Of a stretch of DNA of 64,000 nucleotides, positions 1 to 64,000 are shown piece by piece. A model generated the notes under the pieces. The model saw only the letters and a list, made by a program, of their open reading frames with translations, ran no database searches and had not been told where the DNA came from. Position 1 is the stretch's first letter, and each line of letters opens with the position of its first letter. The DNA comes from Alphaproteobacteria bacterium LSUCC0396 (GTDB lineage Bacteria > Pseudomonadota > Alphaproteobacteria > Puniceispirillales > Puniceispirillaceae), in the NCBI GenBank assembly GCA_041228345.1, contig CP166131.1, forward strand, positions 124,001 through 188,000, given 5' to 3'. A program made the position numbers and the translations under genes.

Positions 1-557
1 TATTTATAGGCCATTGATGCCAAGGTTGGCATCTTGGCAATCAACCGCCTTGAGGCGATCATGCGCTGCAATGGGTCATGAATATCGGTTGAGTCGTGAT
101 AGAACGCAGATAATGCACCGGTGACGCCGCAAAGGATTGCCATTGGATGGGCATCACGGCGGAACCCGCGTAAAAAGATGGATAGCTGCTCATGCACCAT
201 CGTATGACGGGTAATTGCGGTATCAAACGCCTCTTTTTGTTCCGGATCGGGCAGCTCGCCTTCAAGCAGCAAATAGGCCAGCTCAAGAAAGTCAGCCTTT
301 TCGGCGAGGTCCTCGATCGCATAGCCGCGATGCAACAACACCCCTTCATCACCATCAATATAGGTCAGCCCAGAAACGCATGATCCTGTCGCGCCATAGC
401 CCGGATCAAAGGTAAACATTCCAGTTTCTGCATAAAGTTTGCGAATATCGATAACATCCGGCCCGATCGTTCCAGACGTGACTGGCAAGACCGTTGATTT
501 TCCTGATGCGTTGTCAGTAACTGTTACGGATTTTTCGGAAGACGAATTGTCAGCCAT
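1..557 (-). CDS. gltA: citrate synthase, N-terminal part (cut by window edge)
   Basis: Citrate synthase condenses acetyl-CoA and oxaloacetate at the entry of the TCA cycle in the cytoplasm. Translating the minus strand from the ATG at 557-555 gives an open frame to the window edge. It contains the conserved N-terminal features of bacterial type II citrate synthase: a [15 protein letters not shown] block, then [15 protein letters not shown], then [14 protein letters not shown], and further on [11 protein letters not shown]. About 185 residues are visible; the catalytic His/Asp region lies outside the window. The gene is downstream of gltX on the same strand, 94 bp away, which is a common alphaproteobacterial pairing. 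The family call is secure; the 3' end cannot be judged. Confidence 0.93.
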
Positions 558-651
558 CAGCGGACCTCATGAAAAAAGTTATGTGACGAATACAGCGCTG
601 AGCATCAGGCGACTGTGTCTACTGCGAGGAGCGTCCTAACGGTACTGCAAA

Positions 652-2046
652 TTAGCGTTGTGTGCAAGAGATCCGCAACCTGTGACTGGTCTCAGCCTGT
701 CCCAAAGCCACCATAATATCAATGATTGACGGTGTTTGCTTCATGCCGGTAACAGCGGCGCGCAGAGGCAGCCCGATATCGCGCATTTTCATCCCGTTTT
801 CAACAAGGTAGCCATTAACCGCTTCTTTCAATCCATCCAAGGTCCATGGCGCAGTTTCCAGCGCCCGATCAAGGTCAAGCAGGGTTTTCTTGGCGTCATC
901 GTTTAAAAGGGCGGCCGCGTCATCCTCAATGGTGACCGCACCATCAATCAAAAGATAACCAACTGAACCAGCGATATCGAGGTGGGTCTTTGCGCGCTCC
1001 TTCAATAAAGGCAGGAGCGCTCGGATGCGAGATTTTGCGGCGTCAGACGGGCTGTTACCAGTTTCGGCAATTGTTTGTGTAATCATAGCACATAGCGTGT
1101 CATCATCCATGGTGCGAATGAAATGCGCATTTACATCACGTAATTTATCAGCATCAAAACGGGCAGGCGATTTACCAATCCGGCCAAGATCAAACAGCGA
1201 AACTGCATCATCACGGCTGATAATGTCCATGTCGCCGTAACTCCATCCCAGCTTTAAGAGATAGCTGAACATCGCGTCAGGCAGAAACCCCATATCGCGG
1301 TAGGCATCAACCCCAAGCGCGCCATGCCGTTTTGATAATTTTGCCCCGTCACTGCCATGGATAAGCGGAATATGTGCAAAGACCGGCACATCCCACCCCA
1401 TGCCCTGATAGACCATATATTGGCGAAACGCGTTGTTTAAATGATCATCGCCGCGAATCACGTGGGTAATACCCATGTCATGATCATCAACGACAACCGC
1501 CAACATATAGGTTGGCGACCCATCCGCCCGCAAAATCACCATGTCATCCAGCACATGGTTTTGCACGGTCACTGCGCCCTGAACCGCATCCAGAATTGTG
1601 GTGCTGCCCTCGCTTGGCATTTTCATGCGCACCACAAAAGGCGCATCAATCGGGGCCTCATCTGGGTTTTTGTCGCGCCACGGCGAACGGACAGCATGAC
1701 CAGATTGTTTGCTGGCCTCGCGGATCGCGGTCAGTTCATCATCAGTTAGATAACATTTATAGGCCGCACCAGCCTCGATTAACGCTAGCGCCACCTCATA
1801 ATGACGCTGGCTTTGCGCCGACTGGCTGATGGCTGGTTGATCACCGCCAAGCCCAAGCCAATCAAGCCCATCATGGATCGCGGCAATCGCCTCATCTGTT
1901 GACCGGGCCTTGTCAGTATCTTCAATTCGCAAAAGATAAGTGCCGCCGTGATGGCGCGCAAACAGCCAGTTGAAAAGGGCGGTCCGCGCCCCGCCAATAT
2001 GCAGATAACCGGTTGGCGACGGCGCAAATCTTGTAACGACATTCAT
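652..2046 (-). CDS. gltX: glutamyl-tRNA synthetase
   Basis: 464-residue class I aminoacyl-tRNA synthetase charging tRNA with glutamate. The N-terminus carries the HIGH-type motif (PSPTGYLHIGGARTALFNW, residues 9-27) and the central part carries the KMSKS-type loop as AKLSKRHG near residue 238. The C-terminal anticodon-binding domain follows. Length matches the bacterial family. Alphaproteobacteria often have two gltX copies, one of which may act on tRNA-Gln, so whether this is the discriminating or non-discriminating paralogue cannot be read here. It starts 64 bp from the divergently transcribed comEC and precedes gltA on the same strand. Confidence 0.97.
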   Translation of the reverse strand: MNVVTRFAPSPTGYLHIGGARTALFNWLFARHHGGTYLLRIEDTDKARSTDEAIAAIHDGLDWLGLGGDQPAISQSAQSQRHYEVALALIEAGAAYKCYLTDDELTAIREASKQSGHAVRSPWRDKNPDEAPIDAPFVVRMKMPSEGSTTILDAVQGAVTVQNHVLDDMVILRADGSPTYMLAVVVDDHDMGITHVIRGDDHLNNAFRQYMVYQGMGWDVPVFAHIPLIHGSDGAKLSKRHGALGVDAYRDMGFLPDAMFSYLLKLGWSYGDMDIISRDDAVSLFDLGRIGKSPARFDADKLRDVNAHFIRTMDDDTLCAMITQTIAETGNSPSDAAKSRIRALLPLLKERAKTHLDIAGSVGYLLIDGAVTIEDDAAALLNDDAKKTLLDLDRALETAPWTLDGLKEAVNGYLVENGMKMRDIGLPLRAAVTGMKQTPSIIDIMVALGQAETSHRLRISCTQR

Positions 2047-2109
2047 AGTTTTTTATGCCCTTCCTGATAGGCTGGCATCATTGACCATACTTGGGCGCAT
2101 GCTACACCA

Positions 2110-3846
2110 ATGGCACTGCAAATTGCACCCCTGATTGTTCCAGAGCGTCGGATATTGATCTATCTCTATCTGTTTGTAACGGGGATAATCCTCTTACATA
2201 GCTTGCCGGCCTTGTGGCATCACGGCGATCAGCTTGTCCTGCTTTTGAGTGGCGGGGCGTTCATGATACTGGCCGCTATTTTTCTGGCACTTTATGCACG
2301 CCACCATGCCGCGCTAAATGGGGCGGTACGATTGCTGATTGCTTTTATCCTTGGTGTCGTCGTGGCGGCTGTGCAATTTGCCCGGCATGACACGCCTCAA
2401 ATTGGCCGCGGTATTACCGGTCAGATTGAGGGGAGTTTGGTAAAAATTGACGGGCGTGCCGATGCCCGCAGCCGCTTATGGTTGCGGCTTGATACTACCG
2501 CCGAGATCGTCAGTGATGGGCATTTGCCAGCGGGCGGTATTGTGCGCGTCACCACCGATGAATGGCAGGATCAACAGCGGCTTGGCAGCAAACTAGCCAT
2601 GCGGGTCAGGCTGTACCCGCCGCCAACGCGGGTTCTGGCTGGGGTTGCTGATTACGGTCGTCAGGCGCGCGCTCAAGGGGTTCTGGCAAGCGGTTATGTT
2701 ATCTCCGGCTTGCGGCCGGTTGCGGATGGTGGCGATAGATCCGGTTTTGATAATTTTTATTTATTCTTGGCGCGATACCGCGCTCACTTTGCCAGCTATC
2801 TTGTTGGCTTGATGAACGCGCCGGCAGGGGCGATTGCGGCGGCGTTACTGGTTGGCGAACGTCGTTATATCAATGATGAACTCTATAAACAGTTTCGCGA
2901 CTCGGGTTTGGCGCATTTGCTGGCGATTTCCGGACTTCATATGGGATTAATTTGTTTCGGGACTATGGCGCTTATCCGGTTTGTCGGGGCGTTGTTTCCA
3001 GCAATGTCCAGCCGGTTTCCCTTGCATAAATATGCCGCTATCACCGCGGCGATAATTGGTGCCTGCTATGTTTTGATGTCGGGCGCACCCATAAGCGCGG
3101 TTCGCGCCTTTGCCATGCCTTTGCTGGTGGTTCTGGCAATTTTACGCGACCGGATGGCATTAACACTGCGCAATGTCTGTTTGGCCGCCTTTGTGATTTT
3201 AGCGGTTAATACCATGGCCCTATTTTCTGCCGGTTTTCAGCTCAGTTTTGCTGCAACCGCTATTCTGGTCATATGGTATGAAGCACGCGCTAGAAGAGGG
3301 GCCTCGCAATTCCATTGGTCGTTGCGCTATCCGGTTGCTTTGATCACCATGTCGCTATTGGCGGCGATGGCAACTGCACCGTTTGCTGCCCAGCATTTTG
3401 GCGTTGTTATACCATGGGGCGTTATTGCCAATATCATTGGCATCCCATTGACCAGATTCTGGATTATGCCAATGGGCATGCTGTTTAGTGTCAGCGCAAT
3501 ATTCGGGATAGACTGGATTGTCGCGCCGATCCTCGCTGGCGGGATAAATATATTGGTCTTTATTGCCGGCATAATTGCCGAATACCCTTTTGCTGGATGG
3601 CCGGTTGCACCGCCGGAATATACCGCATTAGCTGTGATGGTTAGCGGTATCATACTGACCCAGCTTTTCATCAAACCAATTACCAGTATCGGATGGGTGG
3701 TCGGGATTGTTGGCGCGCTTTTATGGACGGTGCGGCCCGTGCCTGATGGCGCGCTATTCGCTGTCGGCCGCACGCCGCGATTGGTCCTAGCAGGGCCTGG
3801 CGTGGTTGCGACCCCTTATGATAATCTATCCGACTTTCTGGCCTAA
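2110..3846 (+). CDS. comEC: ComEC/Rec2 family DNA-uptake channel, C-terminus cut by in-frame TAA
   Basis: 578-residue polytopic inner-membrane protein. The N-terminus has closely spaced hydrophobic segments, followed by an OB-like soluble region (residues about 95-200). The Competence domain then begins around LVGERRYINDELYKQFRDSGLAHLLAISGLHMG, split here as LVGERRYI and LAHLLAISGLHMG (residues 248-280). Family members import single-stranded DNA. No metallo-beta-lactamase domain is visible. The frame stops at TAA 3844-3846 but continues in phase after it (see 3847-4179) with a cysteine-containing tail resembling the usual alphaproteobacterial ComEC C-terminus. The gene is therefore either a recent nonsense mutant or is completed by re-initiation at the ATG that directly abuts the stop. 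It lies between gltX and lexA, its usual alphaproteobacterial place. Confidence 0.85.
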   Translation: MALQIAPLIVPERRILIYLYLFVTGIILLHSLPALWHHGDQLVLLLSGGAFMILAAIFLALYARHHAALNGAVRLLIAFILGVVVAAVQFARHDTPQIGRGITGQIEGSLVKIDGRADARSRLWLRLDTTAEIVSDGHLPAGGIVRVTTDEWQDQQRLGSKLAMRVRLYPPPTRVLAGVADYGRQARAQGVLASGYVISGLRPVADGGDRSGFDNFYLFLARYRAHFASYLVGLMNAPAGAIAAALLVGERRYINDELYKQFRDSGLAHLLAISGLHMGLICFGTMALIRFVGALFPAMSSRFPLHKYAAITAAIIGACYVLMSGAPISAVRAFAMPLLVVLAILRDRMALTLRNVCLAAFVILAVNTMALFSAGFQLSFAATAILVIWYEARARRGASQFHWSLRYPVALITMSLLAAMATAPFAAQHFGVVIPWGVIANIIGIPLTRFWIMPMGMLFSVSAIFGIDWIVAPILAGGINILVFIAGIIAEYPFAGWPVAPPEYTALAVMVSGIILTQLFIKPITSIGWVVGIVGALLWTVRPVPDGALFAVGRTPRLVLAGPGVVATPYDNLSDFLA

Positions 3847-4179
3847 ATGGCCGCCTTTCGCCTTGGCAAAAGTGTAAATTCAGATGAACCAACGCCATGT
3901 GACCCGTCATGCCGCCATGATTTCGGTGATGGAATGATCGGCAGCATTGTCAAAAGGTCACGCGGGCTTACGGCGGCCTGCAAGGATCATAAAACCAGCT
4001 TTGTTCTAACAATCATCGCGCCGCGCTATCGCTGCAGGAGCGGCAAACCGATTTATAATATCAGTCAGAAAACAGGCTATAATTATCTGATTTTTGTCCA
4101 GAAAAAATCAATAAAGATGATTAGTAATTCCGGATTAGACCAGCAAGTTTGCCCTGCACTTCAACCTCTCCCGTGCTGA
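3847..4179 (+). pseudogene. in-phase continuation of comEC after an internal stop
   Basis: This 110-codon open frame begins with an ATG immediately after the comEC TAA and is in the same phase. The first ~70 residues contain spaced cysteines (CDPSC, TAACKD, PRYRC) and a VLTIIAP-type strand. From memory this pattern resembles the small C-terminal domain of alphaproteobacterial ComEC proteins, so I read it as the detached end of the same gene. The last 20 codons overlap the 3' end of lexA on the other strand and are probably not original coding sequence. It could be expressed by termination-reinitiation at TAA-ATG, or be dead. Confidence 0.5.
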
Positions 4180-4759
4180 AATAGCGGGTTTCATATTTTG
4201 GGTTTGCGGCCTCTAAACCAACCCGGCCCGGTTCTTTTAGCAATGTCTTCAAGGTTGCTTCTTGCTGGTTAATCAATGCGACAACAATCTCGCCATGTCG
4301 GGCGGTTTCGGCGCGTTGAATTACCACGGTATCACCGTCCAGAATGCCCGCACCAATCATCGAGTCACCAACGATTTCAAGCGCAAAATGCTCACCGCTG
4401 CCAACCATGCTTGCCGGAATTTCTAGGTGATTTGTAGGATCACTCAAGGCTTCGATCGGCGTACCAGCAGCAATCCGGCCCAAAAGGGGGAGGCTAACAA
4501 GATTGCTCGCCGCTTCAACCGAACGGGTGACAACACCACCAGCCGCCGCCGCAGGTTTCAAAATCTCGATCGCACGGGCCCGATTGGCAAGACGGCGGAT
4601 ATAGCCACGCTCCTCAAGGCCGGAAACAAGCCGATGAACGCCCGATTTTGACGCAAGACCCAGCGCATCGCGCATTTCGTCAAAAGATGGAGGCACCTCA
4701 TGCTGCTGCATATGCTCATTCAGATAGCTTAAAAGCTCACTTTGCTTGCGTGTAAGCAT
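4121..4759 (-). CDS. lexA: LexA SOS repressor
   Basis: 212-residue LexA: an N-terminal winged helix (MLTRKQSELLSYL to GYIRRLANRARAIEIL, residues 1-66) and a C-terminal S24 peptidase-like domain. The self-cleavage Ala-Gly is in LGRIAAGTPIEAL (about residues 96-108), the catalytic Ser is in GDSMIGAGILDGD, and the catalytic Lys is in EATLKTLLKEPGRV. It represses DNA-damage genes until RecA-stimulated autocleavage. A consensus alphaproteobacterial SOS box sits 26-40 bp upstream of its start codon, indicating autorepression. The gene converges with the comEC tail and overlaps it at the 3' ends. Confidence 0.97.
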   Translation of the reverse strand: MLTRKQSELLSYLNEHMQQHEVPPSFDEMRDALGLASKSGVHRLVSGLEERGYIRRLANRARAIEILKPAAAAGGVVTRSVEAASNLVSLPLLGRIAAGTPIEALSDPTNHLEIPASMVGSGEHFALEIVGDSMIGAGILDGDTVVIQRAETARHGEIVVALINQQEATLKTLLKEPGRVGLEAANPKYETRYFSTGEVEVQGKLAGLIRNY

Positions 4760-4784
4760 CGAAACACTCCGCTTGTTCCTGTTC

Positions 4785-4799
4785 GTTCTGTTTATGTTC
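4785..4799 (-). promoter_or_regulatory. LexA operator (SOS box) of lexA
   Basis: GTTC-N7-GTTC (GTTC at 4785-4788 and 4796-4799) matches the direct-repeat SOS box known for alphaproteobacterial LexA. Two further GTTC tetramers (4775-4778 and 4781-4784) lie between it and the start codon. Confidence 0.85.
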
Positions 4800-4936
4800 T
4801 AACAATGTTTCGAAAGGCTGGCAAGCCTAATCAGACAGCCAGCGCTATTTATCGGATAAAAACACACCCTAAGCGGGGCTGGCACCACGCGGCGTTTGTG
4901 TCTTGCTGGCTTTTGCTGCCAAAAAATAGGGGCGGC

Positions 4937-6199
4937 CTAATATAGGGGCGGGAGAGGCATAACCCACACACGCTCACCAGCGGCTTTGGCGGGATCGAAG
5001 GGCGGGCGAATAATGAACGCATTCGCATTTGCGAGTACTGACATCATCGAGCTATCTTGGCGCGGTGCCGGGGTGACCGTCTGGCGACCATCCTTGGTGG
5101 AAATAACGGCACGGATGTAATCTTGGCGTTGATCATTAGCCTCGACATCGACCGAAAGCGGCAATTCAAACTGCAATGGATCGGCGCTGCCACCAACCAT
5201 ATGCGCAATAGCCGGCCGCACAAACACCAACGCGCAGACTGCCGTTGAGACAGGGTTTCCGGGAAGCCCGATCAGGGGAATGTTGTTAACGTTACCTGAA
5301 ATGAGCGGTTTGCCCGGACGCATAGCGATTTTCCAGAAATTCAGCGCGTTTTCGGCGCTGCTTCCAAGATCTGAAACAATATGATCATGCGTTCCGACCG
5401 AGGCGCCACCGGTGGTAACAACAAGATCAAGCGCACCTGCTTGCTGAACTGCTTTCAGCATCGCGCCCGGTTTGTCGCGGGCAATCCCCAGATCGACCGC
5501 GTGCCCGCCGCAAGCGGTGATGAAATTCATCAAAAAGCTGGCATTTGAGCTGATAATCTGACCGGGACCAGGCATCTCACCCGGGCGCACTAATTCATCA
5601 CCAGTCGACAACACGCCGACGCGGGGGCAGGCACGCACTGTTGCGGTGGTCAAACCCGCGGCAATGGCAAGCCCGATTGACCGCGCTGACAACAGCGTTC
5701 CAGCCGGTAAAATCACCTGACCCGCGGTGATATCAAGGCCAGCAGGCCGAATATAGCGGCCAACCGGCTCAGCGCTTCGAACGGTGATAACAACGCCGTT
5801 TTCCTCGGCAACCGGATCAACATCTTCTTGAATGACAATCGTATCAGCGCCATCAGGTATCGCCGCCCCGGTAAAGACCCGCACAGCCTGTCCAGCAGCT
5901 ATTTCACCATCCCAAGGATGGCCTGCAGCAGATTCGGCAATTCGCGTTAATTGGCAGGGAAGCTGGGTCACATCAGCACCGCGAACCGCATATCCATCCA
6001 TCGCCGATACTGCCTGTGGCGGCAGGGTCAGCGCCGCTGTCAAATCTTCGGCAAGGGTAAAGCCCAAAGCCTGTTCAAGCGGCTTTCGTGCCGGCGTTGT
6101 TTGTGGCAAGCGCTCAATAATGGCGGCCAATGCCTGATCAACTGGCAGCAGCGGCGATTTGCCAGCTGGTTTGGATGCATCCGGCCTATTCGGCATCAT
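4937..6199 (-). CDS. moeA: molybdopterin molybdotransferase MoeA
   Basis: 420-residue MoeA, which inserts molybdate into adenylylated molybdopterin in molybdenum-cofactor synthesis. Seen in order: the domain I/II signature [13 protein letters not shown] (residues about 60-72), [19 protein letters not shown], the domain III nucleotide-binding fold with [11 protein letters not shown] and [12 protein letters not shown], and the closing [12 protein letters not shown] near residue 315. The ATG at 6199 overlaps the end of moaC by 14 bp, which implies translational coupling. An alternative ATG lies one codon downstream. Confidence 0.96.
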
Positions 6200-6662
6200 A
6201 ACTGCCCGATTTACCGCCCGATTTATGGGTTAGCCTTATATTGCCAATTTCCATACCGCGATCAACAGCTTTGCACATATCATAAACCGTAAGCGCCGCC
6301 GTTGAAACCGCAGTCATCGCCTCCATTTCAACCCCGGTTGGCCCTGAAACGGCACAAGTTGCGGTGATCTGAATTCCGGGTAGTTCAGGGTCTGGTGCAA
6401 GATCAAGGGTAACATGATCAAGTCCAAGCGGGTGACAAAGCGGGATCAAATTTGCGGTTTGTTTTGCACCCATTATTCCTGCCAGCCGCGCAACTCCCAG
6501 AACATCGCCTTTCTTGGCGGTACCATCAGTGATCATAGTCAGTGTTTCGGGCTGCATACGGATATGCCCCTTAACCACAGCAATGCGCTTGGTGTCGGCC
6601 TTGCTGCCAACGTCAACCATATGCGCGTTACCGTCGCTATCGAAATGGGTAAATTCAGCCAT
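6186..6662 (-). CDS. moaC: cyclic pyranopterin monophosphate synthase MoaC
   Basis: 158-residue MoaC, which acts with MoaA to form cyclic pyranopterin monophosphate. The start is ATG at 6662-6660 ([18 protein letters not shown]); an upstream in-frame extension to 6752 runs back into trpC and lacks family similarity. Conserved segments visible are [26 protein letters not shown] (His-containing active-site loop) and [15 protein letters not shown]. It lies 28 bp after trpC and overlaps moeA, giving the trpC-moaC-moeA order common in alphaproteobacteria. Confidence 0.97.
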
Positions 6663-6690
6663 GGGTTTTTCTTTCTTAAACTTGAAACGC

Positions 6691-7494
6691 CTACGAACGG
6701 GGCACAGGATTAGCCAAAATAGCCTTTGTTGCTGCTGCGACATCATCGGCACGCATCAGGGACTCGCCAATCAGAAAACAGCGCGCACCAACCGCCGCCA
6801 TCCGCGCAAGATCCGCCGGGGTAAATAACCCACTTTCAGCAATCGCAATGCGGTCATCTGGCAAGTGGGGCAGCATCGCCGCGCCAACATCAAGCGATAT
6901 TTCCATCGTTTTGAGGTTACGGTTATTAATCCCCATAAGCGGCGAGCGTAATTTGGCCGCGCGCGCTAATTCATCGGCGTCATGGCATTCAATCAAAACA
7001 TCCATGCCATATTCCGTGGCACAGGCCTCCAGCTCGGCGGCACGCGCATCATCAAGCGCCGCCATAATCAGCAGAATACAATCTGCACCCATGGCGCGGG
7101 ACTCGACGATTTGCATCGGATCAATCATAAAATCTTTACGAAGTACAGGCAGGCTGACCGCATCTCGCGCCGCAACAAGATATTCGGGCGCGCCTTGAAA
7201 CCATTTACGGTCGGTCAAAACCGATAAGCAGGTTGCCCCACCTGCCTCATAGGCTGCGGCCAGATGCGCCGGATCAAAATCAGCGCGGATCAGACCTTTC
7301 GACGGTGACGCTTTCTTCAGCTCGGCAATCAGCCCATAACCAGCTGCGCTATCACGCGCCAATGCAGCGGCAAATCCGCGAACCGGCGAGGCCGCCTTGG
7401 CCGCGCTGTCCAGTGCTGCAAAACTTTGCGCCTTGGCAAGCGCGCTAACCTCGAGATGTTTTTCGTCGATGATGGTTGCCAAAACATTACTCAT
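6691..7494 (-). CDS. trpC: indole-3-glycerol phosphate synthase
   Basis: 267-residue TIM-barrel enzyme that closes the ring of 1-(2-carboxyphenylamino)-1-deoxyribulose 5-phosphate in tryptophan synthesis. Seen: the phosphate/catalytic Lys strand [16 protein letters not shown] (residues 54-69), [35 protein letters not shown] and [12 protein letters not shown] at the C-terminal phosphate site. It is a monofunctional TrpC without a fused TrpF. It follows trpD with a 4-bp gap, in an operon trpG-(spacer)-trpD-trpC-moaC-moeA. Confidence 0.97.
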
Positions 7495-7498
7495 CTAA

Positions 7499-8521
7499 TC
7501 ATGCCTTATCATTGGTGATTGCAATCAGACCATCCAGCGCGGCAAGTGCCTTGCCCTCATCAACAGACGCTGACGCCATTGCGGCGCCTTTTGATAAATC
7601 GGCAACATGGCCGCCAGCAACCAATGCCGCGGCTGCATTGAACAGAACAATATCACGATAAGGGCCGGTTTCACCTTCCAATAGGGCACGAAGATAGCGC
7701 GCGTTATGTTCACCATCACCACCGCGAAGCTGATCCATTTTTGCGGTTTTCACGCCGATATCTTCAGGCGAAATGGTAAATTCCCGAACCTTGCCATCGA
7801 CAAGCGATGCAACATGGGTCTTACCGGTTGTGCTGACCTCATCAAGGCCGTCCGCCCCATGCACCACCCACGCATGCGTCGTGCCAAGCCGCGCTAGAAC
7901 ATGCGCAAATGGCGCACAATAGCTTTGATCAAACACCCCGACCATGATGCGTTTGACCAATGCCGGATTAGACAGCGGGCCAAGAAGATTGAAAATCGTG
8001 CGCACACCAAGCGATGCGCGAACCGGTGCAACATGGCGCATCGCAGAATGATGACGCGGCGCCATTAAAAAGGCGATATTGACCTCGGCGAGGGCACGTT
8101 CGACAAGCGCGATATCGCAATCAACGTTAATCCCAAGCGCCGATAATACATCCGCAGCGCCGCTTTTTGATGACACCGCTTTATTCCCATGTTTTGCAAC
8201 CGGAATACCGCATCCGGCAACAACAAAGGCACTGGCCGTCGAGATATTGTAAGTGCCAAACCCATCCCCGCCCGTACCGACGATATCCATCGCAAGATCA
8301 CTTGCCGGAATGGTTAAAGCCTTTGCCCGCATTACCGTGGCAGCGGCGGCAATATCATCAACCTGCTCGCCGCGAATTTTCAGCGCGATAAGAAAGGCAG
8401 CCATCTGCGCCTCGCCAACATCACCATCCATAATTGCGGTAAAACAATCCTGAATGGCGGCAGGCGTTGGCCGTTCGCCGGCAATCAGCGCGGTCAGGGA
8501 TGACTTTACAATTTCAGACAT
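7499..8521 (-). CDS. trpD: anthranilate phosphoribosyltransferase
   Basis: 340-residue TrpD transferring the phosphoribosyl group from PRPP to anthranilate. The glycine-rich PRPP loop MDIVGTGGDGFGTYNIST is near residues 78-95, followed by VAKHGNKAVSSKSGAADVLSALG split across VAKHGNKAVSS and SGAADVLSALG. The later FNLLGPLSNPA and the anthranilate-site region are intact. Length is typical of the family. An unusual 373-bp spacer separates it from trpG upstream. Confidence 0.97.
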   Translation of the reverse strand: MSEIVKSSLTALIAGERPTPAAIQDCFTAIMDGDVGEAQMAAFLIALKIRGEQVDDIAAAATVMRAKALTIPASDLAMDIVGTGGDGFGTYNISTASAFVVAGCGIPVAKHGNKAVSSKSGAADVLSALGINVDCDIALVERALAEVNIAFLMAPRHHSAMRHVAPVRASLGVRTIFNLLGPLSNPALVKRIMVGVFDQSYCAPFAHVLARLGTTHAWVVHGADGLDEVSTTGKTHVASLVDGKVREFTISPEDIGVKTAKMDQLRGGDGEHNARYLRALLEGETGPYRDIVLFNAAAALVAGGHVADLSKGAAMASASVDEGKALAALDGLIAITNDKA

Positions 8522-8697
8522 AAACCCAATTTCCTTTTTTTACGGCGAGTTACGCCAAGCGGTGCGAAAGTCCGATTAATGCCGGTTTATGAGCCGATTA
8601 TCATAGATGCGTCCGCTATTTTGCTGCGCCAGACTATATTGGCCAAGCGCCCGCAATGCAAGGCATCGCTGCCCAACCGAAAAGGGGGTTTAAGACG

Positions 8698-8774
8698 CCA
8701 CAAGCCGTACAGAGGCCGGATAGAGGCCGTATAGAGGCCGTATCGTGCCTGTATCGTGTCTTTATCGAGGCAGA
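8698..8774. repeat. 11-bp tandem repeat array
   Basis: Successive 11-bp units start at 8709, 8720, 8731, 8742, 8753 and 8764. The best unit is ATAGAGGCCGT (two perfect copies at 8720 and 8731); flanking units are diverged, and a weak seventh unit starts at 8698. The 11-bp period is close to one helical turn. Confidence 0.8.
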
Positions 8775-8842
8775 AAACTAGGCGCGGGCTGGATGCGGCC
8801 GATTTACGGATCAACAGCTGGCCTTTTTCAGCCTAAGATGGG

Positions 8843-8884
8843 CAGTTTTACGTGGACAGCTTTACGTGGGCAGATGAATGTGGG
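8843..8884. repeat. 14-bp tandem repeat, three copies
   Basis: Units start at 8843, 8857 and 8871. The first two (CAGTTTTACGTGGA and CAGCTTTACGTGGG) differ at two positions and the third is more diverged. The array ends just before the trpG stop codon. Confidence 0.7.
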
Positions 8885-8894
8885 CAGGGCAGCT

Positions 8895-9569
8895 TTACGC
8901 GTGCATCTGTTCAGGAAACCGCTGGTCTAGTCGCAGAATTTGCGCCTCCAGCCGATCCAGCGTTTCGCCAGATGTGATACTGTGCCCACAAATCTCGAGA
9001 AACCGTGCCAGAATACGATAGCCTGCCACCGAAGCAATCGACTCAGGGTGAAACTGCACCCCATGCAGCTCGGCCGTGTTATGCGAGATGCCCATGATGG
9101 CACCCGCGGCAGTGCGCGCGGTCACAGTCAATTCGGCGGGAAGGGTGGCCTCGTCAACCACCAGCGAATGATAGCGCGTAACCGGAAATTCATCAGGACA
9201 CAGCGCCAAAACATCACTTTTCACCGCGTTGCTGCGGGTCTTTGCTACCAGTGACAATTTGCCATGAACAGGCGGATCAACGCGCATGATGGTGGCACCA
9301 AACGCCGCCGCCAAGGCCTGATGCCCAAGACAAACCCCAAGAAGCGGTGTACCCGCTGTCTTTGCCGCCAGAATAAGATCCATCGTAATGCCGGCATTTT
9401 GCGGCGTTCCGGGGCCGGGCGAGACAATAATGCCGTCCGGATTACGCGCAATCACCTCATCAGCCGACACGGCATCATTCCGCAAAATCTCGACCTCAGC
9501 ACCGAGATCTGACAGGAAATGCCACAAATTCCATGTAAAACTGTCGTAGTTATCGATCAGAACGAACAA
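8895..9569 (-). CDS. trpG: glutamine amidotransferase subunit of anthranilate synthase (TrpG/PabA)
   Basis: Class I glutamine amidotransferase that supplies ammonia to anthranilate synthase. I chose the TTG at 9569-9567, giving a start of MFVLIDNYDSFTWNL with an AAAAGGG ribosome-binding site just upstream. The frame is open to an ATG at 9626 but those 19 extra residues have no family character. Motifs: IIVSPGPGTPQNAG, the nucleophile loop LLGVCLGHQALA (Cys), and GVQFHPESIAS with the catalytic His-x-Glu. A ~30-residue C-terminal extension follows. Its usual partner trpE is absent; the neighbour upstream is divergent rplM. PabA (folate) is an alternative or additional role. Confidence 0.88.
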   Translation of the reverse strand: MFVLIDNYDSFTWNLWHFLSDLGAEVEILRNDAVSADEVIARNPDGIIVSPGPGTPQNAGITMDLILAAKTAGTPLLGVCLGHQALAAAFGATIMRVDPPVHGKLSLVAKTRSNAVKSDVLALCPDEFPVTRYHSLVVDEATLPAELTVTARTAAGAIMGISHNTAELHGVQFHPESIASVAGYRILARFLEICGHSITSGETLDRLEAQILRLDQRFPEQMHA

Positions 9570-9724
9570 AATATTGCCCTTTTGAAAAACGTGTTTTATG
9601 CCAGTTGCCAGACGGTTTTTTCCCATGCGGCATCTACTAATGTCTTACCCGCTTTTATCAAACCTGCCAAGGCCGCTATGGCAAGACTGCCCAAGGAGGC
9701 AGTCGTGATATCGACAAATCCCGC

Positions 9725-9757
9725 CATAACCAAGTCATAACCAAGTTACAACCAAAG
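9725..9757. repeat. 11-bp tandem repeat, three copies
   Basis: CATAACCAAGT occurs perfectly at 9725 and 9736, followed by a diverged copy at 9747. It shares the 11-bp period of the array on the other side of trpG but not its sequence. Confidence 0.75.
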
Positions 9758-9872
9758 CAATAACGGTTTCTAAAGGACGAAAAAACAACGAAAAAATATG
9801 TGGTAAAATAATACCGTATAAATAAGATATTGAAATACATCACTATTTATTATTTTCAGTTCAAAATAACAT

Positions 9873-9901
9873 TTGACGCTGTCAGGGAAACTGCCTATAA
9901 C
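9873..9901 (+). promoter_or_regulatory. sigma70-type promoter of rplM-rpsI
   Basis: TTGACG (9873-9878), 17-bp spacer, TATAAC (9896-9901), 83 bp upstream of the rplM start. It is a near-consensus vegetative promoter, as expected for a ribosomal protein operon. Confidence 0.75.
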
Positions 9902-9983
9902 CCGCCACAGTAGCGCTTGCGAGGGTTTATGGGGGTTTTGGATTGCCATAAGCGCAGGCTATTTTTTAAATGGAGATGATAAC

Positions 9984-10451
9984 ATGCCTTTGCCAAGGAC
10001 TTATGTTGCAACGCCAAAAGACATCGAGAAAAACTGGTTCGTCATCGACGCAGCCGATCTCGTTCTTGGGCGTCTTGCATCGCTTGTTGCCATGCGCGTA
10101 CGCGGCAAGCACAAGCCAACCTATACACCAAACATGGATTGCGGTGATCATATTATCATCGTCAATGCCGAAAAGGTGCATCTGACCGGTAACAAGCGCA
10201 ATGCCAAGACCTATTACTGGCATACAGGCCATCCGGGCGGCATTAAAGAGCGCACAGCTGACAAAATCCTCGATGGTCGGTTTCCGACCCGTGTGATTGA
10301 AAAAGCTGTCGAGCGGATGATCCCGCGTGGCCCACTTGGCCGTCAAGCAATGCGCAACCTGCATATCTATGCAGGCCCAAGCCACCCGCATGAAGCACAG
10401 CAGCCGGTCGCGTTGGATGTTGCTAGCATGAACAAAAAGAATGTGAGGTAG
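9984..10451 (+). CDS. rplM: 50S ribosomal protein L13
   Basis: 155-residue L13 of the large ribosomal subunit. The start is the ATG at 9984, preceded by TGGAGATG; upstream frame to 9873 overlaps the promoter and is not family-like. Conserved [34 protein letters not shown] and [19 protein letters not shown] are all present. The C-terminus is slightly longer than in E. coli. It is 2 bp from rpsI, the conserved L13-S9 operon. Confidence 0.98.
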
Positions 10452-10453
10452 TC

Positions 10454-10963
10454 ATGGCCGAAGATACACAAAACACAGAAACACAGGCCGAAGGTCTAGC
10501 GGCATTGGGCGCGATCAGCGCAGATGCACCTGTTGCCGAAGTTGCAGCAGCACCAGCTGAGCCTAAAATTGACAATCTTGGCCGCTCATATGCGACTGGC
10601 CGCCGGAAAGACGCCGCTGCCCGTGTATGGGTAAAGCGGGGCACTGGTCAGATCACCGTCAATGGCCGCAAGGTTGAGGTTTATTTCGCCCGCCCGGTGT
10701 TGCAGATGATCCTTGCCCAGCCGTTTGATGCTACCGAGCGTGTTGGCGAGTTCGATGTCATTGCAACGGTTCGTGGTGGCGGCCTATCTGGTCAGGCCGG
10801 TGCGGTTCGTCATGGCATCAGCCGCGCCCTTACGCTGTTTGAGCCGGGTCTTCGCCCTGTGTTGAAAGCAGGCGGGTTCCTGACCCGTGACCCACGCGTT
10901 GTCGAGCGTAAGAAATACGGTAAAGCCAAGGCACGCCGTAGCTTCCAGTTCTCAAAGCGTTAA
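10454..10963 (+). CDS. rpsI: 30S ribosomal protein S9
   Basis: 169-residue S9. The S9 core starts near residue 45 ([18 protein letters not shown]) and ends with the canonical basic tail [17 protein letters not shown] that reaches the P-site tRNA. The first ~40 residues are an acidic, Ala/Glu-rich N-terminal extension seen in many alphaproteobacterial S9 proteins. Co-transcribed with rplM and followed by a strong terminator. Confidence 0.98.
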
Positions 10964-10994
10964 AGTCTGGTTTACAAAAAAATACAACAATTAC

Positions 10995-11023
10995 AAGGGC
11001 TGGCGTTTTGCCAGCCCTTTTTT
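10995..11023 (+). terminator. rho-independent terminator of rplM-rpsI
   Basis: Perfect 10-bp stem (AAGGGCTGGC 10995-11004 with GCCAGCCCTT 11010-11019), 5-nt loop, then a run of T, 32 bp after the rpsI stop. Confidence 0.93.
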
Positions 11024-11112
11024 GATGGGCGCGAGATGGCGTTAAAGGCTGATGTTAAAAGCTGGCGTTTCTGGTTTTTCCATTCATTTATGTCATTAAT
11101 GAGTTGGCACCC

Positions 11113-11733
11113 TCAATAGCCCGTATAATTTTTTTCAATGCAATCTTCTGCCTTCGTCTGAGCTTTTTTGACCTGAGCGACGGTCATTTTATTAGCAACG
11201 ACATCACGCATCTCTACCGGAACTCTATCGCCACCCATCGCCGCAATATTCAGCCACATATGCGCGGCTTGATAATCTTTAGAAACACCTCGCCCCTCAA
11301 AATACATCACGCCCAAATTATATTGAGCCTCGGCAAGTCCCTGTTTGGCGGCAAACTTAAAGCATTTCGGTGCAGCGACATAATCTTGGTCAACGCCTTG
11401 CCCGTTGCGGCACATTAACCCCAGATTATACTGAGCCGTGGCAAGTCCCTGTTTGTCCGCAAAGATGTAACGTTTTTGCGCTGTCTCATAATTTTGGGGA
11501 ACGCTATATCCATGGTGATACATGAACGCTGAATTAGTTATAGCGCTGGCATTACCCTTTTCGGCTGCCAGTTCGAATTCGCGCAATGCTGCCGGATAAT
11601 CACCTTTTTGATACGCGACAACCCCATTTTTGAACTGAGGAGAACTTTCCGCATCGGTGATCAGGAGTATGGGATTTGACCAATTGTCGGGATCTTTCAA
11701 CGCGGTGTTTTTTGGCTGTGTGTTTTTTTCCAT
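11113..11733 (-). CDS. Sel1-like repeat (TPR-type) protein
   Basis: 206 residues. Helical repeats of the Sel1 type run from about residue 35 to 170. The clearest are ATAQYNLGLMCRNGQGV and AEAQYNLGVMYFEGRGV, with a final AHMWLNIAAMGGD. The N-terminus has no signal peptide. Sel1 proteins act as scaffolds in protein-protein contacts; no specific function can be assigned. A Lys/Gln-rich tail follows the repeats. It converges with rpsI and is divergent from the oxoprolinase gene. Confidence 0.8.
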   Translation of the reverse strand: MEKNTQPKNTALKDPDNWSNPILLITDAESSPQFKNGVVAYQKGDYPAALREFELAAEKGNASAITNSAFMYHHGYSVPQNYETAQKRYIFADKQGLATAQYNLGLMCRNGQGVDQDYVAAPKCFKFAAKQGLAEAQYNLGVMYFEGRGVSKDYQAAHMWLNIAAMGGDRVPVEMRDVVANKMTVAQVKKAQTKAEDCIEKNYTGY

Positions 11734-11977
11734 GGCTAGAGGTTTGCACAGACAAGTTTGGCGCGCAATCCTTAAATTGATTTAAGATACTGGTTTTATT
11801 ATATAAATTAATGCTTTATTAACAATTACGCCTGGAATAGGCCGCGATAACCGATTGAGATTTTCGATGCAAACACATCTAATTTCGCCCTCTATATCCA
11901 TGCTATATTTTCCACATTGACAAAATGTTGATAATTTATAAACGTTATGGATTACCGCTATTTGGAAAGACCGGCAC

Positions 11978-14900
11978 ATGACACAGCAGGCATACACCCC
12001 GCAGGATAAATCAGGATGGCAATTCTGGGTCGATCGGGGTGGCACATTCACCGATCTTGTTGCGCGGGCGCCCGATGGCACGCTGACAACGCATAAACTA
12101 TTGTCGGAAAACCCCGAGGCCTATGAAGACGCGGCCTTACAGGGGATCCGCGATATTCTGGGTCTGGCATCTAACGCGCCATTGCCAGCGGCGGCAATTG
12201 ATGCGGTGAAAATGGGCACGACGGTGGCGACAAACGCGCTGCTGGAGCGAAAAGGCGACGCTACATTGCTGGTCGTAACCAAGGGGTTTCGTGACCAGCT
12301 GCGCATTGCCTATCAGGCGCGTCCGCGTTTGTTCGACAAAGAAATCATCCTTCCCGAAATGCTGTATGACCGTATTGAAGAGGTTATTGAGCGTGTCGAT
12401 GCCAAGGATAATGTTCTTATCCCGCTGAATCTGGATGATCTGGCACCGCGCCTGCAGGCGGCGTTCGACGATGGTATTCGGGCTATTGCGATTGTTTTGA
12501 TGCATGGTTACCGCGTGCCGGCGCATGAATTGGCGATTGCGGAACTGGCGCGCAAAATCGGCTTTACGCAGGTTTCAACAAGCCATGGCACCAGCCCGAT
12601 GATCAAATTTGTCGGGCGCGGCGATACCACCGTTGCCGATGCCTATTTATCGCCGATCCTGCGCCGCTATATTGGCCGGCTGGCAAGCGATATTGACCAG
12701 TCAAAGGGCGCCAAGCTGCAATTGATGCAATCGAATGGTGGCCTGACCGATGCCAGCCTGTTTCAGGGCAAGGATGCGATTTTATCTGGCCCCGCGGGCG
12801 GCATTGTTGGCGCGGTAAAGACTGCCAAACAGGCAGGGTTTGACAAGGTTATCACTTTTGATATGGGCGGCACATCGACCGATGTTGCGCATTATGAAAA
12901 TGCCTATGAGCGAGTGTTTGACACGGTTGTTGCGGGTGTCCGGATTCATGCGCCAATGCTGTTAATCCATACGGTTGCGGCTGGTGGCGGCTCTATTTGC
13001 CGGTTTGAACATGGCCGCTTTCAGGTTGGGCCGGAAAGCGCTGGGGCCAATCCGGGGCCTGCCTGCTATCGGCGCGGCGGCCCGCTGGCGGTTACCGATT
13101 GTAATGCGATGCTTGGCAAGCTGCAGCCGCAATATTTTCCTCATCTGTTCGGCCCCAACCAGGATGAGGCGCTGGACGTTGCGCCAGTGCGCGCCGGTTT
13201 TGCCGCTCTGGCAGCCGAGATTGAGGCAGAAACCGGTATCCGGCGCAGCGAAGAAGAAATCGCCAGCGGGTTTTTACGCATCGCGGTTGAAAATATGGCG
13301 AATGCGATTAAGAAAATCTCGGTTCAGCGCGGCTATGATGTGACTGAATATGCGCTGCAATGTTTTGGCGGGGCAGGTGGCCAGCACGCCTGTCTTATCG
13401 CTGATGTCTTGGGAATGAAAACCGTTTTGATCCACCCGTTTGCCGGCGTTCTATCGGCCTATGGCATGGGGCTGGCGGATGTTACCGCGCTTCGTGAGCG
13501 CACGCTTGAAGCAGGGTTTGACGCTGGCCTGATGGCGCGGCTGCAGCGCGAGCTGGATGAGCTGGCCGCACAAAGCGAGGATGAGCTGGCCGGTCAGGAT
13601 ATTGCCAGCGCGCGCATTGAAACCCATCGTTATGTTCATCTTCGTTATGATGGCTCGGACACGGCGTTGCCAGTGCCGTTTGGATCAATCGCATCGATGA
13701 CCGCCGATTTTGAGGCTGCTTATCAGTCTCGTTTTGGCTTTTTGATGCCCGATAAAGCGGTTGTTGCTGCCACCATCTCGGTCGAGTCAATTGGCCGGAA
13801 CTTTGATGTTGAAAACAATGTCACCGCCGCATCCGATGCGCCGCTGGAAATTCTGGATCATGTCCGATGCTTTATGGACGGCCAGTTTGTCGAAACGCCG
13901 GTTTATGCCCGCAGCGCGATTGCCGCTGGCCAACGCATTATGGGGCCGGCGCTGATTGCCGAGGCAACCGGAACCAATGTTATCGAGCCGGGCTGGCAGG
14001 CAGAAATGACCGATATTGGCAATCTTGTTGTCCGGCGTGTTGTTCAGCTGGCGCCGCGCGTTGCAATTGGCACAAGCTGTGATCCGGTCATGCTTGAGGT
14101 GTTCAATAATCTGTTTATGTCAATTGCCGAACAGATGGGCTATACCTTGCAGAACACGGCATTGTCGGTAAATGTCAAGGAACGGCTGGATTTTTCATGT
14201 GCCATCTTTGATCCCGAGGGCGCCTTGATTGCCAATGCGCCGCATATGCCGGTGCATCTTGGCTCGATGGGCGAGTCCGTTCGGGCGGTCATTCGCAGCA
14301 ATGATGGCAATATCAATGCCGGTGATGCGTTTGTGCTGAATAATCCCTATAATGGGGGCACACATCTTCCAGACATTACCGTGATTACGCCGGTATTTGA
14401 CGATGATGGGCGCGATATTCTGTTTTTTGTCGCCTCTCGCGGGCATCACCCCGATGTTGGCGGCCGCACCCCCGGATCAGCGCCACCTGACTCGAAACAT
14501 ATCAATGAAGAAGGTGTTCTGATTGATAATTTCAAGCTGGTTGATGGCGGGGTTTACCGCGAAGCTGAAATGCGGGCGATTCTGAACGGGGCAAAATATC
14601 CAGCCCGTAATACCGATCAGAATATTGCTGACCTGCGGGCGCAATTGGCGGCAAATGAAAAAGGCGTCCGTGAATTGCATAAGATGGTTACGCATTACGG
14701 CCTTAAAACAGTCGTTGCCTATATGGGCCATGTTCAGGACAATGCCGAAGAATCTGTGCGCCGCGTTATTGATGTGTTGAAAGACGGCAGCTTTACCTAT
14801 CCCATGGATAATGGTCAAAAGGTTAAAGTCACGATTTCGATCGATAGGGCCAGCCGGTCAGCCACCGTTGATTTCACCGGTACCAGCAAACAGGGGGCGA

Positions 14901-15622
14901 ATAATTTTAACGCACCTGCGGCTGTATGTCGTGCAGCTGTTTTGTATGTTTTCAGAACCTTAGTGGCTGATGATATCCCGATGAATGAGGGGTGTCTAAA
15001 GCCGGTTGAGATTATTCTTCCCGATGATTGCATGTTAAAGGCGCAATATCCGGCCGCGGTTATAGCTGGGAATGTAGAAACCTCGCAGATTGTTACCGAT
15101 ACGCTCTATGGTGCGCTTGGCGTGATGGCGGCAGCGCAGGGCACCATGAATAATTTCTTTTATGGCAATGCCACTTATCAATATTACGAGACCTTGTGCG
15201 GTGGGTCGGGCGCGGGGCCAGATTTTGACGGTACTGATGCGGTTCACACCCATATGACCAACAGCCGATTAACCGATCCCGAAGTGCTGGAATGGCGCTA
15301 TCCTGTATTGCTGGAAAGTTTTGAAATTCGGCATGGATCGGGCGGTGCAGGCCAGCATAATGGCGGTGATGGCGTTCGGCGGCGATTGCGGTTCTTGGAA
15401 GATATGGAGGCGGTTATTCTCGCCAATCATCGGATCGTTCCGCCGTACGGGATGAATGGCGGCGATAACGGCGCCCTTGGCCGGAATTGGGTCGAGCGCA
15501 CCGATGGCACCATTGAGATGCTGACCGCAACCGATATCCGCCAGATGAGTAATGGTGATGTGTTTGTTATCGAAACACCCGGTGGTGGCGGCTTTGGCAA
15601 AAGTAATAGGGCGGCTGAGTAG
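11978..15622 (+). CDS. 5-oxoprolinase / N-methylhydantoinase A-B fusion
   Basis: 1214-residue cytoplasmic enzyme of the ATP-dependent 5-oxoprolinase (OPLAH) type. The N-terminal HyuA-like half begins [21 protein letters not shown] and carries the actin-like phosphate motifs ([29 protein letters not shown]). The C-terminal HyuB-like half (from about residue 700) includes [17 protein letters not shown] and [14 protein letters not shown], and ends in [15 protein letters not shown]. Full-length fusion of both subunits is typical of 5-oxoprolinase, which opens 5-oxo-L-proline to glutamate in glutathione turnover. A hydantoinase with another cyclic-amide substrate cannot be excluded. The next gene, a MarR-like regulator, starts 20 bp downstream and may share the transcript. 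Confidence 0.92.
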
Positions 15623-15642
15623 CCAGTAATAAAGAGAGCGCC

Positions 15643-16203
15643 ATGACCCAGCATGAAACAGCAAAACCGGATGCCAAGCGAATTGTATCGTCATCGCATC
15701 TTGTGTCGGAAAAGGCCGCCGAATTAAGCGAGGTTGAATATGGGCTGATCGTCGCGTGGAACGCCTTTGGCAAATGGATGGTAAAGGCCATGGCAACAGC
15801 GGTTGCTGATGCCGGGATCACGGTCAGCGGCGGGACTGACCTTGGAGTCCTCGATATTTTATGTCTGCATTCTGTCAACCATCGGGCGCGACCAAAAAAA
15901 CTGGCAGATATCTGCTTTAAATTGAATGTCGACGATACCCATACCGTCAATTATGCGCTGAAAAAACTATTGAAAGCTGGCCTTGTCAGCAGTGAAAAGC
16001 ACGGCAAGGAAGTGCTTTATGCCACGACAGCGGCTGGTATTGATCTCTGCCTTCGGTATCGCGCCGTGCGTGAGGCTTGCCTTGTTGACGGATTTGTTGC
16101 GTTTGACAGCGGCAGCGGCGCGGAACTGGCTGAAGTTGCGCGCCAATTACGGCTTTTATCGGGGCTTTATGATCAGGCCGCGCGCAGTGCAACCAACCTG
16201 TAA
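15643..16203 (+). CDS. MarR-like winged-helix regulator
   Basis: 186 residues. A winged-helix domain is visible around residues 65-145: LGVLDILCLHSV, then KLADICFKLNVDDTHTVNYALKKLLKAGLVSSEK (cut here for length as KLADICFKLNVDDTHTV and LKKLLKAGLVSS), followed by a wing with TTAAG. It resembles the alphaproteobacterial MarR-like group annotated as a predicted transcription regulator. Its position directly after the oxoprolinase gene suggests, by inference only, control of that gene or of amino-acid metabolism. Confidence 0.75.
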   Translation: MTQHETAKPDAKRIVSSSHLVSEKAAELSEVEYGLIVAWNAFGKWMVKAMATAVADAGITVSGGTDLGVLDILCLHSVNHRARPKKLADICFKLNVDDTHTVNYALKKLLKAGLVSSEKHGKEVLYATTAAGIDLCLRYRAVREACLVDGFVAFDSGSGAELAEVARQLRLLSGLYDQAARSATNL

Positions 16204-16330
16204 ACCCCAATTATGGGCAAATTGGCGGTAATGTCGGGCTGGAGCCTTGCCAGAAATCAGCCAAATGGTTACACCATTGCAATGCCTTTTTCGGTGGGCA
16301 AACCGATCAATATTAAAAAGTGAAGTTGTG

Positions 16331-17638
16331 ATGACAATAGCAAAGTCAGGTTTAAGAATCGCTATCGCTGGCCTTGGAGTTGTTGGGTCTGAGGTTGCAC
16401 GCCAATTGATGAGCCGCGCAGACGATCTTGGCATGGCGGCAGGACAGCCGCTTCATCTGGTTGCGGTCAGTGCGCGCGACCGTTCAGCCGATCGTGGCTT
16501 TCAGCTGGATAATATTGACTGGCATGATGATGCAGTTGCGCTAGCGGGGCGAGATGACGTCGATATCATTGTCGAGATGATTGGTGGCAGTGAAGGGCCT
16601 GCGCTGGAACTGGCGCGTAAATCACTGGCGTCGGGCAAGCATTTTGTGACCGCCAACAAAGCCATGATCGCACATCATGGTACCGAGCTTGCAAGGCTTG
16701 CCGAGCAGAACAACGCAGCCTTGATGTTTGAAGCCGCGGTTGCTGGCGGCATTCCTGCGGTAAAAACCCTTCGCGAAGGTTTGGCCGGTAACCAGATCAG
16801 CCGCGTTGCTGGCATCTTAAACGGTACGTGCAATTATATTCTTTCGACCATGGAGAGCAGTGGCGCAGGGTTTGATGACGTGCTGGCAGACGCCCAGCGC
16901 CTAGGCTATGCCGAGGCCGAGCCTAGCTTTGATGTCGATGGCATTGATGCGGCGCACAAGCTGACCATTCTAGCTGCGATTGCGTTTGGCCAGCAGCCTG
17001 ATTTCAATGCGGTGTCTATCCAAGGGATTCGTGATGTATCGTCGGTTGATTTTGCCTATGCAAATCAGCTTGGGTTCAGAATCAAACTCGTTGGGGTTGC
17101 TGAACCGGGCCTAATGCCGCGGATGCAGACCTGTATGCTGCCGCTTGATAGCCAGCTTGCCAAAGTCAACGGCGTGCTGAACGCGGTTGAATTTCATGGC
17201 GCGCCAGTTGGCAGTGTGCTTGCGGTAGGCCCGGGAGCGGGCGGTGGCGCAACATCATCTGCAGTGCTTTCAGACCTGATTGACATTGCGGCGGGGCGGG
17301 GCGGCCTTGCATTTGGCAAGCCGGTGGATCAGCTGACTGATGCCAGCGGCGTCAGAAACGGGGCAGGGCCGGATAAAGCATTTTATGTGCGTTTGATGGT
17401 TGTTGATCAACCGGGCGTTTTGGCAACGGTAACAGCGATTCTGCAAAAGCATGATATTTCGGTAGAGGGTTTGCTCCAGCAGGGGCGCGCCCCAGGTGAT
17501 GTTGTTGCGCTGGTTATGACGACCCATGAAACGCCGGTTGCCAGCATGACCCGAGCACTGGATGAGATGGAACAGCTGCCAATTGTTAATGCGAAACCTG
17601 TCGCAATGCCGATCTTGCCTGCGGATATGGAGAGCTGA
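16331..17638 (+). CDS. hom: homoserine dehydrogenase
   Basis: 435-residue NAD(P)-dependent enzyme reducing aspartate semialdehyde to homoserine, the branch point to threonine and methionine. I start at ATG 16331 (MTIAKSGLRIAIAGLGVVG); the frame is open further up but those residues are not conserved. Seen: the Rossmann motif GLGVVGSEV, GKHFVTANKAMIAHHG, GILNGTCNYIL, the catalytic FDVDGIDAAHKLTILA region, and a C-terminal ACT domain from about residue 350 (VVDQPGVLATVTAIL). Its stop overlaps the recJ start (TGATG). Confidence 0.96.
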   Translation: MTIAKSGLRIAIAGLGVVGSEVARQLMSRADDLGMAAGQPLHLVAVSARDRSADRGFQLDNIDWHDDAVALAGRDDVDIIVEMIGGSEGPALELARKSLASGKHFVTANKAMIAHHGTELARLAEQNNAALMFEAAVAGGIPAVKTLREGLAGNQISRVAGILNGTCNYILSTMESSGAGFDDVLADAQRLGYAEAEPSFDVDGIDAAHKLTILAAIAFGQQPDFNAVSIQGIRDVSSVDFAYANQLGFRIKLVGVAEPGLMPRMQTCMLPLDSQLAKVNGVLNAVEFHGAPVGSVLAVGPGAGGGATSSAVLSDLIDIAAGRGGLAFGKPVDQLTDASGVRNGAGPDKAFYVRLMVVDQPGVLATVTAILQKHDISVEGLLQQGRAPGDVVALVMTTHETPVASMTRALDEMEQLPIVNAKPVAMPILPADMES

Positions 17639-19449
17639 TGTCGAAGGACGCTTTCCTTGGCATTACTCAATCGGCAAGCGGGGCGCGCTGGATCGGCGCT
17701 CCAAATCAGCTAGCAGGGCCGAATCAGGAGCGGCTAGCCGCTGCACTTACGGAATTTTTTGATGATTTGCCGATGCCGCTGGCACGAATCATGGCCGGTA
17801 TGGGCCTAACTCCAGAGACTGCATCACATTATGTTGATCCGAAAATCCGTGATCTTTTACCAAATCCGTCACGTTTCAAAGATTTGGACAAGGCCGCAAA
17901 CCGGCTGGCCGATGCGGTAATTGGCAAAACACCTATTGGAGTTTTTGGCGATTACGATGTTGACGGCGCAGCAGCGGCCGCCTTGCTGATATGTGTTATG
18001 CACGAACTTGGGGTGAATTGCGATGTTCACATACCCGACCGCTTTACCGAAGGCTATGGGCCTAATGTCGGGGCATTGATGGCACTAAAGGAAAAGGGCG
18101 CCGCGCTGTTGGTAACAGTTGATTGCGGTATTACCGCCCATGCGCCGCTGGCCGCGGTTGCCGATACAGGGCTGGATGTGATCGTAATTGACCATCATAT
18201 TGCCGGGCCTGAATTGCCGCGGGCACATTCGGTAGTTAACCCCAACCGGCTCGATGAGGACGGCCAATATGGCTATCTTTGTGCCGCTGGTGTGGTTTTT
18301 ATTGTGCTTGTCGGGATGGTGCGCGCATTGCGTGAAAAGGGATATTTCACCGCTGGTACAGCTGCGCCTGATTTGCTGGCCTATCTCGACATTGTCGCAT
18401 TAGCCACGGTTTGTGATGTCGTTCCGCTGCAAGGGCTAAACCGTGCCTTTGTCCGTCAGGGTTTAAAGGTGATGGCAGAACGCCGGCATCCGGGTTTGAC
18501 CAAGCTGGCGGATGTTGCCGGCATGAATAATGCGCCAAACACCTATGCGTTTGGCTTTTTGCTCGGCCCACGCATAAATGCCGCTGGCCGGATTGGCGGG
18601 TCGGGTCTGGGGGTAAAGCTTTTGGCGTGTCGGGACACCGACGAGGCGGCGGGGCTGGCGCTTCGGTTGGACGAGATGAACCAACAGCGCAAAAAAATCG
18701 AAGACGGCATTAGAATTGCCGCGATCGACCGTGCGGCCGATAATGAAAACCCCGTTTTGATTCTCCATGATAAAGACTGGCATGAAGGGGTCATTGGCAT
18801 TGTTGCAGGGCGGGTGCGCGAACGTTTCGGCAAACCGGCCTTGATTATTGCGATGAATGATGACGGAACAGGGAAAGGCTCTGGGCGCAGTATCCCCGGG
18901 TTTCGTCTCGGAAATGCAATCATTGCCGCACATCAGGCAGGTATTCTAGAAGGTGGCGGCGGGCATGATATGGCCGCAGGGTTTACCGTGAAGGCTGACA
19001 AGATTACCCAGCTGCAAGGGTTTTTGAATGACCGCCTTATGACTGATCTTAACGGCGTTATCCCGCAGGCAATTCACAAAGCCAGTGGTCTGCTCAGCAT
19101 TGCTGGGTGCAAACCTGACCTTGCTGATTGGCTAGACCGACTTGGCCCTTTTGGTAGCGGCAATCCCGAACCGCGCTTTGTGATCCCCGATTGCCGAATT
19201 AAATCGGCCAAATTTATTGGTGAGGCGGGCGCGCATCTTTCCTGTCGACTGGATGATGGCAGCGGAACATTGAACGCGATTGCGTTTCAGGCTGGCGGCA
19301 CCCCGCTTGGTCAGGCGGTAAGTGAAGCGCGTGATGGTCACTATCTCCATATACTTGGCCGGGTTCGACGCGATCGGTTCCGCGGCGGCAATGCGATGCA
19401 GTTTGAAATTGATGATGTGGCGGTTCCACCGCTTGCATTTGCCCGCTAG
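17638..19449 (+). CDS. recJ: single-stranded-DNA-specific 5'-3' exonuclease RecJ
   Basis: 603-residue RecJ of recombination and repair. DHH-domain motifs are present: VFGDYDVDGAAAAALL, VTVDCGITAH, VIVIDHHIAG (the DHH), followed by VVNPNR. The DHHA1 domain has HDKDWHEGVIGIVAGRV and the GGGGHDMAAGFTV block, with an OB-fold tail near residues 490-600. Full length. It overlaps hom by one base, the alphaproteobacterial hom-(glpX)-recJ neighbourhood, and is followed by tRNA-Glu. Confidence 0.97.
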   Translation: MSKDAFLGITQSASGARWIGAPNQLAGPNQERLAAALTEFFDDLPMPLARIMAGMGLTPETASHYVDPKIRDLLPNPSRFKDLDKAANRLADAVIGKTPIGVFGDYDVDGAAAAALLICVMHELGVNCDVHIPDRFTEGYGPNVGALMALKEKGAALLVTVDCGITAHAPLAAVADTGLDVIVIDHHIAGPELPRAHSVVNPNRLDEDGQYGYLCAAGVVFIVLVGMVRALREKGYFTAGTAAPDLLAYLDIVALATVCDVVPLQGLNRAFVRQGLKVMAERRHPGLTKLADVAGMNNAPNTYAFGFLLGPRINAAGRIGGSGLGVKLLACRDTDEAAGLALRLDEMNQQRKKIEDGIRIAAIDRAADNENPVLILHDKDWHEGVIGIVAGRVRERFGKPALIIAMNDDGTGKGSGRSIPGFRLGNAIIAAHQAGILEGGGGHDMAAGFTVKADKITQLQGFLNDRLMTDLNGVIPQAIHKASGLLSIAGCKPDLADWLDRLGPFGSGNPEPRFVIPDCRIKSAKFIGEAGAHLSCRLDDGSGTLNAIAFQAGGTPLGQAVSEARDGHYLHILGRVRRDRFRGGNAMQFEIDDVAVPPLAFAR

Positions 19450-19569
19450 GCCTCAAATTTCATCTTGCTTTGAAAGGTTTTTAGGAAAAACGCAAAGAGA
19501 TGATAAAAGCGGCTTGATTTGCCCGCCGCTTTTGACTAAGACAAGCACCACTAGCTTTGCTTTTAAGAT

Positions 19570-19647
<78 letters not shown>

Positions 19648-19700
19648 GCCTTTTTCTAAAACATTGATTTCTTTATAAATACAGAATTTTTACCTAAATT

Positions 19701-19720
19701 TAGGTACCTTTTAGGTACCT
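19701..19720. promoter_or_regulatory. paired TAGGTACCT sites at left end (candidate integrase/excisionase arm sites)
   Basis: TAGGTACCT occurs at 19701 and 19712, 11 bp apart, about 55 bp inside attL. The same word followed by TTTT is found inside the right end at 31970. Confidence 0.55.
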
Positions 19721-19823
19721 TTTTTTGTGTCTTGAAACGCAAAAAAACTTATTTGAGAACATATCTTACGAAGCCTAACTGGCTCAATCTGACACTGATT
19801 ACAACCAATCAGTGAGTTAGATA

Positions 19824-20024
19824 ATGACTACTATTAATCACAAATTTTACACCATCAGCGACATAGCTACGCTGTTCAACGTGCATAAAAATACGGTGAG
19901 GCGTTGGCGAGATAATGGCGAAATACCAAAGCCAATTTCTATCAACTCTCAGTCTTTGTTTTGGCCGAAAGAAATTTTTGATGAGTTTCTTACCGAAAAA
20001 CAAAACGAAGGCCGACCTCAATGA
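19824..20024 (+). CDS. AlpA/MerR-type helix-turn-helix protein (candidate excisionase or regulator)
   Basis: 66 residues with a single helix-turn-helix (YTISDIATLFNVHKNTVRRWRDNG, i.e. ISDIATLFNVHKNTV then RRWRDNGEIP), the AlpA/MerR/excisionase fold. Such proteins in tRNA-integrated islands act as excisionase or as activators of integrase. It is the first gene inside the left end, about 180 bp from attL and close to the AGGTACC sites it might bind. The function is inferred from fold and place. Confidence 0.7.
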   Translation: MTTINHKFYTISDIATLFNVHKNTVRRWRDNGEIPKPISINSQSLFWPKEIFDEFLTEKQNEGRPQ

Positions 20025-20109
20025 TAGCGGCGCTTCTAATCCCGCTATCACCCCGCGCTAAAAAATACCCTCGGGGCTGGCCTACAGTGGCCTGTGAGAG
20101 CTTTTAACT

Positions 20110-21042
20110 ATGTTTCCGCTGCTGATCAAAGCCGTAAAAGCGGAAGGGCTTGAACCGCCAGAAAAGGCCATTCTTATCCAAATTGCTGATTTAACGAACC
20201 AGCTAAAGGGTAAGCAGTCGTGGCCGTCAGAGGAATATCTGGCGGTAAAAACCGGTTTTGGCAGAAAAACGGTCAGCAGGGCAAAGAAGAGCCTTCGCAA
20301 TCGCGGCATCCTTAATTGGGTATCGCCAAAGCAAAGCCGTATTAAAAACAGCTCCTGCATCTATACAATCAATGAAAAAGAACTCGATAAGCACCTACCA
20401 AACACTGCGCCTGCTTCGCTTGGGATGGGTCACTGTGACCCATCTGTGGCGGTGGAAGCGGTCAAAGGGTCCGTTGGTGAGGGTCATATTGACACACAGG
20501 TAGGGTCAGAAAGTCCCACAAGCAGGGTCATAGAGTCCATCTATACACCTACTACTCCAATTAAAATACTCTTAAGCGATACGAACCGCAGTAAGAGATT
20601 AGAAAATGATATTGGGTTTTTAACGATTGATAACTGGCTGGAGATGGCTTGCAAAGAACGCCGGTACCAAGATCCAAGGCCAGCGGAAATCAGAGAGCAC
20701 ATTTGGATGGATTATCAGATCCTACACAAAGAGTTTAATCGGCAGCTTTTTGATTTATTGGGCATCAGCCAAAAGCAATGGGCTTTGGGTGTGAAAAAAT
20801 ATAATGAGCAATACAGGTTAAGGCCAACTGGTAACGAACTAGAAAGGCCAAACCTAAAGGCGTTTTATGCATTAATGCGGTTTATAGCCTCGCCAGACCG
20901 CTCTGATGATGTCTGGGCTGCAAGTCGGCGGTGGCGGGCTTCCAAAGCCGTCACTGACCGAGAAAACGCGATTAAAAGATCTGCACTTGAAAGGCGCTTA
21001 GATCAGCTTGGCAAGCTAACTTGCTTGACGCCTTTAGAGTAA
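20110..21042 (+). CDS. putative replication initiator with internal origin
   Basis: 310 residues. The N-terminus (residues 10-95) is a winged-helix domain of the kind found in plasmid and phage replication proteins (LEPPEKAILIQIADLT, WPSEEYLAVKTGFGRKTVSRA, LRNRGILNWV). Residues ~105-150 form a low-complexity linker whose DNA contains a 21-bp palindrome and four 22-bp iterons. A basic C-terminal domain with several Trp residues follows (GISQKQWALGVKKYNEQYRLRP). This plan, a DNA-binding domain, a linker encoding the iterons and a C-terminal loader-recruiting domain, mirrors phage lambda O. The function is inferred from architecture; no residue-level homology to O is claimed. Confidence 0.6.
   Translation: MFPLLIKAVKAEGLEPPEKAILIQIADLTNQLKGKQSWPSEEYLAVKTGFGRKTVSRAKKSLRNRGILNWVSPKQSRIKNSSCIYTINEKELDKHLPNTAPASLGMGHCDPSVAVEAVKGSVGEGHIDTQVGSESPTSRVIESIYTPTTPIKILLSDTNRSKRLENDIGFLTIDNWLEMACKERRYQDPRPAEIREHIWMDYQILHKEFNRQLFDLLGISQKQWALGVKKYNEQYRLRPTGNELERPNLKAFYALMRFIASPDRSDDVWAASRRWRASKAVTDRENAIKRSALERRLDQLGKLTCLTPLE
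20424..20546. other. candidate replication origin: palindrome plus four 22-bp iterons inside the initiator gene
   Basis: A perfect 21-bp palindrome (10-bp arms, 1-bp centre) spans 20424-20444. Iterons begin at 20459, 20481, 20503 and 20525, exactly 22 bp apart, each with GGTCA at positions 2-6 and, in three of the four, GTCC at positions 11-14 (the copy at 20481 has GACA there). An AT-rich stretch follows (20550-20620). Confidence 0.65.
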
Positions 21043-21059
21043 AAAAATAATGTTATCGA

Positions 21060-23315
21060 ATGTTAAATATTAAATTAATATTTACTGCTGCCGGATTAGT
21101 GGGGCTCTTCGGACTGGTGGGCTGCCAACAGCAGACCTCCAACACCAATGTCACAGTAAATGTTTCTAGCAAGGCCACCGTTAGTGCCTATGACTCTGGT
21201 GGTTCAGTTTCAACAACCGAATACGCGTATTCTGATGCTCAACCAGACAAAGTAGACTTGGATTTGGTTATGACATTCGAAGATGCTGCGCGGTTTGAAA
21301 GCAGAATTGGTATCGGCGCTCCATTGAAAAGAGTGAAACGCTACGTTGGCAAAACGCGGCGTGAAGCTATACAGCTTGTTGTTTCAGAGCTGGAGAATTA
21401 TCAGGATGATTTTTTGTGGCCGGACTGGGTCAATAACGTTACACCCATAAGCTTTTTTGAACGGGCAAAGAAAAGAAATAAATTCTATTGCGGTGAGTCG
21501 ATGTTTGAAGACTCGCTAAGAATGGAACTTTCTAAAAAGTTATTGGTTTCGAAGACGCCTCAATTTGAGAGGTTGTTTTTGGTTTGGCTGGATCACTTTT
21601 CTGTGGAGTTTAGAGCTTATTCCCAAAGTCACGCTTATGCAGAGCATATGCGCCTAGTTAGAGAAAACTCTAACCGGAGTTTTGTGGATTTACTAGTTAA
21701 TGTAGTTAATGACCCTGGATTGATAGTTTACCTAAACAATGACTCCAGCACCGTAAAAAAGCCAAACGAGAACCTTGCACGCGAGTTTCTAGAATTATTC
21801 TCTCTGGGCGAGGGCAAATATAACGAAAAAGACATCAAAACACTGGCAAAAGTAATAGCCCCTTATGGTATTAATTTTGTGTCTGAAAAGCCGAGTTGGT
21901 TTTCATCCAAGGCGTCAGGTCGCGAATTTAAAGCGTTCGGCCAGACTTATAAAAACTTCAATGAATTTGTTGAGCTAATATCCAATCGCGCTGATTTTGG
22001 AGAGATGATCGCACGGAAATTCTACCGAGAATTTGTCAGCGTAAAACCTCCAAAACCAAATGATATCGCGATTATGATGTCTTCTTTTCGAAAATCTGGA
22101 TTTTCGATACCAAAACTGTTTGAAGCTACAATCAGTTTAGGGTCATTTTGGTCGGAGGAAAGCAGACTGAATATTGTCAAAAGCCCCATAGAATTACTCT
22201 ATGGTTCCGCTCGGACACTTGGTTTTGCGGGTCAAAAAATGGATGATCATATTTGGATGATGGCGTTCGCAACTGAGCTGGGGCAGGACTTATTTAATCC
22301 TCCAAACGTTGCAGGTTTTCCTGGTGGGACAGCTTGGGTAGCCGGTCAAATGATGGAAAAGCGTATTGAAATCGTTAATCGTATGTTCGGTGATTTCAGT
22401 CAAAGCTCAGCAGGTATGCAATCCACGCAGAAAACAACAAAAATGGATGCAGCAAGGTCAAGAGGTCAGCAATCTCGCATTAAAGAAGTTGATGCCTACA
22501 GAGCTGAACGCATAAAGTTTTTCGAGAATTTAAAAAAAGATCAATTGGGCGTTGAGACGATATTGCTCAACGAAGTTACCCGAGACTTTGAAAAAAACCG
22601 TTGGCGTAAAATTGAAGCAGCTTTTTACAACGTGCAGCTGAATGGACGTAAATGGGACGGTATAACGATCCGATTTGGTAATGATAAGAATGATGGTGGT
22701 AGGTACGGTGATCACTTAAGATTAGAGCAGGGCAAAAGCAGCCCTGATGCTTTTGATCAGTCTGCGTACAATAGAAGTTTCACAAATGATAGGGGTCTTC
22801 GAACAGTCAAATTTTCTTATCCCTCAGGAGGTGATCAACGCGGAATGCCATCGGCCACCGAGGACAAGCTGTTAGTAGAACGTTTGTCGCAGGCAATGCA
22901 GATTGTGATCGACCACAACAGAGCTTACACCCAGTTGTCTGTTAACTCAGCAGCTCAAAAATGGCTTAAGCAGTTTTTAGATAAAGTTGGGTGGAAGGAG
23001 TTGTCTGAAAATGGCCAGACCTATCCACCAGTGAGAATGTTCGCGATAGAAAATGGTGTTTTAGGGGGCGGCAGCAGTGGAGGGACTCCTTATCCCAAAA
23101 TGCGCCCATTTCGTTGCGGCTTTAATCAGACAAAACATAATTTTGTCGAAGCTCGGCAAATTCCGGCGGAGTTTGATGATTTCAGCTTGGGTGGAGCAAT
23201 TGCGGAATTAGAAGAGCAAAACCTCATAACGCTTTTGCTACCGGATTTATCGAGTCGGTTAGGCGACATCAGTGTCAAGCAAGCTCTAACGCACGAAGGC
23301 TATCAATTGAGGTAA
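21060..23315 (+). CDS. DUF1800-family lipoprotein
   Basis: 751 residues. The N-terminus is a lipoprotein signal (lipobox LVGC, Cys22). The DUF1800 core is recognisable from FLVWLDHFSVEFRAYS, through VNDPGLIVYLNNDS, PNENLAREFLELFSLGEG (near residue 240) and YREFVS, to FNPPNVAGFPGGTAWVAG (about residue 420). About 300 further residues without recognised motifs follow. DUF1800 genes typically pair with DUF1501 genes, as here (4-bp gap). The pair is exported and of unknown function; roles at the cell surface have been proposed. Finding the pair as cargo of a small mobile element is unusual. Confidence 0.85.
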   Translation: MLNIKLIFTAAGLVGLFGLVGCQQQTSNTNVTVNVSSKATVSAYDSGGSVSTTEYAYSDAQPDKVDLDLVMTFEDAARFESRIGIGAPLKRVKRYVGKTRREAIQLVVSELENYQDDFLWPDWVNNVTPISFFERAKKRNKFYCGESMFEDSLRMELSKKLLVSKTPQFERLFLVWLDHFSVEFRAYSQSHAYAEHMRLVRENSNRSFVDLLVNVVNDPGLIVYLNNDSSTVKKPNENLAREFLELFSLGEGKYNEKDIKTLAKVIAPYGINFVSEKPSWFSSKASGREFKAFGQTYKNFNEFVELISNRADFGEMIARKFYREFVSVKPPKPNDIAIMMSSFRKSGFSIPKLFEATISLGSFWSEESRLNIVKSPIELLYGSARTLGFAGQKMDDHIWMMAFATELGQDLFNPPNVAGFPGGTAWVAGQMMEKRIEIVNRMFGDFSQSSAGMQSTQKTTKMDAARSRGQQSRIKEVDAYRAERIKFFENLKKDQLGVETILLNEVTRDFEKNRWRKIEAAFYNVQLNGRKWDGITIRFGNDKNDGGRYGDHLRLEQGKSSPDAFDQSAYNRSFTNDRGLRTVKFSYPSGGDQRGMPSATEDKLLVERLSQAMQIVIDHNRAYTQLSVNSAAQKWLKQFLDKVGWKELSENGQTYPPVRMFAIENGVLGGGSSGGTPYPKMRPFRCGFNQTKHNFVEARQIPAEFDDFSLGGAIAELEEQNLITLLLPDLSSRLGDISVKQALTHEGYQLR

Positions 23316-23318
23316 AAG

Positions 23319-24485
23319 ATGAAGAGACGAGATTTTATTAATTTTGCAGCAACAACTGCGCTTTTTGCGCTGTCACCGTTCTCTATATCAGCGAGACCAA
23401 ATAGCAAAATTCTCATACTAATAGAGCTGCAAGGTGCCAATGACGGCTTAAATACTGTCATACCAACAAAAGATAATGGTTATTACAAGCTGCGACCCAA
23501 CATAGCGATACCCAAAAAAGACATCTTAGGTATTGATACAAATTATGGGTTACATTTCAGTTTAAAGGGTTTAGCCGACCTCTGTGGCTCTGGTGATTGC
23601 AGCATTATTCAAAATCTCGGCTACCCAAACCCAATACTTTCTCACTTTCGGTCCATTGAGCTTTGGGAGAGGGGTGGTGACGGCAAACAGAATGGCAGAG
23701 AGGGATGGTTAAACGCCACCCTCGAGGCCTTGGCTGATAAAAGCTCGCTGGATGCAAAAGCAATGAACCTCGACAACGTGGGAACTGTTTTTGCTGGAGG
23801 AACCGACGGTTATCTGGGCCCTAATGCAATTGGTTACAGACCTGTAGAGGCTGAGTCACGTGACACCACCGTTCCGTTGCCGAATAACATCGAAATGGGA
23901 TTGCTTGGCAATTTGCAAAAAATGCGAGTTGAAAACGAAATAAAAATTTCGCGGCTCCAAGCAAAGATTAGCAAGGCTAAAAGCTCTGTATTTGTCGGGC
24001 GAGGTGAGTTGGGAAATCAACTATCAAAAGTTTGCCAGCTCATAATGGCAGGTGTAGAAATACCAGTTTTCAAAGTCTCAATTGGCAGCTTTGATACCCA
24101 TATCGAGCAGTTTTGGAAGCATCGGAACCTTTTGCGTGACCTGGATAAGTCAATCTCAGACACAGTAAGAACCCTAAAAGAAATTGGTGTATGGAACGAT
24201 ACAATAATTATGACATATTCTGAATTTGGACGGCGGGCGAAAGAAAATGGATCTCGTGGCACTGACCACGGTATGGCTGCGCCCCATTTCGTTTTAGGGG
24301 GAAAAATCAGTGGCGCAGTTTATGGAGAGGAAAATGTTTTGAACTCTGTGGCAGACAGTAATCTTAGGTTTTCGATTGATTACAGATCTCTTTACAATGA
24401 AATATTGTCAAAGCATTTTGGGTTCCAAGATAATCAGTTTGTAACCTACAAAGATAAAACTTTGGATGGATTGTTTAGCACATAG
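23319..24485 (+). CDS. DUF1501-family secreted protein
   Basis: 388 residues with a twin-arginine-like start (MKRRDFINFAATTALFAL). DUF1501 belongs to a sulfatase/alkaline-phosphatase-like fold. Visible core segments are LILIELQGANDGLNTVIP, YGLHFSLKGLADL, PILSHFRSIELWERGG, FDTHIEQFWKHRNLL, IIMTYSEFGRRAKENGSRG and TDHGMAAPHFVLGG. The TYSEFGRR and DHG blocks are family hallmarks. It is the immediate partner of the DUF1800 gene and is probably exported with or after it. The enzymatic role is unknown. Confidence 0.88.
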   Translation: MKRRDFINFAATTALFALSPFSISARPNSKILILIELQGANDGLNTVIPTKDNGYYKLRPNIAIPKKDILGIDTNYGLHFSLKGLADLCGSGDCSIIQNLGYPNPILSHFRSIELWERGGDGKQNGREGWLNATLEALADKSSLDAKAMNLDNVGTVFAGGTDGYLGPNAIGYRPVEAESRDTTVPLPNNIEMGLLGNLQKMRVENEIKISRLQAKISKAKSSVFVGRGELGNQLSKVCQLIMAGVEIPVFKVSIGSFDTHIEQFWKHRNLLRDLDKSISDTVRTLKEIGVWNDTIIMTYSEFGRRAKENGSRGTDHGMAAPHFVLGGKISGAVYGEENVLNSVADSNLRFSIDYRSLYNEILSKHFGFQDNQFVTYKDKTLDGLFST

Positions 24486-24561
24486 CCTGTTCATTGCCGG
24501 TTTCTTATTTGATAGAACGCCATTTAACGGCCACAACCTCGATATGTTGTGGATGATTTAG

Positions 24562-25227
24562 TTGGTGTTACGGCAAAAGCTTCCTTCGACAGCAAGTGTC
24601 GTTCACAAAACAAGCGGGGGTCAACTGCATTCTCCAGCTGCAGAAAGAAATTCAGCCCAAATCATTGAGCTTGTTCGCAGTTCTGTGCCGGAAAGTGGTA
24701 ATGCTCTGGAAATTGCAAGTGGCACCGGCCAACACATAGTTGAGCTTGCCGCTGCTGTTCCCGGCTTGATCTGGCAACCGTCTGACATAGACGAGACCCG
24801 CTTGAATAGCATTGTCTCAAGAAGCCTTGCAAAACAGTTACCAAACCTTTTGCCGCCTATAAGACTGGATGTAACAGATAAAGGCTGGTCAGCCCTTTGC
24901 CCCAATCAAGACTTCATCTTGCTGGTTAATCTGTTGCACCTTGTCAGTGAAGCTGAGGTAAAAGCAATCATCAGTGGGATTTCTCAATCCCTAGCTGAAG
25001 ATGGGCGTTGCGTCATTTATGGCCCGTTTATGCGAAATGGTGTTCTCAGCAGCAGTGGTGACAAAGCCTTTCATCAGAGCTTGATAGATGCTGATCCAGA
25101 TATTGGTTATAAAGATGATCAGTGGATCCTTGAGCTCTTTCAGAAACACCGCCTTGCAACCATCAACGTTATAGAGATGCCAGCTAACAACTTGGCTTTC
25201 GTTATTGAGAAGGGCACTTCTATATGA
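24562..25227 (+). CDS. DUF938 SAM-dependent methyltransferase-like protein
   Basis: 221 residues. The DUF938 signature is clear: HSPAAERNSAQII, then the SAM-binding ALEIASGTGQHIVELAAAVPGL and LIWQPSDIDETRL, and later FILLVNLLHLVSE and GRCVIYGPFMRNG. The start is TTG 24562 or GTG 24565; the first ~25 residues are not conserved and the true start may be later. Substrate unknown. It lies 76 bp after the DUF1501 gene on the same strand and is the last rightward gene of the element. Confidence 0.8.
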   Translation: MVLRQKLPSTASVVHKTSGGQLHSPAAERNSAQIIELVRSSVPESGNALEIASGTGQHIVELAAAVPGLIWQPSDIDETRLNSIVSRSLAKQLPNLLPPIRLDVTDKGWSALCPNQDFILLVNLLHLVSEAEVKAIISGISQSLAEDGRCVIYGPFMRNGVLSSSGDKAFHQSLIDADPDIGYKDDQWILELFQKHRLATINVIEMPANNLAFVIEKGTSI

Positions 25228-25616
25228 CCCTTCCTGCAAAAAGGTACTTCCACAGGTACTATTAAGCGGGTTATGCGCGAACGCAACATTCCGCTAGCGA
25301 CAGAATTATAGTTAATATTTCGCTTCGTAATTGATCTATAAAATATTGAATTATATATACAAAAATATTTTAAAAAGAATCTTGCTTAAGCTTTATCCCA
25401 GAATGCTCTCGTGCGCAAGGGTATGGATAAAATGGCAACGCGCATCTATCTCTCCAATTGATAGTAAAAACGTGCCACAAAAAAAGGCCAGCGCAAAGGC
25501 TGGCCTTTTGGGTTTGCAGGAGTAATTACAAAGACATTCCAACATTTATCTCTGTTGATTAGCCATCAGCGTTAGTATCACCTCAATTATGTTCAGCAAT
25601 CAGCTTAAACTGAGTT
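25228..25616. other. gene-free stretch at the meeting point of the two gene blocks of the element
   Basis: 389 bp between the rightward (DUF938) and leftward (cold-shock) blocks. It contains one copy of the terminator repeat (25473-25512) and otherwise AT-rich sequence. A 64-codon plus-strand frame runs through the repeat and is judged spurious. Confidence 0.65.
25473..25512. terminator. terminator-repeat copy 1 (bidirectional)
   Basis: Stem GGCCAGC/GCTGGCC flanked by A7 on the left and TTTT on the right, so it can terminate transcription from both sides. It begins with the same TGCCACAAAAAAAGGCCAGC as the other full copies. Confidence 0.8.
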
Positions 25617-25823
25617 TTATAAAGCCTTTAGATTTACTGCAGAAGTCTTTCCATTTTGACCAGTCTCAAGTTCGTAAGACACCTCCTGGTCTTCCGCTAA
25701 TCCAGTCATTCCCGAATTTTGAACGGCTGTGATGTGAACAAATACATCAGTTGATTTGTCTTCTGGCTCAATAAAACCAAAACCCTTTTGTGAATTAAAC
25801 CACTTAACTTTTCCTACGCTCAT
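25617..25823 (-). CDS. cold-shock domain protein
   Basis: 68-residue single-domain cold-shock protein. RNP1 appears as KGFGFIEP and RNP2 as DVFVHI, with the starting MSVGKVKWFNSQ typical of the family. It binds single-stranded nucleic acid and acts as an RNA chaperone. It is carried within the tRNA-Glu element, where it may be cargo or may support element or phage gene expression; the sequence does not decide. Confidence 0.95.
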   Translation of the reverse strand: MSVGKVKWFNSQKGFGFIEPEDKSTDVFVHITAVQNSGMTGLAEDQEVSYELETGQNGKTSAVNLKAL

Positions 25824-26006
25824 AAAATTTCCTTTAAGTCATTGTTATAGGGAAGCGGCTTTTCATTATTGACTACTTGCCACTTACCCTCGCTCTAAAT
25901 TAGAAGAGTTAACGCGTACTAACAGAGTTTGGCTCATAAGTCTTGTTAATATAATTTTGAGTATTTTGGCTTTTTTCATTTTCCGGTGCAGACAGCTGGT
26001 CAGCAA

Positions 26007-26040
26007 AACGAAAAAAAACCAGCGTAAAGGCCGGCCTCGA
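26007..26040. repeat. terminator-repeat copy 2 (diverged)
   Basis: A8 followed by CCAGCGTAAAGGCCGG, a degenerate copy of the GGCCAGCGCAAAGGCTGGCC hairpin, between the cold-shock and cyclic-nucleotide-binding genes, in the same orientation as the other copies. Confidence 0.55.
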
Positions 26041-26114
26041 TTGACGCTCCCTATTACACCAACTCCGTAGCAGCTTAATGCGTGCAAATAGGTAATTGAA
26101 ATTTATATATTTTT

Positions 26115-26516
26115 CTAACTTTTTTCGATAGATTTATAAATATTCAGTTCTCTCCAGTATTTTTCTGCAAGCGCATTTGCGTCACTTATCCTCAACGCAA
26201 GCCCTCGAATAATTGCATTGCATATTGGGTCAGCTTGAGCCATTTTTGCTCTAAATACCGGCTCATCCAACTTGATGAGCATCGCGTTGGTCTTTGCCCT
26301 AACAGTTACGGTTCTTGGTTCTGACGTGATGAGGCCGACTTCGCCAAACAATTCACCTTCATTTAAAACGCCGAGGACCATTCCCTGTTTGCTCTCTATC
26401 TGAACTGAACCAGAATGCACTAAATAGACGCTATCACTGGCATCATTTACGCTGTAAATAACGTCGCCTGCTTTGACCGCCATCTTGGCAAAGTTCTTTA
26501 AGCTTGTCGGTTTCAT
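26115..26516 (-). CDS. cyclic nucleotide-binding domain protein
   Basis: 133 residues, a single CAP-type cNMP-binding beta-roll: VKAGDVIYSVNDASDSVYLV, HSGSVQIES, LNEGELFGEVGLITSEPRTVTV. The Phe-Gly-Glu (ELFGE) and Arg-Thr of the phosphate-binding cassette are present, so nucleotide binding is plausible. No DNA-binding domain or effector is attached. It is a leftward single-gene cassette between terminator-repeat copies. Confidence 0.82.
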   Translation of the reverse strand: MKPTSLKNFAKMAVKAGDVIYSVNDASDSVYLVHSGSVQIESKQGMVLGVLNEGELFGEVGLITSEPRTVTVRAKTNAMLIKLDEPVFRAKMAQADPICNAIIRGLALRISDANALAEKYWRELNIYKSIEKS

Positions 26517-26554
26517 TAGCGTTCCTCTCTATCAGTTAACCTGTCACATAAAGC

Positions 26555-26578
26555 ACCCAGCGCCAAGGCTGGCTGCTA
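26555..26578. repeat. terminator-repeat copy 3 (diverged)
   Basis: Contains CCCAGCGCCAAGGCTGGCTG, a degenerate copy of the repeat hairpin just upstream of the cyclic nucleotide-binding gene. Confidence 0.5.
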
Positions 26579-26670
26579 GTAACCCCCGCTGTTATAGCAA
26601 TTGAGCGCCGTTATACATTAAGATGAGAGGCTTGCAACGGATTGGTTGCTAGACAACAAGGCACAAAGCC

Positions 26671-26937
26671 CTAGTCTGTTAACCTGAGTAAGTTTAGCAA
26701 ACGTTCTCTCAGCATAAGGAGCCTACGTTCTAGGCGTTCGTTTTCTCTTTCTAATGCAGCAATCTGTTCTTTTAGCTTTTGGTCCTCGTGTCCAGCAGCG
26801 CCAGTTGCAAGGTCATTCTTGCAAGAGTTATACGCAGTAATTTCAGCCGCAGTATTACCGCTTAACACGCACTTATGCGCCCAAGCCGTCTGGTTGAACA
26901 GTATTAGGAATATGGCTGTGAGTACGATGCGGGTCAT
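26671..26937 (-). CDS. secreted coiled-coil protein
   Basis: 88 residues. A signal peptide (MTRIVLTAIFLILFNQTAWA) is followed by a short Cys-containing region and a C-terminal coiled coil (LKEQIAALERENERLERR, residues ~54-85). No family recognised. Its ATG overlaps the stop of the deacetylase gene (TAATG), so it is translationally coupled. Its signal-peptide coding sequence is closely similar to that of the tiny ORF at 29297-29371. Confidence 0.65.
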   Translation of the reverse strand: MTRIVLTAIFLILFNQTAWAHKCVLSGNTAAEITAYNSCKNDLATGAAGHEDQKLKEQIAALERENERLERRLLMLRERLLNLLRLTD

Positions 26938-27833
26938 TACTGCTTCAGTTGCTTATCTAGTGGTAGTTTACGGTAGAACCTAGAAACTTCGTTTGGTGTC
27001 GTAATCCAGATTTCATCACGCCTTTTACAAATGTGATCGAGTGCTCTTTTTAAGTGTTTTTGTCTGAAGGGCTGGCCAACAATAAATGAATGAAGCGATA
27101 GCGGGAAAACAAGCGGTTGTGGCCCCTTTAAATCCATCAGAACATCAAACTGATCAATAATCATATTTGCGTATTCCTCAGCTGAAACTCGGCGTCCGAC
27201 TATTGCTGGCTGATCATTAAGTTCTATCGGGTAGGGAAGAGTTAAAATTTCGTCGTTATCAGTTTTCATCCAGAAGGGCTGCTCATCACAGAGCCCCCAA
27301 TCTAACAAATATTCATAACCGGCAGCGGACAAGATATCTGGCGTCTTTTGACTTGGAGTGAGGTAAGAGGACAACCACCCGTTGGGGCGCTTACCATCGG
27401 CCTTGGTCATTATTTCTGTTACTTCAGCGACCATTTTAGTCTCTTCCTCAATGGTCATATCAATGGGCCTTGCGGTGCCGTTTGAGATCCCGTGGCCGAT
27501 CATTTCATCACCGCGGTTGCGGTAGCGTTCCAAAAGCTCAGGGCTGTGAGAGTAATTAGCTGCATTCACGATAACGCCAACATTCATTTCAAGGTCGTCG
27601 AACAGATCTGCTAAACGCCACCCACCCACTCTGTTTCCATACTCGCGCCACAGCCAGCTTCTTTGGCTCCAAGGCTTGGTCTCACGATCTAAGTCGATGC
27701 CGCCACCTTCACCAAACGGAAAATGTTCAATGTTTAAAGCGATGTAGAAGGCTATGCGTTTCCCGCCCGGCCATTCAAAAGAAGATCTTGTCGAAATACC
27801 CGAATAATTAAATCTGTTATGATCTTTAAGCAT
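26937..27833 (-). CDS. polysaccharide deacetylase (PuuE/allantoinase-like)
   Basis: 298-residue NodB-type deacetylase fold. Starts at ATG 27833 after AGGAGG; the longer frame to 27908 runs into the terminator repeat. Seen: RIAFYIALNIEHFPFGEG near the N-terminus, VGVIVNAANYSHSPELLERY, DEMIGHGISNG (metal-binding His block), SYLTPSQKTPDILSAAGYEYLLDWG and a C-terminal FPLSLHSFIVGQPFR. This subgroup includes allantoinase PuuE and related ring- or amide-hydrolysing enzymes; the substrate is unknown. First gene of a leftward cassette behind the first 121-bp repeat. Confidence 0.8.
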   Translation of the reverse strand: MLKDHNRFNYSGISTRSSFEWPGGKRIAFYIALNIEHFPFGEGGGIDLDRETKPWSQRSWLWREYGNRVGGWRLADLFDDLEMNVGVIVNAANYSHSPELLERYRNRGDEMIGHGISNGTARPIDMTIEEETKMVAEVTEIMTKADGKRPNGWLSSYLTPSQKTPDILSAAGYEYLLDWGLCDEQPFWMKTDNDEILTLPYPIELNDQPAIVGRRVSAEEYANMIIDQFDVLMDLKGPQPLVFPLSLHSFIVGQPFRQKHLKRALDHICKRRDEIWITTPNEVSRFYRKLPLDKQLKQ

Positions 27834-27857
27834 TGCCCACGTCCTCCTGAGAAATGT

Positions 27858-27978
27858 TGCCACAAAAAAAGGCCAGCGCAAAGGCTGGCCGAGGCTGAAG
27901 AAAAACAAATGCGCGGGGGTAGGAAGCGCATCTGCAAACTAAAGATGGCTCAGTAATGTTACATTTATTTGTCAGTTA
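27858..27978. repeat. 121-bp repeat, copy A (double terminator unit)
   Basis: Identical to 28802-28922 except for one base. Read on the minus strand it holds a first hairpin (9-bp stem around GCGC, loop TTCCTACCCCC) followed by TTTTTCTTC. The GGCCAGC/GCTGGCC hairpin followed by T7 comes next, so it works as a tandem rho-independent terminator immediately upstream of the deacetylase gene. Confidence 0.88.
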
Positions 27979-28019
27979 AGCTTTTTTTGTGTGAAGCGCT
28001 GTGTTTTGTGCCGAAATCT

Positions 28020-28235
28020 TCACGCTAATCGTCCATCAATGTGTGCGGCCCAAAGCTCCACAAGCATTTCTTCGGCCTCATCATTTGATAAAAATTGCGG
28101 TTTTTGCTCAAAATTTTCGAAAACGTTTGAGACAAAATGTTCCACAGAATTGGACTTCGACAGAAATTCTTCCGCTTTATGCAGAAAAATATGAAGGTCT
28201 GTAGCCCATTTTTTCACCTCTTGGTTAAAAATCAT
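28020..28235 (-). CDS. small hypothetical protein
   Basis: 71 residues starting MIFNQEVKKWATDLHIFLHK. I chose ATG 28235 because AGGAGG lies 5 bp upstream; the frame extends to 28283. Acidic and helical with no transmembrane segment; ends VELWAAHIDGRLA. Not recognised. It sits alone between repeat copies at 27858 and 28441. Confidence 0.55.
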   Translation of the reverse strand: MIFNQEVKKWATDLHIFLHKAEEFLSKSNSVEHFVSNVFENFEQKPQFLSNDEAEEMLVELWAAHIDGRLA

Positions 28236-28440
28236 ACGCGCCTCCTGATGGGTTAAGTGACTATTGATTAGTTTTTTTAGCACACGGCTCAGTCATCTAA
28301 AAAGAAAATAGTGTAAATCTATAAATTGTAAATTTTGACATTTTATAATTTTACACTTTTATTCAGATGTTTTGGGCAAAATACGCATCGGCAGTCAAAC
28401 CGCGTTATTAACAAGATACAATTGGGCCTTGAAGAGTTAA

Positions 28441-28470
28441 GGCCAGCGCAAAGGCTGGCCGAGTTTAGGG
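28441..28470. repeat. terminator-repeat copy 4 (short form)
   Basis: Begins GGCCAGCGCAAAGGCTGGCC and continues GAGTTTAGGG, the same right arm as the copy at 29685. It lacks the A7 tract on the left, so termination on the minus strand would be weak. Confidence 0.7.
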
Positions 28471-28510
28471 GTGGGATGAACACCAAGGTTCACCCGACCG
28501 CTAGTCAGGG

Positions 28511-28777
28511 CTAGTTAACATAGATTTCTGAAACAGTTGTTTCTAAAATGTGACCAGAATCCGCCATTTTGGCACCGTTAGCTTCAATAAATTTTTGCAT
28601 ATGCTCTGGGCTGAGCGCGTTAAGCACCACACAAACCTTTTTTTCATCATCTGGTGCGTGGCCGTGATATATTTCAAACATACCTGCGGCGCGCGCGATT
28701 GGCTGATGTGAGTAGAAAGCCTGCTCCCACTCGGCGAATGTATTTCTTATTTCAAACTTCAGTATCGCAGTAACCAT
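28511..28777 (-). CDS. small protein resembling DUF3764
   Basis: 88 residues starting MVTAILKFEIRNTFAEWEQAF at ATG 28777, behind GGAGAGGGG. The pattern of N-terminal strand, EW-containing helix, GMFEIYHGHAPDDEKKV and C-terminal GHILETTVSEIYV resembles the small DUF3764 proteins I know from marine cyanobacteria (ferredoxin-like, dimeric alpha-beta barrel type). Assigned from memory of the pattern; function unknown. Leftward single-gene cassette bounded by repeat copies. Confidence 0.6.
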   Translation of the reverse strand: MVTAILKFEIRNTFAEWEQAFYSHQPIARAAGMFEIYHGHAPDDEKKVCVVLNALSPEHMQKFIEANGAKMADSGHILETTVSEIYVN

Positions 28778-28801
28778 AACCCCTCTCCTTTTTGAATACT
28801 C

Positions 28802-28922
28802 TGCCACAAAAAAAGGCCAGCGCAAAGGCTGGCCGAGGCTGAAGAAAAACAAATGCGCGGGGGTAGGAAGCGCACCTGCAAACTAAAGATGGCTCAGTAA
28901 TGTTACATTTATTTGTCAGTTA
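28802..28922. repeat. 121-bp repeat, copy B (double terminator unit)
   Basis: Second copy of the unit at 27858-27978. The only difference (A to G on the minus strand) lies in the stem of the first hairpin and turns an A-U pair into G-U, leaving the stem paired. Confidence 0.88.
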
Positions 28923-28954
28923 TTTGTTTTTTTGATGAAGCACAACGTTGTCCT

Positions 28955-29140
28955 ATGGAACTGGTGACCTTGCTATTGGGGTTCGTTTCAGGATTCTCTT
29001 GGGGCACGGCGAAGGTGAAATTGGCTACGAGCGTTGGTGATACGTATGTCGAGGCTCTAAAGGCAGCGGCTGAGTTGATTAGGGGGCGGAATATTAAAAA
29101 GTCTATTTGTCTGAAGTCTGGCGTTCTAGGATACGCCTGA
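28955..29140 (+). CDS. possible small membrane protein
   Basis: 61-codon plus-strand frame starting MELVTLLLGFVSGFSWGTAK, with one plausible hydrophobic segment and an amphipathic helix. No good ribosome-binding site, and its end overlaps the 3' end of the minus-strand gene at 29103. The only rightward candidate in the cassette array; weak. Confidence 0.25.
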   Translation: MELVTLLLGFVSGFSWGTAKVKLATSVGDTYVEALKAAAELIRGRNIKKSICLKSGVLGYA

Positions 29141-29300
29141 TACGCTTCAATTCAATAGAGTGATTGTCTAAACCAAGATTTCGCCTGATGAAGCCAATTA
29201 GCCAGACAACACAAATGCTCAATACCAAATAAACAGTGAATTTAAGCCAAAAAACTATCTGGTTTATCTGGGCGACAATGTCATTAATGATTTCAGTCAT
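29103..29300 (-). CDS. small single-span membrane protein
   Basis: 65 residues with one transmembrane segment (FTVYLVLSICVVWLIGFI, about residues 21-38) and a basic C-terminal helix (LKRIRRILERQ). Its ATG overlaps the stop of the tiny upstream ORF (ATGA), making a three-gene coupled unit with 29297-29371 and 29368-29658. Not recognised. Confidence 0.5.
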   Translation of the reverse strand: MTEIINDIVAQINQIVFWLKFTVYLVLSICVVWLIGFIRRNLGLDNHSIELKRIRRILERQTSDK

Positions 29301-29371
29301 CGGTTGGGCTCACCCGAAGCCGTCTGGCTTAACAGGGTCAGGAATATGGCTGTTAGCAGGGTGCGGGTCAT
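29297..29371 (-). CDS. 24-residue signal-peptide-like ORF, likely truncated
   Basis: Starts MTRTLLTAIFLTLLSQTASG and stops four residues later. ATGA overlaps join it to the gene before (29368) and after (29300). The DNA closely matches the start of the secreted coiled-coil gene at 26937, so it looks like a remnant or minimal version of that gene whose mature part was lost. Confidence 0.5.
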   Translation of the reverse strand: MTRTLLTAIFLTLLSQTASGEPNR

Positions 29372-29658
29372 TCAAGTCCTTCAATCACTCTGACATCACG
29401 CTCGACATCACCTAGTAGCGCAAATGCAGCCTGATAAGCATCACTTGTGATAGCAGCTCGAGCTGCATCGGTGCTTACAAACTCAATAATAACCGTCCGC
29501 TGCTGAATACCATTCTCAAAGGTAGCCACCGGCATCCCCCTAGCTATGAATTTAGCACCAGCATTTGTCATAGCTTCCAGAGCTTTTGGAGCATATTCGC
29601 TTAGATTCTGATCATTTGGAGTGTCTCGATATGAGACCACTATGTATCCTTTTGGCAT
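29368..29658 (-). CDS. DUF1330-family protein
   Basis: 96 residues, start ATG 29658 (MPKGYIVVSYRDTP) behind GGAGG; a shorter-spaced upstream ATG at 29670 is less likely. The pattern YIVVSYRDTPND..YAPKA, AGAKFIARGMPVATFENG and RTVIIEF..DAARAAITSDAYQAA is the DUF1330 dimeric alpha-beta barrel. Function unknown. First gene of a leftward coupled unit behind repeat copy 29685. Confidence 0.8.
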   Translation of the reverse strand: MPKGYIVVSYRDTPNDQNLSEYAPKALEAMTNAGAKFIARGMPVATFENGIQQRTVIIEFVSTDAARAAITSDAYQAAFALLGDVERDVRVIEGLE

Positions 29659-29684
29659 CGCTTCCTCCATTTTTAAAAAAATCC

Positions 29685-29727
29685 TGCCACAAAAAAAGGC
29701 CAGCGCAAAGGCTGGCCGAGTTTAGGG
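29685..29727 (-). terminator. terminator-repeat copy 5
   Basis: TGCCACAAAAAAAGGCCAGC then the matching GGCTGGCC and GAGTTTAGGG. On the minus strand it is a hairpin followed by T7, separating the integrase/30042 operon from the DUF1330 unit. Confidence 0.8.
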
Positions 29728-29765
29728 AGAAAATGCGTTAGGTTCAGCGTTGAGGCTGCGCTGAT

Positions 29766-29838
29766 ATTGTGACGGTTTTGTGGTTGGAATAGTGTCATTG
29801 CAAGGCTAGCTCCGTAGGGGCGGAGCGACTGTCACAAT
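29766..29838. other. extended nested stem-loop (candidate structured RNA or DNA site)
   Basis: Outer stem 29766-29777 with 29827-29838 (ATTGTGACGGTT against its partner ending GTCACAAT, two G-U pairs in RNA). An inner hairpin GCTCCG/CGGAGC is at 29809-29826. Not part of any frame. Confidence 0.5.
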
Positions 29839-30041
29839 CCAACTCAATTTCTTTGAAAGCCGTGTTTGACAACAAATAACTTAACCACTAAATATAGTCA
29901 AAATAAGTCAAAAACATACAACATAGTCGATTTCTAGGCTGCAATGTCCCCAGTTGTTACTGCCCTCTCGCTTGGATTTACTATCCTATTTTTAATAACC
30001 TACAACATTGCAGTAGGGTAGTGATGAGGCAAGCTTGTTGG

Positions 30042-30653
30042 TCATTTGAGTGCGCCTTGGTTTCGTAAGTCATAATACTGCCGCGCAGCGGAAACAAAGT
30101 CCAGTTCATCAGCAAACAAAACTGACGCACAATCTTGTCCAAACTGGGCAAATTTGGTGCCGCTGCTGATGCCTTTCGTTGGGGGCATCTTCATATGTTC
30201 CGTAAAGGTTTGGAAACAGGCGCGGGCAAGGGCTAAGCCAACTGGGCTTGCTCCAGATCGCGGTAAAGCTGAGGTTGCTGCCCTAAATTTGGAAATTTCC
30301 AAAACCCAGCTATCAAGCAGTTCATTCGGCCAAATCTCATTTTTCTCGTTTTCGTTTACCCGAAATGTAGTTGAAAAATAGGATCTTGCTGTAGGGTCAA
30401 GGTTTTCAATAGCGATTTTTAGTTTTTTAACCGCAGCCTCTAGTTTGTCTATCTGGGCATCTCTCTGCTTGCCCTTCACAACAATGCCCGGGGGCGGCTT
30501 AGAGATATGACTGCGAACTTTTGCATAAAGCAAAGATGCAAAGAAAATTTGTGCCTCTGTGGATAGTTCTCTTTTTGAATAGAGACCTATTACCTTGGCA
30601 AGGTCACCTTCAACATCTTTAAAGGGGTTGATTTTCACATTAGCTGAACTCAT
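30042..30653 (-). CDS. hypothetical protein coupled to the integrase
   Basis: 203 residues from ATG 30653 (MSSANVKINPFKDVEG) behind AGGGGGG. The start overlaps the integrase stop (ATGA), implying coupled translation. Helical, with a charged stretch IDKLEAAVKKLKIAIENL; no motif recognised and no membrane segment. Small genes of this kind often follow integrases in genomic islands; a role in integration or maintenance is only a guess. Confidence 0.6.
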   Translation of the reverse strand: MSSANVKINPFKDVEGDLAKVIGLYSKRELSTEAQIFFASLLYAKVRSHISKPPPGIVVKGKQRDAQIDKLEAAVKKLKIAIENLDPTARSYFSTTFRVNENEKNEIWPNELLDSWVLEISKFRAATSALPRSGASPVGLALARACFQTFTEHMKMPPTKGISSGTKFAQFGQDCASVLFADELDFVSAARQYYDLRNQGALK

Positions 30654-31927
30654 TTTGCCCCCCTTAAAAAAGCATCCCAATGGGTCATCATTGTTATTCT
30701 TGGCTCAACTGAAACAGAATGGTCGTATGTTTTTCCAACGCCGCGCAGGCTGCGGCTTGATTGAGCTTCAGACATTTCATCAGGGTAGCCGTTCTCTGAT
30801 GCCCAAGTTTTAAAACAATGCCTCATCCCGTGCGCTGTTGGTATGTCTGGCGAGTCAGAATGCCGCCATTCTACAAGCTCGTCTTTGCTGAGAATTCTTT
30901 GCAACATTCGTCTTGGCGCATCATTATCGATTTTTTCACCTCTGGAATTTACAAATATGTATCTACCCGACCCAGTTTGAGGCGCCATTACCTCAAGCAC
31001 TTTACGCATAGCGGGGGATATCCAACATTTAAAGCGGCGCTTTGTTTTTTTGTTTCCCTTCATTTTGTCTGCGGGTATTTCCCAAACATCTCCATAGATC
31101 TCAGACCATTCGGCCTCTGCAGCATTTTCTGGCCGCACTGCGGATAGCATCAACCAAATAAGAACTTGGGATGGACTTGTTTTGATTTGGGTTAAGCGGC
31201 TGTATATCTCGGGGAGGCGGGCATAGTCGACAAAGCCTCTGGGCTTTTCATAATGGGCAACACGCATCGCCTCATCACTTAAATTTATATCTGCAGGGTT
31301 ATCCAGCCTGAGCTCAAATCTGGTGCTTTGAGACAAGCTGAAAATTTGGCGTGTGTTGCGCCACACCTTTTTCATAAGCGGGTTCTTGTTTTCCCACTTA
31401 TTGTCAGCTGTAAGCATAAAGATCACGTCTTTACGCGTAATTTCTGAAATTGACCTATTCCCAAGAACAGGAATGGCGTGATTTTCAACATACGCCCAAT
31501 TTTGCTTCGCAACCTTATCTGATCCCCATTCTTTGTTAACAGCTTTATTATCCCACCAGATGCGTGCAAATTCGGCAAATGTGTATTTGCCGTTTCGGTT
31601 AGACGCTGCCTTTATGGCGGAATCGAACTTTACCGCATTATCACCGAGTTTCAGCGCAGACCTTATTTGATCAACAGAATAGCCTTCCGCAAAATATGAC
31701 TTTGCAAGTTCGTGTTTGCGCTTAGCCACTGCAAAGGTCAGCTCAGAAGGGCTGTAACCGCCAAGATCAAGCGTCTTAACTTTACCGTTGCGCTTCAATC
31801 TTGATCTGAAAGTTTTGCGTTTAGATTGGTAAACCCTTAGCTGTAGATTTCCTCCGCAGCTGAAGTCCGTATAGGGCTTATCTATCTCGCATTTTGCAGC
31901 GCGAACTTCATTGTCTGTTTTGAGCAT
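30650..31927 (-). CDS. int: tyrosine recombinase (phage/island integrase)
   Basis: 425 residues. The N-terminal arm-binding domain (residues 1-90, LRVYQSKRKTFRSRLK) is of the DUF4102 type, followed by a SAM-like core-binding domain (TFAEFARIWWDNKAVNKEWG) and a catalytic domain. Catalytic residues visible: Arg in MLSAVRPENAAEAEWSEI, His-x-x-Arg as HGMRHCFKTWASENG, and the C-terminal Tyr in GVGKTYDHS. It is at the right end transcribed inward and is the presumed integrase for the tRNA-Glu attachment site. Confidence 0.93.
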   Translation of the reverse strand: MLKTDNEVRAAKCEIDKPYTDFSCGGNLQLRVYQSKRKTFRSRLKRNGKVKTLDLGGYSPSELTFAVAKRKHELAKSYFAEGYSVDQIRSALKLGDNAVKFDSAIKAASNRNGKYTFAEFARIWWDNKAVNKEWGSDKVAKQNWAYVENHAIPVLGNRSISEITRKDVIFMLTADNKWENKNPLMKKVWRNTRQIFSLSQSTRFELRLDNPADINLSDEAMRVAHYEKPRGFVDYARLPEIYSRLTQIKTSPSQVLIWLMLSAVRPENAAEAEWSEIYGDVWEIPADKMKGNKKTKRRFKCWISPAMRKVLEVMAPQTGSGRYIFVNSRGEKIDNDAPRRMLQRILSKDELVEWRHSDSPDIPTAHGMRHCFKTWASENGYPDEMSEAQSSRSLRGVGKTYDHSVSVEPRITMMTHWDAFLRGAK

Positions 31928-31950
31928 AACTAATGCACAATCTCACCAAA

Positions 31951-31982
31951 TGGGTACCTATATCACTAAATAGGTACCTTTT
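31951..31982. promoter_or_regulatory. paired GGTACCT sites at right end (candidate arm sites)
   Basis: GGGTACCTAT at 31951 and TAGGTACCTTTTT at 31970, matching the pair near the left end. They lie just upstream of the integrase start, so they could also serve in integrase autoregulation. Confidence 0.55.
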
Positions 31983-32112
31983 TCCGGTGTTATTGTCAAT
32001 TAAGGTTAGTTGCAGTGAGTTGTAGTTAGATATCTAATTAGTTTTCTAAACTACTGATATATAATTAAACCTATAAAGAAAATTATCTTTATTAATAGCT
32101 TATAGAAAATAA

Positions 32113-32137
32113 TTCGAATCCCCTACGGGATGCCAAA
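32113..32137. repeat. right attachment site (attR)
   Basis: 25-bp exact copy of the tRNA-Glu 3' end at 19623-19647, without the rest of a tRNA. Confidence 0.92.
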
Positions 32138-32291
32138 TCTTGTCTCCACTATAATTCCCCATGATATTTTGCCGCGTTTTCGCCCCGCTTTTGGCTTGCG
32201 CGCCAGATTATTATATCTGATCATTTCCTGCGGCGTTTTCAGCGCCCTCTAGGGTCGGGGTTTAGGAAAAAGGGTGAGGCAAAGTGGCAGA

Positions 32292-32483
32292 ATGACTGAT
32301 CAACGAAACGCAAATCATCCAAATAGTAAATCAGCGGTAAGCGCAAACCCTATTTTGCAGCCGCAATGCCCGTCTTGTGGGCGGCCGGAAAATATCGTCT
32401 GGGTGCATGGTCACGGCCAATGTGCGCATTGCCGAATGAATGTCATGCCATGTTGCGATGGTGAAACCTGCGACGCGCCGTAA
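32292..32483 (+). CDS. small zinc-ribbon protein
   Basis: 63 residues from ATG 32292 (MTDQRNANHPNSKS). Two CxxC knuckles (CPSCGRPE and CAHCRMNVMP) followed by CCDGETC indicate metal binding. Not recognised beyond that. First gene to the right of the integrated element. Confidence 0.6.
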   Translation: MTDQRNANHPNSKSAVSANPILQPQCPSCGRPENIVWVHGHGQCAHCRMNVMPCCDGETCDAP

Positions 32484-32593
32484 CAGGCGAGGTGGGGCCG
32501 TATCCGCGACAAACTGGCTCGCAGCATAATTGACCCTTGCCATCAACGTTAGAACCGCTATAACTCGACCATTATTCTGATTGGGAGATCATA

Positions 32594-32692
32594 ATGAACG
32601 CGACTGTAGGTGTTTTACTCGTAATTGGCTTTCCGCTTGCGCTGATGGTGGCGCTGTGGGTTTTCGGCAAGGTTTCTGTACGCCCCGAATAA
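32594..32692 (+). CDS. 32-residue single-span membrane peptide
   Basis: MNATVGVLLVIGFPLALMVA begins a hydrophobic helix that ends in a short basic tail (GKVSVRPE). Preceded by GGGAGATCATA, an acceptable ribosome-binding site. No family recognised; small subunits of membrane complexes look like this. Confidence 0.45.
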   Translation: MNATVGVLLVIGFPLALMVALWVFGKVSVRPE

Positions 32693-32728
32693 GCCTATCG
32701 CTGCTAGCCGTTACGACGGGGGGCATGA

Positions 32729-33139
32729 CTAGGCTTGATCTAGTGCCTCAGTGGCTGCATGAAATGCCAAGAGAACACATTTATGCCGGTTGCGGATATC
32801 GCGCACCGGCATAAATTTTGCCATATCTTCATTGGGTGGGTTATCTTGCTCTTTGCCAATCCATTGGGCAAATTGAGCGGTCATCTGGCTGGCATCAGCA
32901 GGCGTGATCCCAGCAAAATTTTCAATTAACAGCCCCGCACCAGCCTCGCATAACGCACAGCCGCGGACTTTGATACCGATCTGGCTGATTGCGCCATTAT
33001 CCAGCGTGAAAGAAACATCAACACGGTCACCGCAGGTAGGGTTGTCACGGCTGGCCTGAAACGGTGCTGTGGGGTCTAGCTCACGCGTTCGCGATAGTTT
33101 AGCAAATTCCAGAATCTGTTTCTGATAAAGCGCGTCCAA
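32729..33139 (-). CDS. NifU/SufU-like iron-sulfur cluster scaffold
   Basis: 136 residues. The three ligand cysteines of the IscU/SufU fold are visible: NPTCGDRVDV (about residue 36), GCALCEAGAGL (about residues 80-84) and RHKCVLLAF near the C-terminus. It lacks the LPPVK motif of true IscU, as in the SufU-like group. Likely to assemble or transfer Fe-S clusters or handle sulfur. It stands alone on the minus strand. Confidence 0.8.
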   Translation of the reverse strand: MDALYQKQILEFAKLSRTRELDPTAPFQASRDNPTCGDRVDVSFTLDNGAISQIGIKVRGCALCEAGAGLLIENFAGITPADASQMTAQFAQWIGKEQDNPPNEDMAKFMPVRDIRNRHKCVLLAFHAATEALDQA

Positions 33140-33168
33140 AAATCTGGTTCCCGCGTGAGCTGTTAAAA

Positions 33169-33306
33169 TTATCCGGCTTTGGTGATTAACAAAAACACCG
33201 AAACTGCTGCTGAAACATAAGTGGCGACAATGAGCCAGTGCATTGACATATAGACGTTTTCTTCAGGCACGTGGGCTGGGCGTGGTTTATTCGCTGATGA
33301 AGCCAT
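33169..33306 (-). CDS. small single-span membrane protein
   Basis: 45 residues from ATG 33306 (MASSANKPRPAHVPEENVYM) behind GGGGG; longer starts at 33324 and 33402 are possible. One C-terminal membrane helix (MHWLIVATYVSAAVSVFLLI). Not recognised; it resembles small accessory subunits of respiratory complexes only in form. Confidence 0.5.
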   Translation of the reverse strand: MASSANKPRPAHVPEENVYMSMHWLIVATYVSAAVSVFLLITKAG

Positions 33307-33557
33307 TGGTGGATCCCCCGACATTCTTAAAATCAATTTAGACCTGTTGTTGTCATAGCCCGAGGATAGGCCAAAAACAAGCCATTTGCGTTTGATTTCC
33401 ATAAAAATTGGCAGCGGTTTTTTAATAATTATTCATTTTGTTAAAAAAATGATTATTTTCAAGTTCGGGTGTTGAAGCCCAGAAAAAACCCCTCTAGGCT
33501 CTTCGCTGGTTTACACAAAAAAAAACGTATTCTCGAGAAAGTGATCCCCCAAATCTT

Positions 33558-34091
33558 ATGCGTTTCCTGATCTTGTTCATAACTCTCTTGGCCGGTTGGC
33601 TGCTGATGTCGGGCTATTATAACGGCCTGTTGATTGGGCTTGGCGTCGCGAGTTGCTTGCTTTGCGCCTGGCTTAGCCTACGCATTGGGGCAATTGACCG
33701 TGAGGGGCTTCCAACCCATTTATTTTCCAAATTACCTGCCTATCTGGTGTGGCTAATCGGCGAAATCATTTCATCAAATATTGCCACCGCCAAAATCATC
33801 CTGCGCGGAACATCGGATCCAGAGTTATTTGAGGTGCCGGCCAATCAGAAGACCGCGGCAGGCCTCGCCAACTACGCTAATTCCATTACCCTTACACCCG
33901 GCACTGTAACAGTTGACATTGACGAGGCTAAAACAGGGCCAAGCCGGTTTTTAGTGCATGCGCTTCATCCGCAATTTGGCGATGATGTGCGCGGTGGCGA
34001 TATGGATCAGCGCAATTGCGCGCTTGAGGGCGATACAGCAAATATCGCACTTCAGCCTGCCAGAAACGCAGCTAGGAAACCTGCCAAATGA
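33558..34091 (+). CDS. mnhE: Mrp/Mnh Na+/H+ antiporter subunit E
   Basis: 177 residues, two N-terminal membrane helices then a cytoplasmic domain with the MnhE block NSITLTPGTVTVDI and FLVHAL. First gene of a ten-gene operon in which adjacent frames overlap or nearly touch. Mrp complexes exchange Na+ (or K+, Ca2+) for protons at the inner membrane; subunit E is needed for assembly and activity. Confidence 0.93.
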   Translation: MRFLILFITLLAGWLLMSGYYNGLLIGLGVASCLLCAWLSLRIGAIDREGLPTHLFSKLPAYLVWLIGEIISSNIATAKIILRGTSDPELFEVPANQKTAAGLANYANSITLTPGTVTVDIDEAKTGPSRFLVHALHPQFGDDVRGGDMDQRNCALEGDTANIALQPARNAARKPAK

Positions 34092-34366
34092 TGATGATTG
34101 TTGCGATGATCGCCTGTGCGGTGTGTTTGGTGATGGCGCTCGTGCGGACTGCATTAGGGCCAACAGCTTTTGACCGTGTGCTTGCCGTGAATGCGATTGG
34201 CACGCTGATTATTCTTGGCATCTCACTGCATGGGTTTGTGATGGGACGCCCAGAATTTGTCGATATCGCGCTGCTTTACGCGATTTTGAATTTTATTGGC
34301 ACCTTTGCGGTTTTAAAGATTTTCAGCACAGGCTCGCTTGGTGATAATTCCGCGGGGTCGAAATGA
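34088..34366 (+). CDS. mnhF: Mrp/Mnh antiporter subunit F
   Basis: 92 residues, three membrane helices, with RTALGPTAFDRVLAVNAIGT, a conserved MnhF motif. Overlaps mnhE (ATGA) and mnhG. Confidence 0.93.
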   Translation: MMMIVAMIACAVCLVMALVRTALGPTAFDRVLAVNAIGTLIILGISLHGFVMGRPEFVDIALLYAILNFIGTFAVLKIFSTGSLGDNSAGSK

Positions 34367-34797
34367 TGGATATGCTCATCACCATCCTGTCCGGCCTATC
34401 AATTGCCATTGGCGTGATTGCGTTATTGATTGGCAGCCTTGGCCTTATTCGCCTTCCAGATGTTTTTTGCCGAATCCATGCGGTAGGGATGATTGATACT
34501 GCCGGGGCCAGCTTTATTATTCTGGGTATGGTAATCCATCAAGGCTATAGCCTTGTCAGTGTTAAATTGCTGCTTATTGGTGTTTTCCTATTTTTCACCA
34601 GCCCAATTGCAACGCATGCGGTCGCGCAGGTTGCGCATAAGATGGGGGTAAAACCTGTTGGACGAGACCTCATCAAAAAAGCACCGGCCGCGCCTGTAGT
34701 TAAAAATGGGCCAACGAAAAATGGTTCAGCGAAAAATGCTTCAGTCAAGAATACCGGCACCAAAGCGTCAGCGGCTAGCGCGAAAAGGAAATCATAA
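34363..34797 (+). CDS. mnhG: Mrp/Mnh antiporter subunit G
   Basis: 144 residues. The three-helix core with GSLGLIRLPDVFCRIHAVGM and FLFFTSPIATHAVAQVAH is typical of MnhG. An unusual C-terminal tail of about 40 residues is rich in Lys, Ala, Asn and Ser with repeated KNG/KNA/KNT steps, likely cytoplasmic and disordered. Confidence 0.92.
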   Translation: MMDMLITILSGLSIAIGVIALLIGSLGLIRLPDVFCRIHAVGMIDTAGASFIILGMVIHQGYSLVSVKLLLIGVFLFFTSPIATHAVAQVAHKMGVKPVGRDLIKKAPAAPVVKNGPTKNGSAKNASVKNTGTKASAASAKRKS

Positions 34798-35423
34798 TGG
34801 CCGGTTTAATCATTAATATCTTTTTGCTAGCGCTGCTGGTCCTTATCGCAGTTATGGTGGTTCGCTCGGGCCGTCTTTACGCGGTTATTGTCATGTCAGG
34901 CGCCTATTCGCTGACGTCAGCGGCGATGTTTGTCAATCTGGACGCGGTTGATGTTGCGTTCACCGAGGCCGCGGTAGGCGCAGGTATTTCGACAGTGTTG
35001 TTCCTTGCCGCGATGGCTTATGTGCCAGCGGACGAAAAACCAAGCCAGAATCGCAATTTGCTGGCGGGATTGATCTGCGTCGGGGCAGGGGCATTATTAC
35101 TATTAGCGGTGTTTGATTTGCCAACTCTTGGCGATCCAATGGCACCGGTTCACCAGCATGTTGCGCCGCGTTATCTCGCTGAAAGTGGCAGCGCGCTTCA
35201 TATCCCTAATGTTGTGACCACAGTTTTGGCTAGCTATCGCGGCTTTGACACGCTTGGCGAGACGATCGTTGTCTTTACTGCCGGTCTTGGTGTTTTGATG
35301 CTCTTGGCGGGATTCACCCGAACCGGGCGGATAAACCCCATCCCGGCGAAAACTGGGTCGGCGAAAAAAGATGGCGGCAAGTCGAAATCATCATCGGCCA
35401 CGCCGAAAGGGAGCAAGGTATGA
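34797..35423 (+). CDS. MbhD-MbhE type subunit (DUF4040), equivalent to the C-terminal part of MrpA
   Basis: 208 residues. The first half is the DUF4040/MbhD module (YSLTSAAMFVNLDAVDVAFT, AAVGAGISTVLFLAAM). The second is MbhE-like (VVTTVLASYRGFDTLGETIV then a helix). In canonical Mrp systems both modules are fused to the large MrpA subunit; here they form a separate protein, as in Mbh-like arrangements. A Lys/Ser-rich tail follows. Confidence 0.85.
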   Translation: MAGLIINIFLLALLVLIAVMVVRSGRLYAVIVMSGAYSLTSAAMFVNLDAVDVAFTEAAVGAGISTVLFLAAMAYVPADEKPSQNRNLLAGLICVGAGALLLLAVFDLPTLGDPMAPVHQHVAPRYLAESGSALHIPNVVTTVLASYRGFDTLGETIVVFTAGLGVLMLLAGFTRTGRINPIPAKTGSAKKDGGKSKSSSATPKGSKV

Positions 35424-35848
35424 AACAAAATCCTGTGTTCCGCGTTGTTGCTAAAATTCTGTTTGCGCCCATCATCATGTTTGGACTTTACGTGCAGTTT
35501 CATGGCGATTTTGGCCCCGGCGGCGGGTTTCAGGCCGGGGTAATTATTGCCGCTGCATTTATTCTTCACGCGCTTGTTTTTGGGCTAGAGGCGGGACGTC
35601 AGGTTATTTCGGCCCGGGTCAACCTGTGGATGATGGCGCTTGGCGTGACGATATACGGCGCGGTTGGTATCGTCTCGATGGCCAAAGGCGGGCTTTTTCT
35701 GGATTATACCGCGCTTACCGGATCGGTCGCATCGGGCCAGCATATCGGCATTATCCTTGTCGAATTTGGCGTTGGTCTGACTGTAACAAGCGTCATGCTG
35801 GCATTGTTCCATGCGTTTGCAGGTTTTGATGAGGATCGCGCAAAATGA
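35420..35848 (+). CDS. mnhB: Mrp/Mnh antiporter subunit B
   Basis: 142 residues with four membrane helices and the family block YVQFHGDFGPGGGFQAGVI. Overlaps both neighbours by 4 bp. Confidence 0.94.
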   Translation: MKQNPVFRVVAKILFAPIIMFGLYVQFHGDFGPGGGFQAGVIIAAAFILHALVFGLEAGRQVISARVNLWMMALGVTIYGAVGIVSMAKGGLFLDYTALTGSVASGQHIGIILVEFGVGLTVTSVMLALFHAFAGFDEDRAK

Positions 35849-36249
35849 TTGAGCAATTAGCAGGAAGCTGGAACCATATTATCGTCGTCATTTTGATGAT
35901 GATTGGCTTGTTTTTGGTGATCGCCCGCACAAACTTAATCAAAAAGCTGGTCGGGCTGTCGATCTTCCAGACTTCGGTTTTTATTTTCTACATATCTCTT
36001 GGCAAGGTGGCGGGTGGCACGGCGCCAATTCTTGATGGTAATCCTGACACATTATATTCAAATCCATTGCCGCATGTTTTGATTCTGACCGCGATTGTGG
36101 TTGGGGTTGCAACGACCGCGCTGGGTCTTGCTTTGATCCTTCGTATCAACGAAGCCTTTGGCACTATTGAAGAAGATGAAATCATCGAAGCCAAGGCACG
36201 TGAATCTTTGCCACGGCCAAAACGTCCAACAGGTGAGGCAGCAGAATAA
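35845..36249 (+). CDS. mnhC: Mrp/Mnh antiporter subunit C (NuoK-like)
   Basis: 134 residues, three membrane helices, KLVGLSIFQTSVFIFYIS and PLPHVLILTAIVVGVATTAL are typical of MnhC/NuoK. A charged C-terminal tail is present. Confidence 0.94.
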   Translation: MIEQLAGSWNHIIVVILMMIGLFLVIARTNLIKKLVGLSIFQTSVFIFYISLGKVAGGTAPILDGNPDTLYSNPLPHVLILTAIVVGVATTALGLALILRINEAFGTIEEDEIIEAKARESLPRPKRPTGEAAE

Positions 36250-37745
36250 TGGGGGCCGCTATTATTACGAATTTACCCGCATTGCTTGTTGTGGTGCCGT
36301 TGTTACTAGCACCGGTTAGCGCGCTTTTACCATCGGCTCATCTTGCTTGGATGTTAACGCTGATCGGGGCGGGCAGTTCTTTCATTGCGGCCTTGATGCT
36401 GCAGTCGATCACCGAGACCGGTGTGCGTATCAGTTATCACCTCGGTAATTGGGAGCCACCATGGGGCATTGAATTTGTTGTAGATTCTGCAACTAGCTTG
36501 ACCCTTGTGGTGATGACCGGCCTTGGATTTCTTGCCACGTTGGCAGCGCGCCGGCTTGTTGCAAGCGAAATTAACGATAAAGACAGTGGAAAATTCTATT
36601 CCGCATGGATGCTGGTAAGCGGCGGTCTTTTTGGCCTCGTCCTGACGGCTGATGCCTTTAATTTGTTTGTTTTCCTTGAAATATCAGCGCTATCGTCAGT
36701 AATTTTGATCGGCATGGGGGCTGGCACTGATCGGCGTGCGCTTGTTGCTGGCTATCATTATCTGGTGATCGGTGCGGTTGGTGCCACCTTTTATGTGATC
36801 GGCGTTGGCTTTATATATGCGATGACCGGTACGCTGAATATGGGTGACATGGCCGCCCGTATTCCCGAAGCCGGCGGCAATGCGGTGCTATATGTCGGTT
36901 TTGGTTTCATGGTTGCCGGCATGTTGGTGAAAGCGGCAATTTTCCCGGTCCATATCTGGTTACCCGCCGCCTATAGCTACGCCCCGTCAGCGGTGTCAAC
37001 TCTGCTTGCAGCGATCGCCACCAAGGCCGCACTTTATGTATTGGCGCGAATCCTATTCACAATTTTTGGCGGCGTCCCCGAGATTGTTGATATTGCGGTG
37101 ACGAACGTAATTGTTCCATTGGCGATTGGCGGCATCTTTGTCGGCACGATCATGGCGATTTACGAGGCCGATATTAAAAAGATGTTTGCGCATTCATCGG
37201 TGGCACAAATCGGCTATATCGCGCTTGGTCTTGGGCTAGCAACGCCAGCCGGGATCAGCGCCGGTTTTATCCATATCGGTAATCACGCGCTGATCAAAGG
37301 CGGTATTTTTATGGCGATTGGCGGATTTGTTGCGGCGCTTGGTGCACGGGCCAGTCTGGACAATATAACCGGCATTGGCCGCCGGATGCCGTTGACCGCA
37401 ACCGCGTTTCTGATTTGTGGGCTTAGCCTTGCCGGACTGCCACTAACCGCTGGCTTTATCTCAAAGCTCTATCTGGTAAGGGCAATTCTTGAGACCGAAT
37501 CATACCTCATTCTGGCACTTGTGCTGATCAGCAGCGCCCTGTCAGTCGTCTATCTTTGGAAGATCATGGAGGTCATGTGGATGCAGCCCGCACCAGTACG
37601 ATCACCAAAACTAGTGGAAAATCCGGCGATTTACCTGCCGCTTTGGATTGTTGCTTTTGGCAATATATGGTTTGGCATTGATGCAAGCTGGCTGGTTGCT
37701 GCGGCGCGCTTCGCTTCGACAGCTTTGTTAGGAGGCGGGGCATGA
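36249..37745 (+). CDS. mnhD: Mrp/Mnh antiporter subunit D (NuoM/N-like), first copy
   Basis: 498-residue proton-conducting membrane subunit. Key features: LTADAFNLFVFLEISALSS (the conserved Glu of TM5), KAAIFPVHIWLPAAYSYAPS (the Lys of TM7) and YEADIKKMFAHSSVAQIGYI (the Lys region of TM8). About 14 membrane segments. Paralogous to the next two large subunits of the operon. Confidence 0.94.
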   Translation: MGAAIITNLPALLVVVPLLLAPVSALLPSAHLAWMLTLIGAGSSFIAALMLQSITETGVRISYHLGNWEPPWGIEFVVDSATSLTLVVMTGLGFLATLAARRLVASEINDKDSGKFYSAWMLVSGGLFGLVLTADAFNLFVFLEISALSSVILIGMGAGTDRRALVAGYHYLVIGAVGATFYVIGVGFIYAMTGTLNMGDMAARIPEAGGNAVLYVGFGFMVAGMLVKAAIFPVHIWLPAAYSYAPSAVSTLLAAIATKAALYVLARILFTIFGGVPEIVDIAVTNVIVPLAIGGIFVGTIMAIYEADIKKMFAHSSVAQIGYIALGLGLATPAGISAGFIHIGNHALIKGGIFMAIGGFVAALGARASLDNITGIGRRMPLTATAFLICGLSLAGLPLTAGFISKLYLVRAILETESYLILALVLISSALSVVYLWKIMEVMWMQPAPVRSPKLVENPAIYLPLWIVAFGNIWFGIDASWLVAAARFASTALLGGGA

Positions 37746-39202
37746 TGTCACTTCAAACTGCAATGCTGGTTGGATTGTTGGCGCCTCTTGTCGTCGCGCT
37801 ATTGACCCCATTTTTGGCGGTTCGCCACGTCTGGCGCGATGCTGCTGGCCCGATTGGCGGTGTAATCACCTTTATCGCCGCCCTTGAAGTTGCGATGGCG
37901 GTTCTTGACGGTCAAACGCCGCGCCTGTTTGTTGCCCAAATTGCCGAAGGTCTGGCGATCGAATTCGCGGTGACGCCGCTTGGGGCTATTTTTGGTCTTG
38001 TTGCCTCCGGCCTCTGGATCCTTGCCGCGCTCTATACGGTTGGCTATATGCGTGGCAATCACGAAAAATATCAGACGCGTTTTGCCGCCTTTTATGCCGT
38101 TGCTGTTCACGCCGCGATGGCTGTTGCGTGGTCGGGCAATCTTCTGGTGCTGTTTATCTTCTATGAAATTCTAACCTTTTCGACCTATCCGCTTGTAACA
38201 CATAAAGAAAGTGCCATTGCCCGTAACGCGGGGCGGCTCTATATGAGCATCCTTGTCGGGACATCTGTGGTGCTGTTACTGCCCGCAGTTGTGTGGGTCT
38301 GGTTCAGCACAGGAACCCTAGATTTCAGGCCCGGCGGCTATCTTGCAGGGCAAATTGATCCGGCGATGGCACCAATATTGTTAGGACTTTTTGCCTTTGG
38401 CGTTGGCAAGGCTGCGTTGATGCCGATCCACCGCTGGTTACCAGCCGCGATGGTGGCACCGACGCCGGTGTCGGCTTTGCTGCACGCGGTTGCCGTTGTT
38501 AAGGCCGGTGTCTTTACCATTCTGACCGTTGTTGTTTATGTGTTTGGCATTGATTTTCTGGCCGAAACTGGCGCGGCGGACTGGCTTGTTTGGCTTGCTG
38601 CTTTTACCATTCTGGCGTCGAGCATGGTGGCAATCACCAAGGATGATATCAAGGCCCGCTTGGCCTATTCAACGATCAGCCAGCTATCCTATATTATTTT
38701 GGGAGCGGCGATTGCATCCTCGCTGGCGGTGCAGGGTGCGGCCTTGCATATTGTCATGCACGCGGCAGGTAAGATTACCTTGTTTTTCTGCGCTGGTGCG
38801 ATCTATGTGCAGGCCCATCTGACAAAAATCTCTGAACTTGACGGGCAGGGGCGCGAGATGCCATGGGTGTTTGCCGCCTTTTTCATTGGCGCATTGTCTA
38901 TTATCGGCATTCCACCACTTGGCGGCAGCTGGTCGAAATTCATGTTGATGGTTGGTGCGGTTGAAGCTGGCTACCTTGTAATCCTTGCGGTTTTGGGGCT
39001 GTCGTCGCTGTTGAACATATATTACCTCCTAGAGCCCTTATCGCGGGCATTTTTTCGAGAAAAAACAAAAAATGTCGAGGTGAAATTTTATCCCCTCGTG
39101 GTGATACCACCGGTTCTCACCGCATTAATCTCAATCGGTTTGTTTTTCTATGACGAAATATTTTTAGACCTCGCGATACTTGCGAGCAGAGGGCAGCAAT
39201 GA
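37742..39202 (+). CDS. Mrp/Mnh antiporter subunit D-like, second copy
   Basis: 486 residues, same fold: LLVLFIFYEILTFSTYPLV (conserved Glu), GKAALMPIHRWLPAAMVAPT and KDDIKARLAYSTISQLSYI. It starts 4 bp before the end of the first copy. The last ~50 codons are visibly more AT-rich than the rest, near the start of an AT-richer stretch that runs to about 40.9 kb. Confidence 0.92.
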   Translation: MMSLQTAMLVGLLAPLVVALLTPFLAVRHVWRDAAGPIGGVITFIAALEVAMAVLDGQTPRLFVAQIAEGLAIEFAVTPLGAIFGLVASGLWILAALYTVGYMRGNHEKYQTRFAAFYAVAVHAAMAVAWSGNLLVLFIFYEILTFSTYPLVTHKESAIARNAGRLYMSILVGTSVVLLLPAVVWVWFSTGTLDFRPGGYLAGQIDPAMAPILLGLFAFGVGKAALMPIHRWLPAAMVAPTPVSALLHAVAVVKAGVFTILTVVVYVFGIDFLAETGAADWLVWLAAFTILASSMVAITKDDIKARLAYSTISQLSYIILGAAIASSLAVQGAALHIVMHAAGKITLFFCAGAIYVQAHLTKISELDGQGREMPWVFAAFFIGALSIIGIPPLGGSWSKFMLMVGAVEAGYLVILAVLGLSSLLNIYYLLEPLSRAFFREKTKNVEVKFYPLVVIPPVLTALISIGLFFYDEIFLDLAILASRGQQ

Positions 39203-39444
39203 AAAACGATATATCAACTAATTTAAAAATCATGGGCGCGAGGTCAAAACTAGTTTTGATCATTTTATCTCTGATATTGCTAGTTCTGGAGTTCGTTTTT
39301 CATCGCCACGCTGAAGTCGAAATAGAAGCACTGGTTTTTTTTCCTGCTCTATATGCGTTTGTTGTCTGTATCGCCATTGTTTTGGGTGGGATAGTTCTCA
39401 GAAAACTTATCATGCGTAAAGAGGATTACTACAACAATGGCTGA
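39199..39444 (+). CDS. small two-span membrane protein of the Mrp operon
   Basis: 81 residues: two hydrophobic segments (LVLIILSLILLVLEFVF and ALYAFVVCIAIVLGGIVL) separated by a His/Glu loop, then a charged tail. It overlaps both neighbours, so it belongs to the operon. I do not recognise the family; it may be an accessory subunit. AT-rich composition like the following gene. Confidence 0.7.
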   Translation: MKNDISTNLKIMGARSKLVLIILSLILLVLEFVFHRHAEVEIEALVFFPALYAFVVCIAIVLGGIVLRKLIMRKEDYYNNG

Positions 39445-41137
39445 CCTGTTTACAAACATCCCGCCCGGGTTAATCATGGTCGTTCTGGCCATGCCGATAG
39501 CCTTTGTGCCACACCATTACCGGCAATTTTGTCTACTTTCGGTTATAGCCATATCCGCTTTTTCTATGACAGCCGGCTCCGGTGTTCACTGGGAAGTTGA
39601 GGTTTCTGGATTCAATTTGATTTTAAACAGGGCAGATCACCTTACTCTGCCTTTCTCTATCGTGTTCCACATTGCAGCCGCACTGAACGTAATCTACGGA
39701 TGGCACGAACCAAAACCTTTAGAACATTGCAGTGGCTTGGCTTATGCAGGCGCTGCCATCGCTGCGATCCATGCGGGGGACTTGTTCTCGCTCTTTATTT
39801 GGTGGGAATTGACTGCGGTTACCTCTGTCTTTTTGATTCTGACAAGTGGTTCCCTCCAATCCAAACAGTCAGCAATGAGATATCTAATCATTCAAGTATT
39901 ATCTGGGATGTTCCTTCTAAGCGGTGCCGCTTTACTCTTTCAAGATAATGGATCACTCGCGTTCGAAAGAATGAGCCTTGACTCGATTGGGGCTTGGTTA
40001 GTGTTTATAGCGTTTGGGATAAAGGCTGCCTTCCCACTGCTCAACGGTTGGCTACAAGACTCTTATCCAGAGTCGACCGTTATTGGAACCGTTGTGCTCT
40101 CTGCATTCACAACAAAGCTAGCTATCTATGCATTAGCAAGAGGGTTTCCTGGAACGGACATTCTCATAGTCATTGGCTGTATTATGACGATGTTCCCTGT
40201 ATTTTTTGCGGTTATTGAAAATGACATGCGGCGTGTTCTGTCTTTCAGTTTGAACAATCAGCTTGGGTTCATGGTTGTTGCGATTGGTGTTGGAACAGAG
40301 CTAGCAATCAATGGTGCGGTGGCACATGCCTTCGCGCACATTATTTACAAGGGCCTCCTTTTTATGAGTATGGGAGCGGTACTTTATAGAGTGGGAACGA
40401 TAAAGGCATCTGAGCTTGGTGGATTATATAAGATGATGCCGTTGACCTGCATCTTCTGCATCATTGGTGCTATGTCCATTTCAGCATTCCCACTTTTTAG
40501 TGGTTTTGCAGCAAAGTCTCTTATCATGTCGTCACTCGGATACGAGGGCTTGACGTTCGCCTACTTGATTTTGTTAGCCGCTTCAGCAGGCGTTCTGCAT
40601 CATTCTGGTATCAAAATTCCCTATTTTGCGTTTTTTGGTCATGATGGTGGTCATCATGTTAAAGAAGCGCCGCTTGGCATGCTTGTTGCGATGGGTATGG
40701 CTGGTGCTTTGTGTATTTTAATTGGGGTTCTACCGTCGGTATTCTACTCCATTTTACCTTACAATATCGATTACAACCCTTATGATGCGGGGCATGTACT
40801 TGCGCAGTCACAATTGTTGATATTTTCAATACTCGCATTCGCATTTTTAATGACGTTTAAGATATATCCGCCTGAGTTGAAATCTACTGTATTGAATTCT
40901 GATTGGTTTTACCGGCGGCTGGCACCGGCGGTTGGCCTGCCACTGCTGCGCGGCATAATGCTGGTATGGGGCAGTTTCTTGTGTCAGATGCGCGGCTTTA
41001 TCAACGCAATCTGGGATACGCTTGACCGGATCATGCACAGCCCCTTAACCGGCCCAACGGTAAGCGGCCGCGCGGTGTTGATACAGGCGGGGTTGCTGGC
41101 GTTACTGCTGTTGATTGGCTATGTTGCCGTTGGCTAG
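39437..41137 (+). CDS. Mrp/Mnh antiporter subunit D-like, third copy
   Basis: 566 residues, NuoL/M/N family: LFSLFIWWELTAVTSVFLIL (conserved Glu), KAAFPLLNGWLQDSYPEST (Lys) and ENDMRRVLSFSLNNQLGFM. The C-terminal ~80 residues form an extra amphipathic helix and a final membrane span. The first ~490 codons are AT-rich and the last ~80 return abruptly to the GC-richer local style (about position 40910), suggesting a recombination junction inside the gene. Confidence 0.92.
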   Translation: MADLFTNIPPGLIMVVLAMPIAFVPHHYRQFCLLSVIAISAFSMTAGSGVHWEVEVSGFNLILNRADHLTLPFSIVFHIAAALNVIYGWHEPKPLEHCSGLAYAGAAIAAIHAGDLFSLFIWWELTAVTSVFLILTSGSLQSKQSAMRYLIIQVLSGMFLLSGAALLFQDNGSLAFERMSLDSIGAWLVFIAFGIKAAFPLLNGWLQDSYPESTVIGTVVLSAFTTKLAIYALARGFPGTDILIVIGCIMTMFPVFFAVIENDMRRVLSFSLNNQLGFMVVAIGVGTELAINGAVAHAFAHIIYKGLLFMSMGAVLYRVGTIKASELGGLYKMMPLTCIFCIIGAMSISAFPLFSGFAAKSLIMSSLGYEGLTFAYLILLAASAGVLHHSGIKIPYFAFFGHDGGHHVKEAPLGMLVAMGMAGALCILIGVLPSVFYSILPYNIDYNPYDAGHVLAQSQLLIFSILAFAFLMTFKIYPPELKSTVLNSDWFYRRLAPAVGLPLLRGIMLVWGSFLCQMRGFINAIWDTLDRIMHSPLTGPTVSGRAVLIQAGLLALLLLIGYVAVG

Positions 41138-41159
41138 GCCGGGGTTTGATCAATCGGTT

Positions 41160-41690
41160 ATGTGCTTGTGCCGTTCTGGGATGGCGTCAGCCAGCGTTGC
41201 GGTAAAATTTCTGCGATGTAGATGGCTTGGCCTCGTCATATTGCTGTTGCAGGCCCTATGGCTAGCACCAGTTGCCGCGGATGATGTTTTAAGGGCACCC
41301 GATTATACCAGCGGCAGTATAATGCTGTTGCAGGGTGGACAGCAGACGCCCTTAAAGTTTGATGTACGCTTTGCCCAAACGCCTGAACAGCACAGATTTG
41401 GGCTGATGTTCAGCCCGCCATTGGCGCCGCAAAGCGGTATGCTGTTCATCTTTGAAGATGCGGCGCCGCGGTCATTCTGGATGAAAAATACGCCTATCGC
41501 GCTTGATATGCTGTTTTTTGCGGCTGATGGCAGGCTCGTCACGACAATTGCCAACGCCGCGCCCCATAGCCTAACGCCGCGCCGATCAAAGATACCTGCA
41601 AAATATGTTTTGGAAATTGGCGACGGTGAGGCGAGCCGGTTGGGCCTTGGGGCAGGGACGCGCCTCCAGCTTCCGCTTGTCAGTGAGTAA
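41160..41690 (+). CDS. DUF192-family exported protein
   Basis: 176 residues from ATG 41160; ATG 41181 is an equally possible start and the frame is open to 41115. A signal peptide (WLGLVILLLQALWLAPVAA) precedes the DUF192 domain: FDVRFAQTPEQHRFGLMF, GMLFIFEDAAPRSFWMKNT, PIALDMLFFAADGRLV and AKYVLEIGDGEASRLGL. Function unknown. Directly after the Mrp operon, possibly on the same transcript. Confidence 0.88.
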   Translation: MCLCRSGMASASVAVKFLRCRWLGLVILLLQALWLAPVAADDVLRAPDYTSGSIMLLQGGQQTPLKFDVRFAQTPEQHRFGLMFSPPLAPQSGMLFIFEDAAPRSFWMKNTPIALDMLFFAADGRLVTTIANAAPHSLTPRRSKIPAKYVLEIGDGEASRLGLGAGTRLQLPLVSE

Positions 41691-41785
41691 AATCCTGCAG
41701 CTTCATAAAAAAAAGTAAAATAAATCGTATTTTGCACGCGATGAATGCTTGAAATTCCGTAACAGGGGGGATATGAAAGCAGCGT

Positions 41786-41862
<77 letters not shown>

Positions 41863-42149
41863 TTTCCCAAATATCTCTTTTATTGCTGCTACAGTCTGCC
41901 GTCTGATTTTGCTGTCTTATTGCGCATCACGAGGTGATTTGTCCGCTCGTTTCTTTTTACGCTCGCTTGTTTACGCTGTCTTTTGTTTTGGAGTGCCGGC
42001 TAGATCCGAGACCCGTAACTATGGCCTAATCATAGTGGTAATTGACAATCAGCCTTGCCAAACTTGGATGAATGTGGCTTTTACAAAAGGGCGACAGTCG
42101 TTATTCACCAAATTCCGCCAAGTGACCGTCTTAAAAGGATGAAGTTTTT

Positions 42150-42953
42150 GTGAGTAGCCCAATCGAAAAACAAAATAGTCTCGAACTGCGGGATATTCAT
42201 AAAAGCTATGATGGGCTGGCCGTCCTGCGCGGGGTTAGCCTTACCGCAAAGCCGGGAACGGTAACGTCGATTATTGGATCATCGGGATCTGGAAAATCGA
42301 CGCTATTGCGCTGTGCTAATCTTTTGGAAACTAGTCAGGGCGGCGATATTATTTTTGGCGGTGAGGCATTGCGCTGGCAGGCCGAGGGTGAGAATAGGCA
42401 TCCCGCCGACAAGGCGCAGGTTCGGGCACTTCGCCAACGTGTTGCAATGGTGTTTCAGCAATTTAACCTTTGGACACATATGACGATCTTGGACAATGTG
42501 ATCGAGGCGCCAGTAACCGTTCTTGGCAAAAACCGCAATGATATGCGCGAGATCGGGCGCGAATTATTGGCCAAGGTTGGCATTGCTGATAAGGCGGATG
42601 CTTGGCCTGCAATGTTGTCAGGCGGTCAACAGCAACGTGCCGCCATTGCGCGGGCATTGGCGATGAACCCCGAGGTTATCCTGTTTGATGAGCCAACATC
42701 CGCCCTTGACCCAGAGCTTGAGGCCGAAGTTGTCGAGGTGATTTTGCAGCTGGCGCGTGATGGCCGCACGATGATCATGGTCACACATGATATGCAGCTT
42801 GTTCGCGATATTTCCGACCATGTGATCTTTTTACATGAAGGGCTGGTTGAAGAAGAGGGCAATGCGGCCGATATGTTCACCGCACCAAAATCGTCAAGAT
42901 TAAGTCAGTTTTTGCGTTCTGCTGTTACAATTGACAATAAATCTGCTAGATAG
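42150..42953 (+). CDS. polar amino acid ABC transporter ATP-binding protein
   Basis: 267 residues with a GTG start at 42150 behind AAAGGATG. Walker A GSSGSGKST, Q-loop VAMVFQQFNLW, signature LSGGQQQRAAIARAL, Walker B VILFDEPTSALDPEL and the switch His (MVTHDM) are present. It belongs to the HisP/GlnQ/ArtP group. Followed by its binding protein and two permeases in the order ATPase - binding protein - permease - permease, which resembles octopine/arginine-type importers. The substrate is inferred only. Confidence 0.95.
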   Translation: MSSPIEKQNSLELRDIHKSYDGLAVLRGVSLTAKPGTVTSIIGSSGSGKSTLLRCANLLETSQGGDIIFGGEALRWQAEGENRHPADKAQVRALRQRVAMVFQQFNLWTHMTILDNVIEAPVTVLGKNRNDMREIGRELLAKVGIADKADAWPAMLSGGQQQRAAIARALAMNPEVILFDEPTSALDPELEAEVVEVILQLARDGRTMIMVTHDMQLVRDISDHVIFLHEGLVEEEGNAADMFTAPKSSRLSQFLRSAVTIDNKSAR

Positions 42954-43026
42954 ATTTATAACGCGTGTCACCTTTTGCTGTATCGGGACTATTGCGGAAT
43001 AAACCACAACAATCAGGAGTGTAACG

Positions 43027-43749
43027 ATGAAATCACTTTTATTTGCCGGTGTGCTGGCCGCACTTAGCATCAATATTGCAAATGCCGACACAATCCGTAT
43101 GGGCACAGAGGGCGCATACCCTCCCTATAATTTTATCAATGACAAAAAAGAAGTTGATGGGTTCGAGCGCCATCTTGGTGATGAGCTGTGCAAACGCGCA
43201 AACCTTACCTGCGTTTGGGTGGTAAATGAGTGGGACTCAATCATCCCGAACCTGTTAGCAGGAAACTATGACACCATCATTGCCGGGATGTCGATCACTG
43301 ACGAGCGCGATAAGGTTATTGATTTTACCGAGGCTTATTATCCGCCTGCACCATCATTTTACGTCGCGCTTACGGGGTCTAATGTGAACCTTAAGGGCGG
43401 TGTTATCGCCGCACAAACCGGCACAATTCAAGCTGGTCATGTGGCGGCTAGTGGGGCAACCCTTGTTGAATTTGCAACACCTGATGAGACGATCGCTGCG
43501 GTTCGCAATGGCGAGGCTGATGCAGTGCTTGCTGATAGCGATTATCTTGCACCAATCATTAAAGAATCTGCTGGCAAGCTGGCTCAGATCGGCGAAGTCT
43601 ATCTTGGCGACGGTATCGGCATGGGCGTTCGCGAGTCTGATAGCGCGCTAAAGGAAAAGATGAACAAGGCGATCCAATCGATGAAACAAGACGGCTCATT
43701 GAACAAATTGCTGGTCAAATGGTTCGGTGCTGACGTCAAAACCTACTAA
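43027..43749 (+). CDS. periplasmic amino acid-binding protein of the ABC transporter
   Basis: 240 residues, signal peptide MKSLLFAGVLAALSINIANA, then the family 3 solute-binding pattern: RMGTEGAYPPYNFI, VDGFERHLGDELCKRA, WDSIIPNLLAGNYDTIIAGM, DERDKVIDFTEAYY and a C-terminal GIGMGVRESDSALKE. Similar in style to lysine/arginine/ornithine-binding proteins. Followed by a hairpin that may uncouple its mRNA from the permeases. Confidence 0.93.
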   Translation: MKSLLFAGVLAALSINIANADTIRMGTEGAYPPYNFINDKKEVDGFERHLGDELCKRANLTCVWVVNEWDSIIPNLLAGNYDTIIAGMSITDERDKVIDFTEAYYPPAPSFYVALTGSNVNLKGGVIAAQTGTIQAGHVAASGATLVEFATPDETIAAVRNGEADAVLADSDYLAPIIKESAGKLAQIGEVYLGDGIGMGVRESDSALKEKMNKAIQSMKQDGSLNKLLVKWFGADVKTY

Positions 43750-43775
43750 TGACCAAATCTTCTAACATCACAGAA

Positions 43776-43801
43776 CCGGCCAGCAATTATATGTTGGCCG
43801 G
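43776..43801 (+). other. intercistronic hairpin between binding protein and permease genes
   Basis: CCGGCCAGC (43776-43784) pairs with GTTGGCCGG (43793-43801) over 9 bp with one G-U. No T tract follows, so it is more likely an mRNA-stabilising or attenuating hairpin, as often seen after binding-protein genes. Confidence 0.6.
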
Positions 43802-43874
43802 GGTACCTGTCCGGCGTAAGAGTGACTGGAAAACCTCGTTTTGCGCTGCGGCCGGCGCGATTTAGGCGGGCCTT

Positions 43875-44762
43875 ATGTTTTCCGTCTGTACCGATCCTTC
43901 GCTGCTTTCCGGTTTTGATTGGTTTGCCTGTTATCTGACAACGCCGAAGCATCTCACATTTTTTGGATCATTCTTTTTAGTCCTGCTGCTTATTGCGGTC
44001 GTTGCCCCCGTTGCGCTAGGTCTTGGATTTGCTGCTGCGGTTGCCAGTCGGTCAGCGTCACCGTTTTTATCGCTTCCGGGGCGGGGTTATGTTGCGCTGG
44101 CGCGGGGCGTTCCTGACATCGTGTTTTTCCTGTTTGTACCTATTGCGCTCGATCAGGCTTTTGAATATCTGCGTTATCTTATGATTTGCCCTGATCAACC
44201 GGGCGGGGTCTGGCAGGGCAATGATTTCATCGTCTGCAGTGCCGCGAAATTGCCGCTCTCCACTGCTGCACCAATTTGGCATAGCGTCTATGGATTTGGG
44301 CTTGCCGTCATTTCGTTTGGCATTGTATTTGGTGCATTTGCCGGCAATGTGCTGGTCGGGTCTTTTAAGGCTGTTCCCATCGCGCAAATTCAGACAGGTG
44401 CCAGTTTCGGCATGACGGATTCGCAAATTTTCCGCCGAATATTGGTGCCGCAAATGTGGGTCTTTGCTTTGCCCGGCCTATCTAACCTCTGGCAAATTCT
44501 AATTAAAGCAACGCCGCTTTTGTTCCTATTGGGTTTGCAGGATATCGTCTATTGGGCGCGCGAGCTTGGCAGTTCCAAGACTGGTATTTATGCCTATCCT
44601 CATCCGGATTGGCGATTATATTATTTCGCATTTCTACTGATCTTCTATCTTGGCCTTACCTCCGTCAGTGAGGCCGCATATAAGCGTCTCATGGCACGAT
44701 TGAGCCACGGGCAGGGGACGATTGCCAGTGCTGGCAAAACGTCTCTTCGAGGCGGGGTCTAA
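43875..44762 (+). CDS. polar amino acid ABC transporter permease 1
   Basis: 295 residues with about six membrane segments and the HisQ-type EAA-loop region (SFKAVPIAQIQTGASFGMTD, QIFRRILVPQMW). An inserted loop between early helices (CPDQPGGVWQGNDFIVC) is longer than usual. Partner of the permease that follows. Confidence 0.9.
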   Translation: MFSVCTDPSLLSGFDWFACYLTTPKHLTFFGSFFLVLLLIAVVAPVALGLGFAAAVASRSASPFLSLPGRGYVALARGVPDIVFFLFVPIALDQAFEYLRYLMICPDQPGGVWQGNDFIVCSAAKLPLSTAAPIWHSVYGFGLAVISFGIVFGAFAGNVLVGSFKAVPIAQIQTGASFGMTDSQIFRRILVPQMWVFALPGLSNLWQILIKATPLLFLLGLQDIVYWARELGSSKTGIYAYPHPDWRLYYFAFLLIFYLGLTSVSEAAYKRLMARLSHGQGTIASAGKTSLRGGV

Positions 44763-44766
44763 GGGC

Positions 44767-45609
44767 ATGAGCAGTTGTTTTGAAACGATCCAAGCCTATG
44801 GATTGCGCGCCATTGGAATCGGTGAGCGACTTTTACCTAAAACCGATATTACCTTATGTGAACAGATGGTGCTTATCGGTTCTGGGCTAATCTGGAATGT
44901 CTATTTTGGCATTTTGGCAACCGGATTTGGCTTTTGGTTTGCGGTCTTTTTATCACTTGGTCGGGCAAGCCCGCCTGCCATCCTGCGCGTGGCGGCGGCT
45001 GGATTTGTGTTTCTGTTTCGAGGCTCGCCATTATTTATCCAGTTTTTCTTTGCTTATGAGACCTTCGTGCTTTTGCCAAAGGTTGGGCTCACGCTTGACC
45101 TTGGCGTTGTTGTTATTGATGCAACTACAGGCTGGCTGACAAAAGCATGGGCAGGCGCACTTTTTGTGCTGTTTTGCAATACTGCCGCCTATTCGAGTGA
45201 AATTTTCTCGGGCGCTATGCAGGCTGTACCAAATGGGCAAATCGAGGCTGCACGCGCTAGCGGGATGACCAAATTCCAAATATTCCGCCGGATTATGTTT
45301 CCGAACATGCTGCGCCTTGCGTGGCCTGCCTATATGAACGAAGCGATATTTCTGTTCCATTCAACGACATTGGTCTTTTTCTCTGGCTTTCCGGCATGGC
45401 GCCAAGAAGGTGATGCGCTTTATTACGCGTCATATTTTGCCGAAAAAACCTTTAACCCGTTCGTTCCTTATCCGATCGTCGCAGTCTATTTCATTCTGAT
45501 AACCCTCATCATTATCGGTTTTTTCAGCGTTACCGGCAGCTATTTAAACCGCTCAGTTCCGCAACAACGACGGGTCAAGTCGCGCTTTCGGCCATTACTC
45601 TGGCGTTAG
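44767..45609 (+). CDS. polar amino acid ABC transporter permease 2
   Basis: 280 residues from ATG 44767; the upstream frame overlaps permease 1. HisM-like, with LFRGSPLFIQFFF and the EAA loop AMQAVPNGQIEAARASGMTK followed by FQIFRRIMFPNMLRLA. Completes the importer started at 42150. Confidence 0.9.
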   Translation: MSSCFETIQAYGLRAIGIGERLLPKTDITLCEQMVLIGSGLIWNVYFGILATGFGFWFAVFLSLGRASPPAILRVAAAGFVFLFRGSPLFIQFFFAYETFVLLPKVGLTLDLGVVVIDATTGWLTKAWAGALFVLFCNTAAYSSEIFSGAMQAVPNGQIEAARASGMTKFQIFRRIMFPNMLRLAWPAYMNEAIFLFHSTTLVFFSGFPAWRQEGDALYYASYFAEKTFNPFVPYPIVAVYFILITLIIIGFFSVTGSYLNRSVPQQRRVKSRFRPLLWR

Positions 45610-45624
45610 GCGCATATCTAGCTG

Positions 45625-46503
45625 TTATTTGCGGGCGGCGGGTATTCCAGCAGCGCGGCGGATAGCATCCAGATACAGTGACGCCCCTTTATAGTGCCTT
45701 TGCGCGTCCGGCAAATCCTCGAGCAACTGTCCAAGCGACGCCAACGCCCCCTCAACCCCCACCCAATCGCCAAGCGATTCAAGATTGGTGCGGATGGTGA
45801 ATAGAATATGCCCCGATTTTGGCAATTTGCGCAGTGTCTGCCGTTCAATGCGGACAAAAATATCATCGATTTTGGTGGCGTTATCGCTACTCGGACGGGC
45901 GCTCCGCTGCGGGGTATAAAGGTTTTGATCTATTTGCAAAGACCAATTGAAGCGACAGCTGATTGGGCCTGATTTCATGTTATTAAAAAACCTATTAACC
46001 GGCGTCTCTAATCTCTTGTCATAATCTGGAACCGGCGCATGGACAGCCGACATTGGCTTTGCGATTTTGTCGGTTAAAACCCAATGCGCCGGAAAGGCGA
46101 TGGCGCCCGCACTTAGAACCCAATCAGGTTCTGTTGCACCAGCAGTCATCACCGGACTTATAATCGCCAGATCTTCTGGAATTGAACGCGCGGCAGCTTC
46201 TAAAGGGTGAAGATCACCGCGGGCCGGCAGCGATATATCCAAATAATCTTGTGCATATGCAGTTATCAATTCCCAGCATTCCTGCGACGCATCATCACCA
46301 AGATCAATGGCCGCAAACACATCACCTAAAACTTCATCAAATAACTTATTTTTAAGGGCTATCTGCTGGACTCTGCTATGGCTATTGCCGAAAATATCAT
46401 CATGCGGCAACCATTCGGCCTCTGGACAAAACTGCAGTCCCATTTTCAGGCTGGTGCCTAATCTTTCCCAAATGGGTTTCTTACCATTCATCACTTGTGC
46501 CAC
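45625..46503 (-). CDS. DUF3445 family protein (heme-dependent oxidative N-demethylase type)
   Basis: 292 residues. C-terminal IFVRIERQTLRKLPKSGHILFTIRTNLESL (shown here in part: IERQTLRKLPKSGHILFTIR) is the signature of DUF3445. Described members are heme enzymes that oxidatively demethylate amines or dimethylamine. Upstream segments (GLQFCPEAEWLPHDD, AAARSIPEDLAIISP) also fit. ATG 46491 is an alternative start. Substrate unknown. Confidence 0.8.
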   Translation of the reverse strand: MAQVMNGKKPIWERLGTSLKMGLQFCPEAEWLPHDDIFGNSHSRVQQIALKNKLFDEVLGDVFAAIDLGDDASQECWELITAYAQDYLDISLPARGDLHPLEAAARSIPEDLAIISPVMTAGATEPDWVLSAGAIAFPAHWVLTDKIAKPMSAVHAPVPDYDKRLETPVNRFFNNMKSGPISCRFNWSLQIDQNLYTPQRSARPSSDNATKIDDIFVRIERQTLRKLPKSGHILFTIRTNLESLGDWVGVEGALASLGQLLEDLPDAQRHYKGASLYLDAIRRAAGIPAARK

Positions 46504-46622
46504 CCAGTTAGACGCCTGATTAGATATTGAAAGTTTGCGGCATCAAGATCATCACTGCAACTCCATAAGCTCTGTTTGACATCACCAAACCGCAGGAGCG
46601 CTGGACAGGATTGGGGTTGGAG

Positions 46623-47393
46623 CTAGGCTTTGGACGGTACAAACAAATAATCCGTAGCCTCGCCAATAGCTGAAACCTGATCCCAGCCATAACTGTCAGT
46701 CAACACATAAGCATCATAACCAGCGCCAATAAATTGCGCAAAGATATCAGCAGCTGAGCCGGCAAAATTGTCGGCGCGCCCCTATACCAGCTCAATAAAC
46801 CAAATTGGCCGCATTTGATGTAATAGGTTGGGCGCACCATCCAGCACAAATTGTTCCGCGCCCTCTACATCAATTTTAACGATGTCAACATTCGTGATGG
46901 CCTCATCACTGAGCACATCATCCAGCCGTCGTGCCGTTACCGTCTCAATAAATGCGTGCGCACTATCACCGCCCCCGATATGCGAAAGCCCAACCCGAAG
47001 TGACCCTGACTTTTTCACCGGCGTTTTTAACTGAACCTCTGCATCCTGATGACTGAGCGCGAGTTTACGGCAGCGCACAGCAGACAGATTTGAGGTCACA
47101 ATTTCCAAGATCGAATAGACGTAATTCGATGGTTCGATTGCCAGCACGAGTTTTGGCTTATTGGACGCCGCCACAAACGCCTTGGTAAACAGACCAACAT
47201 TCGCACCAACATCTATGATCACCGGTTTCTGGGTGTCGCACCTTGACATGATTGCGGCAACCAGCTGTGTCATTCTCTGGCTACGCTTGGTCTTTGACAG
47301 CAGGCCAAGCCACCTAATTTTTTGCAGAATGGAGTAGGATTTATTGAAAAGAACTGAACCAAAAGCCACGAAAAAAAACCTGTAACAAAACAA
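46623..47393 (-). pseudogene. FkbM-family methyltransferase interrupted by an in-frame TAG
   Basis: The first 203 codons (47393 to the TAG at 46784-46782) hold a membrane-like N-terminal segment and an FkbM domain: VIIDVGANVGLFTKAFVA (SAM site), VLAIEPSNYVYSIL, and VDIVKIDVEGAEQFVLDG. The frame then continues in phase for 52 more codons (starting GRADNFAGSAADIFAQFIGA) to a TAG at 46625-46623, and these residues look like the natural C-terminus. So the gene carries one nonsense codon. It is either a young pseudogene, a sequencing error or a readthrough case. Confidence 0.7.
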
Positions 47394-47569
47394 AATAAGA
47401 ACACAGATACAGCTATAATACAGAACAGGCCGAGCCGGAAGGCGATTATCGCTGTCATCGCGATTGTCGGCCGTGCCGCATCATAAAATTAGGCTTTTCG
47501 TGCGCAGCATTTAAACCTATAAATATCACATTGCCGGTATTGGCGCTGTTTAAAACGATCGAGGCTGAA

Positions 47570-47887
47570 ATGACCGCAAAAATTTACAAACCCAGCAAAA
47601 CGGCGATGCAATCGGGCCGTAAAACCAAAATTAGCCGCGGGTGTGAATGGGTTCTGGCCTATACGCGCAAAAGCCCAGCCAAACCCGATCATTTAATGGG
47701 GTGGCAATCATCATCTGATACGGCGCGTCAGGTGCGGATATATTTTCCTGATATGGAATCGGCGGTCACCTATGCCGAGGCGAACAACATTGACTATGTG
47801 GTGCAAGCACCGAAATCACGCCGTGTAAAGCCAAAGGCCTACGCCGATAATTTCGCCTTTACCCGAAATGGTGCGTGGACACACTGA
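47570..47887 (+). CDS. NDUFS4-like accessory subunit of complex I (ETC complex I subunit family)
   Basis: 105 residues from ATG 47570 (MTAKIYKPSKTAMQSG). The pattern AMQSGRKTKISRGCEWVLAY, LMGWQSSSDTARQV and the closing YADNFAFTRNGAWTH matches the alphaproteobacterial/mitochondrial 18-kDa (NDUFS4) subunit. It is a hallmark of the alphaproteobacterial lineage. Confidence 0.9.
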   Translation: MTAKIYKPSKTAMQSGRKTKISRGCEWVLAYTRKSPAKPDHLMGWQSSSDTARQVRIYFPDMESAVTYAEANNIDYVVQAPKSRRVKPKAYADNFAFTRNGAWTH

Positions 47888-47976
47888 AAACGGGATCTCG
47901 GGGGTGAAGACCCTAAGGCAAATCCCGTCTGGACAAAGCTGGTAAAAACCGGCACAACCAAGCGCATCTTTTAAAA

Positions 47977-48053
47977 GGTTCCGTAGCTCAACTGGATAGA
48001 GCAGCTGACTTCTAATCAGCAGGTTGGGGGTTCGAGTCCTCCCGGAATCGCCA
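47977..48053 (+). tRNA. tRNA-Arg (anticodon TCT)
   Basis: Acceptor GGTTCCG 47977-47983 pairs with CGGAATC 48043-48049 (one G-U); anticodon TCT at 48011-48013; T-arm GGTTCGAGTCC; discriminator G and encoded CCA. Confidence 0.96.
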
Positions 48054-48173
48054 TCTTTTTCAATGGTTACAGTATTTCTATGGTCTCAAGATTTGCTTGG
48101 GGCTACAGCGGGGGTATATAATATCCCTGCGAAAAATAGCTTCAAAAAAATGCGAGACATTGTTGGCGGTTGC

Positions 48174-48449
48174 TTAAAAAGGCAGAAAACCTCTGATCAA
48201 TGGCAAGAAAGCGAGCAGTTTTTGAAGCAAGCCCATGACGCTGATACCAAATCGTGGCAACACAAAGAACACAATGCCAGCTATCACCGCGCCAAATAAC
48301 AAAACAGGCAGCAGGCTTGGCTTGCTTGGTCTTGCTTCTGCGTCTAGCACCTTTCCATCAACCACATCATCACTCTTCTTGGAGAAGAGCTTTGATAAAA
48401 GTAATCCAATGGCGATGCCGACAGCGGCTAAAATTATTAATCTGATCAT
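48174..48449 (-). CDS. small two-span membrane protein
   Basis: 91 residues from ATG 48449 (MIRLIILAAVGIAIGLLLSK); the longer frame to 48527 is unlikely. A first membrane helix, a charged loop (SKKSDDVVDGKVLDAEARPS), a second helix (LLPVLLFGAVIAGIVFFVLP) and a hydrophobic tail. Not recognised. Confidence 0.6.
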   Translation of the reverse strand: MIRLIILAAVGIAIGLLLSKLFSKKSDDVVDGKVLDAEARPSKPSLLPVLLFGAVIAGIVFFVLPRFGISVMGLLQKLLAFLPLIRGFLPF

Positions 48450-48870
48450 TGTGTAGATGTTGGGTTTAGCCCCACAAAAATCAACTGCATTATTGCTGTA
48501 AAGGTGAGGGGGGGCAAGAAATCGCACCCTTGATCACTCGATATTAAGTGTTCTCACATTTTTTTGCAAAAAAAGCCCGCGCCAAATTAGCTGTAGGCTT
48601 TGTTAGGACTGTAGCATTTTGACAACCGCACTTTGTTTACAGATAAAAACAACCAACAATGTTGTTTGCCTGCCTATTGATGCTTGGTTGCGGTTTATGG
48701 ACTATAGCACTCTGGTGATTGAGGACCGATAGCAACCTACTTTGTGTATTTATGTATATAAGTCCTTAAAAAACTCGGCAGTGCGGCATTTTGGGTGGCG
48801 CTGCAAAAAACGCATCATATTCATGCAAAAGAAAGCCTTCTTTGCATAATGATTTACCGCTAAACAATAA

Positions 48871-49010
48871 CACCTAGGGAGGGGGTCCGGTGGTTATCAG
48901 GAATTGCCATCGGGCCTTACCTCTCTACGACACCCAAATTCATTTCCTCCAGCCGAATTTGGACTAACCGGCCTCACTGCCTTCCTCCCCCAGGCAGTGG
49001 GGCCTTTTTT
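48871..49010 (+). ncRNA. candidate small RNA with two anti-Shine-Dalgarno hairpin loops
   Basis: 5' end starts near CACCTAGGGAGGGGG. Hairpin 1: 8-bp stem CCAAATTC 48934-48941 / GAATTTGG 48955-48962, loop containing CCTCC. Hairpin 2: stem CACTGCC 48975-48981 / GGCAGTG 48993-48999, extended by GGCC/GGCC, loop TTCCTCCCCCA, then T6: a rho-independent terminator. A weak promoter (TTGCAT 48842-48847, AACAAT 48863-48868) precedes it. CCTCC-bearing loops resemble the alphaproteobacterial cuckoo-type RNAs; this is an inference. Confidence 0.6.
48975..49010 (+). terminator. terminator of the candidate small RNA
   Basis: Stem of at least 11 bp (7 inner plus GGCC/GGCC outer pairs) followed by TTTTTT at 49005-49010. 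Confidence 0.85.
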
Positions 49011-49157
49011 GCAAAAAATCACTTTTAAGATTCACAAACCCTCTATTCTGTGATTCACTCGTCCGATGATTGAAAAAGTGGCAAAAGAAGCTGCGGTGAC
49101 TTCATCAACGCTGTAGCTCTTTTCTAATGTCTATTTTTTTTAAAAAATGTTGGGAGA

Positions 49158-49328
49158 ATGACTTTGTTTTTAGCGACGAATGCAATCCGAGAAACGCGTC
49201 ACACACGCCAGTCAAAGCCATTCACGGTCATCCGCACCGTCGATAGAGCCCTCAAAGTCGGGGCTTTGATTGCTGCAATGTCGATTATTGCTGCCTGCAG
49301 CGGTGTCCCGCTGATACCGGGAATTTAG
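49158..49328 (+). CDS. possible 56-residue small lipoprotein
   Basis: ATG 49158, basic N-terminal half, then VGALIAAMSIIAACSGVPLI: a hydrophobic stretch ending in a lipobox-like IAAC and only nine residues after the Cys. The ribosome-binding site (GGGAG) is very close to the ATG, so the start or the gene itself is uncertain. Confidence 0.35.
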   Translation: MTLFLATNAIRETRHTRQSKPFTVIRTVDRALKVGALIAAMSIIAACSGVPLIPGI

Positions 49329-49450
49329 CAATCATAATCATAGTATCAATTTTGAGAATTACCGGCATCTCTACTGTTTCATCTATTGACTTTAACCCCC
49401 AGTCTGTGACCCAATCACTAATCAAATTTTATCTTTATTAGGGGTTAATT

Positions 49451-49561
49451 ATGAAAAAATCTGCACTAACAATCGTCCTTTTAGCCAGCTGCGTTGCCTT
49501 TGGCGCATGCTCCAGCTATCCAACATGGGTTCCAGAATGGGCGCAAGTTGGCGCTAAATAA
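49451..49561 (+). CDS. 36-residue lipoprotein (entericidin-like size)
   Basis: MKKSALTIVLLASCVAFGAC forms a clean lipoprotein signal with lipobox FGAC, leaving a 17-residue mature peptide rich in Trp and Pro (SSYPTWVPEWAQVGAK after the Cys). AGGGG lies 7 bp upstream of the ATG. In size and plan it resembles entericidin-type peptides, but no homology is claimed. Confidence 0.55.
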   Translation: MKKSALTIVLLASCVAFGACSSYPTWVPEWAQVGAK

Positions 49562-49784
49562 TCCCCATTGAAATCCGCCCCGTCGTCGTAATGCGCATCT
49601 AGGTTGCCTCTTATTGCGGCTTGCATAACTTCGTTGGCGGCGTTTAGCGACCTCGATAGCACAGCGGTTTTCCTGTGCTATTGTTGTTTGTGCTATAATT
49701 TGGCGCATCTATGACCGAACGCAGCGGCCAACGCTATATTGCCATTAATTGAGGCGGCGGCGCGAAACACGAGGATTAATAACC

Positions 49785-50684
49785 ATGTCAAAACAAGTGA
49801 TTTCCGTTTTTGGGCTTGGCTCAATGGGGTTTGGCGTGGCGTGCTCGGCACTAGCTGCCGGCCATCATGTCTATGGATTTGATGTCAATCCGGATAGTCA
49901 GTCCAAATTCATTGCCAAGGGCGGCGATCAGGCGGTGGTCGCCGATGCGGGCGTGCAATCAGATGTTGTTGTTTCAGTGGTGCTAAACGGTGCGCAAACC
50001 GTTGATATTCTGTTTGGCGATAATGGCATTGTGCCGCATATGCGCCCGGGTAGCGTGGTGGTCTCTTGTGCAACCGTGGCACCTGATCTGGCGCGTGATC
50101 TGGCTGCACGATGCGACACGTTCCAAATCTTATATCTTGACGCCCCGATATCTGGCGGCTCAGTAAAGGCGGCCGAGGGCGCGCTCACCATGATGGCGTC
50201 CGGCAGCGCATCAAGCTTTGACGCGGCAAAACCTACGCTTGATGCCATTACCCAAACTGTTTACCGGCTTGGCGATGAGGCTGGTGCTGGATCGGCGATG
50301 AAAGCGGTTAACCAGCTATTGGCCGGGGTGCATATCGCGGCCATGGGCGAAGCGCTGACATTTGGCATTAGCCAGGGCGTCGACGCGGCGCGCATTGTCG
50401 AGGTGATTTCAAAATGCGCCGGCACCAGCTGGATGTTTGAAAATCGTGCACCGCACGTTGTTGATGGTGATTACACACCACATTCCGCAGTAAATATCTG
50501 GCTCAAAGACCTTGGCATTGTGTTGGATGTGGCAAAGGGGTCGAATTTTTCTGCGCCTCTGGCCGCCGCTGCTTTGCAGCAATTTGTCGCTGCTGCCGGG
50601 CAAGGGCTTGGCCGTGAGGACGATGCCGCAGTTGCCAAGGTTTATGCCCATAATGCTGGCATCAGTCTACCAAAGGCAAAATAA
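49785..50684 (+). CDS. 3-hydroxyisobutyrate dehydrogenase family oxidoreductase
   Basis: 299 residues from ATG 49785. NAD-binding motif VFGLGSMGFGVACSALAAGH, substrate loop DAPISGGSVKAAEGALTMMA and catalytic Lys in GAGSAMKAVNQLLAGVH place it in the beta-hydroxyacid dehydrogenase family. The L-threonate dehydrogenase/tartronate semialdehyde reductase branches are possible; the substrate cannot be read from sequence alone. Confidence 0.88.
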   Translation: MSKQVISVFGLGSMGFGVACSALAAGHHVYGFDVNPDSQSKFIAKGGDQAVVADAGVQSDVVVSVVLNGAQTVDILFGDNGIVPHMRPGSVVVSCATVAPDLARDLAARCDTFQILYLDAPISGGSVKAAEGALTMMASGSASSFDAAKPTLDAITQTVYRLGDEAGAGSAMKAVNQLLAGVHIAAMGEALTFGISQGVDAARIVEVISKCAGTSWMFENRAPHVVDGDYTPHSAVNIWLKDLGIVLDVAKGSNFSAPLAAAALQQFVAAAGQGLGREDDAAVAKVYAHNAGISLPKAK

Positions 50685-50710
50685 ACGGCATTATTTACGC
50701 ACCCAGATGA

Positions 50711-50740
50711 CAAAAAATTAGCTACCAAAAAATTAGCTAC
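50711..50740. repeat. 15-bp perfect tandem duplication
   Basis: CAAAAAATTAGCTAC occurs twice head to tail (50711-50725, 50726-50740) and includes the stop codon region of the sulfurtransferase gene. Confidence 0.85.
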
Positions 50741-51599
50741 CCGTTTCAACCGGCGCATCAGACGCGCCCCATTCACTCCATGATCCGTCATAGACAAAGA
50801 CATTTTCATTGCCAAGAAGCGCCAGCCCAAGCGCAAGGCCGCAAGCAGTCACGCCCGAACCACAGGTAGTAATCACTGGACGGCTGGTTTCAATCCCGCC
50901 AGCGGCAAAGGCTGCAGCAATCTCGTCAATTGAACGCAAACCACCATCTTTATCAATGAGGCTGGCAATTGGCACATTTGAGGCACCGGGCATGTGACCG
51001 CCACGCAAACCGGCCCTCGGTTCGGGGTCAATGCCCGCAAAACGGCCGGGTGAGCGGGCATCTGCGATTTGCCCGGCAACGCCAAGCTCGACCAGATTGC
51101 GAAGGCTCTCCATCGGGATCATCTGTGCCCCAACGGGCGCCCGAACGCTAAAACTGCCTTTATCAACATTATTTGCTGGGCCGGATTCCGTTGGCCCAGA
51201 AATGGCAAGCCATGATTTGAGGCCACCATCAAGAACACTAACCTTGTCATGCCCAAACAGGCGCAGCATCCACCATGCACGCGCTGCGCTTAAAAACACC
51301 GAGTCGCAATAGACAATCACATGATCATCATTGTTGAGGCCAAGCAATTGCATCTCTGATTGGAACAGATCGGCAGAGGGAAGTGTATGCGGAAGAGGGG
51401 ACGATTTATCAGCAATTCGATCAATGTCAAACCGGCCTGATCCAGCGATTCGGCAGGCAAGATGTTCGTCATTCGCATTACGACCCAATGTTGGCAGATG
51501 CGATGTTGCATCGAGGATTTTAACCCCCGTTTTACCGAGATTTTCGACAAGCCATCCGGCGGTAACCGTCAATGGTGTTGAAGACGCTGAAGATGGCAT
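50733..51599 (-). CDS. sseA: 3-mercaptopyruvate/thiosulfate sulfurtransferase (two rhodanese domains)
   Basis: 288 residues. Inactive N-terminal and active C-terminal rhodanese domains. The active-site loop is ITTCGSGVTACGLALGLALLG, i.e. CGSGVTA, the form typical of mercaptopyruvate sulfurtransferase. WMLRLFGHDKVSVLDGGL precedes the interdomain linker. It lies next to cysK, consistent with cysteine and sulfur metabolism. Confidence 0.92.
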   Translation of the reverse strand: MPSSASSTPLTVTAGWLVENLGKTGVKILDATSHLPTLGRNANDEHLACRIAGSGRFDIDRIADKSSPLPHTLPSADLFQSEMQLLGLNNDDHVIVYCDSVFLSAARAWWMLRLFGHDKVSVLDGGLKSWLAISGPTESGPANNVDKGSFSVRAPVGAQMIPMESLRNLVELGVAGQIADARSPGRFAGIDPEPRAGLRGGHMPGASNVPIASLIDKDGGLRSIDEIAAAFAAGGIETSRPVITTCGSGVTACGLALGLALLGNENVFVYDGSWSEWGASDAPVETGS

Positions 51600-51663
51600 A
51601 AAAACCTCTTTTATAATCAGTTTGGAAACTTAGCGCTGCTCTGCTGGCAGACAAAGCGGACCA

Positions 51664-52668
51664 TTACAGCCAGCTTGGCACCGGCAAATTCTTTGATTTC
51701 AAAAATTCAGGGTTCCAGACCTTTGACTGATAACGCTGACCAGAATCGCATAAGATCGTAACAATCCGGTTACCCGGGCCCAATTCGCGCGCCATAGCGA
51801 CAGCGCCCGCAACGTTAATTGCGGTAGAGCCGCCAAGATAAAGCCCCTCATTCTGCATCAGGTCAAAAATCAGCGGTAAGGCCTCGCTGTCATTCAGGCA
51901 GAACGCCATATCCACGGGAGCCTCGGCAAGATTGGCGGTGATTCGGCCTTGACCAATGCCCTCAGAAATCGAATTTCCGTCTGATTTCAATTCACCATGA
52001 CGATAATAATTAAACAGCGCAGAGCCCTCGGGATCCGCAAGCCCTATTTTAATGTCCTTGTTCTTTTCTTTCAGAAATTTACCAACCCCGGCAAGTGTCC
52101 CACCAGATCCAACAGCGCAGATAAAGCCATCTACCAGCCCGTCAGTCTGATTCCATATCTCGGGGCCAGTGGTCTGGTAATGCCCCTGCAAATTCGCTGT
52201 ATTATCAAATTGATTGGCCCAAATCACCCCGCCATTATGCGTTGCCGACAGCTCTTTTGCCAGCGCTTCGGAATAACGCACATAATTGTTCGGATCCTTA
52301 TAGGACGCTGCTGGCACAAGGCGCAAATCTGCCCCGCATACACGCAAAACATCCTTTTTTTCCTGACTTTGGGTTTCCGGCATAACGATTACCGACTTAT
52401 AGCCTTTGGCATTGCCAACCATGGTCAACCCAATACCGGTATTGCCAGCCGTGCCCTCAACGATCAGCCCACCAGGCCCGATAAGGCCGCGCGCCTCAGC
52501 ATCCTCAATGATCGCCTTGGCCGCTCTGTCCTTAACCGATCCCCCTGGATTCATGAACTCGGCTTTTCCATAAATCTCACATCCGGTCATTTCCGAAACA
52601 GCCTTTAGACGGATCAACGGCGTGTTGCCAATTGCAGCAACAAATCCGGGAACATTGCTTTGCGACAT
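51664..52668 (-). CDS. cysK: cysteine synthase A
   Basis: 334-residue PLP enzyme joining O-acetylserine and sulfide. PLP lysine in NPGGSVKDRAAKAII (about residue 45), GTAGNTGIGLTMVG, VGSGGTLAGVGKFLK and the C-terminal TILCDSGQRYQSKVW are present. It belongs to the branch slightly longer than E. coli CysK. Same strand as the sulfurtransferase. Confidence 0.95.
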   Translation of the reverse strand: MSQSNVPGFVAAIGNTPLIRLKAVSEMTGCEIYGKAEFMNPGGSVKDRAAKAIIEDAEARGLIGPGGLIVEGTAGNTGIGLTMVGNAKGYKSVIVMPETQSQEKKDVLRVCGADLRLVPAASYKDPNNYVRYSEALAKELSATHNGGVIWANQFDNTANLQGHYQTTGPEIWNQTDGLVDGFICAVGSGGTLAGVGKFLKEKNKDIKIGLADPEGSALFNYYRHGELKSDGNSISEGIGQGRITANLAEAPVDMAFCLNDSEALPLIFDLMQNEGLYLGGSTAINVAGAVAMARELGPGNRIVTILCDSGQRYQSKVWNPEFLKSKNLPVPSWL

Positions 52669-52989
52669 GAATTCACCTTTGTGGATTTTTAGTGCGATAC
52701 CAGCCTACCAAGCGACAAGCAAAAATGCACGAGATAGCGGGCGGAATAGTCGATAATGTAAAAGCCCGATATCATTTGTAAATCTAAAACTGCATTTCCT
52801 GTGATGGATCGCGCCATATTCGGGGTAATTCCATTCTTGGCAGGCTCTGTTGTTCGTGGCACCATCAGGCAAAGCCAGCGATCGTAAAAACGTCCAGCGA
52901 TCGTAAAAACGTTAAGTGATAGCAAATGGCTCACACAAGCGGGGGCTCGGCGTAACAAAAGATAGGTAAAAAGGGGCATATAACCCATC
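52669..52989. other. cysK-sixA divergent intergenic region with a tandem duplication
   Basis: 321 bp, no gene seen. Holds a 19-bp tandem repeat at 52875-52912. Confidence 0.6.
52875..52912. repeat. 19-bp perfect tandem duplication
   Basis: CCAGCGATCGTAAAAACGT at 52875-52893 and again at 52894-52912, no mismatch. Confidence 0.88.
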
Positions 52990-53493
52990 ATGGCGCGCAT
53001 CACACTCATCAGGCATGGCAAAGCCGAAAAACCGATGGCCGGCAAGCAAGATATTGACAGGTCGTTGATTACCCGCGGCCAGCAAAACGCCGCAGCTGTT
53101 GGTGGCTTTATTGCCGCCCATAAAATGCTGCCACAATTGGTATTAGTGTCTCCGGCCGTGCGCACCCGCGAAACCTATGAGCACATAAAACTGCACTGGC
53201 CTGATAATATTGAGGCCAAATATGTAGATGCGCTCTATGAAGCGTCGGCAAGCACATTGCTGCACGCAATCATTGATCATGCTGGTGATTTGTCAGATGT
53301 AGCTGTGATTGGGCATAATCCCAGCCTTGTCGTACTGCTAAATCATATGGTTGGTGACGGCCATGCCGAGCAAAACCTTGGCTATTTTCCAACCTGCTGT
53401 ACTGCAGATATTGGGTTTGTCGCGCCCAAAATTTGCGACATTATTTCGGATGAAGGCAGGTTGCTGTCAATAAAACGGGCGCGCGATCTCTAG
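52990..53493 (+). CDS. sixA: phosphohistidine phosphatase SixA-like
   Basis: 167 residues of the histidine phosphatase fold. The catalytic RHG is at the start (ITLIRHGKAEKP), the second His in VAVIGHNPSLVVLL, with VSPAVRTRETYEHI between. Small SixA proteins dephosphorylate phosphohistidine on signalling or PTS proteins. Precedes the his operon but is separated from it by 181 bp with its own promoter. Confidence 0.85.
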   Translation: MARITLIRHGKAEKPMAGKQDIDRSLITRGQQNAAAVGGFIAAHKMLPQLVLVSPAVRTRETYEHIKLHWPDNIEAKYVDALYEASASTLLHAIIDHAGDLSDVAVIGHNPSLVVLLNHMVGDGHAEQNLGYFPTCCTADIGFVAPKICDIISDEGRLLSIKRARDL

Positions 53494-53603
53494 TTTGACT
53501 GGTCTTTGATTAGGTCATATACGCTGACGAGGCGCGCGACCGGAACCGGTTTCCCACACTTCCATAAATCATTCATTTTTGTAAATCATTGGGCTGTTGC
53601 CGC

Positions 53604-53631
53604 TTGACAGGTTTGTTTTAGCGTATTAAAC
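53604..53631 (+). promoter_or_regulatory. probable promoter of the his operon
   Basis: TTGACA at 53604-53609 and TTAAAC at 53626-53631 with a 16-bp spacer, 44 bp before the first gene. The -35 is perfect, the -10 is weak, as expected for a regulated promoter. Confidence 0.5.
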
Positions 53632-53674
53632 CGCTATCACATTAAAGCATTAATCATTTCAGGATGAGGCGCTG

Positions 53675-53968
53675 GTGAAACGCGACCAGATAGACACGAC
53701 GCATGAAGATGATCTTTTTGACGCCATTCTGGCGTTAAAAAACGCCGATGAGGCGCGCAATTTCTTTTACGACCTGTGCACGCCAACTGAATTAGAGGGG
53801 TTGATCGATCGATGGCGCGTTGCACAAATGCTGGTGAAAAAGGTGCCGTACCGCAAAATTGCCGAGGAAACCAACGTGAGCACTGCAACAATCGTTCGTG
53901 TGGCCCGGTTTTTAAACAACGGTTTTGATGGCTATAAAACAATCATGCAAAGACAGGGTAAGTTATGA
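53675..53968 (+). CDS. TrpR-like YerC/YecD family regulator, first gene of the his operon
   Basis: 97 residues with a GTG start at 53675 behind GATGAGG. It has the TrpR-like all-helical fold: FFYDLCTPTELEGLIDRWRV followed by the helix-turn-helix KIAEETNVSTATIVRVARFL. Its stop overlaps the hisG start (TGA within ATGA). Cotranscription with hisG suggests a histidine-responsive repressor of the operon; ligand and target are inferred from position. Confidence 0.85.
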   Translation: MKRDQIDTTHEDDLFDAILALKNADEARNFFYDLCTPTELEGLIDRWRVAQMLVKKVPYRKIAEETNVSTATIVRVARFLNNGFDGYKTIMQRQGKL

Positions 53969-54855
53969 GTGACGACAAACGGCTGAAAATAGCCATCCAG
54001 AAATCGGGCAGACTTGCCGATATGTCGATACAGCTTCTGGAAAAATGCGGTATTTCGCTGGCCAAAAGCCGTGATCAGCTTTTATGTCGTGCGCAGAATT
54101 TCCCGTTAGATATTTTTCTCGTTCGTGATGACGATATTCCGGCGTTTCTGGCAACCGATGTTTGCCAACTCGGCATTTTAGGGCAGAACGGCCTGTTGGA
54201 AAAGCAGGCGCTTGGCAATGGTAAATTTGCCGGACTTCGCCAGCTATTGCCGCTTGGCTATGGCAAATGTCGCCTGTCGATTGCTGTGCCACATGATTTT
54301 GATTACCAGTCAATCAGCTCACTTAAAGGCAAGGTTATCGCGACATCATATAAGGGGTTATTGGCACAATATCTTGCAGATCACAAAATTGACGCAGATA
54401 TTGTAACGATGCAAGGCGCTGTTGAGGTGGCACCAAGAACACATCTTGCCGATGTGATTTGTGACCTTGTGTCAACTGGCAGTACCTTGGCGTCGAACGG
54501 CCTTGTAGAAAAGGACATCATCCTCGAATCACAGGCGGTGCTTGTGAGCAATCAGATTGATGATCCCAACATTGCCGCATTGGCCGAAAAAGTCACATCG
54601 CGCATTAAGGCGGTGCTGCGCGCGGAAAACAGCCGCTATATCATGCTGAACAGCCCAATTGACTCGCTTGACGCGATCAAGGCAGTGCTGCCCGGCTCGC
54701 AATCTCCAACAGTCATGCCGCTGCAGGGCCGCGATGATATGGTTGCAGTTCACGCTGTCTGCGAGGAGGGGGTGTTCTGGGACACGATGGAAGATCTGAA
54801 AGCCAATGGCGCTAATTCCATTCTTGTTGTTCCCATCGAAAAAATGCTGGATTAA
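53965..54855 (+). CDS. hisG: ATP phosphoribosyltransferase, long form
   Basis: 296 residues. First step of histidine synthesis (ATP + PRPP). Catalytic region: [35 protein letters not shown], the PRPP loop [14 protein letters not shown]. The C-terminal ~75 residues form the regulatory domain (VVPIEKML end), so this is the long, histidine-inhibited form, like the enterobacterial enzyme, rather than the short HisZ-dependent form of many alphaproteobacteria. Confidence 0.96.
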
Positions 54856-54859
54856 CACC

Positions 54860-56536
54860 ATGACAAGCAATTCACTCTCTGAAATGACAGCAATCTGTCA
54901 ACGTGCGCGCCCGGAAATTCTGGCTATGGCTGGTTATGTTTCAGCGCGGTCACTGCAATTACCAGGCAGCCAGACCATCTTTCTGGACGCCAATGAATGC
55001 GCCTATGAGCCTTTTGTTGGTGCCAGCGGCCTGTCACGTTATCCGGCGCAGCAGCCCCAAGCACTAGTCGATGGATTCTGCCGGTGGCTTGACGTTTCAT
55101 CGCGCAATCTGACGATTACCCGCGGCGCGGATGAGGGTATTGATTGCCTGATGCGGGCCTTTTGTGTTCCGGGGGTTGATAATATCGTGATCTGCCCGCC
55201 AACCTTTGCGATGTATGCTCAATCGGCGATGTTGCAGGGTGTGGCCGTAAAATCAGCCATGTTGGACAGCGATTTTGGCCTTGATCTGAAAGCAATTGCC
55301 AAGGCCGTCGATGCGAATACTAAAATGATTTTTGTATGTTCGCCAAATAATCCGACTGCCAACTTGATGGATGCGGCGGCAATCCATAGCCTTTGCGAAG
55401 ACTATGCCGATAGGGCATTGATTGTCGTCGACGAGACCTATATCGAATTTAGTGATCAGCCAAGTATGATTGCCAAGCTGGATCAATTTGCCAATCTGGT
55501 GGTGTTGCGAACCTTATCCAAATCACATGCGGCAGCGGGTTTGCGGTGCGGTGCGGTGGTGGCGCGGGCTGATATCACTGGCTTGTTGCAAAAAGTGTTG
55601 GCGCCATATCCGTTGGCGGTGCCAGTAACGCAGGCGGCATTGACCATTCTTAAGCCCAAAAACACCATGAAATTGGCTGAAAAGCGGGCTGATATTATTG
55701 CGCGCCGTGATGTCTATGCGCGGCAGATGGCGCAATGTGGCGATGTTTTATCGGTTCTGCCGTCAGATGCAAATTATCTGTTACTGATTGTTCGCAATGC
55801 CGCTGATTTTTGCGAAAGGGCGCGCAATGCAGGCATTATCCTGCGCGATCAGTCGCACCAGCCCGGACTGGAGAACGCGGTTCGTATCTCGGTTGGCAGT
55901 GAAACTGAGATGCAGCGACTGCTGGCGGTAATGTCGAGCGAGGCTACAGAGGCCTTGCCAGAACAACGCCGGTTTAGCGTCACCCGAAAAACCAGCGAAA
56001 CCGCAATTTCAGTTACCGTCAATTTAGATCAGGCTGGCCCGGTTAAGATTAATACTGGCGTTGGTTTCTATGATCATATGCTGGATCAGATTGCCAAACA
56101 TGGCGGGTTTTCGCTTGAGCTGGAATGTGATGGTGATTTGCATATTGATCCGCATCATTCGGTTGAAGATTGCGCGATTGCGCTTGGACAGGCTATCCGC
56201 GGTGCGCTAGGCGACAAGCGTGGGATTGGCCGTTATGGGTTTTTCTTGCCCATGGATGAGTCACTGGTAAAGGTTGCGCTTGATTTCGGCGGTCGCTTCT
56301 ATCTGGATTTCAAGGCTGATTTTCCCGAAAGCAATGTTGGCGATTTGCCCTGCGATATGGTGCCTCATGTGTTTTATTCGCTGGCTGAACATATGCAGGC
56401 CAATTTGCATATCGAGGTAACTGGCGAGAACACGCATCACATGGTTGAGGCCTGTTTTAAGGGGTTTGGCCGCGCGTTGCGTCAGGCTATCCGTATCGAG
56501 GGTAACGAGATGCCCAGCACAAAGGGAACATTATGA
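54860..56536 (+). CDS. hisCB: HisC-HisB fusion: histidinol-phosphate aminotransferase + imidazoleglycerol-phosphate dehydratase
   Basis: 558 residues from ATG 54860. Residues ~1-350 are a class I/II aminotransferase of the HisC type: [47 protein letters not shown] and the PLP Lys in [17 protein letters not shown] short linker (residues ~351-370) joins His[37 protein letters not shown] and [20 protein letters not shown], the two metal-binding His clusters. Both active sites look intact. No phosphatase domain of the enterobacterial HisB type is present. There is no stop or frameshift between the domains. Confidence 0.93.
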
Positions 56537-57126
56537 TCGCGATTATCGATAGCGGCGGGGCAAATATCGCCTCGGTTCAATTTGCGCTGGAACGTCTTGG
56601 GGCGGCCTCTATATTAACCGACGATGCCGCCACCATCCGATCCGCCGACAAGGTTTTACTGCCAGGCGTTGGGGCAGCGCCGGTGGCGATGCAGCGTCTT
56701 GCGCAAACCGGGCTTATTGACTGTATCCGAGAATTGACCCAGCCAGTTTTGGGAATTTGCCTTGGAATGCAGCTGTTATTTGCGCGTTCAGCCGAGGGTG
56801 ACACGCCGCTTTTGGGGCTTTTTGCGGCAAATTGTTCAGGCTTCACACCAGCGCCCGGCCGGTCGGTGCCACATATGGGATGGAATCGGCTTGCCCGTCA
56901 GCAAGATCACCCCCTATTGGCCGGCATTGACGACGGCGCACATGTCTATTTTGTGCATAGTTATTTTGCGCCAGTGACGTCCGATACCGTTGCGGCATCG
57001 TCGTATGGCGATGATTTTACCGCGATTGTCGCCAAAAATAACTTTATGGGATGCCAATTTCACCCCGAACGTTCAGGGCCGGTTGGCGCGCAGATTTTAC
57101 GCAATTTTCTGGAGATGCCATCATGA
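56533..57126 (+). CDS. hisH: imidazole glycerol phosphate synthase, glutaminase subunit
   Basis: 197 residues: [20 protein letters not shown] start, nucleophile loop [15 protein letters not shown] (Cys), and CQFHPERSG (His, Glu). Supplies ammonia to HisF. Overlaps hisCB and hisA. Confidence 0.96.
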
Positions 57127-57848
57127 TCATTTACCCCGCAATTGACCTGATTGGCGGTGCAGTTGTGCGTTTGCATAAGGGCGATTTTGATCAATTAACA
57201 AACTATGGCGATGACCCTGTGGCGGTTGCGCAATCCTATGCTGATGCGGGTGCTGACTGGTTACATCTGGTGGATCTTGATGGTGCAAAAAACCCTGATA
57301 ACCGGCAGATTGATCTGATTGCAAAGATTATCAGCAGCACCGGCCTAAAGGTACAGACAGGTGGCGGCATTCGGTCATTCGACGATGTTGCTGCACTGGT
57401 TGACGCTGGCGCAAGCCGAATCGTAATCGGAAGCCTCGCAGTTCGTGACCCTGCCACCACCAAAGGTATTTTTGCCGCTTTCGGAGCTGAGAAAATTTGC
57501 CTAGCTGCCGATGTGATTTGGCAAAATGACGGGTTTTATATTGCGGTTTCTGGCTGGCAAGAGGCCAGCAGCCTGTCTTTATTTGATTTTATCGAAACCT
57601 ATCAAGACGACGGACTTCGTCATGCACTTTGCACCGATATTGATCGTGACGGCACATTAAACGGTTGTAATCGCGACCTTTATCAAGAAGTAAAACAAAA
57701 ATATCCGCAAGTGCAATTGCAAGCATCTGGCGGGGTCAGCGCGCTAGCCGACCTTGATGGATTGACCGCCGATGGGGTGATTATTGGTAAGGCGCTCTAT
57801 GAGGGGCGCTTTACCGTTGCCCAAGCATTGGAGGCGGTCGCATGTTAA
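57123..57848 (+). CDS. hisA: ProFAR isomerase HisA
   Basis: 241-residue TIM barrel from ATG 57123 ([20 protein letters not shown]). Two half-barrel repeats with [12 protein letters not shown] and [13 protein letters not shown]. Catalytic Asp in PAIDLIGG and [10 protein letters not shown]. Overlaps hisH (ATGA) and hisF. Confidence 0.96.
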
Positions 57849-58609
57849 CCAAACGGATTATCGCCTGTCTTGATGTTAAAGACGGCCGCGTTGTGAAAGG
57901 CGTGCAATTTCGTAACCATGTTGATATGGGCGATATTTTAGACCTTAGCCAGCGTTATGCCGACGAGGGCGTTGACGAATTGGTGTTCTATGACATTACC
58001 GCCAGCAGTGATGGGCGCGTTGTCGACAAGGGCTGGGTTAACCAGATTGCCCGCCGGATTAACATTCCTTTTTGTGTGGCCGGCGGTATTCGCACGATTG
58101 CCGATGCCAAAGCGATCCTGAATGATGGCGCCGACAAAATTTCGGTAAATTCACCTGCTTTGGAACGGCCTGAATTTATCTCCGAACTGGCTGCCAGTTT
58201 TGGTACACAATGCGTTGTTGCTGGCATTGATAGCAGGCGCGAAGGCGATAAATTACATGTTTATCAATACACTGGGGATGAAACTAAAACCATTAAGTCA
58301 AAACGGGATTCAGTGTCATGGGCACGCGAACTTACCCGCCTTGGTGCTGGTGAGATCGTGTTGAACTGCATGAATAATGACGGCGTTCGTCAGGGTTACG
58401 ACATTGAACAGCTTGCGGCGGTGCGTGCTGCGGTAACTGTGCCGGTTATCGCCTCGGGCGGGGCCGGAGACTATGCTCATTTTGCCGATTTATTCCGGCA
58501 AACCGATATTGATGGCGCATTGGCAGCATCGGTATTCCATAGCGGTAAAATTCCCATTCCGGACTTAAAAGCCTATCTGAAATCAGCAGCAATCGAAGTG
58601 CGAGTTTAG
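57842..58609 (+). CDS. hisF: imidazole glycerol phosphate synthase, cyclase subunit
   Basis: 255-residue TIM barrel: [42 protein letters not shown] and [15 protein letters not shown]. Catalytic Asp residues in ACLDVKDG and [14 protein letters not shown]. Overlaps hisA by 7 bp. Confidence 0.97.
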
Positions 58610-58611
58610 TC

Positions 58612-59223
58612 ATGCCAGATATAAATCTTAATCAAATTGACTGGGATAAGGGCGACGGGCTGGTACCAGCCATCATCCAGAACTCATCGAGCGGTCAGGT
58701 GCTTATGCTTGGCTATATGAATCGTAATGCGCTTGAGCAAACGCTGAGCAGCGGTAAGGTAACTTTTTTCAGCCGCTCAAAGAATCGGCTATGGACAAAG
58801 GGCGAGGCCTCTGGCAACTGGCTTGATTTCATCAGTGGTGAAATTGACTGCGATGCCGATACAATCCTCATTCAGGCGCGCCCGCAAGGCCCAGCTTGCC
58901 ATACCGGCACAAGAACCTGCTTCAATGATTCCACGCCCAGCAATATAGTTTTTCTGGATAAATTAGCAGCGCTGATTGCCGAACGTCATAAGACCATGCC
59001 TCACGGCAGCTATACCACCAGCCTATTTACCGAGGGCAAGGCCCGCATCGCCCAGAAGGTCGGCGAAGAGGGGGTGGAACTGGCATTGGCACGAATGAAG
59101 GATGAAAGCAAAGAAATGGCGAATGAGGCGGCTGATTTGCTGTTCCATATGATGGTGTTGCTAGAAGATGCCGGCCTATCATTAGCCGATGCGGTAACGG
59201 TTTTAGAAGCGCGCCACAAATAG
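58612..59223 (+). CDS. hisIE: bifunctional phosphoribosyl-AMP cyclohydrolase / phosphoribosyl-ATP pyrophosphatase
   Basis: 203 residues. The HisI half (1-115) has VLMLGYMNRNALEQTL, FFSRSKNRLWTKGEASGN and the metal-binding EIDCDADTILIQ and PACHTGTRTCF. The HisE half (from about residue 120) has SYTTSLFTEGKARIAQKVGE (part of a longer motif) with EGVELALA and EAADLLFHMMVLL. Fused HisIE is the rule in enterobacteria; many alphaproteobacteria keep the genes apart. Last gene of the operon. Confidence 0.95.
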   Translation: MPDINLNQIDWDKGDGLVPAIIQNSSSGQVLMLGYMNRNALEQTLSSGKVTFFSRSKNRLWTKGEASGNWLDFISGEIDCDADTILIQARPQGPACHTGTRTCFNDSTPSNIVFLDKLAALIAERHKTMPHGSYTTSLFTEGKARIAQKVGEEGVELALARMKDESKEMANEAADLLFHMMVLLEDAGLSLADAVTVLEARHK

Positions 59224-59273
59224 GCAGCAAACACACCGAAACGCACCAAGACACACCGAGACATAAAAAAAAA

Positions 59274-59477
59274 TCACTTGGGTGGCGCAATGCAACGCCC
59301 AGAATTAACTGTGGCAAGCTCACCCTCCACATCCGCTCCGAATACAGACCCAAGTGGAAGTGCAAACAAAAAGACTGGCGCCGCATCACCGGTAGCAGCG
59401 TTATTTTGCTGTTTCGTAAGAGCGTTCATCTGAGCTTGCTTTTGCGCCAACATTGTTCTGGTTTCCGCGCAAGACAA
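59274..59477 (-). pseudogene. probable remnant of a small lipoprotein gene
   Basis: 67-codon frame beginning at TTG 59477 with an in-frame stop three codons upstream and no signal peptide. The sequence CAETRTMLAQKQAQMNAL and FLFALPLGSVFGADVEGELA resembles the mature part of small alphaproteobacterial lipoproteins I know by pattern. It appears to lack the export signal and the usual end, so I read it as a decayed copy. Low confidence. Confidence 0.35.
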
Positions 59478-59864
59478 CCCCTTTTAATTGGCAGAGGGGA
59501 CTGCAGTGGGTGCAACCGTGCTAGCCCTCGAAGTTAACAGTTGTGATGTCCGCATTTATTTTTTTTAGGCAATGGCTAAAAAGCGTTTTTTTATCGCTTG
59601 CCCTTTTTTGATCGTCAAAGATCAATCGCTTGCCCTAGTTAGACAAACGTCAAACACCAGCAAACCAATGATCACGCCCTGTCACAGCGGTATCAAGCGA
59701 TAACAGAGGGTTGTGCGAGGGCTAAGGTTATGGTTGACCCAAATCAAGCGATGGACTTCACGCATAATCGCGTGACGAAATCGGCCCAGAGGGGCAAGCG
59801 ATTAGATAGCTTTCATCCAGTGACGAAAACGTAGTTAAAGCACTGATTTTACGGAAGAAAGAAA
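59478..59864. other. 387-bp spacer with five copies of the octamer CAAGCGAT
   Basis: No gene seen. ATCGCTTG at 59593 and 59625; CAAGCGAT at 59694, 59745 and 59795; a sixth copy lies inside the tRNA-Asn anticodon arm next door. Confidence 0.6.
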
Positions 59865-59939
59865 TGGCTCCCCGGGACGGATTCGAACCGCCGGCCAAGC
59901 GATTAACAGTCGCTTGCTCTACCGCTGAGCTACCGGGGA
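59865..59939 (-). tRNA. tRNA-Asn (anticodon GTT)
   Basis: On the minus strand: acceptor TCCCCGG pairs with CCGGGGA, D-arm GCTCAGCGGTAGAGC, anticodon GTT in loop CTGTTAA, T-arm GGTTCGAATCC, encoded CCA at 59867-59865. Confidence 0.97.
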
Positions 59940-60059
59940 ATAGTGCCTTGCCAAGCGTTATACAGAACAAAAATTGATATGCAAGCCTGTTTTCGAGCAA
60001 AATTACCCAGAGCCGGTCAAAACCGAAATCTACCTGCTAAAAATGGCTTTTTGTCCGCG

Positions 60060-61124
60060 CTAGCGAGAGTCGAGTTCAGCGAGCTTGCCGGCAAGCCGGT
60101 GGATATCGTCATCATCAAGCGCGGTTGCTGTGAGCGCTAGAATATCAGTCAGCGGCCTCGATGCAGTTGAGCGCGCATAGGACGGGTCATAATGCGTTTC
60201 GAGCAAGCTGCGAACAAAGCGGCTCCAGTCACCGGTCTTAATCATGTCCTGCCATTCGGCAAGGGTTGCCGCGCTATAGCGATGGCGAAGCCCCATAAGC
60301 AGTTCCATCACGTTTTCATGCTGTTCAATAATGTGATGATAATCGCGCTGCAGAAAGGCGATACGCGCGTCAATGGGGGCAACAAGGCTGACACGGCTTG
60401 CTTGCCGCATAGACGCCCATAGGGCAGCTGGAACGTGTATCTGGCCAATCTTGTTGCTTTCAGCCTCGATAAAAACTGGCCGTGCCGGATCAAATTTCAA
60501 CATGACCGACAGCAAATGTGATTCAAACAGCCGCTGGGCAGGCTGCGGCGACCCCGGTTCGCTGCCAAGTAACGAGCCGCGATGATTGGCAAGTGCCTCA
60601 AGATCCAAGACCTGCATACCCATAGTTGCAGCTGCCCGTAAAATATGGGTTTTGGCGGTACCGGTTGCGCCCGATAACACAATCAGCCGAAACCGCGCTG
60701 GCACGTCATCCAGCTGATCCAAAACGGTCTTGCGATAGGCTTTGTAGCCCCCCTCAATGACTGTGCTGTGCCAGCCAATATCGCTGAAGATGCGCGCCAT
60801 CGCACCGCTTCGCTGACCACCCCGCCAGCAATAGATCAGCGGCCGCCAATCACGGTCTTTCGTGGCAAGCTGGCTTTGCAGATGTGCGGCAATGTTTTTC
60901 GCCACAAGTGCCGCCCCGGCGCGTTTGGCCTCAAACGGGTTTACTTGTTTGTAGAGGGTGCCAATTTGCGCGCGCTCATCATCATCAAGCACCGGCAGAT
61001 TAATCGCGCCCGGCATATGATCATCAGCAAATTCAGCTGGTGAACGCACGTCAATAATGCTGTCAAAACTGGCTTTTTTGATCACATCCAGATCGGCCGA
61101 AATGCGATTAATGGGTGTCGACAT
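60060..61124 (-). CDS. mnmH: tRNA 2-selenouridine synthase
   Basis: 354 residues (also called SelU/YbbB). The N-terminal rhodanese domain has SIIDVRSPAEFADDHMPGA and the active Cys in LIYCWRGGQRSGAM. It is followed by a P-loop domain, LIVLSGATGTAKTHILRA. It replaces sulfur by selenium in the wobble 2-thiouridine of tRNAs using selenophosphate. It is next to selD on the same strand, so supply and use of selenophosphate are encoded together. Confidence 0.94.
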   Translation of the reverse strand: MSTPINRISADLDVIKKASFDSIIDVRSPAEFADDHMPGAINLPVLDDDERAQIGTLYKQVNPFEAKRAGAALVAKNIAAHLQSQLATKDRDWRPLIYCWRGGQRSGAMARIFSDIGWHSTVIEGGYKAYRKTVLDQLDDVPARFRLIVLSGATGTAKTHILRAAATMGMQVLDLEALANHRGSLLGSEPGSPQPAQRLFESHLLSVMLKFDPARPVFIEAESNKIGQIHVPAALWASMRQASRVSLVAPIDARIAFLQRDYHHIIEQHENVMELLMGLRHRYSAATLAEWQDMIKTGDWSRFVRSLLETHYDPSYARSTASRPLTDILALTATALDDDDIHRLAGKLAELDSR

Positions 61125-61186
61125 TTATTCGGCCTCACAGCAAAAAGAGATTATCTGGGTATATCGCATCATTTTGGCAAAGCCTC

Positions 61187-63526
61187 TCAATGATCGCTCG
61201 TTTGGGGCAATTTACCGGTTAACATGATGCCATCATGGCTGCATTCAAGCCTGCCAATAACCGCAGCGGCAATACCATCACCCCGCAATTCATCAATCAG
61301 CCTTGTTGCGGCGTCTAACCGGAAAACACCAAGCAAGCCACCACTGGTTTGCGGATCAAACAGGGTTTCAATATGCGCAGCAAAATATCTGGCAGCCGCA
61401 TGATCAATCTGACGGGAATTCAAAACCACCGCCGCGCGGTTTTGATCATGCAGGCTTGACCTAATGCCAGACGATATCAGCGTTAGCGCACCATCAAGTA
61501 CGGGCAGGGCGGAAAGGTCAATCATGCACCCCCTAGCCCCCACGCGAAGGCTTAGGTTCTGGGCGTGACGCGCCAACCCGAAACCAGTGATATCGGTCGC
61601 GCCAATAGCCCCTTTTTCAGCGAATTTCTGCGCAGCAATCATGTTTGATTTCGCCATCTGGGCGATCGCGGCATCGACCCATTCAGCTTTGGCAACGAGC
61701 TGCATCTGCCCCGCCATAATCACTCCGTTACCAATCGGTTTTGTTAGCACCAGAACAAGATCATCCAGACTGTCATCGCCGTGAGCGGCTTGAGCGGCTT
61801 TCGTGGCTTGCGCCGCTATCTTGGCCTGACAATATCCGGTGACGGAAAACCCGACCGATAGCGCACCGCCTTCACTGGTATGACCGCCATTTAGCCGGAC
61901 CCCATCTTCGCTTAGCGCGCATAACCCGCCAGCAAGAATTTGCGTCAATTGATTGGTCTGGATCGTCAAACTGGCTTCGGGAAGGTTAATAATTGCCAGC
62001 GCCGAGGTTGGCGTTGCCAATGCTGCATAAAGATCACTCAACGCATGAACAGCGGCGATCCGGCCAAGCAAAAACGGATCAGAGACAATTTCCGACAAGA
62101 CATCAACCGATTGCACCAGCTTGCTGCCAGCCGGCGGCGCATCCATCATCGCAGCATCGCTCTCAATCCCCTGATCTGGCATCAATGCACGCTCGGCACC
62201 CTGTGATATCGCTAAATTTACAGCATCTTCCAGCGCGGTCGCCAAAACTGCGTGACTAGCCTTGGCTGCACAGCCAAGACACCGCATGGCCGCATAGGCT
62301 GGATCATTGGCACGCGAGCCCGATCCGGCATCATCCTTGGCGTCTTGCTGGATATTTTGACCGCCATCAAGTCCTGCAAATGGCGCCGGCGCAGGCAAGG
62401 CGGGCATTGATAGATTCTGATATTTCGCCATAAACCGCCGGTCGATCCAGTATTTCAAGGCCAAAAACCAGTCCGCCTTAACGCCGAATTGCCCCCAAGA
62501 TGCAATTGCGCCGCCATCAGCACAGCCAATGATGGCAAGGTAGCGTTTTTGCGCAGCCCATTTTTTCAACCTGCTCCCGTGCAGATATTTGCGCAAATTC
62601 TTGGCCAGAACCGGCCCGGCCCGTACCGCAAAAACACCTGCCTTTGGCCGCGGATCAGCCTCAATCGTCGCAATGTCACCAGCTGCAAAAATATAGGGGT
62701 GGCTTGTTGATTGCAGCGTTTGCCGAACCGCAAGGAAGCCATTTTTATCACGCGTAAGACTGGTCGAACTCAACCAGCGCGGCGGGCGCACTGCCGATAC
62801 CAGAAACCCGGCGTCAAATTCCTCAAACTTATCACCAAAGTGCAAACGTCCAGCCTCGACGGTATCTACCTCACATCCCAGCCGAAGCCGAATATCAGCT
62901 TTATGCAACGCCGCAAGCATAAGCTGGCCAGCACGAGGCGACATTTGTGATAGCAATTTAAGCGAGCGGCTATAAAGCGTCATTTGCGGCACAACCCCAT
63001 GGCTTTGCCAGCGTTTCCTGAGCGCCAAGGCCAATTCGCACCCAGCCGCGCCGCCGCCAATTACCGCAATCCGTTTTGGCAAGCCATCAGCGCGCAAACC
63101 ATCAAAAGCCTGCTGGAATTTGGCAATCGGTTTTACCGGTATCAGATGATCAACGGCTCCCTTAATTGCGTCTAAATCAGGCTGTCCACCAATATTAATT
63201 GATAACAAATCAAAATGCAGCGGTGGCCGATCGTCAAAGAACAGCGTGCGACCATCAGCATCAATGCCGCTGCAGGGCGCCACAATCAGCCTGGCCCCGG
63301 CAAACTGGGCCAGATGGGCTAGGTCAATGTGCAAATCATCATCGTCCCACACACCTTCAACATAGGCCGGAAGCATACCGGAATAGGGCGTGCGTGTCGT
63401 TGAAGTCACAATCGTTAGCCGCAAACCCGGAACCGGATTCATCGCAAAGCTTTTGATTGCGGCGATTTGTGCATGGCCGCCACCAAGAAAGACCAGATCG
63501 GCCAAAATGGGAGGTTCGCGTTCCAT
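61187..63526 (-). CDS. selD: NADH dehydrogenase-like flavoprotein fused to selenide, water dikinase (SelD)
   Basis: 779 residues. The N-terminal ~375 residues are a type II NADH dehydrogenase-like pyridine nucleotide-disulfide oxidoreductase (VFLGGGHAQIAAIKSF, RIAVIGGGAAGCELALAL, YIFAAGDIATIEADPRPKAG). The C-terminal part from about residue 415 is SelD (CLGCAAKASHAVLATALEDA, SVDVLSEIVSDPFLLGRIAA, LNGGHTSEGGALSVGFSV, GATDITGFGLARHA). The catalytic position is Cys, not Sec. SelD makes selenophosphate from selenide and ATP. This fusion is known in several bacteria; the flavoprotein may deliver reduced selenium. Confidence 0.93.
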   Translation of the reverse strand: MEREPPILADLVFLGGGHAQIAAIKSFAMNPVPGLRLTIVTSTTRTPYSGMLPAYVEGVWDDDDLHIDLAHLAQFAGARLIVAPCSGIDADGRTLFFDDRPPLHFDLLSINIGGQPDLDAIKGAVDHLIPVKPIAKFQQAFDGLRADGLPKRIAVIGGGAAGCELALALRKRWQSHGVVPQMTLYSRSLKLLSQMSPRAGQLMLAALHKADIRLRLGCEVDTVEAGRLHFGDKFEEFDAGFLVSAVRPPRWLSSTSLTRDKNGFLAVRQTLQSTSHPYIFAAGDIATIEADPRPKAGVFAVRAGPVLAKNLRKYLHGSRLKKWAAQKRYLAIIGCADGGAIASWGQFGVKADWFLALKYWIDRRFMAKYQNLSMPALPAPAPFAGLDGGQNIQQDAKDDAGSGSRANDPAYAAMRCLGCAAKASHAVLATALEDAVNLAISQGAERALMPDQGIESDAAMMDAPPAGSKLVQSVDVLSEIVSDPFLLGRIAAVHALSDLYAALATPTSALAIINLPEASLTIQTNQLTQILAGGLCALSEDGVRLNGGHTSEGGALSVGFSVTGYCQAKIAAQATKAAQAAHGDDSLDDLVLVLTKPIGNGVIMAGQMQLVAKAEWVDAAIAQMAKSNMIAAQKFAEKGAIGATDITGFGLARHAQNLSLRVGARGCMIDLSALPVLDGALTLISSGIRSSLHDQNRAAVVLNSRQIDHAAARYFAAHIETLFDPQTSGGLLGVFRLDAATRLIDELRGDGIAAAVIGRLECSHDGIMLTGKLPQTSDH

Positions 63527-63571
63527 CTTTAACGTGCTTTGGGCTCAACCGGCCTTTTCTGTTGCGTCGGG

Positions 63572-64000
63572 TTAACCACCGTCATACTGGCCAAGCTTGC
63601 CCTTATAAAAGGCCGCTGGCTTGCCATCAGACCGTTTGATTGACATGACTTCACCCACAAAAATAGTGTGATCACCACCATCATACTCCGCCCAAGGCCG
63701 GCATTCCAGACTTGCCAGAGATTGCGCCAAAAGCGGTTGTCCATAGGGGCCAAAATCCCAATCACAATTGGCAAATCGGTTGTTTTCAGCACCTGAAAAA
63801 ACCTTGCATAGATCCAACTGATCTGCCGACAGGATATTTACCGCAAAACCGCCAGCGCGCTTGAACAACGCCAATCTCTCATTCCGGTTATCAAGTGACC
63901 ACAGGATCAGCGGCGGCGTCAATGAAACCGAATTGAACGAATTTACCGTCAGACCATATGGAACATTGTCAGGCCCGGTCACGGTGACAATTGTAACCCC
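63572..64000 (-). CDS. flavin reductase-like FMN-binding protein (cut by window edge)
   Basis: 143 codons visible, open to the right window edge; the GTG at 63982 is internal, because the frame continues upstream with GVTIVTVTGPDN. The pattern PYGLTVNSFNSVSLTPPLIL, LFKRAGGFAVNILSADQLDL, FAN..WDFGPYG and GDHTIFVGEVM is that of the flavin reductase-like domain (split-barrel, FMN-binding). Partner oxygenase not visible. It precedes selD on the same strand with a 45-bp gap. Confidence 0.85.
   Translation of the reverse strand, partial: GVTIVTVTGPDNVPYGLTVNSFNSVSLTPPLILWSLDNRNERLALFKRAGGFAVNILSADQLDLCKVFSGAENNRFANCDWDFGPYGQPLLAQSLASLECRPWAEYDGGDHTIFVGEVMSIKRSDGKPAAFYKGKLGQYDGG

Follow-up and report, generated by a model that had tools for sequence, protein, structure and literature searches.

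Does the replication initiator gene of a tRNA-integrated island carry, within its own codons, the origin at which its product would act? The question was raised by one gene in a 64-kb stretch of DNA (the window), which comprises positions 124001-188000 of a one-contig genome of 2.59 Mb (G000:C1) from Puniceispirillales, given in part of PMC12262181 as the order of the SAR116 clade. The gene was analysed together with its island, its homologues in the order and class, and known systems of a similar plan. Coordinates of all features are given in Table 1.

Table 1. Features of the island and its initiator gene, in window coordinates.
Feature	Position	Strand	Basis
tRNA-Glu (TTC), integration target	19570..19645	+	ARAGORN
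attL core, 25-bp exact direct repeat, at the tRNA-Glu 3' end	19623..19647	+	repeat
Doubled AGGTACCTTTT, putative integrase arm-type sites, one attP arm	19702..19723	+	motif count
AlpA-like small HTH protein (HTH_17), probable excisionase/activator	19824..20024	+	Pfam, PHROG
Replication initiator gene (O-like), 310 aa	20110..21042	+	HTH_36; PHROGs 270, 678, 391
HTH_36 winged-helix DNA-binding domain, residues 13-68	20146..20313	+	Pfam
Perfect 21-bp palindrome with fifth site GGTCACTGTGACC (20428-20440)	20424..20444	.	symmetric core kept in L002/L031 and L034
Iteron 1	20459..20480	+	sequence, shuffle test
Iteron 2, GACA variant; GACC in L002/L031 and L034	20481..20502	+	sequence comparison
Iteron 3	20503..20524	+	sequence, shuffle test
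Iteron 4	20525..20546	+	sequence, shuffle test
AT-richer stretch 3' of the iterons, candidate unwinding element	20547..20626	.	66% AT
C-terminal end from the last conserved W; mostly in another frame than relatives, G-rich end motif gone	20914..21042	+	alignment
Cargo DUF1800 and DUF1501 genes, 17 bp past the initiator stop	21060..24485	+	Pfam
ORF overlapping the integrase stop by ATGA; placed like PICMI iolg	30042..30653	-	ORF listing
Tyrosine integrase, 425-aa open frame	30650..31927	-	Pfam, PHROG
AGGTACCTTTT, putative arm-type site, other attP arm	31972..31982	+	motif count
attR core, 25-bp exact direct repeat	32113..32137	+	repeat

The iteron array

The four 22-bp iterons and the palindrome claimed in the preliminary description were read directly from the sequence, and all motif details agreed: GGTCA stands at iteron positions 2-6 in all four copies, and positions 11-14 are GTCC in three of them and GACA in the second. 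The palindrome is itself a 13-bp GGTC-N5-GWCC site in its symmetric version, which makes it a fifth iteron-like site. The array thus holds five 13-bp sites, imperfect dyads with successive spacings of 32, 22, 22 and 22 bp (about three and about two helical turns); in the second iteron, the last base of the site does not fit the pattern.

The four-copy score of the gene was attained by none of 2000 synonymous-codon shuffles and by none of 2000 codon-order shuffles, with a best period of 22. As 22 is not a multiple of 3, the repeat is a property of the DNA and no amino-acid repeat. The tighter pattern GGGTCANANWGTCC occurs twice in the entire 2.59-Mb genome, both times inside the array, and GGTC-N5-GWCC gave seven strand matches in the window vs 1.49 expected, five of the seven falling in the array (two of these five being the palindrome's two strands).

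AT-rich DNA had also been claimed to follow the array. It is present but only moderately rich, the 80 nt after the array having 66% AT vs 53% for the gene and exceeding 97% of the gene's 80-nt windows; the same measure gave 64% in lambda O. Three near matches to the DnaA box TTATNCACA (at most one mismatch) were found in 20001-21100 and the L002 gene of the sister species, none of them in the iteron or AT-rich stretch.

The initiator protein and the state of this copy

The winged-helix N-terminus, followed by a linker for which the array codes, was upheld. The N-terminus matched Pfam HTH_36 (E 3.6e-9), and the protein matched PHROGs 270, 678 and 391 (replication initiation / O-like) at 6.6e-13 to 6.7e-11, the O-like PHROGs 678 and 391 at 3.5e-11 and 6.7e-11. 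The predicted structure of the sister-species protein, of low confidence (mean pLDDT 55.8), has N-domain helices with two strands and a helical C-part; pLDDT falls below 50 at residues 99-152, including the iteron-encoded stretch, and these linker residues look disordered in the model.

Likeness to lambda O stood for the plan of gene and sites, but protein homology stayed under the thresholds: the initiator scored 20.0 bits against the curated cut-off of 28.7 for Phage_rep_O (PF04492), and hhalign of a family alignment of eight sequences, with the window's own copy left out, against lambda O was not significant (probability 1.3%, E 0.04). Pfam matches up to E 1 included no RepA_N domain (PF06970, the accession given in part of PMC7145576). 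Nothing convincing came from a PDB sequence search (best E 0.03), and the comparison of folds with known initiators, proposed in the preliminary description, led no further than a generic winged helix, the only kind of hit returned by Foldseek, with no match at E 0.001 or better.

The last ~40 residues of the window's initiator are in another frame than in L002/L031, L034 and L035, with loss of the conserved end, where relatives have a W and then a short G-rich motif (L005 and L006 too, in similar form). Because of this C-terminal frame change, replication by the window copy is doubtful; the initiator may be inactive here and the island copy partly decayed. Intact relatives exist, so the family can still be judged. 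A related initiator in G004 has decayed to a pseudogene, and G004 also has a fragment of the initiator gene's end ahead of a DUF1800-type gene, an arrangement matching the window's. Of three named records that have the window's initiator gene, two are Candidatus Puniceispirillum and the third is an alphaproteobacterium.

The tRNA island

The initiator had been placed in a tRNA-integrated island, and the locus does look excisable, with its exact att repeats, integrase and AlpA-like gene. The island measures 12.5 kb from core to core. The integrase adjoins attR and points inward, and the AlpA-like gene and then the initiator adjoin attL. The AlpA-like protein matched HTH_17 (4e-10) in Pfam, with no match to Phage_AlpA, and PHROG 66, excisionase and transcriptional regulator (6.2e-8). 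The 11-bp AGGTACCTTTT occurs three times in the window vs 0.02 expected. No family was found in Pfam or PHROG for the ORF that overlaps the integrase stop. Further island genes encode DUF938, cyclic-nucleotide-binding, DUF3764, DUF1330 and other proteins.

A Pfam scan of 13 island proteins recognised no helicase, loader or primase, and the scanned proteins likewise gave no phage structural gene and no capsid or TerS-like gene. A P-like helicase loader was not found beside the initiator, where the next gene is the DUF1800 gene.

Vacant sites in sister genomes were compared using a right flank that starts ~230 bp beyond the window's attR. In G003, G004 and G007, the tRNA gene lies ~230-255 bp from the matching flank, as expected without the island; in G002 the distance is ~275 bp and the match to the right flank is short. 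The sequence of G117, a genome labelled as the same species, differs from that of the window immediately beyond the att core, and a different element may occupy the tRNA-Glu there (C219, C113; L050, L051). In two sister genomes, several att-like copies of the tRNA-Glu 3' end stand in a row, 1.7-5.6 kb apart (G005:C38, ~6132-13419; G014:C19, ~13456-26972), which points to islands in tandem at this tRNA gene.

Within the window, two unrelated minus-strand ORFs share their first 17 residues (MFFFSLGQPLRWPFFVA; 27858-27908 and 28802-28852), probably through a repeated DNA leader before two cargo genes.

Conservation in sister species

An alignment with homologues had been proposed to see if the iterons are kept while the linker drifts, and it came out in that sense for the sister species, where the iterons are kept and the linker is less conserved as protein. 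Each of the five sites can be made out in L002/L031 and in the pseudogene L034; the last one is weaker in L031, and in L034 it contains a shift of one base. In the four-copy test of L002, 0 of 2000 shuffles attained the score. Between the window and L002, 30 of 41 residues are identical in the ori stretch and 192 of 234 in the rest of the protein. Identical residues (M and W left out) have the identical codon in 28 of 30 cases in the ori stretch and in 150 of 183 elsewhere, a contrast that alone is not significant (Fisher p 0.18; boxes vs spacers p 0.08) and whose direction fits iterons kept while the linker drifts.

The codons for IYTP at 20539-20550 (ATCTATACACCT), just past the iterons, are identical in L002, in L034 and even in the 36%-identical L004/L035; this stretch may be a DNA site besides a peptide motif.

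Periodicity in homologues of the order

The initiator had matches at E 0.001 in 15 of 136 genomes of the order, and in 6 of 61 among relatives, own genome included. For the periodic test, three copies at 20-24-bp spacing were sought in 15 genes of the order (the window's included) and in lambda O as positive control, 16 genes in all, against 1000 synonymous shuffles per gene. L033 (a fragment), L034 (the pseudogene) and L038 (a near copy of L037) were left out. Results are listed in Table 2 beside those of two further tests.

Table 2. Number of shuffles reaching the observed score in three tests of single initiator genes.
Gene	Periodic test (of 1000)	Periodic outcome	Motif-free test (of 300)	Core-motif test (of 1000)
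Window	0	passed	3	0
L031	0	passed	15	5
L034			 	0
L035	0	passed	32	516
L036	3	passed	105	413
L037	488	failed	39	
L039	717	failed	50	40
L040	64	failed	0	15
L041	76	failed	0	82
L042	0	passed	5	11
L043	0	passed	1	58
L044	2	passed	0	2
L045	420	failed	56	799
L046	0	passed	88	133
L047	834	failed	293	1000
L048	936	failed	215	1000
Lambda O	0	passed	0	0

Nine of the 16 genes passed, lambda O counted. The preliminary description had staked its reading on homologues of the protein having iterons, and the outcome went mostly its way: 6 of the 10 more distant homologues with a linker passed, with iteron sequences other than the window's, and the failures were L039, L040, L041 and L045 together with L037, L047 and L048, three short proteins of 94, 112 and 92 aa that lack a comparable linker. 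L042, L043 and L044 are mutually near relatives, so the passing genes of the order make up five lineages. The iteron motifs differ by family, being of GGTCA type in the window, TGT(T/G)GCA type in L042-L044, TGTCA type in L036 and L046, and GTGWAA/TTCAC type in L035; in several of the distant initiators the linker iterons are spaced at 21-23 bp. L035, the closest full-length distant homologue, failed the four-copy fixed-period test (204 of 2000 shuffles); its pass in the periodic test depends on three copies, spaced by 21 and 22 bp.

A motif-free three-copy test with no spacing rule (300 shuffles) was weaker than the periodic test for L031, L035, L036 and L046. A general repeat score over whole genes separated them poorly, the window's values being reached by 44 of 200 shuffles for direct and 21 of 200 for inverted repeats. 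Later tests were chosen with the earlier results and the sequences in view, so the SAR116 homologues were not counted blind. A core motif CA-NAN-NG, supposed to be common to all iterons including lambda's, was rejected after a test on 16 genes, as it had been derived partly from the tested genes and fits only some of them.

The linker of L036 (8442-8873) has three 23-bp-spaced iterons and then 12-bp-spaced AT-rich repeats (TAATAACTTA), and similar CTTAA-bearing repeats lie 3' of the iterons in L042-L044. Such repeats after the iterons might be an unwinding element.

Initiators beyond the order

Searching the class with a profile built from eight initiators gave matches at E 1e-8 in 10 of 289 genomes, own genome included. 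For this class-level set the periodic statistic was fixed beforehand, with 500 shuffles, and genes were not picked for repeats. Four of nine HTH_36 initiators passed (L058, L062, L064 and L065), each with 0 of 500 shuffles and 21-24-bp spacing; L062 and L065 have three perfect 15-mers each, and the repeats of L058 are G-rich and call for caution. The other five genes lay above 0.05, with 32 (L060), 73 (L057), 81 (L061), 84 (L059) and 322 (L063) of 500 shuffles. By this set, iterons inside the gene seem common in HTH_36-type initiators without being universal. The lambda-O plan, which had at first seemed new for a tRNA island, is not special to the window's island: it recurs in related islands and, as a plan of the gene, in some other HTH_36 initiators of the class. 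This recurrence is the more interesting part.

Genomic context of related initiators

Att repeats at nearby tRNA genes were sought at 12 loci, the window included. An exact 15-25-bp repeat encloses both integrase and initiator at five of them, the four besides the window's being L035 (7.8 kb core to core, tRNA-Ser), L036 (6.9 kb, tRNA-Ser), L044 (8.7 kb, tRNA-Glu) and L046 (9.1 kb, tRNA-Asn). A 14-bp repeat near a tRNA gene at L039 was dropped as an att candidate, being AT-only.

The gene order of the window, integrase at one end and alpA-initiator at the other, is also that of L036, L044 and L046; at L035, in contrast to this split arrangement, integrase, alpA and initiator are consecutive on the same strand. 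An AlpA-like gene lies immediately 5' of the initiator at 9 of 18 loci, with L040 as an additional weak case; L035 gave two weak Phage_AlpA matches, below the cut-off. An ORF overlaps the integrase stop in the window, L036, L037, L044 and L046, and three aligned relatives of this ORF are 21-23% identical to the window's. The doubled arm-type motif occurs also in L031 (one copy varied), and L044 has a doubled motif of its own, of other sequence, on both arms.

A phage major capsid gene is present at L035 (PF05065, 2.4e-32; PHROG 617, 6.8e-60), and a protein of L036 is TerS-like by PHROG 7344 (5.3e-9) with no Pfam confirmation, its gene being a probable TerS gene. Capsid and TerS genes are known from satellites. 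The searches made in viral contigs, phage records and plasmid records gave no close relative of the initiator.

In the tRNA-Asn island of G098 (L046, 5966-8311), a UvrD-like helicase gene (Pfam) is followed by an ORF that may be macrodomain-like; together they are possibly a defence module.

Proposed mechanism and alternative explanations

From these sequence comparisons we consider it probable, with good confidence, that the gene encodes the replication initiator for a tRNA island which is satellite-like and can be excised, with the linker codons serving at the same time as the island's origin. The integrase and AlpA would excise a circle in which int, attP, alpA and the initiator lie side by side, and the initiator would be expressed from the alpA operon. 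Winged-helix dimers would occupy the five sites along a single face of the DNA, wrap the DNA and open the AT-rich stretch. The C-terminal domain would then recruit the host replicative helicase, a step proposed because the scanned proteins included no recognised helicase, loader or primase. As the probably disordered linker tolerates residue changes, drift of the protein could leave the DNA sites intact. A helper phage might also disseminate the island, as relatives with a capsid or a probable TerS gene suggest. Replication from the intragenic origin after excision, as claimed at the outset, is thus likely for the family and doubtful for the window copy.

It is a serious possibility, though not the one we would choose, that the family's origin works as proposed and the window copy is a relic, replicating only with the chromosome and serving as a cargo platform. 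The initiator's C-terminal end in another frame with its conserved end lost, an island filled by DUF1800/DUF1501 and other cargo, and the decayed relatives in G004 all favour a relic; yet the integrase and AlpA-like frames are open, the att cores are exact and the arm sites are present, while the frame change could be a sequencing error and initiator C-terminal sequences vary among relatives anyway. That the island is instead a prophage remnant without structural genes, and no satellite-like element of its own kind, appears unlikely. O-like initiators are annotated mostly in phage families, the modules are common to phages and satellites, and L035 has its capsid gene, but compact islands (6.9-9.1 kb between att cores) occupy tRNA genes in four further genera of the order, both the window's int end and its alpA-initiator end are seen in L036, L044 and L046, and no relative of the initiator turned up in the searches made in phage records and viral contigs.

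The repeats themselves might serve as an operator for autorepression by the initiator, or as a partition-like site, with no origin present. Winged-helix proteins often bind such dyads, and the array's role in replication is predicted from sequence; against this, the array lies ~315-440 bp inside the gene with AT-richer DNA after it, and linker arrays recur with other sequence in distant homologues, as in lambda O, a known origin, which makes an operator distinctly improbable. Least credible, to the point of being negligible, is that the repeats are due to chance or imposed on the DNA by an amino-acid repeat: no shuffle of 2000 synonymous ones reached the score, the period of 22 is out of frame and a sister species keeps the repeats, and for the window gene the shuffles and the out-of-frame period refute this explanation.

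An initiator whose linker codons double as the origin is the preferred reading of this gene. We lean, with less assurance, towards a broader one, in which SAR116 bacteria harbour an unrecognised family of satellite-like tRNA islands with a linker origin, and HTH_36 initiators across Alphaproteobacteria are commonly self-iteroned, swappable replicons. The islands would consist of an integrase with an overlapping ORF, attP, alpA and an O-like initiator, and each initiator would have iterons of its own sequence at a shared 21-24-bp spacing. If true, a one-gene replicon, with initiator and origin in the same codons, drives small islands in widespread ocean bacteria and can be exchanged between elements, protein and site staying together. 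The paired drift of DNA-binding domain and iterons would be a natural data set on how winged-helix initiators read DNA, and 21-24-bp-spaced linker repeats would be a simple sequence test for origins of unknown elements.

Comparison with known systems

In lambdoid phages the origin lies inside the initiator gene, as described in parts of PMC7466680 and PMC6022878. Lambda O with ori-lambda resembles the window's gene in having the origin mid-gene, four iterons that are imperfect inverted repeats, and AT-rich DNA after them; the annotated starts of the lambda iterons are 20, 24 and 23 bp apart, and lambda O passed the periodic test as the window's gene did. The window differs in its protein similarity below thresholds, the absence of an adjoining P-like partner gene, another iteron sequence, a fifth site, and an island with no recognised phage structural gene. 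In the RepA_N plasmid pSK41, part of PMC5703833 describes an N-domain that binds four Rep boxes central in the rep gene and a central domain, encoded by ori, that acts as a linker. Sites central within the initiator gene and a linker encoded by the origin would be common to both, but RepA_N replicons of this kind are staphylococcal plasmids, and the window has an island and an initiator with no RepA_N Pfam match.

Gram-negative PICIs share with the window's island a specific attachment site, an integrase and small size, and the island's AlpA-like gene may correspond to their alpA. They often have a capsid gene and sometimes terS, comparable to the capsid gene of L035 and the TerS-like protein of L036; a major capsid gene is reported for 21 of 29 reference PICIs in part of PMC10111431. 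According to part of PMC6092414, PICIs have a primase/rep module, and their origin, located 3' to rep, has an AT-rich region flanked by two sets of iterons. Unlike these, the window has no recognised primase, 17 bp between the initiator and the next gene, and iterons that are intragenic. Vibrionaceae PICMIs, in the part of PMC10803314 concerned, have int with an overlapping gene (ATGA being the most frequent overlap) and alpA at or near the replication gene, and their model requires int, alpA and prim (primase). The window's island is alike in the ORF overlapping int, in an alpA-like gene near the replication gene and in its small size, and lies outside the PICMI definition, having int and an alpA-like gene but no primase recognised among the 13 proteins. 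The prototype PICMI sits at fis, whereas the window's island is at a tRNA gene, has an O-like initiator in the place of prim, and is larger and full of cargo. The PLE of Vibrio cholerae is, by part of PMC7145576, a satellite with its own initiator and iterons, to that extent alike, but it has its origin in noncoding DNA, a RepA_N-like initiator and a large serine recombinase as integrase.

Among the literature matches listed, judged by titles and openings of abstracts and with most subscription papers uncovered, no paper dealt with islands having an intragenic O-type origin. Intragenic origins as such are already known from lambda O and RepA_N plasmids, and the novelty would lie in a satellite-like island with a lambda-type intragenic origin. 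By its gene order and putative sites, the window's island shares its integration end with PICIs and PICMIs and its replication plan with lambda O.
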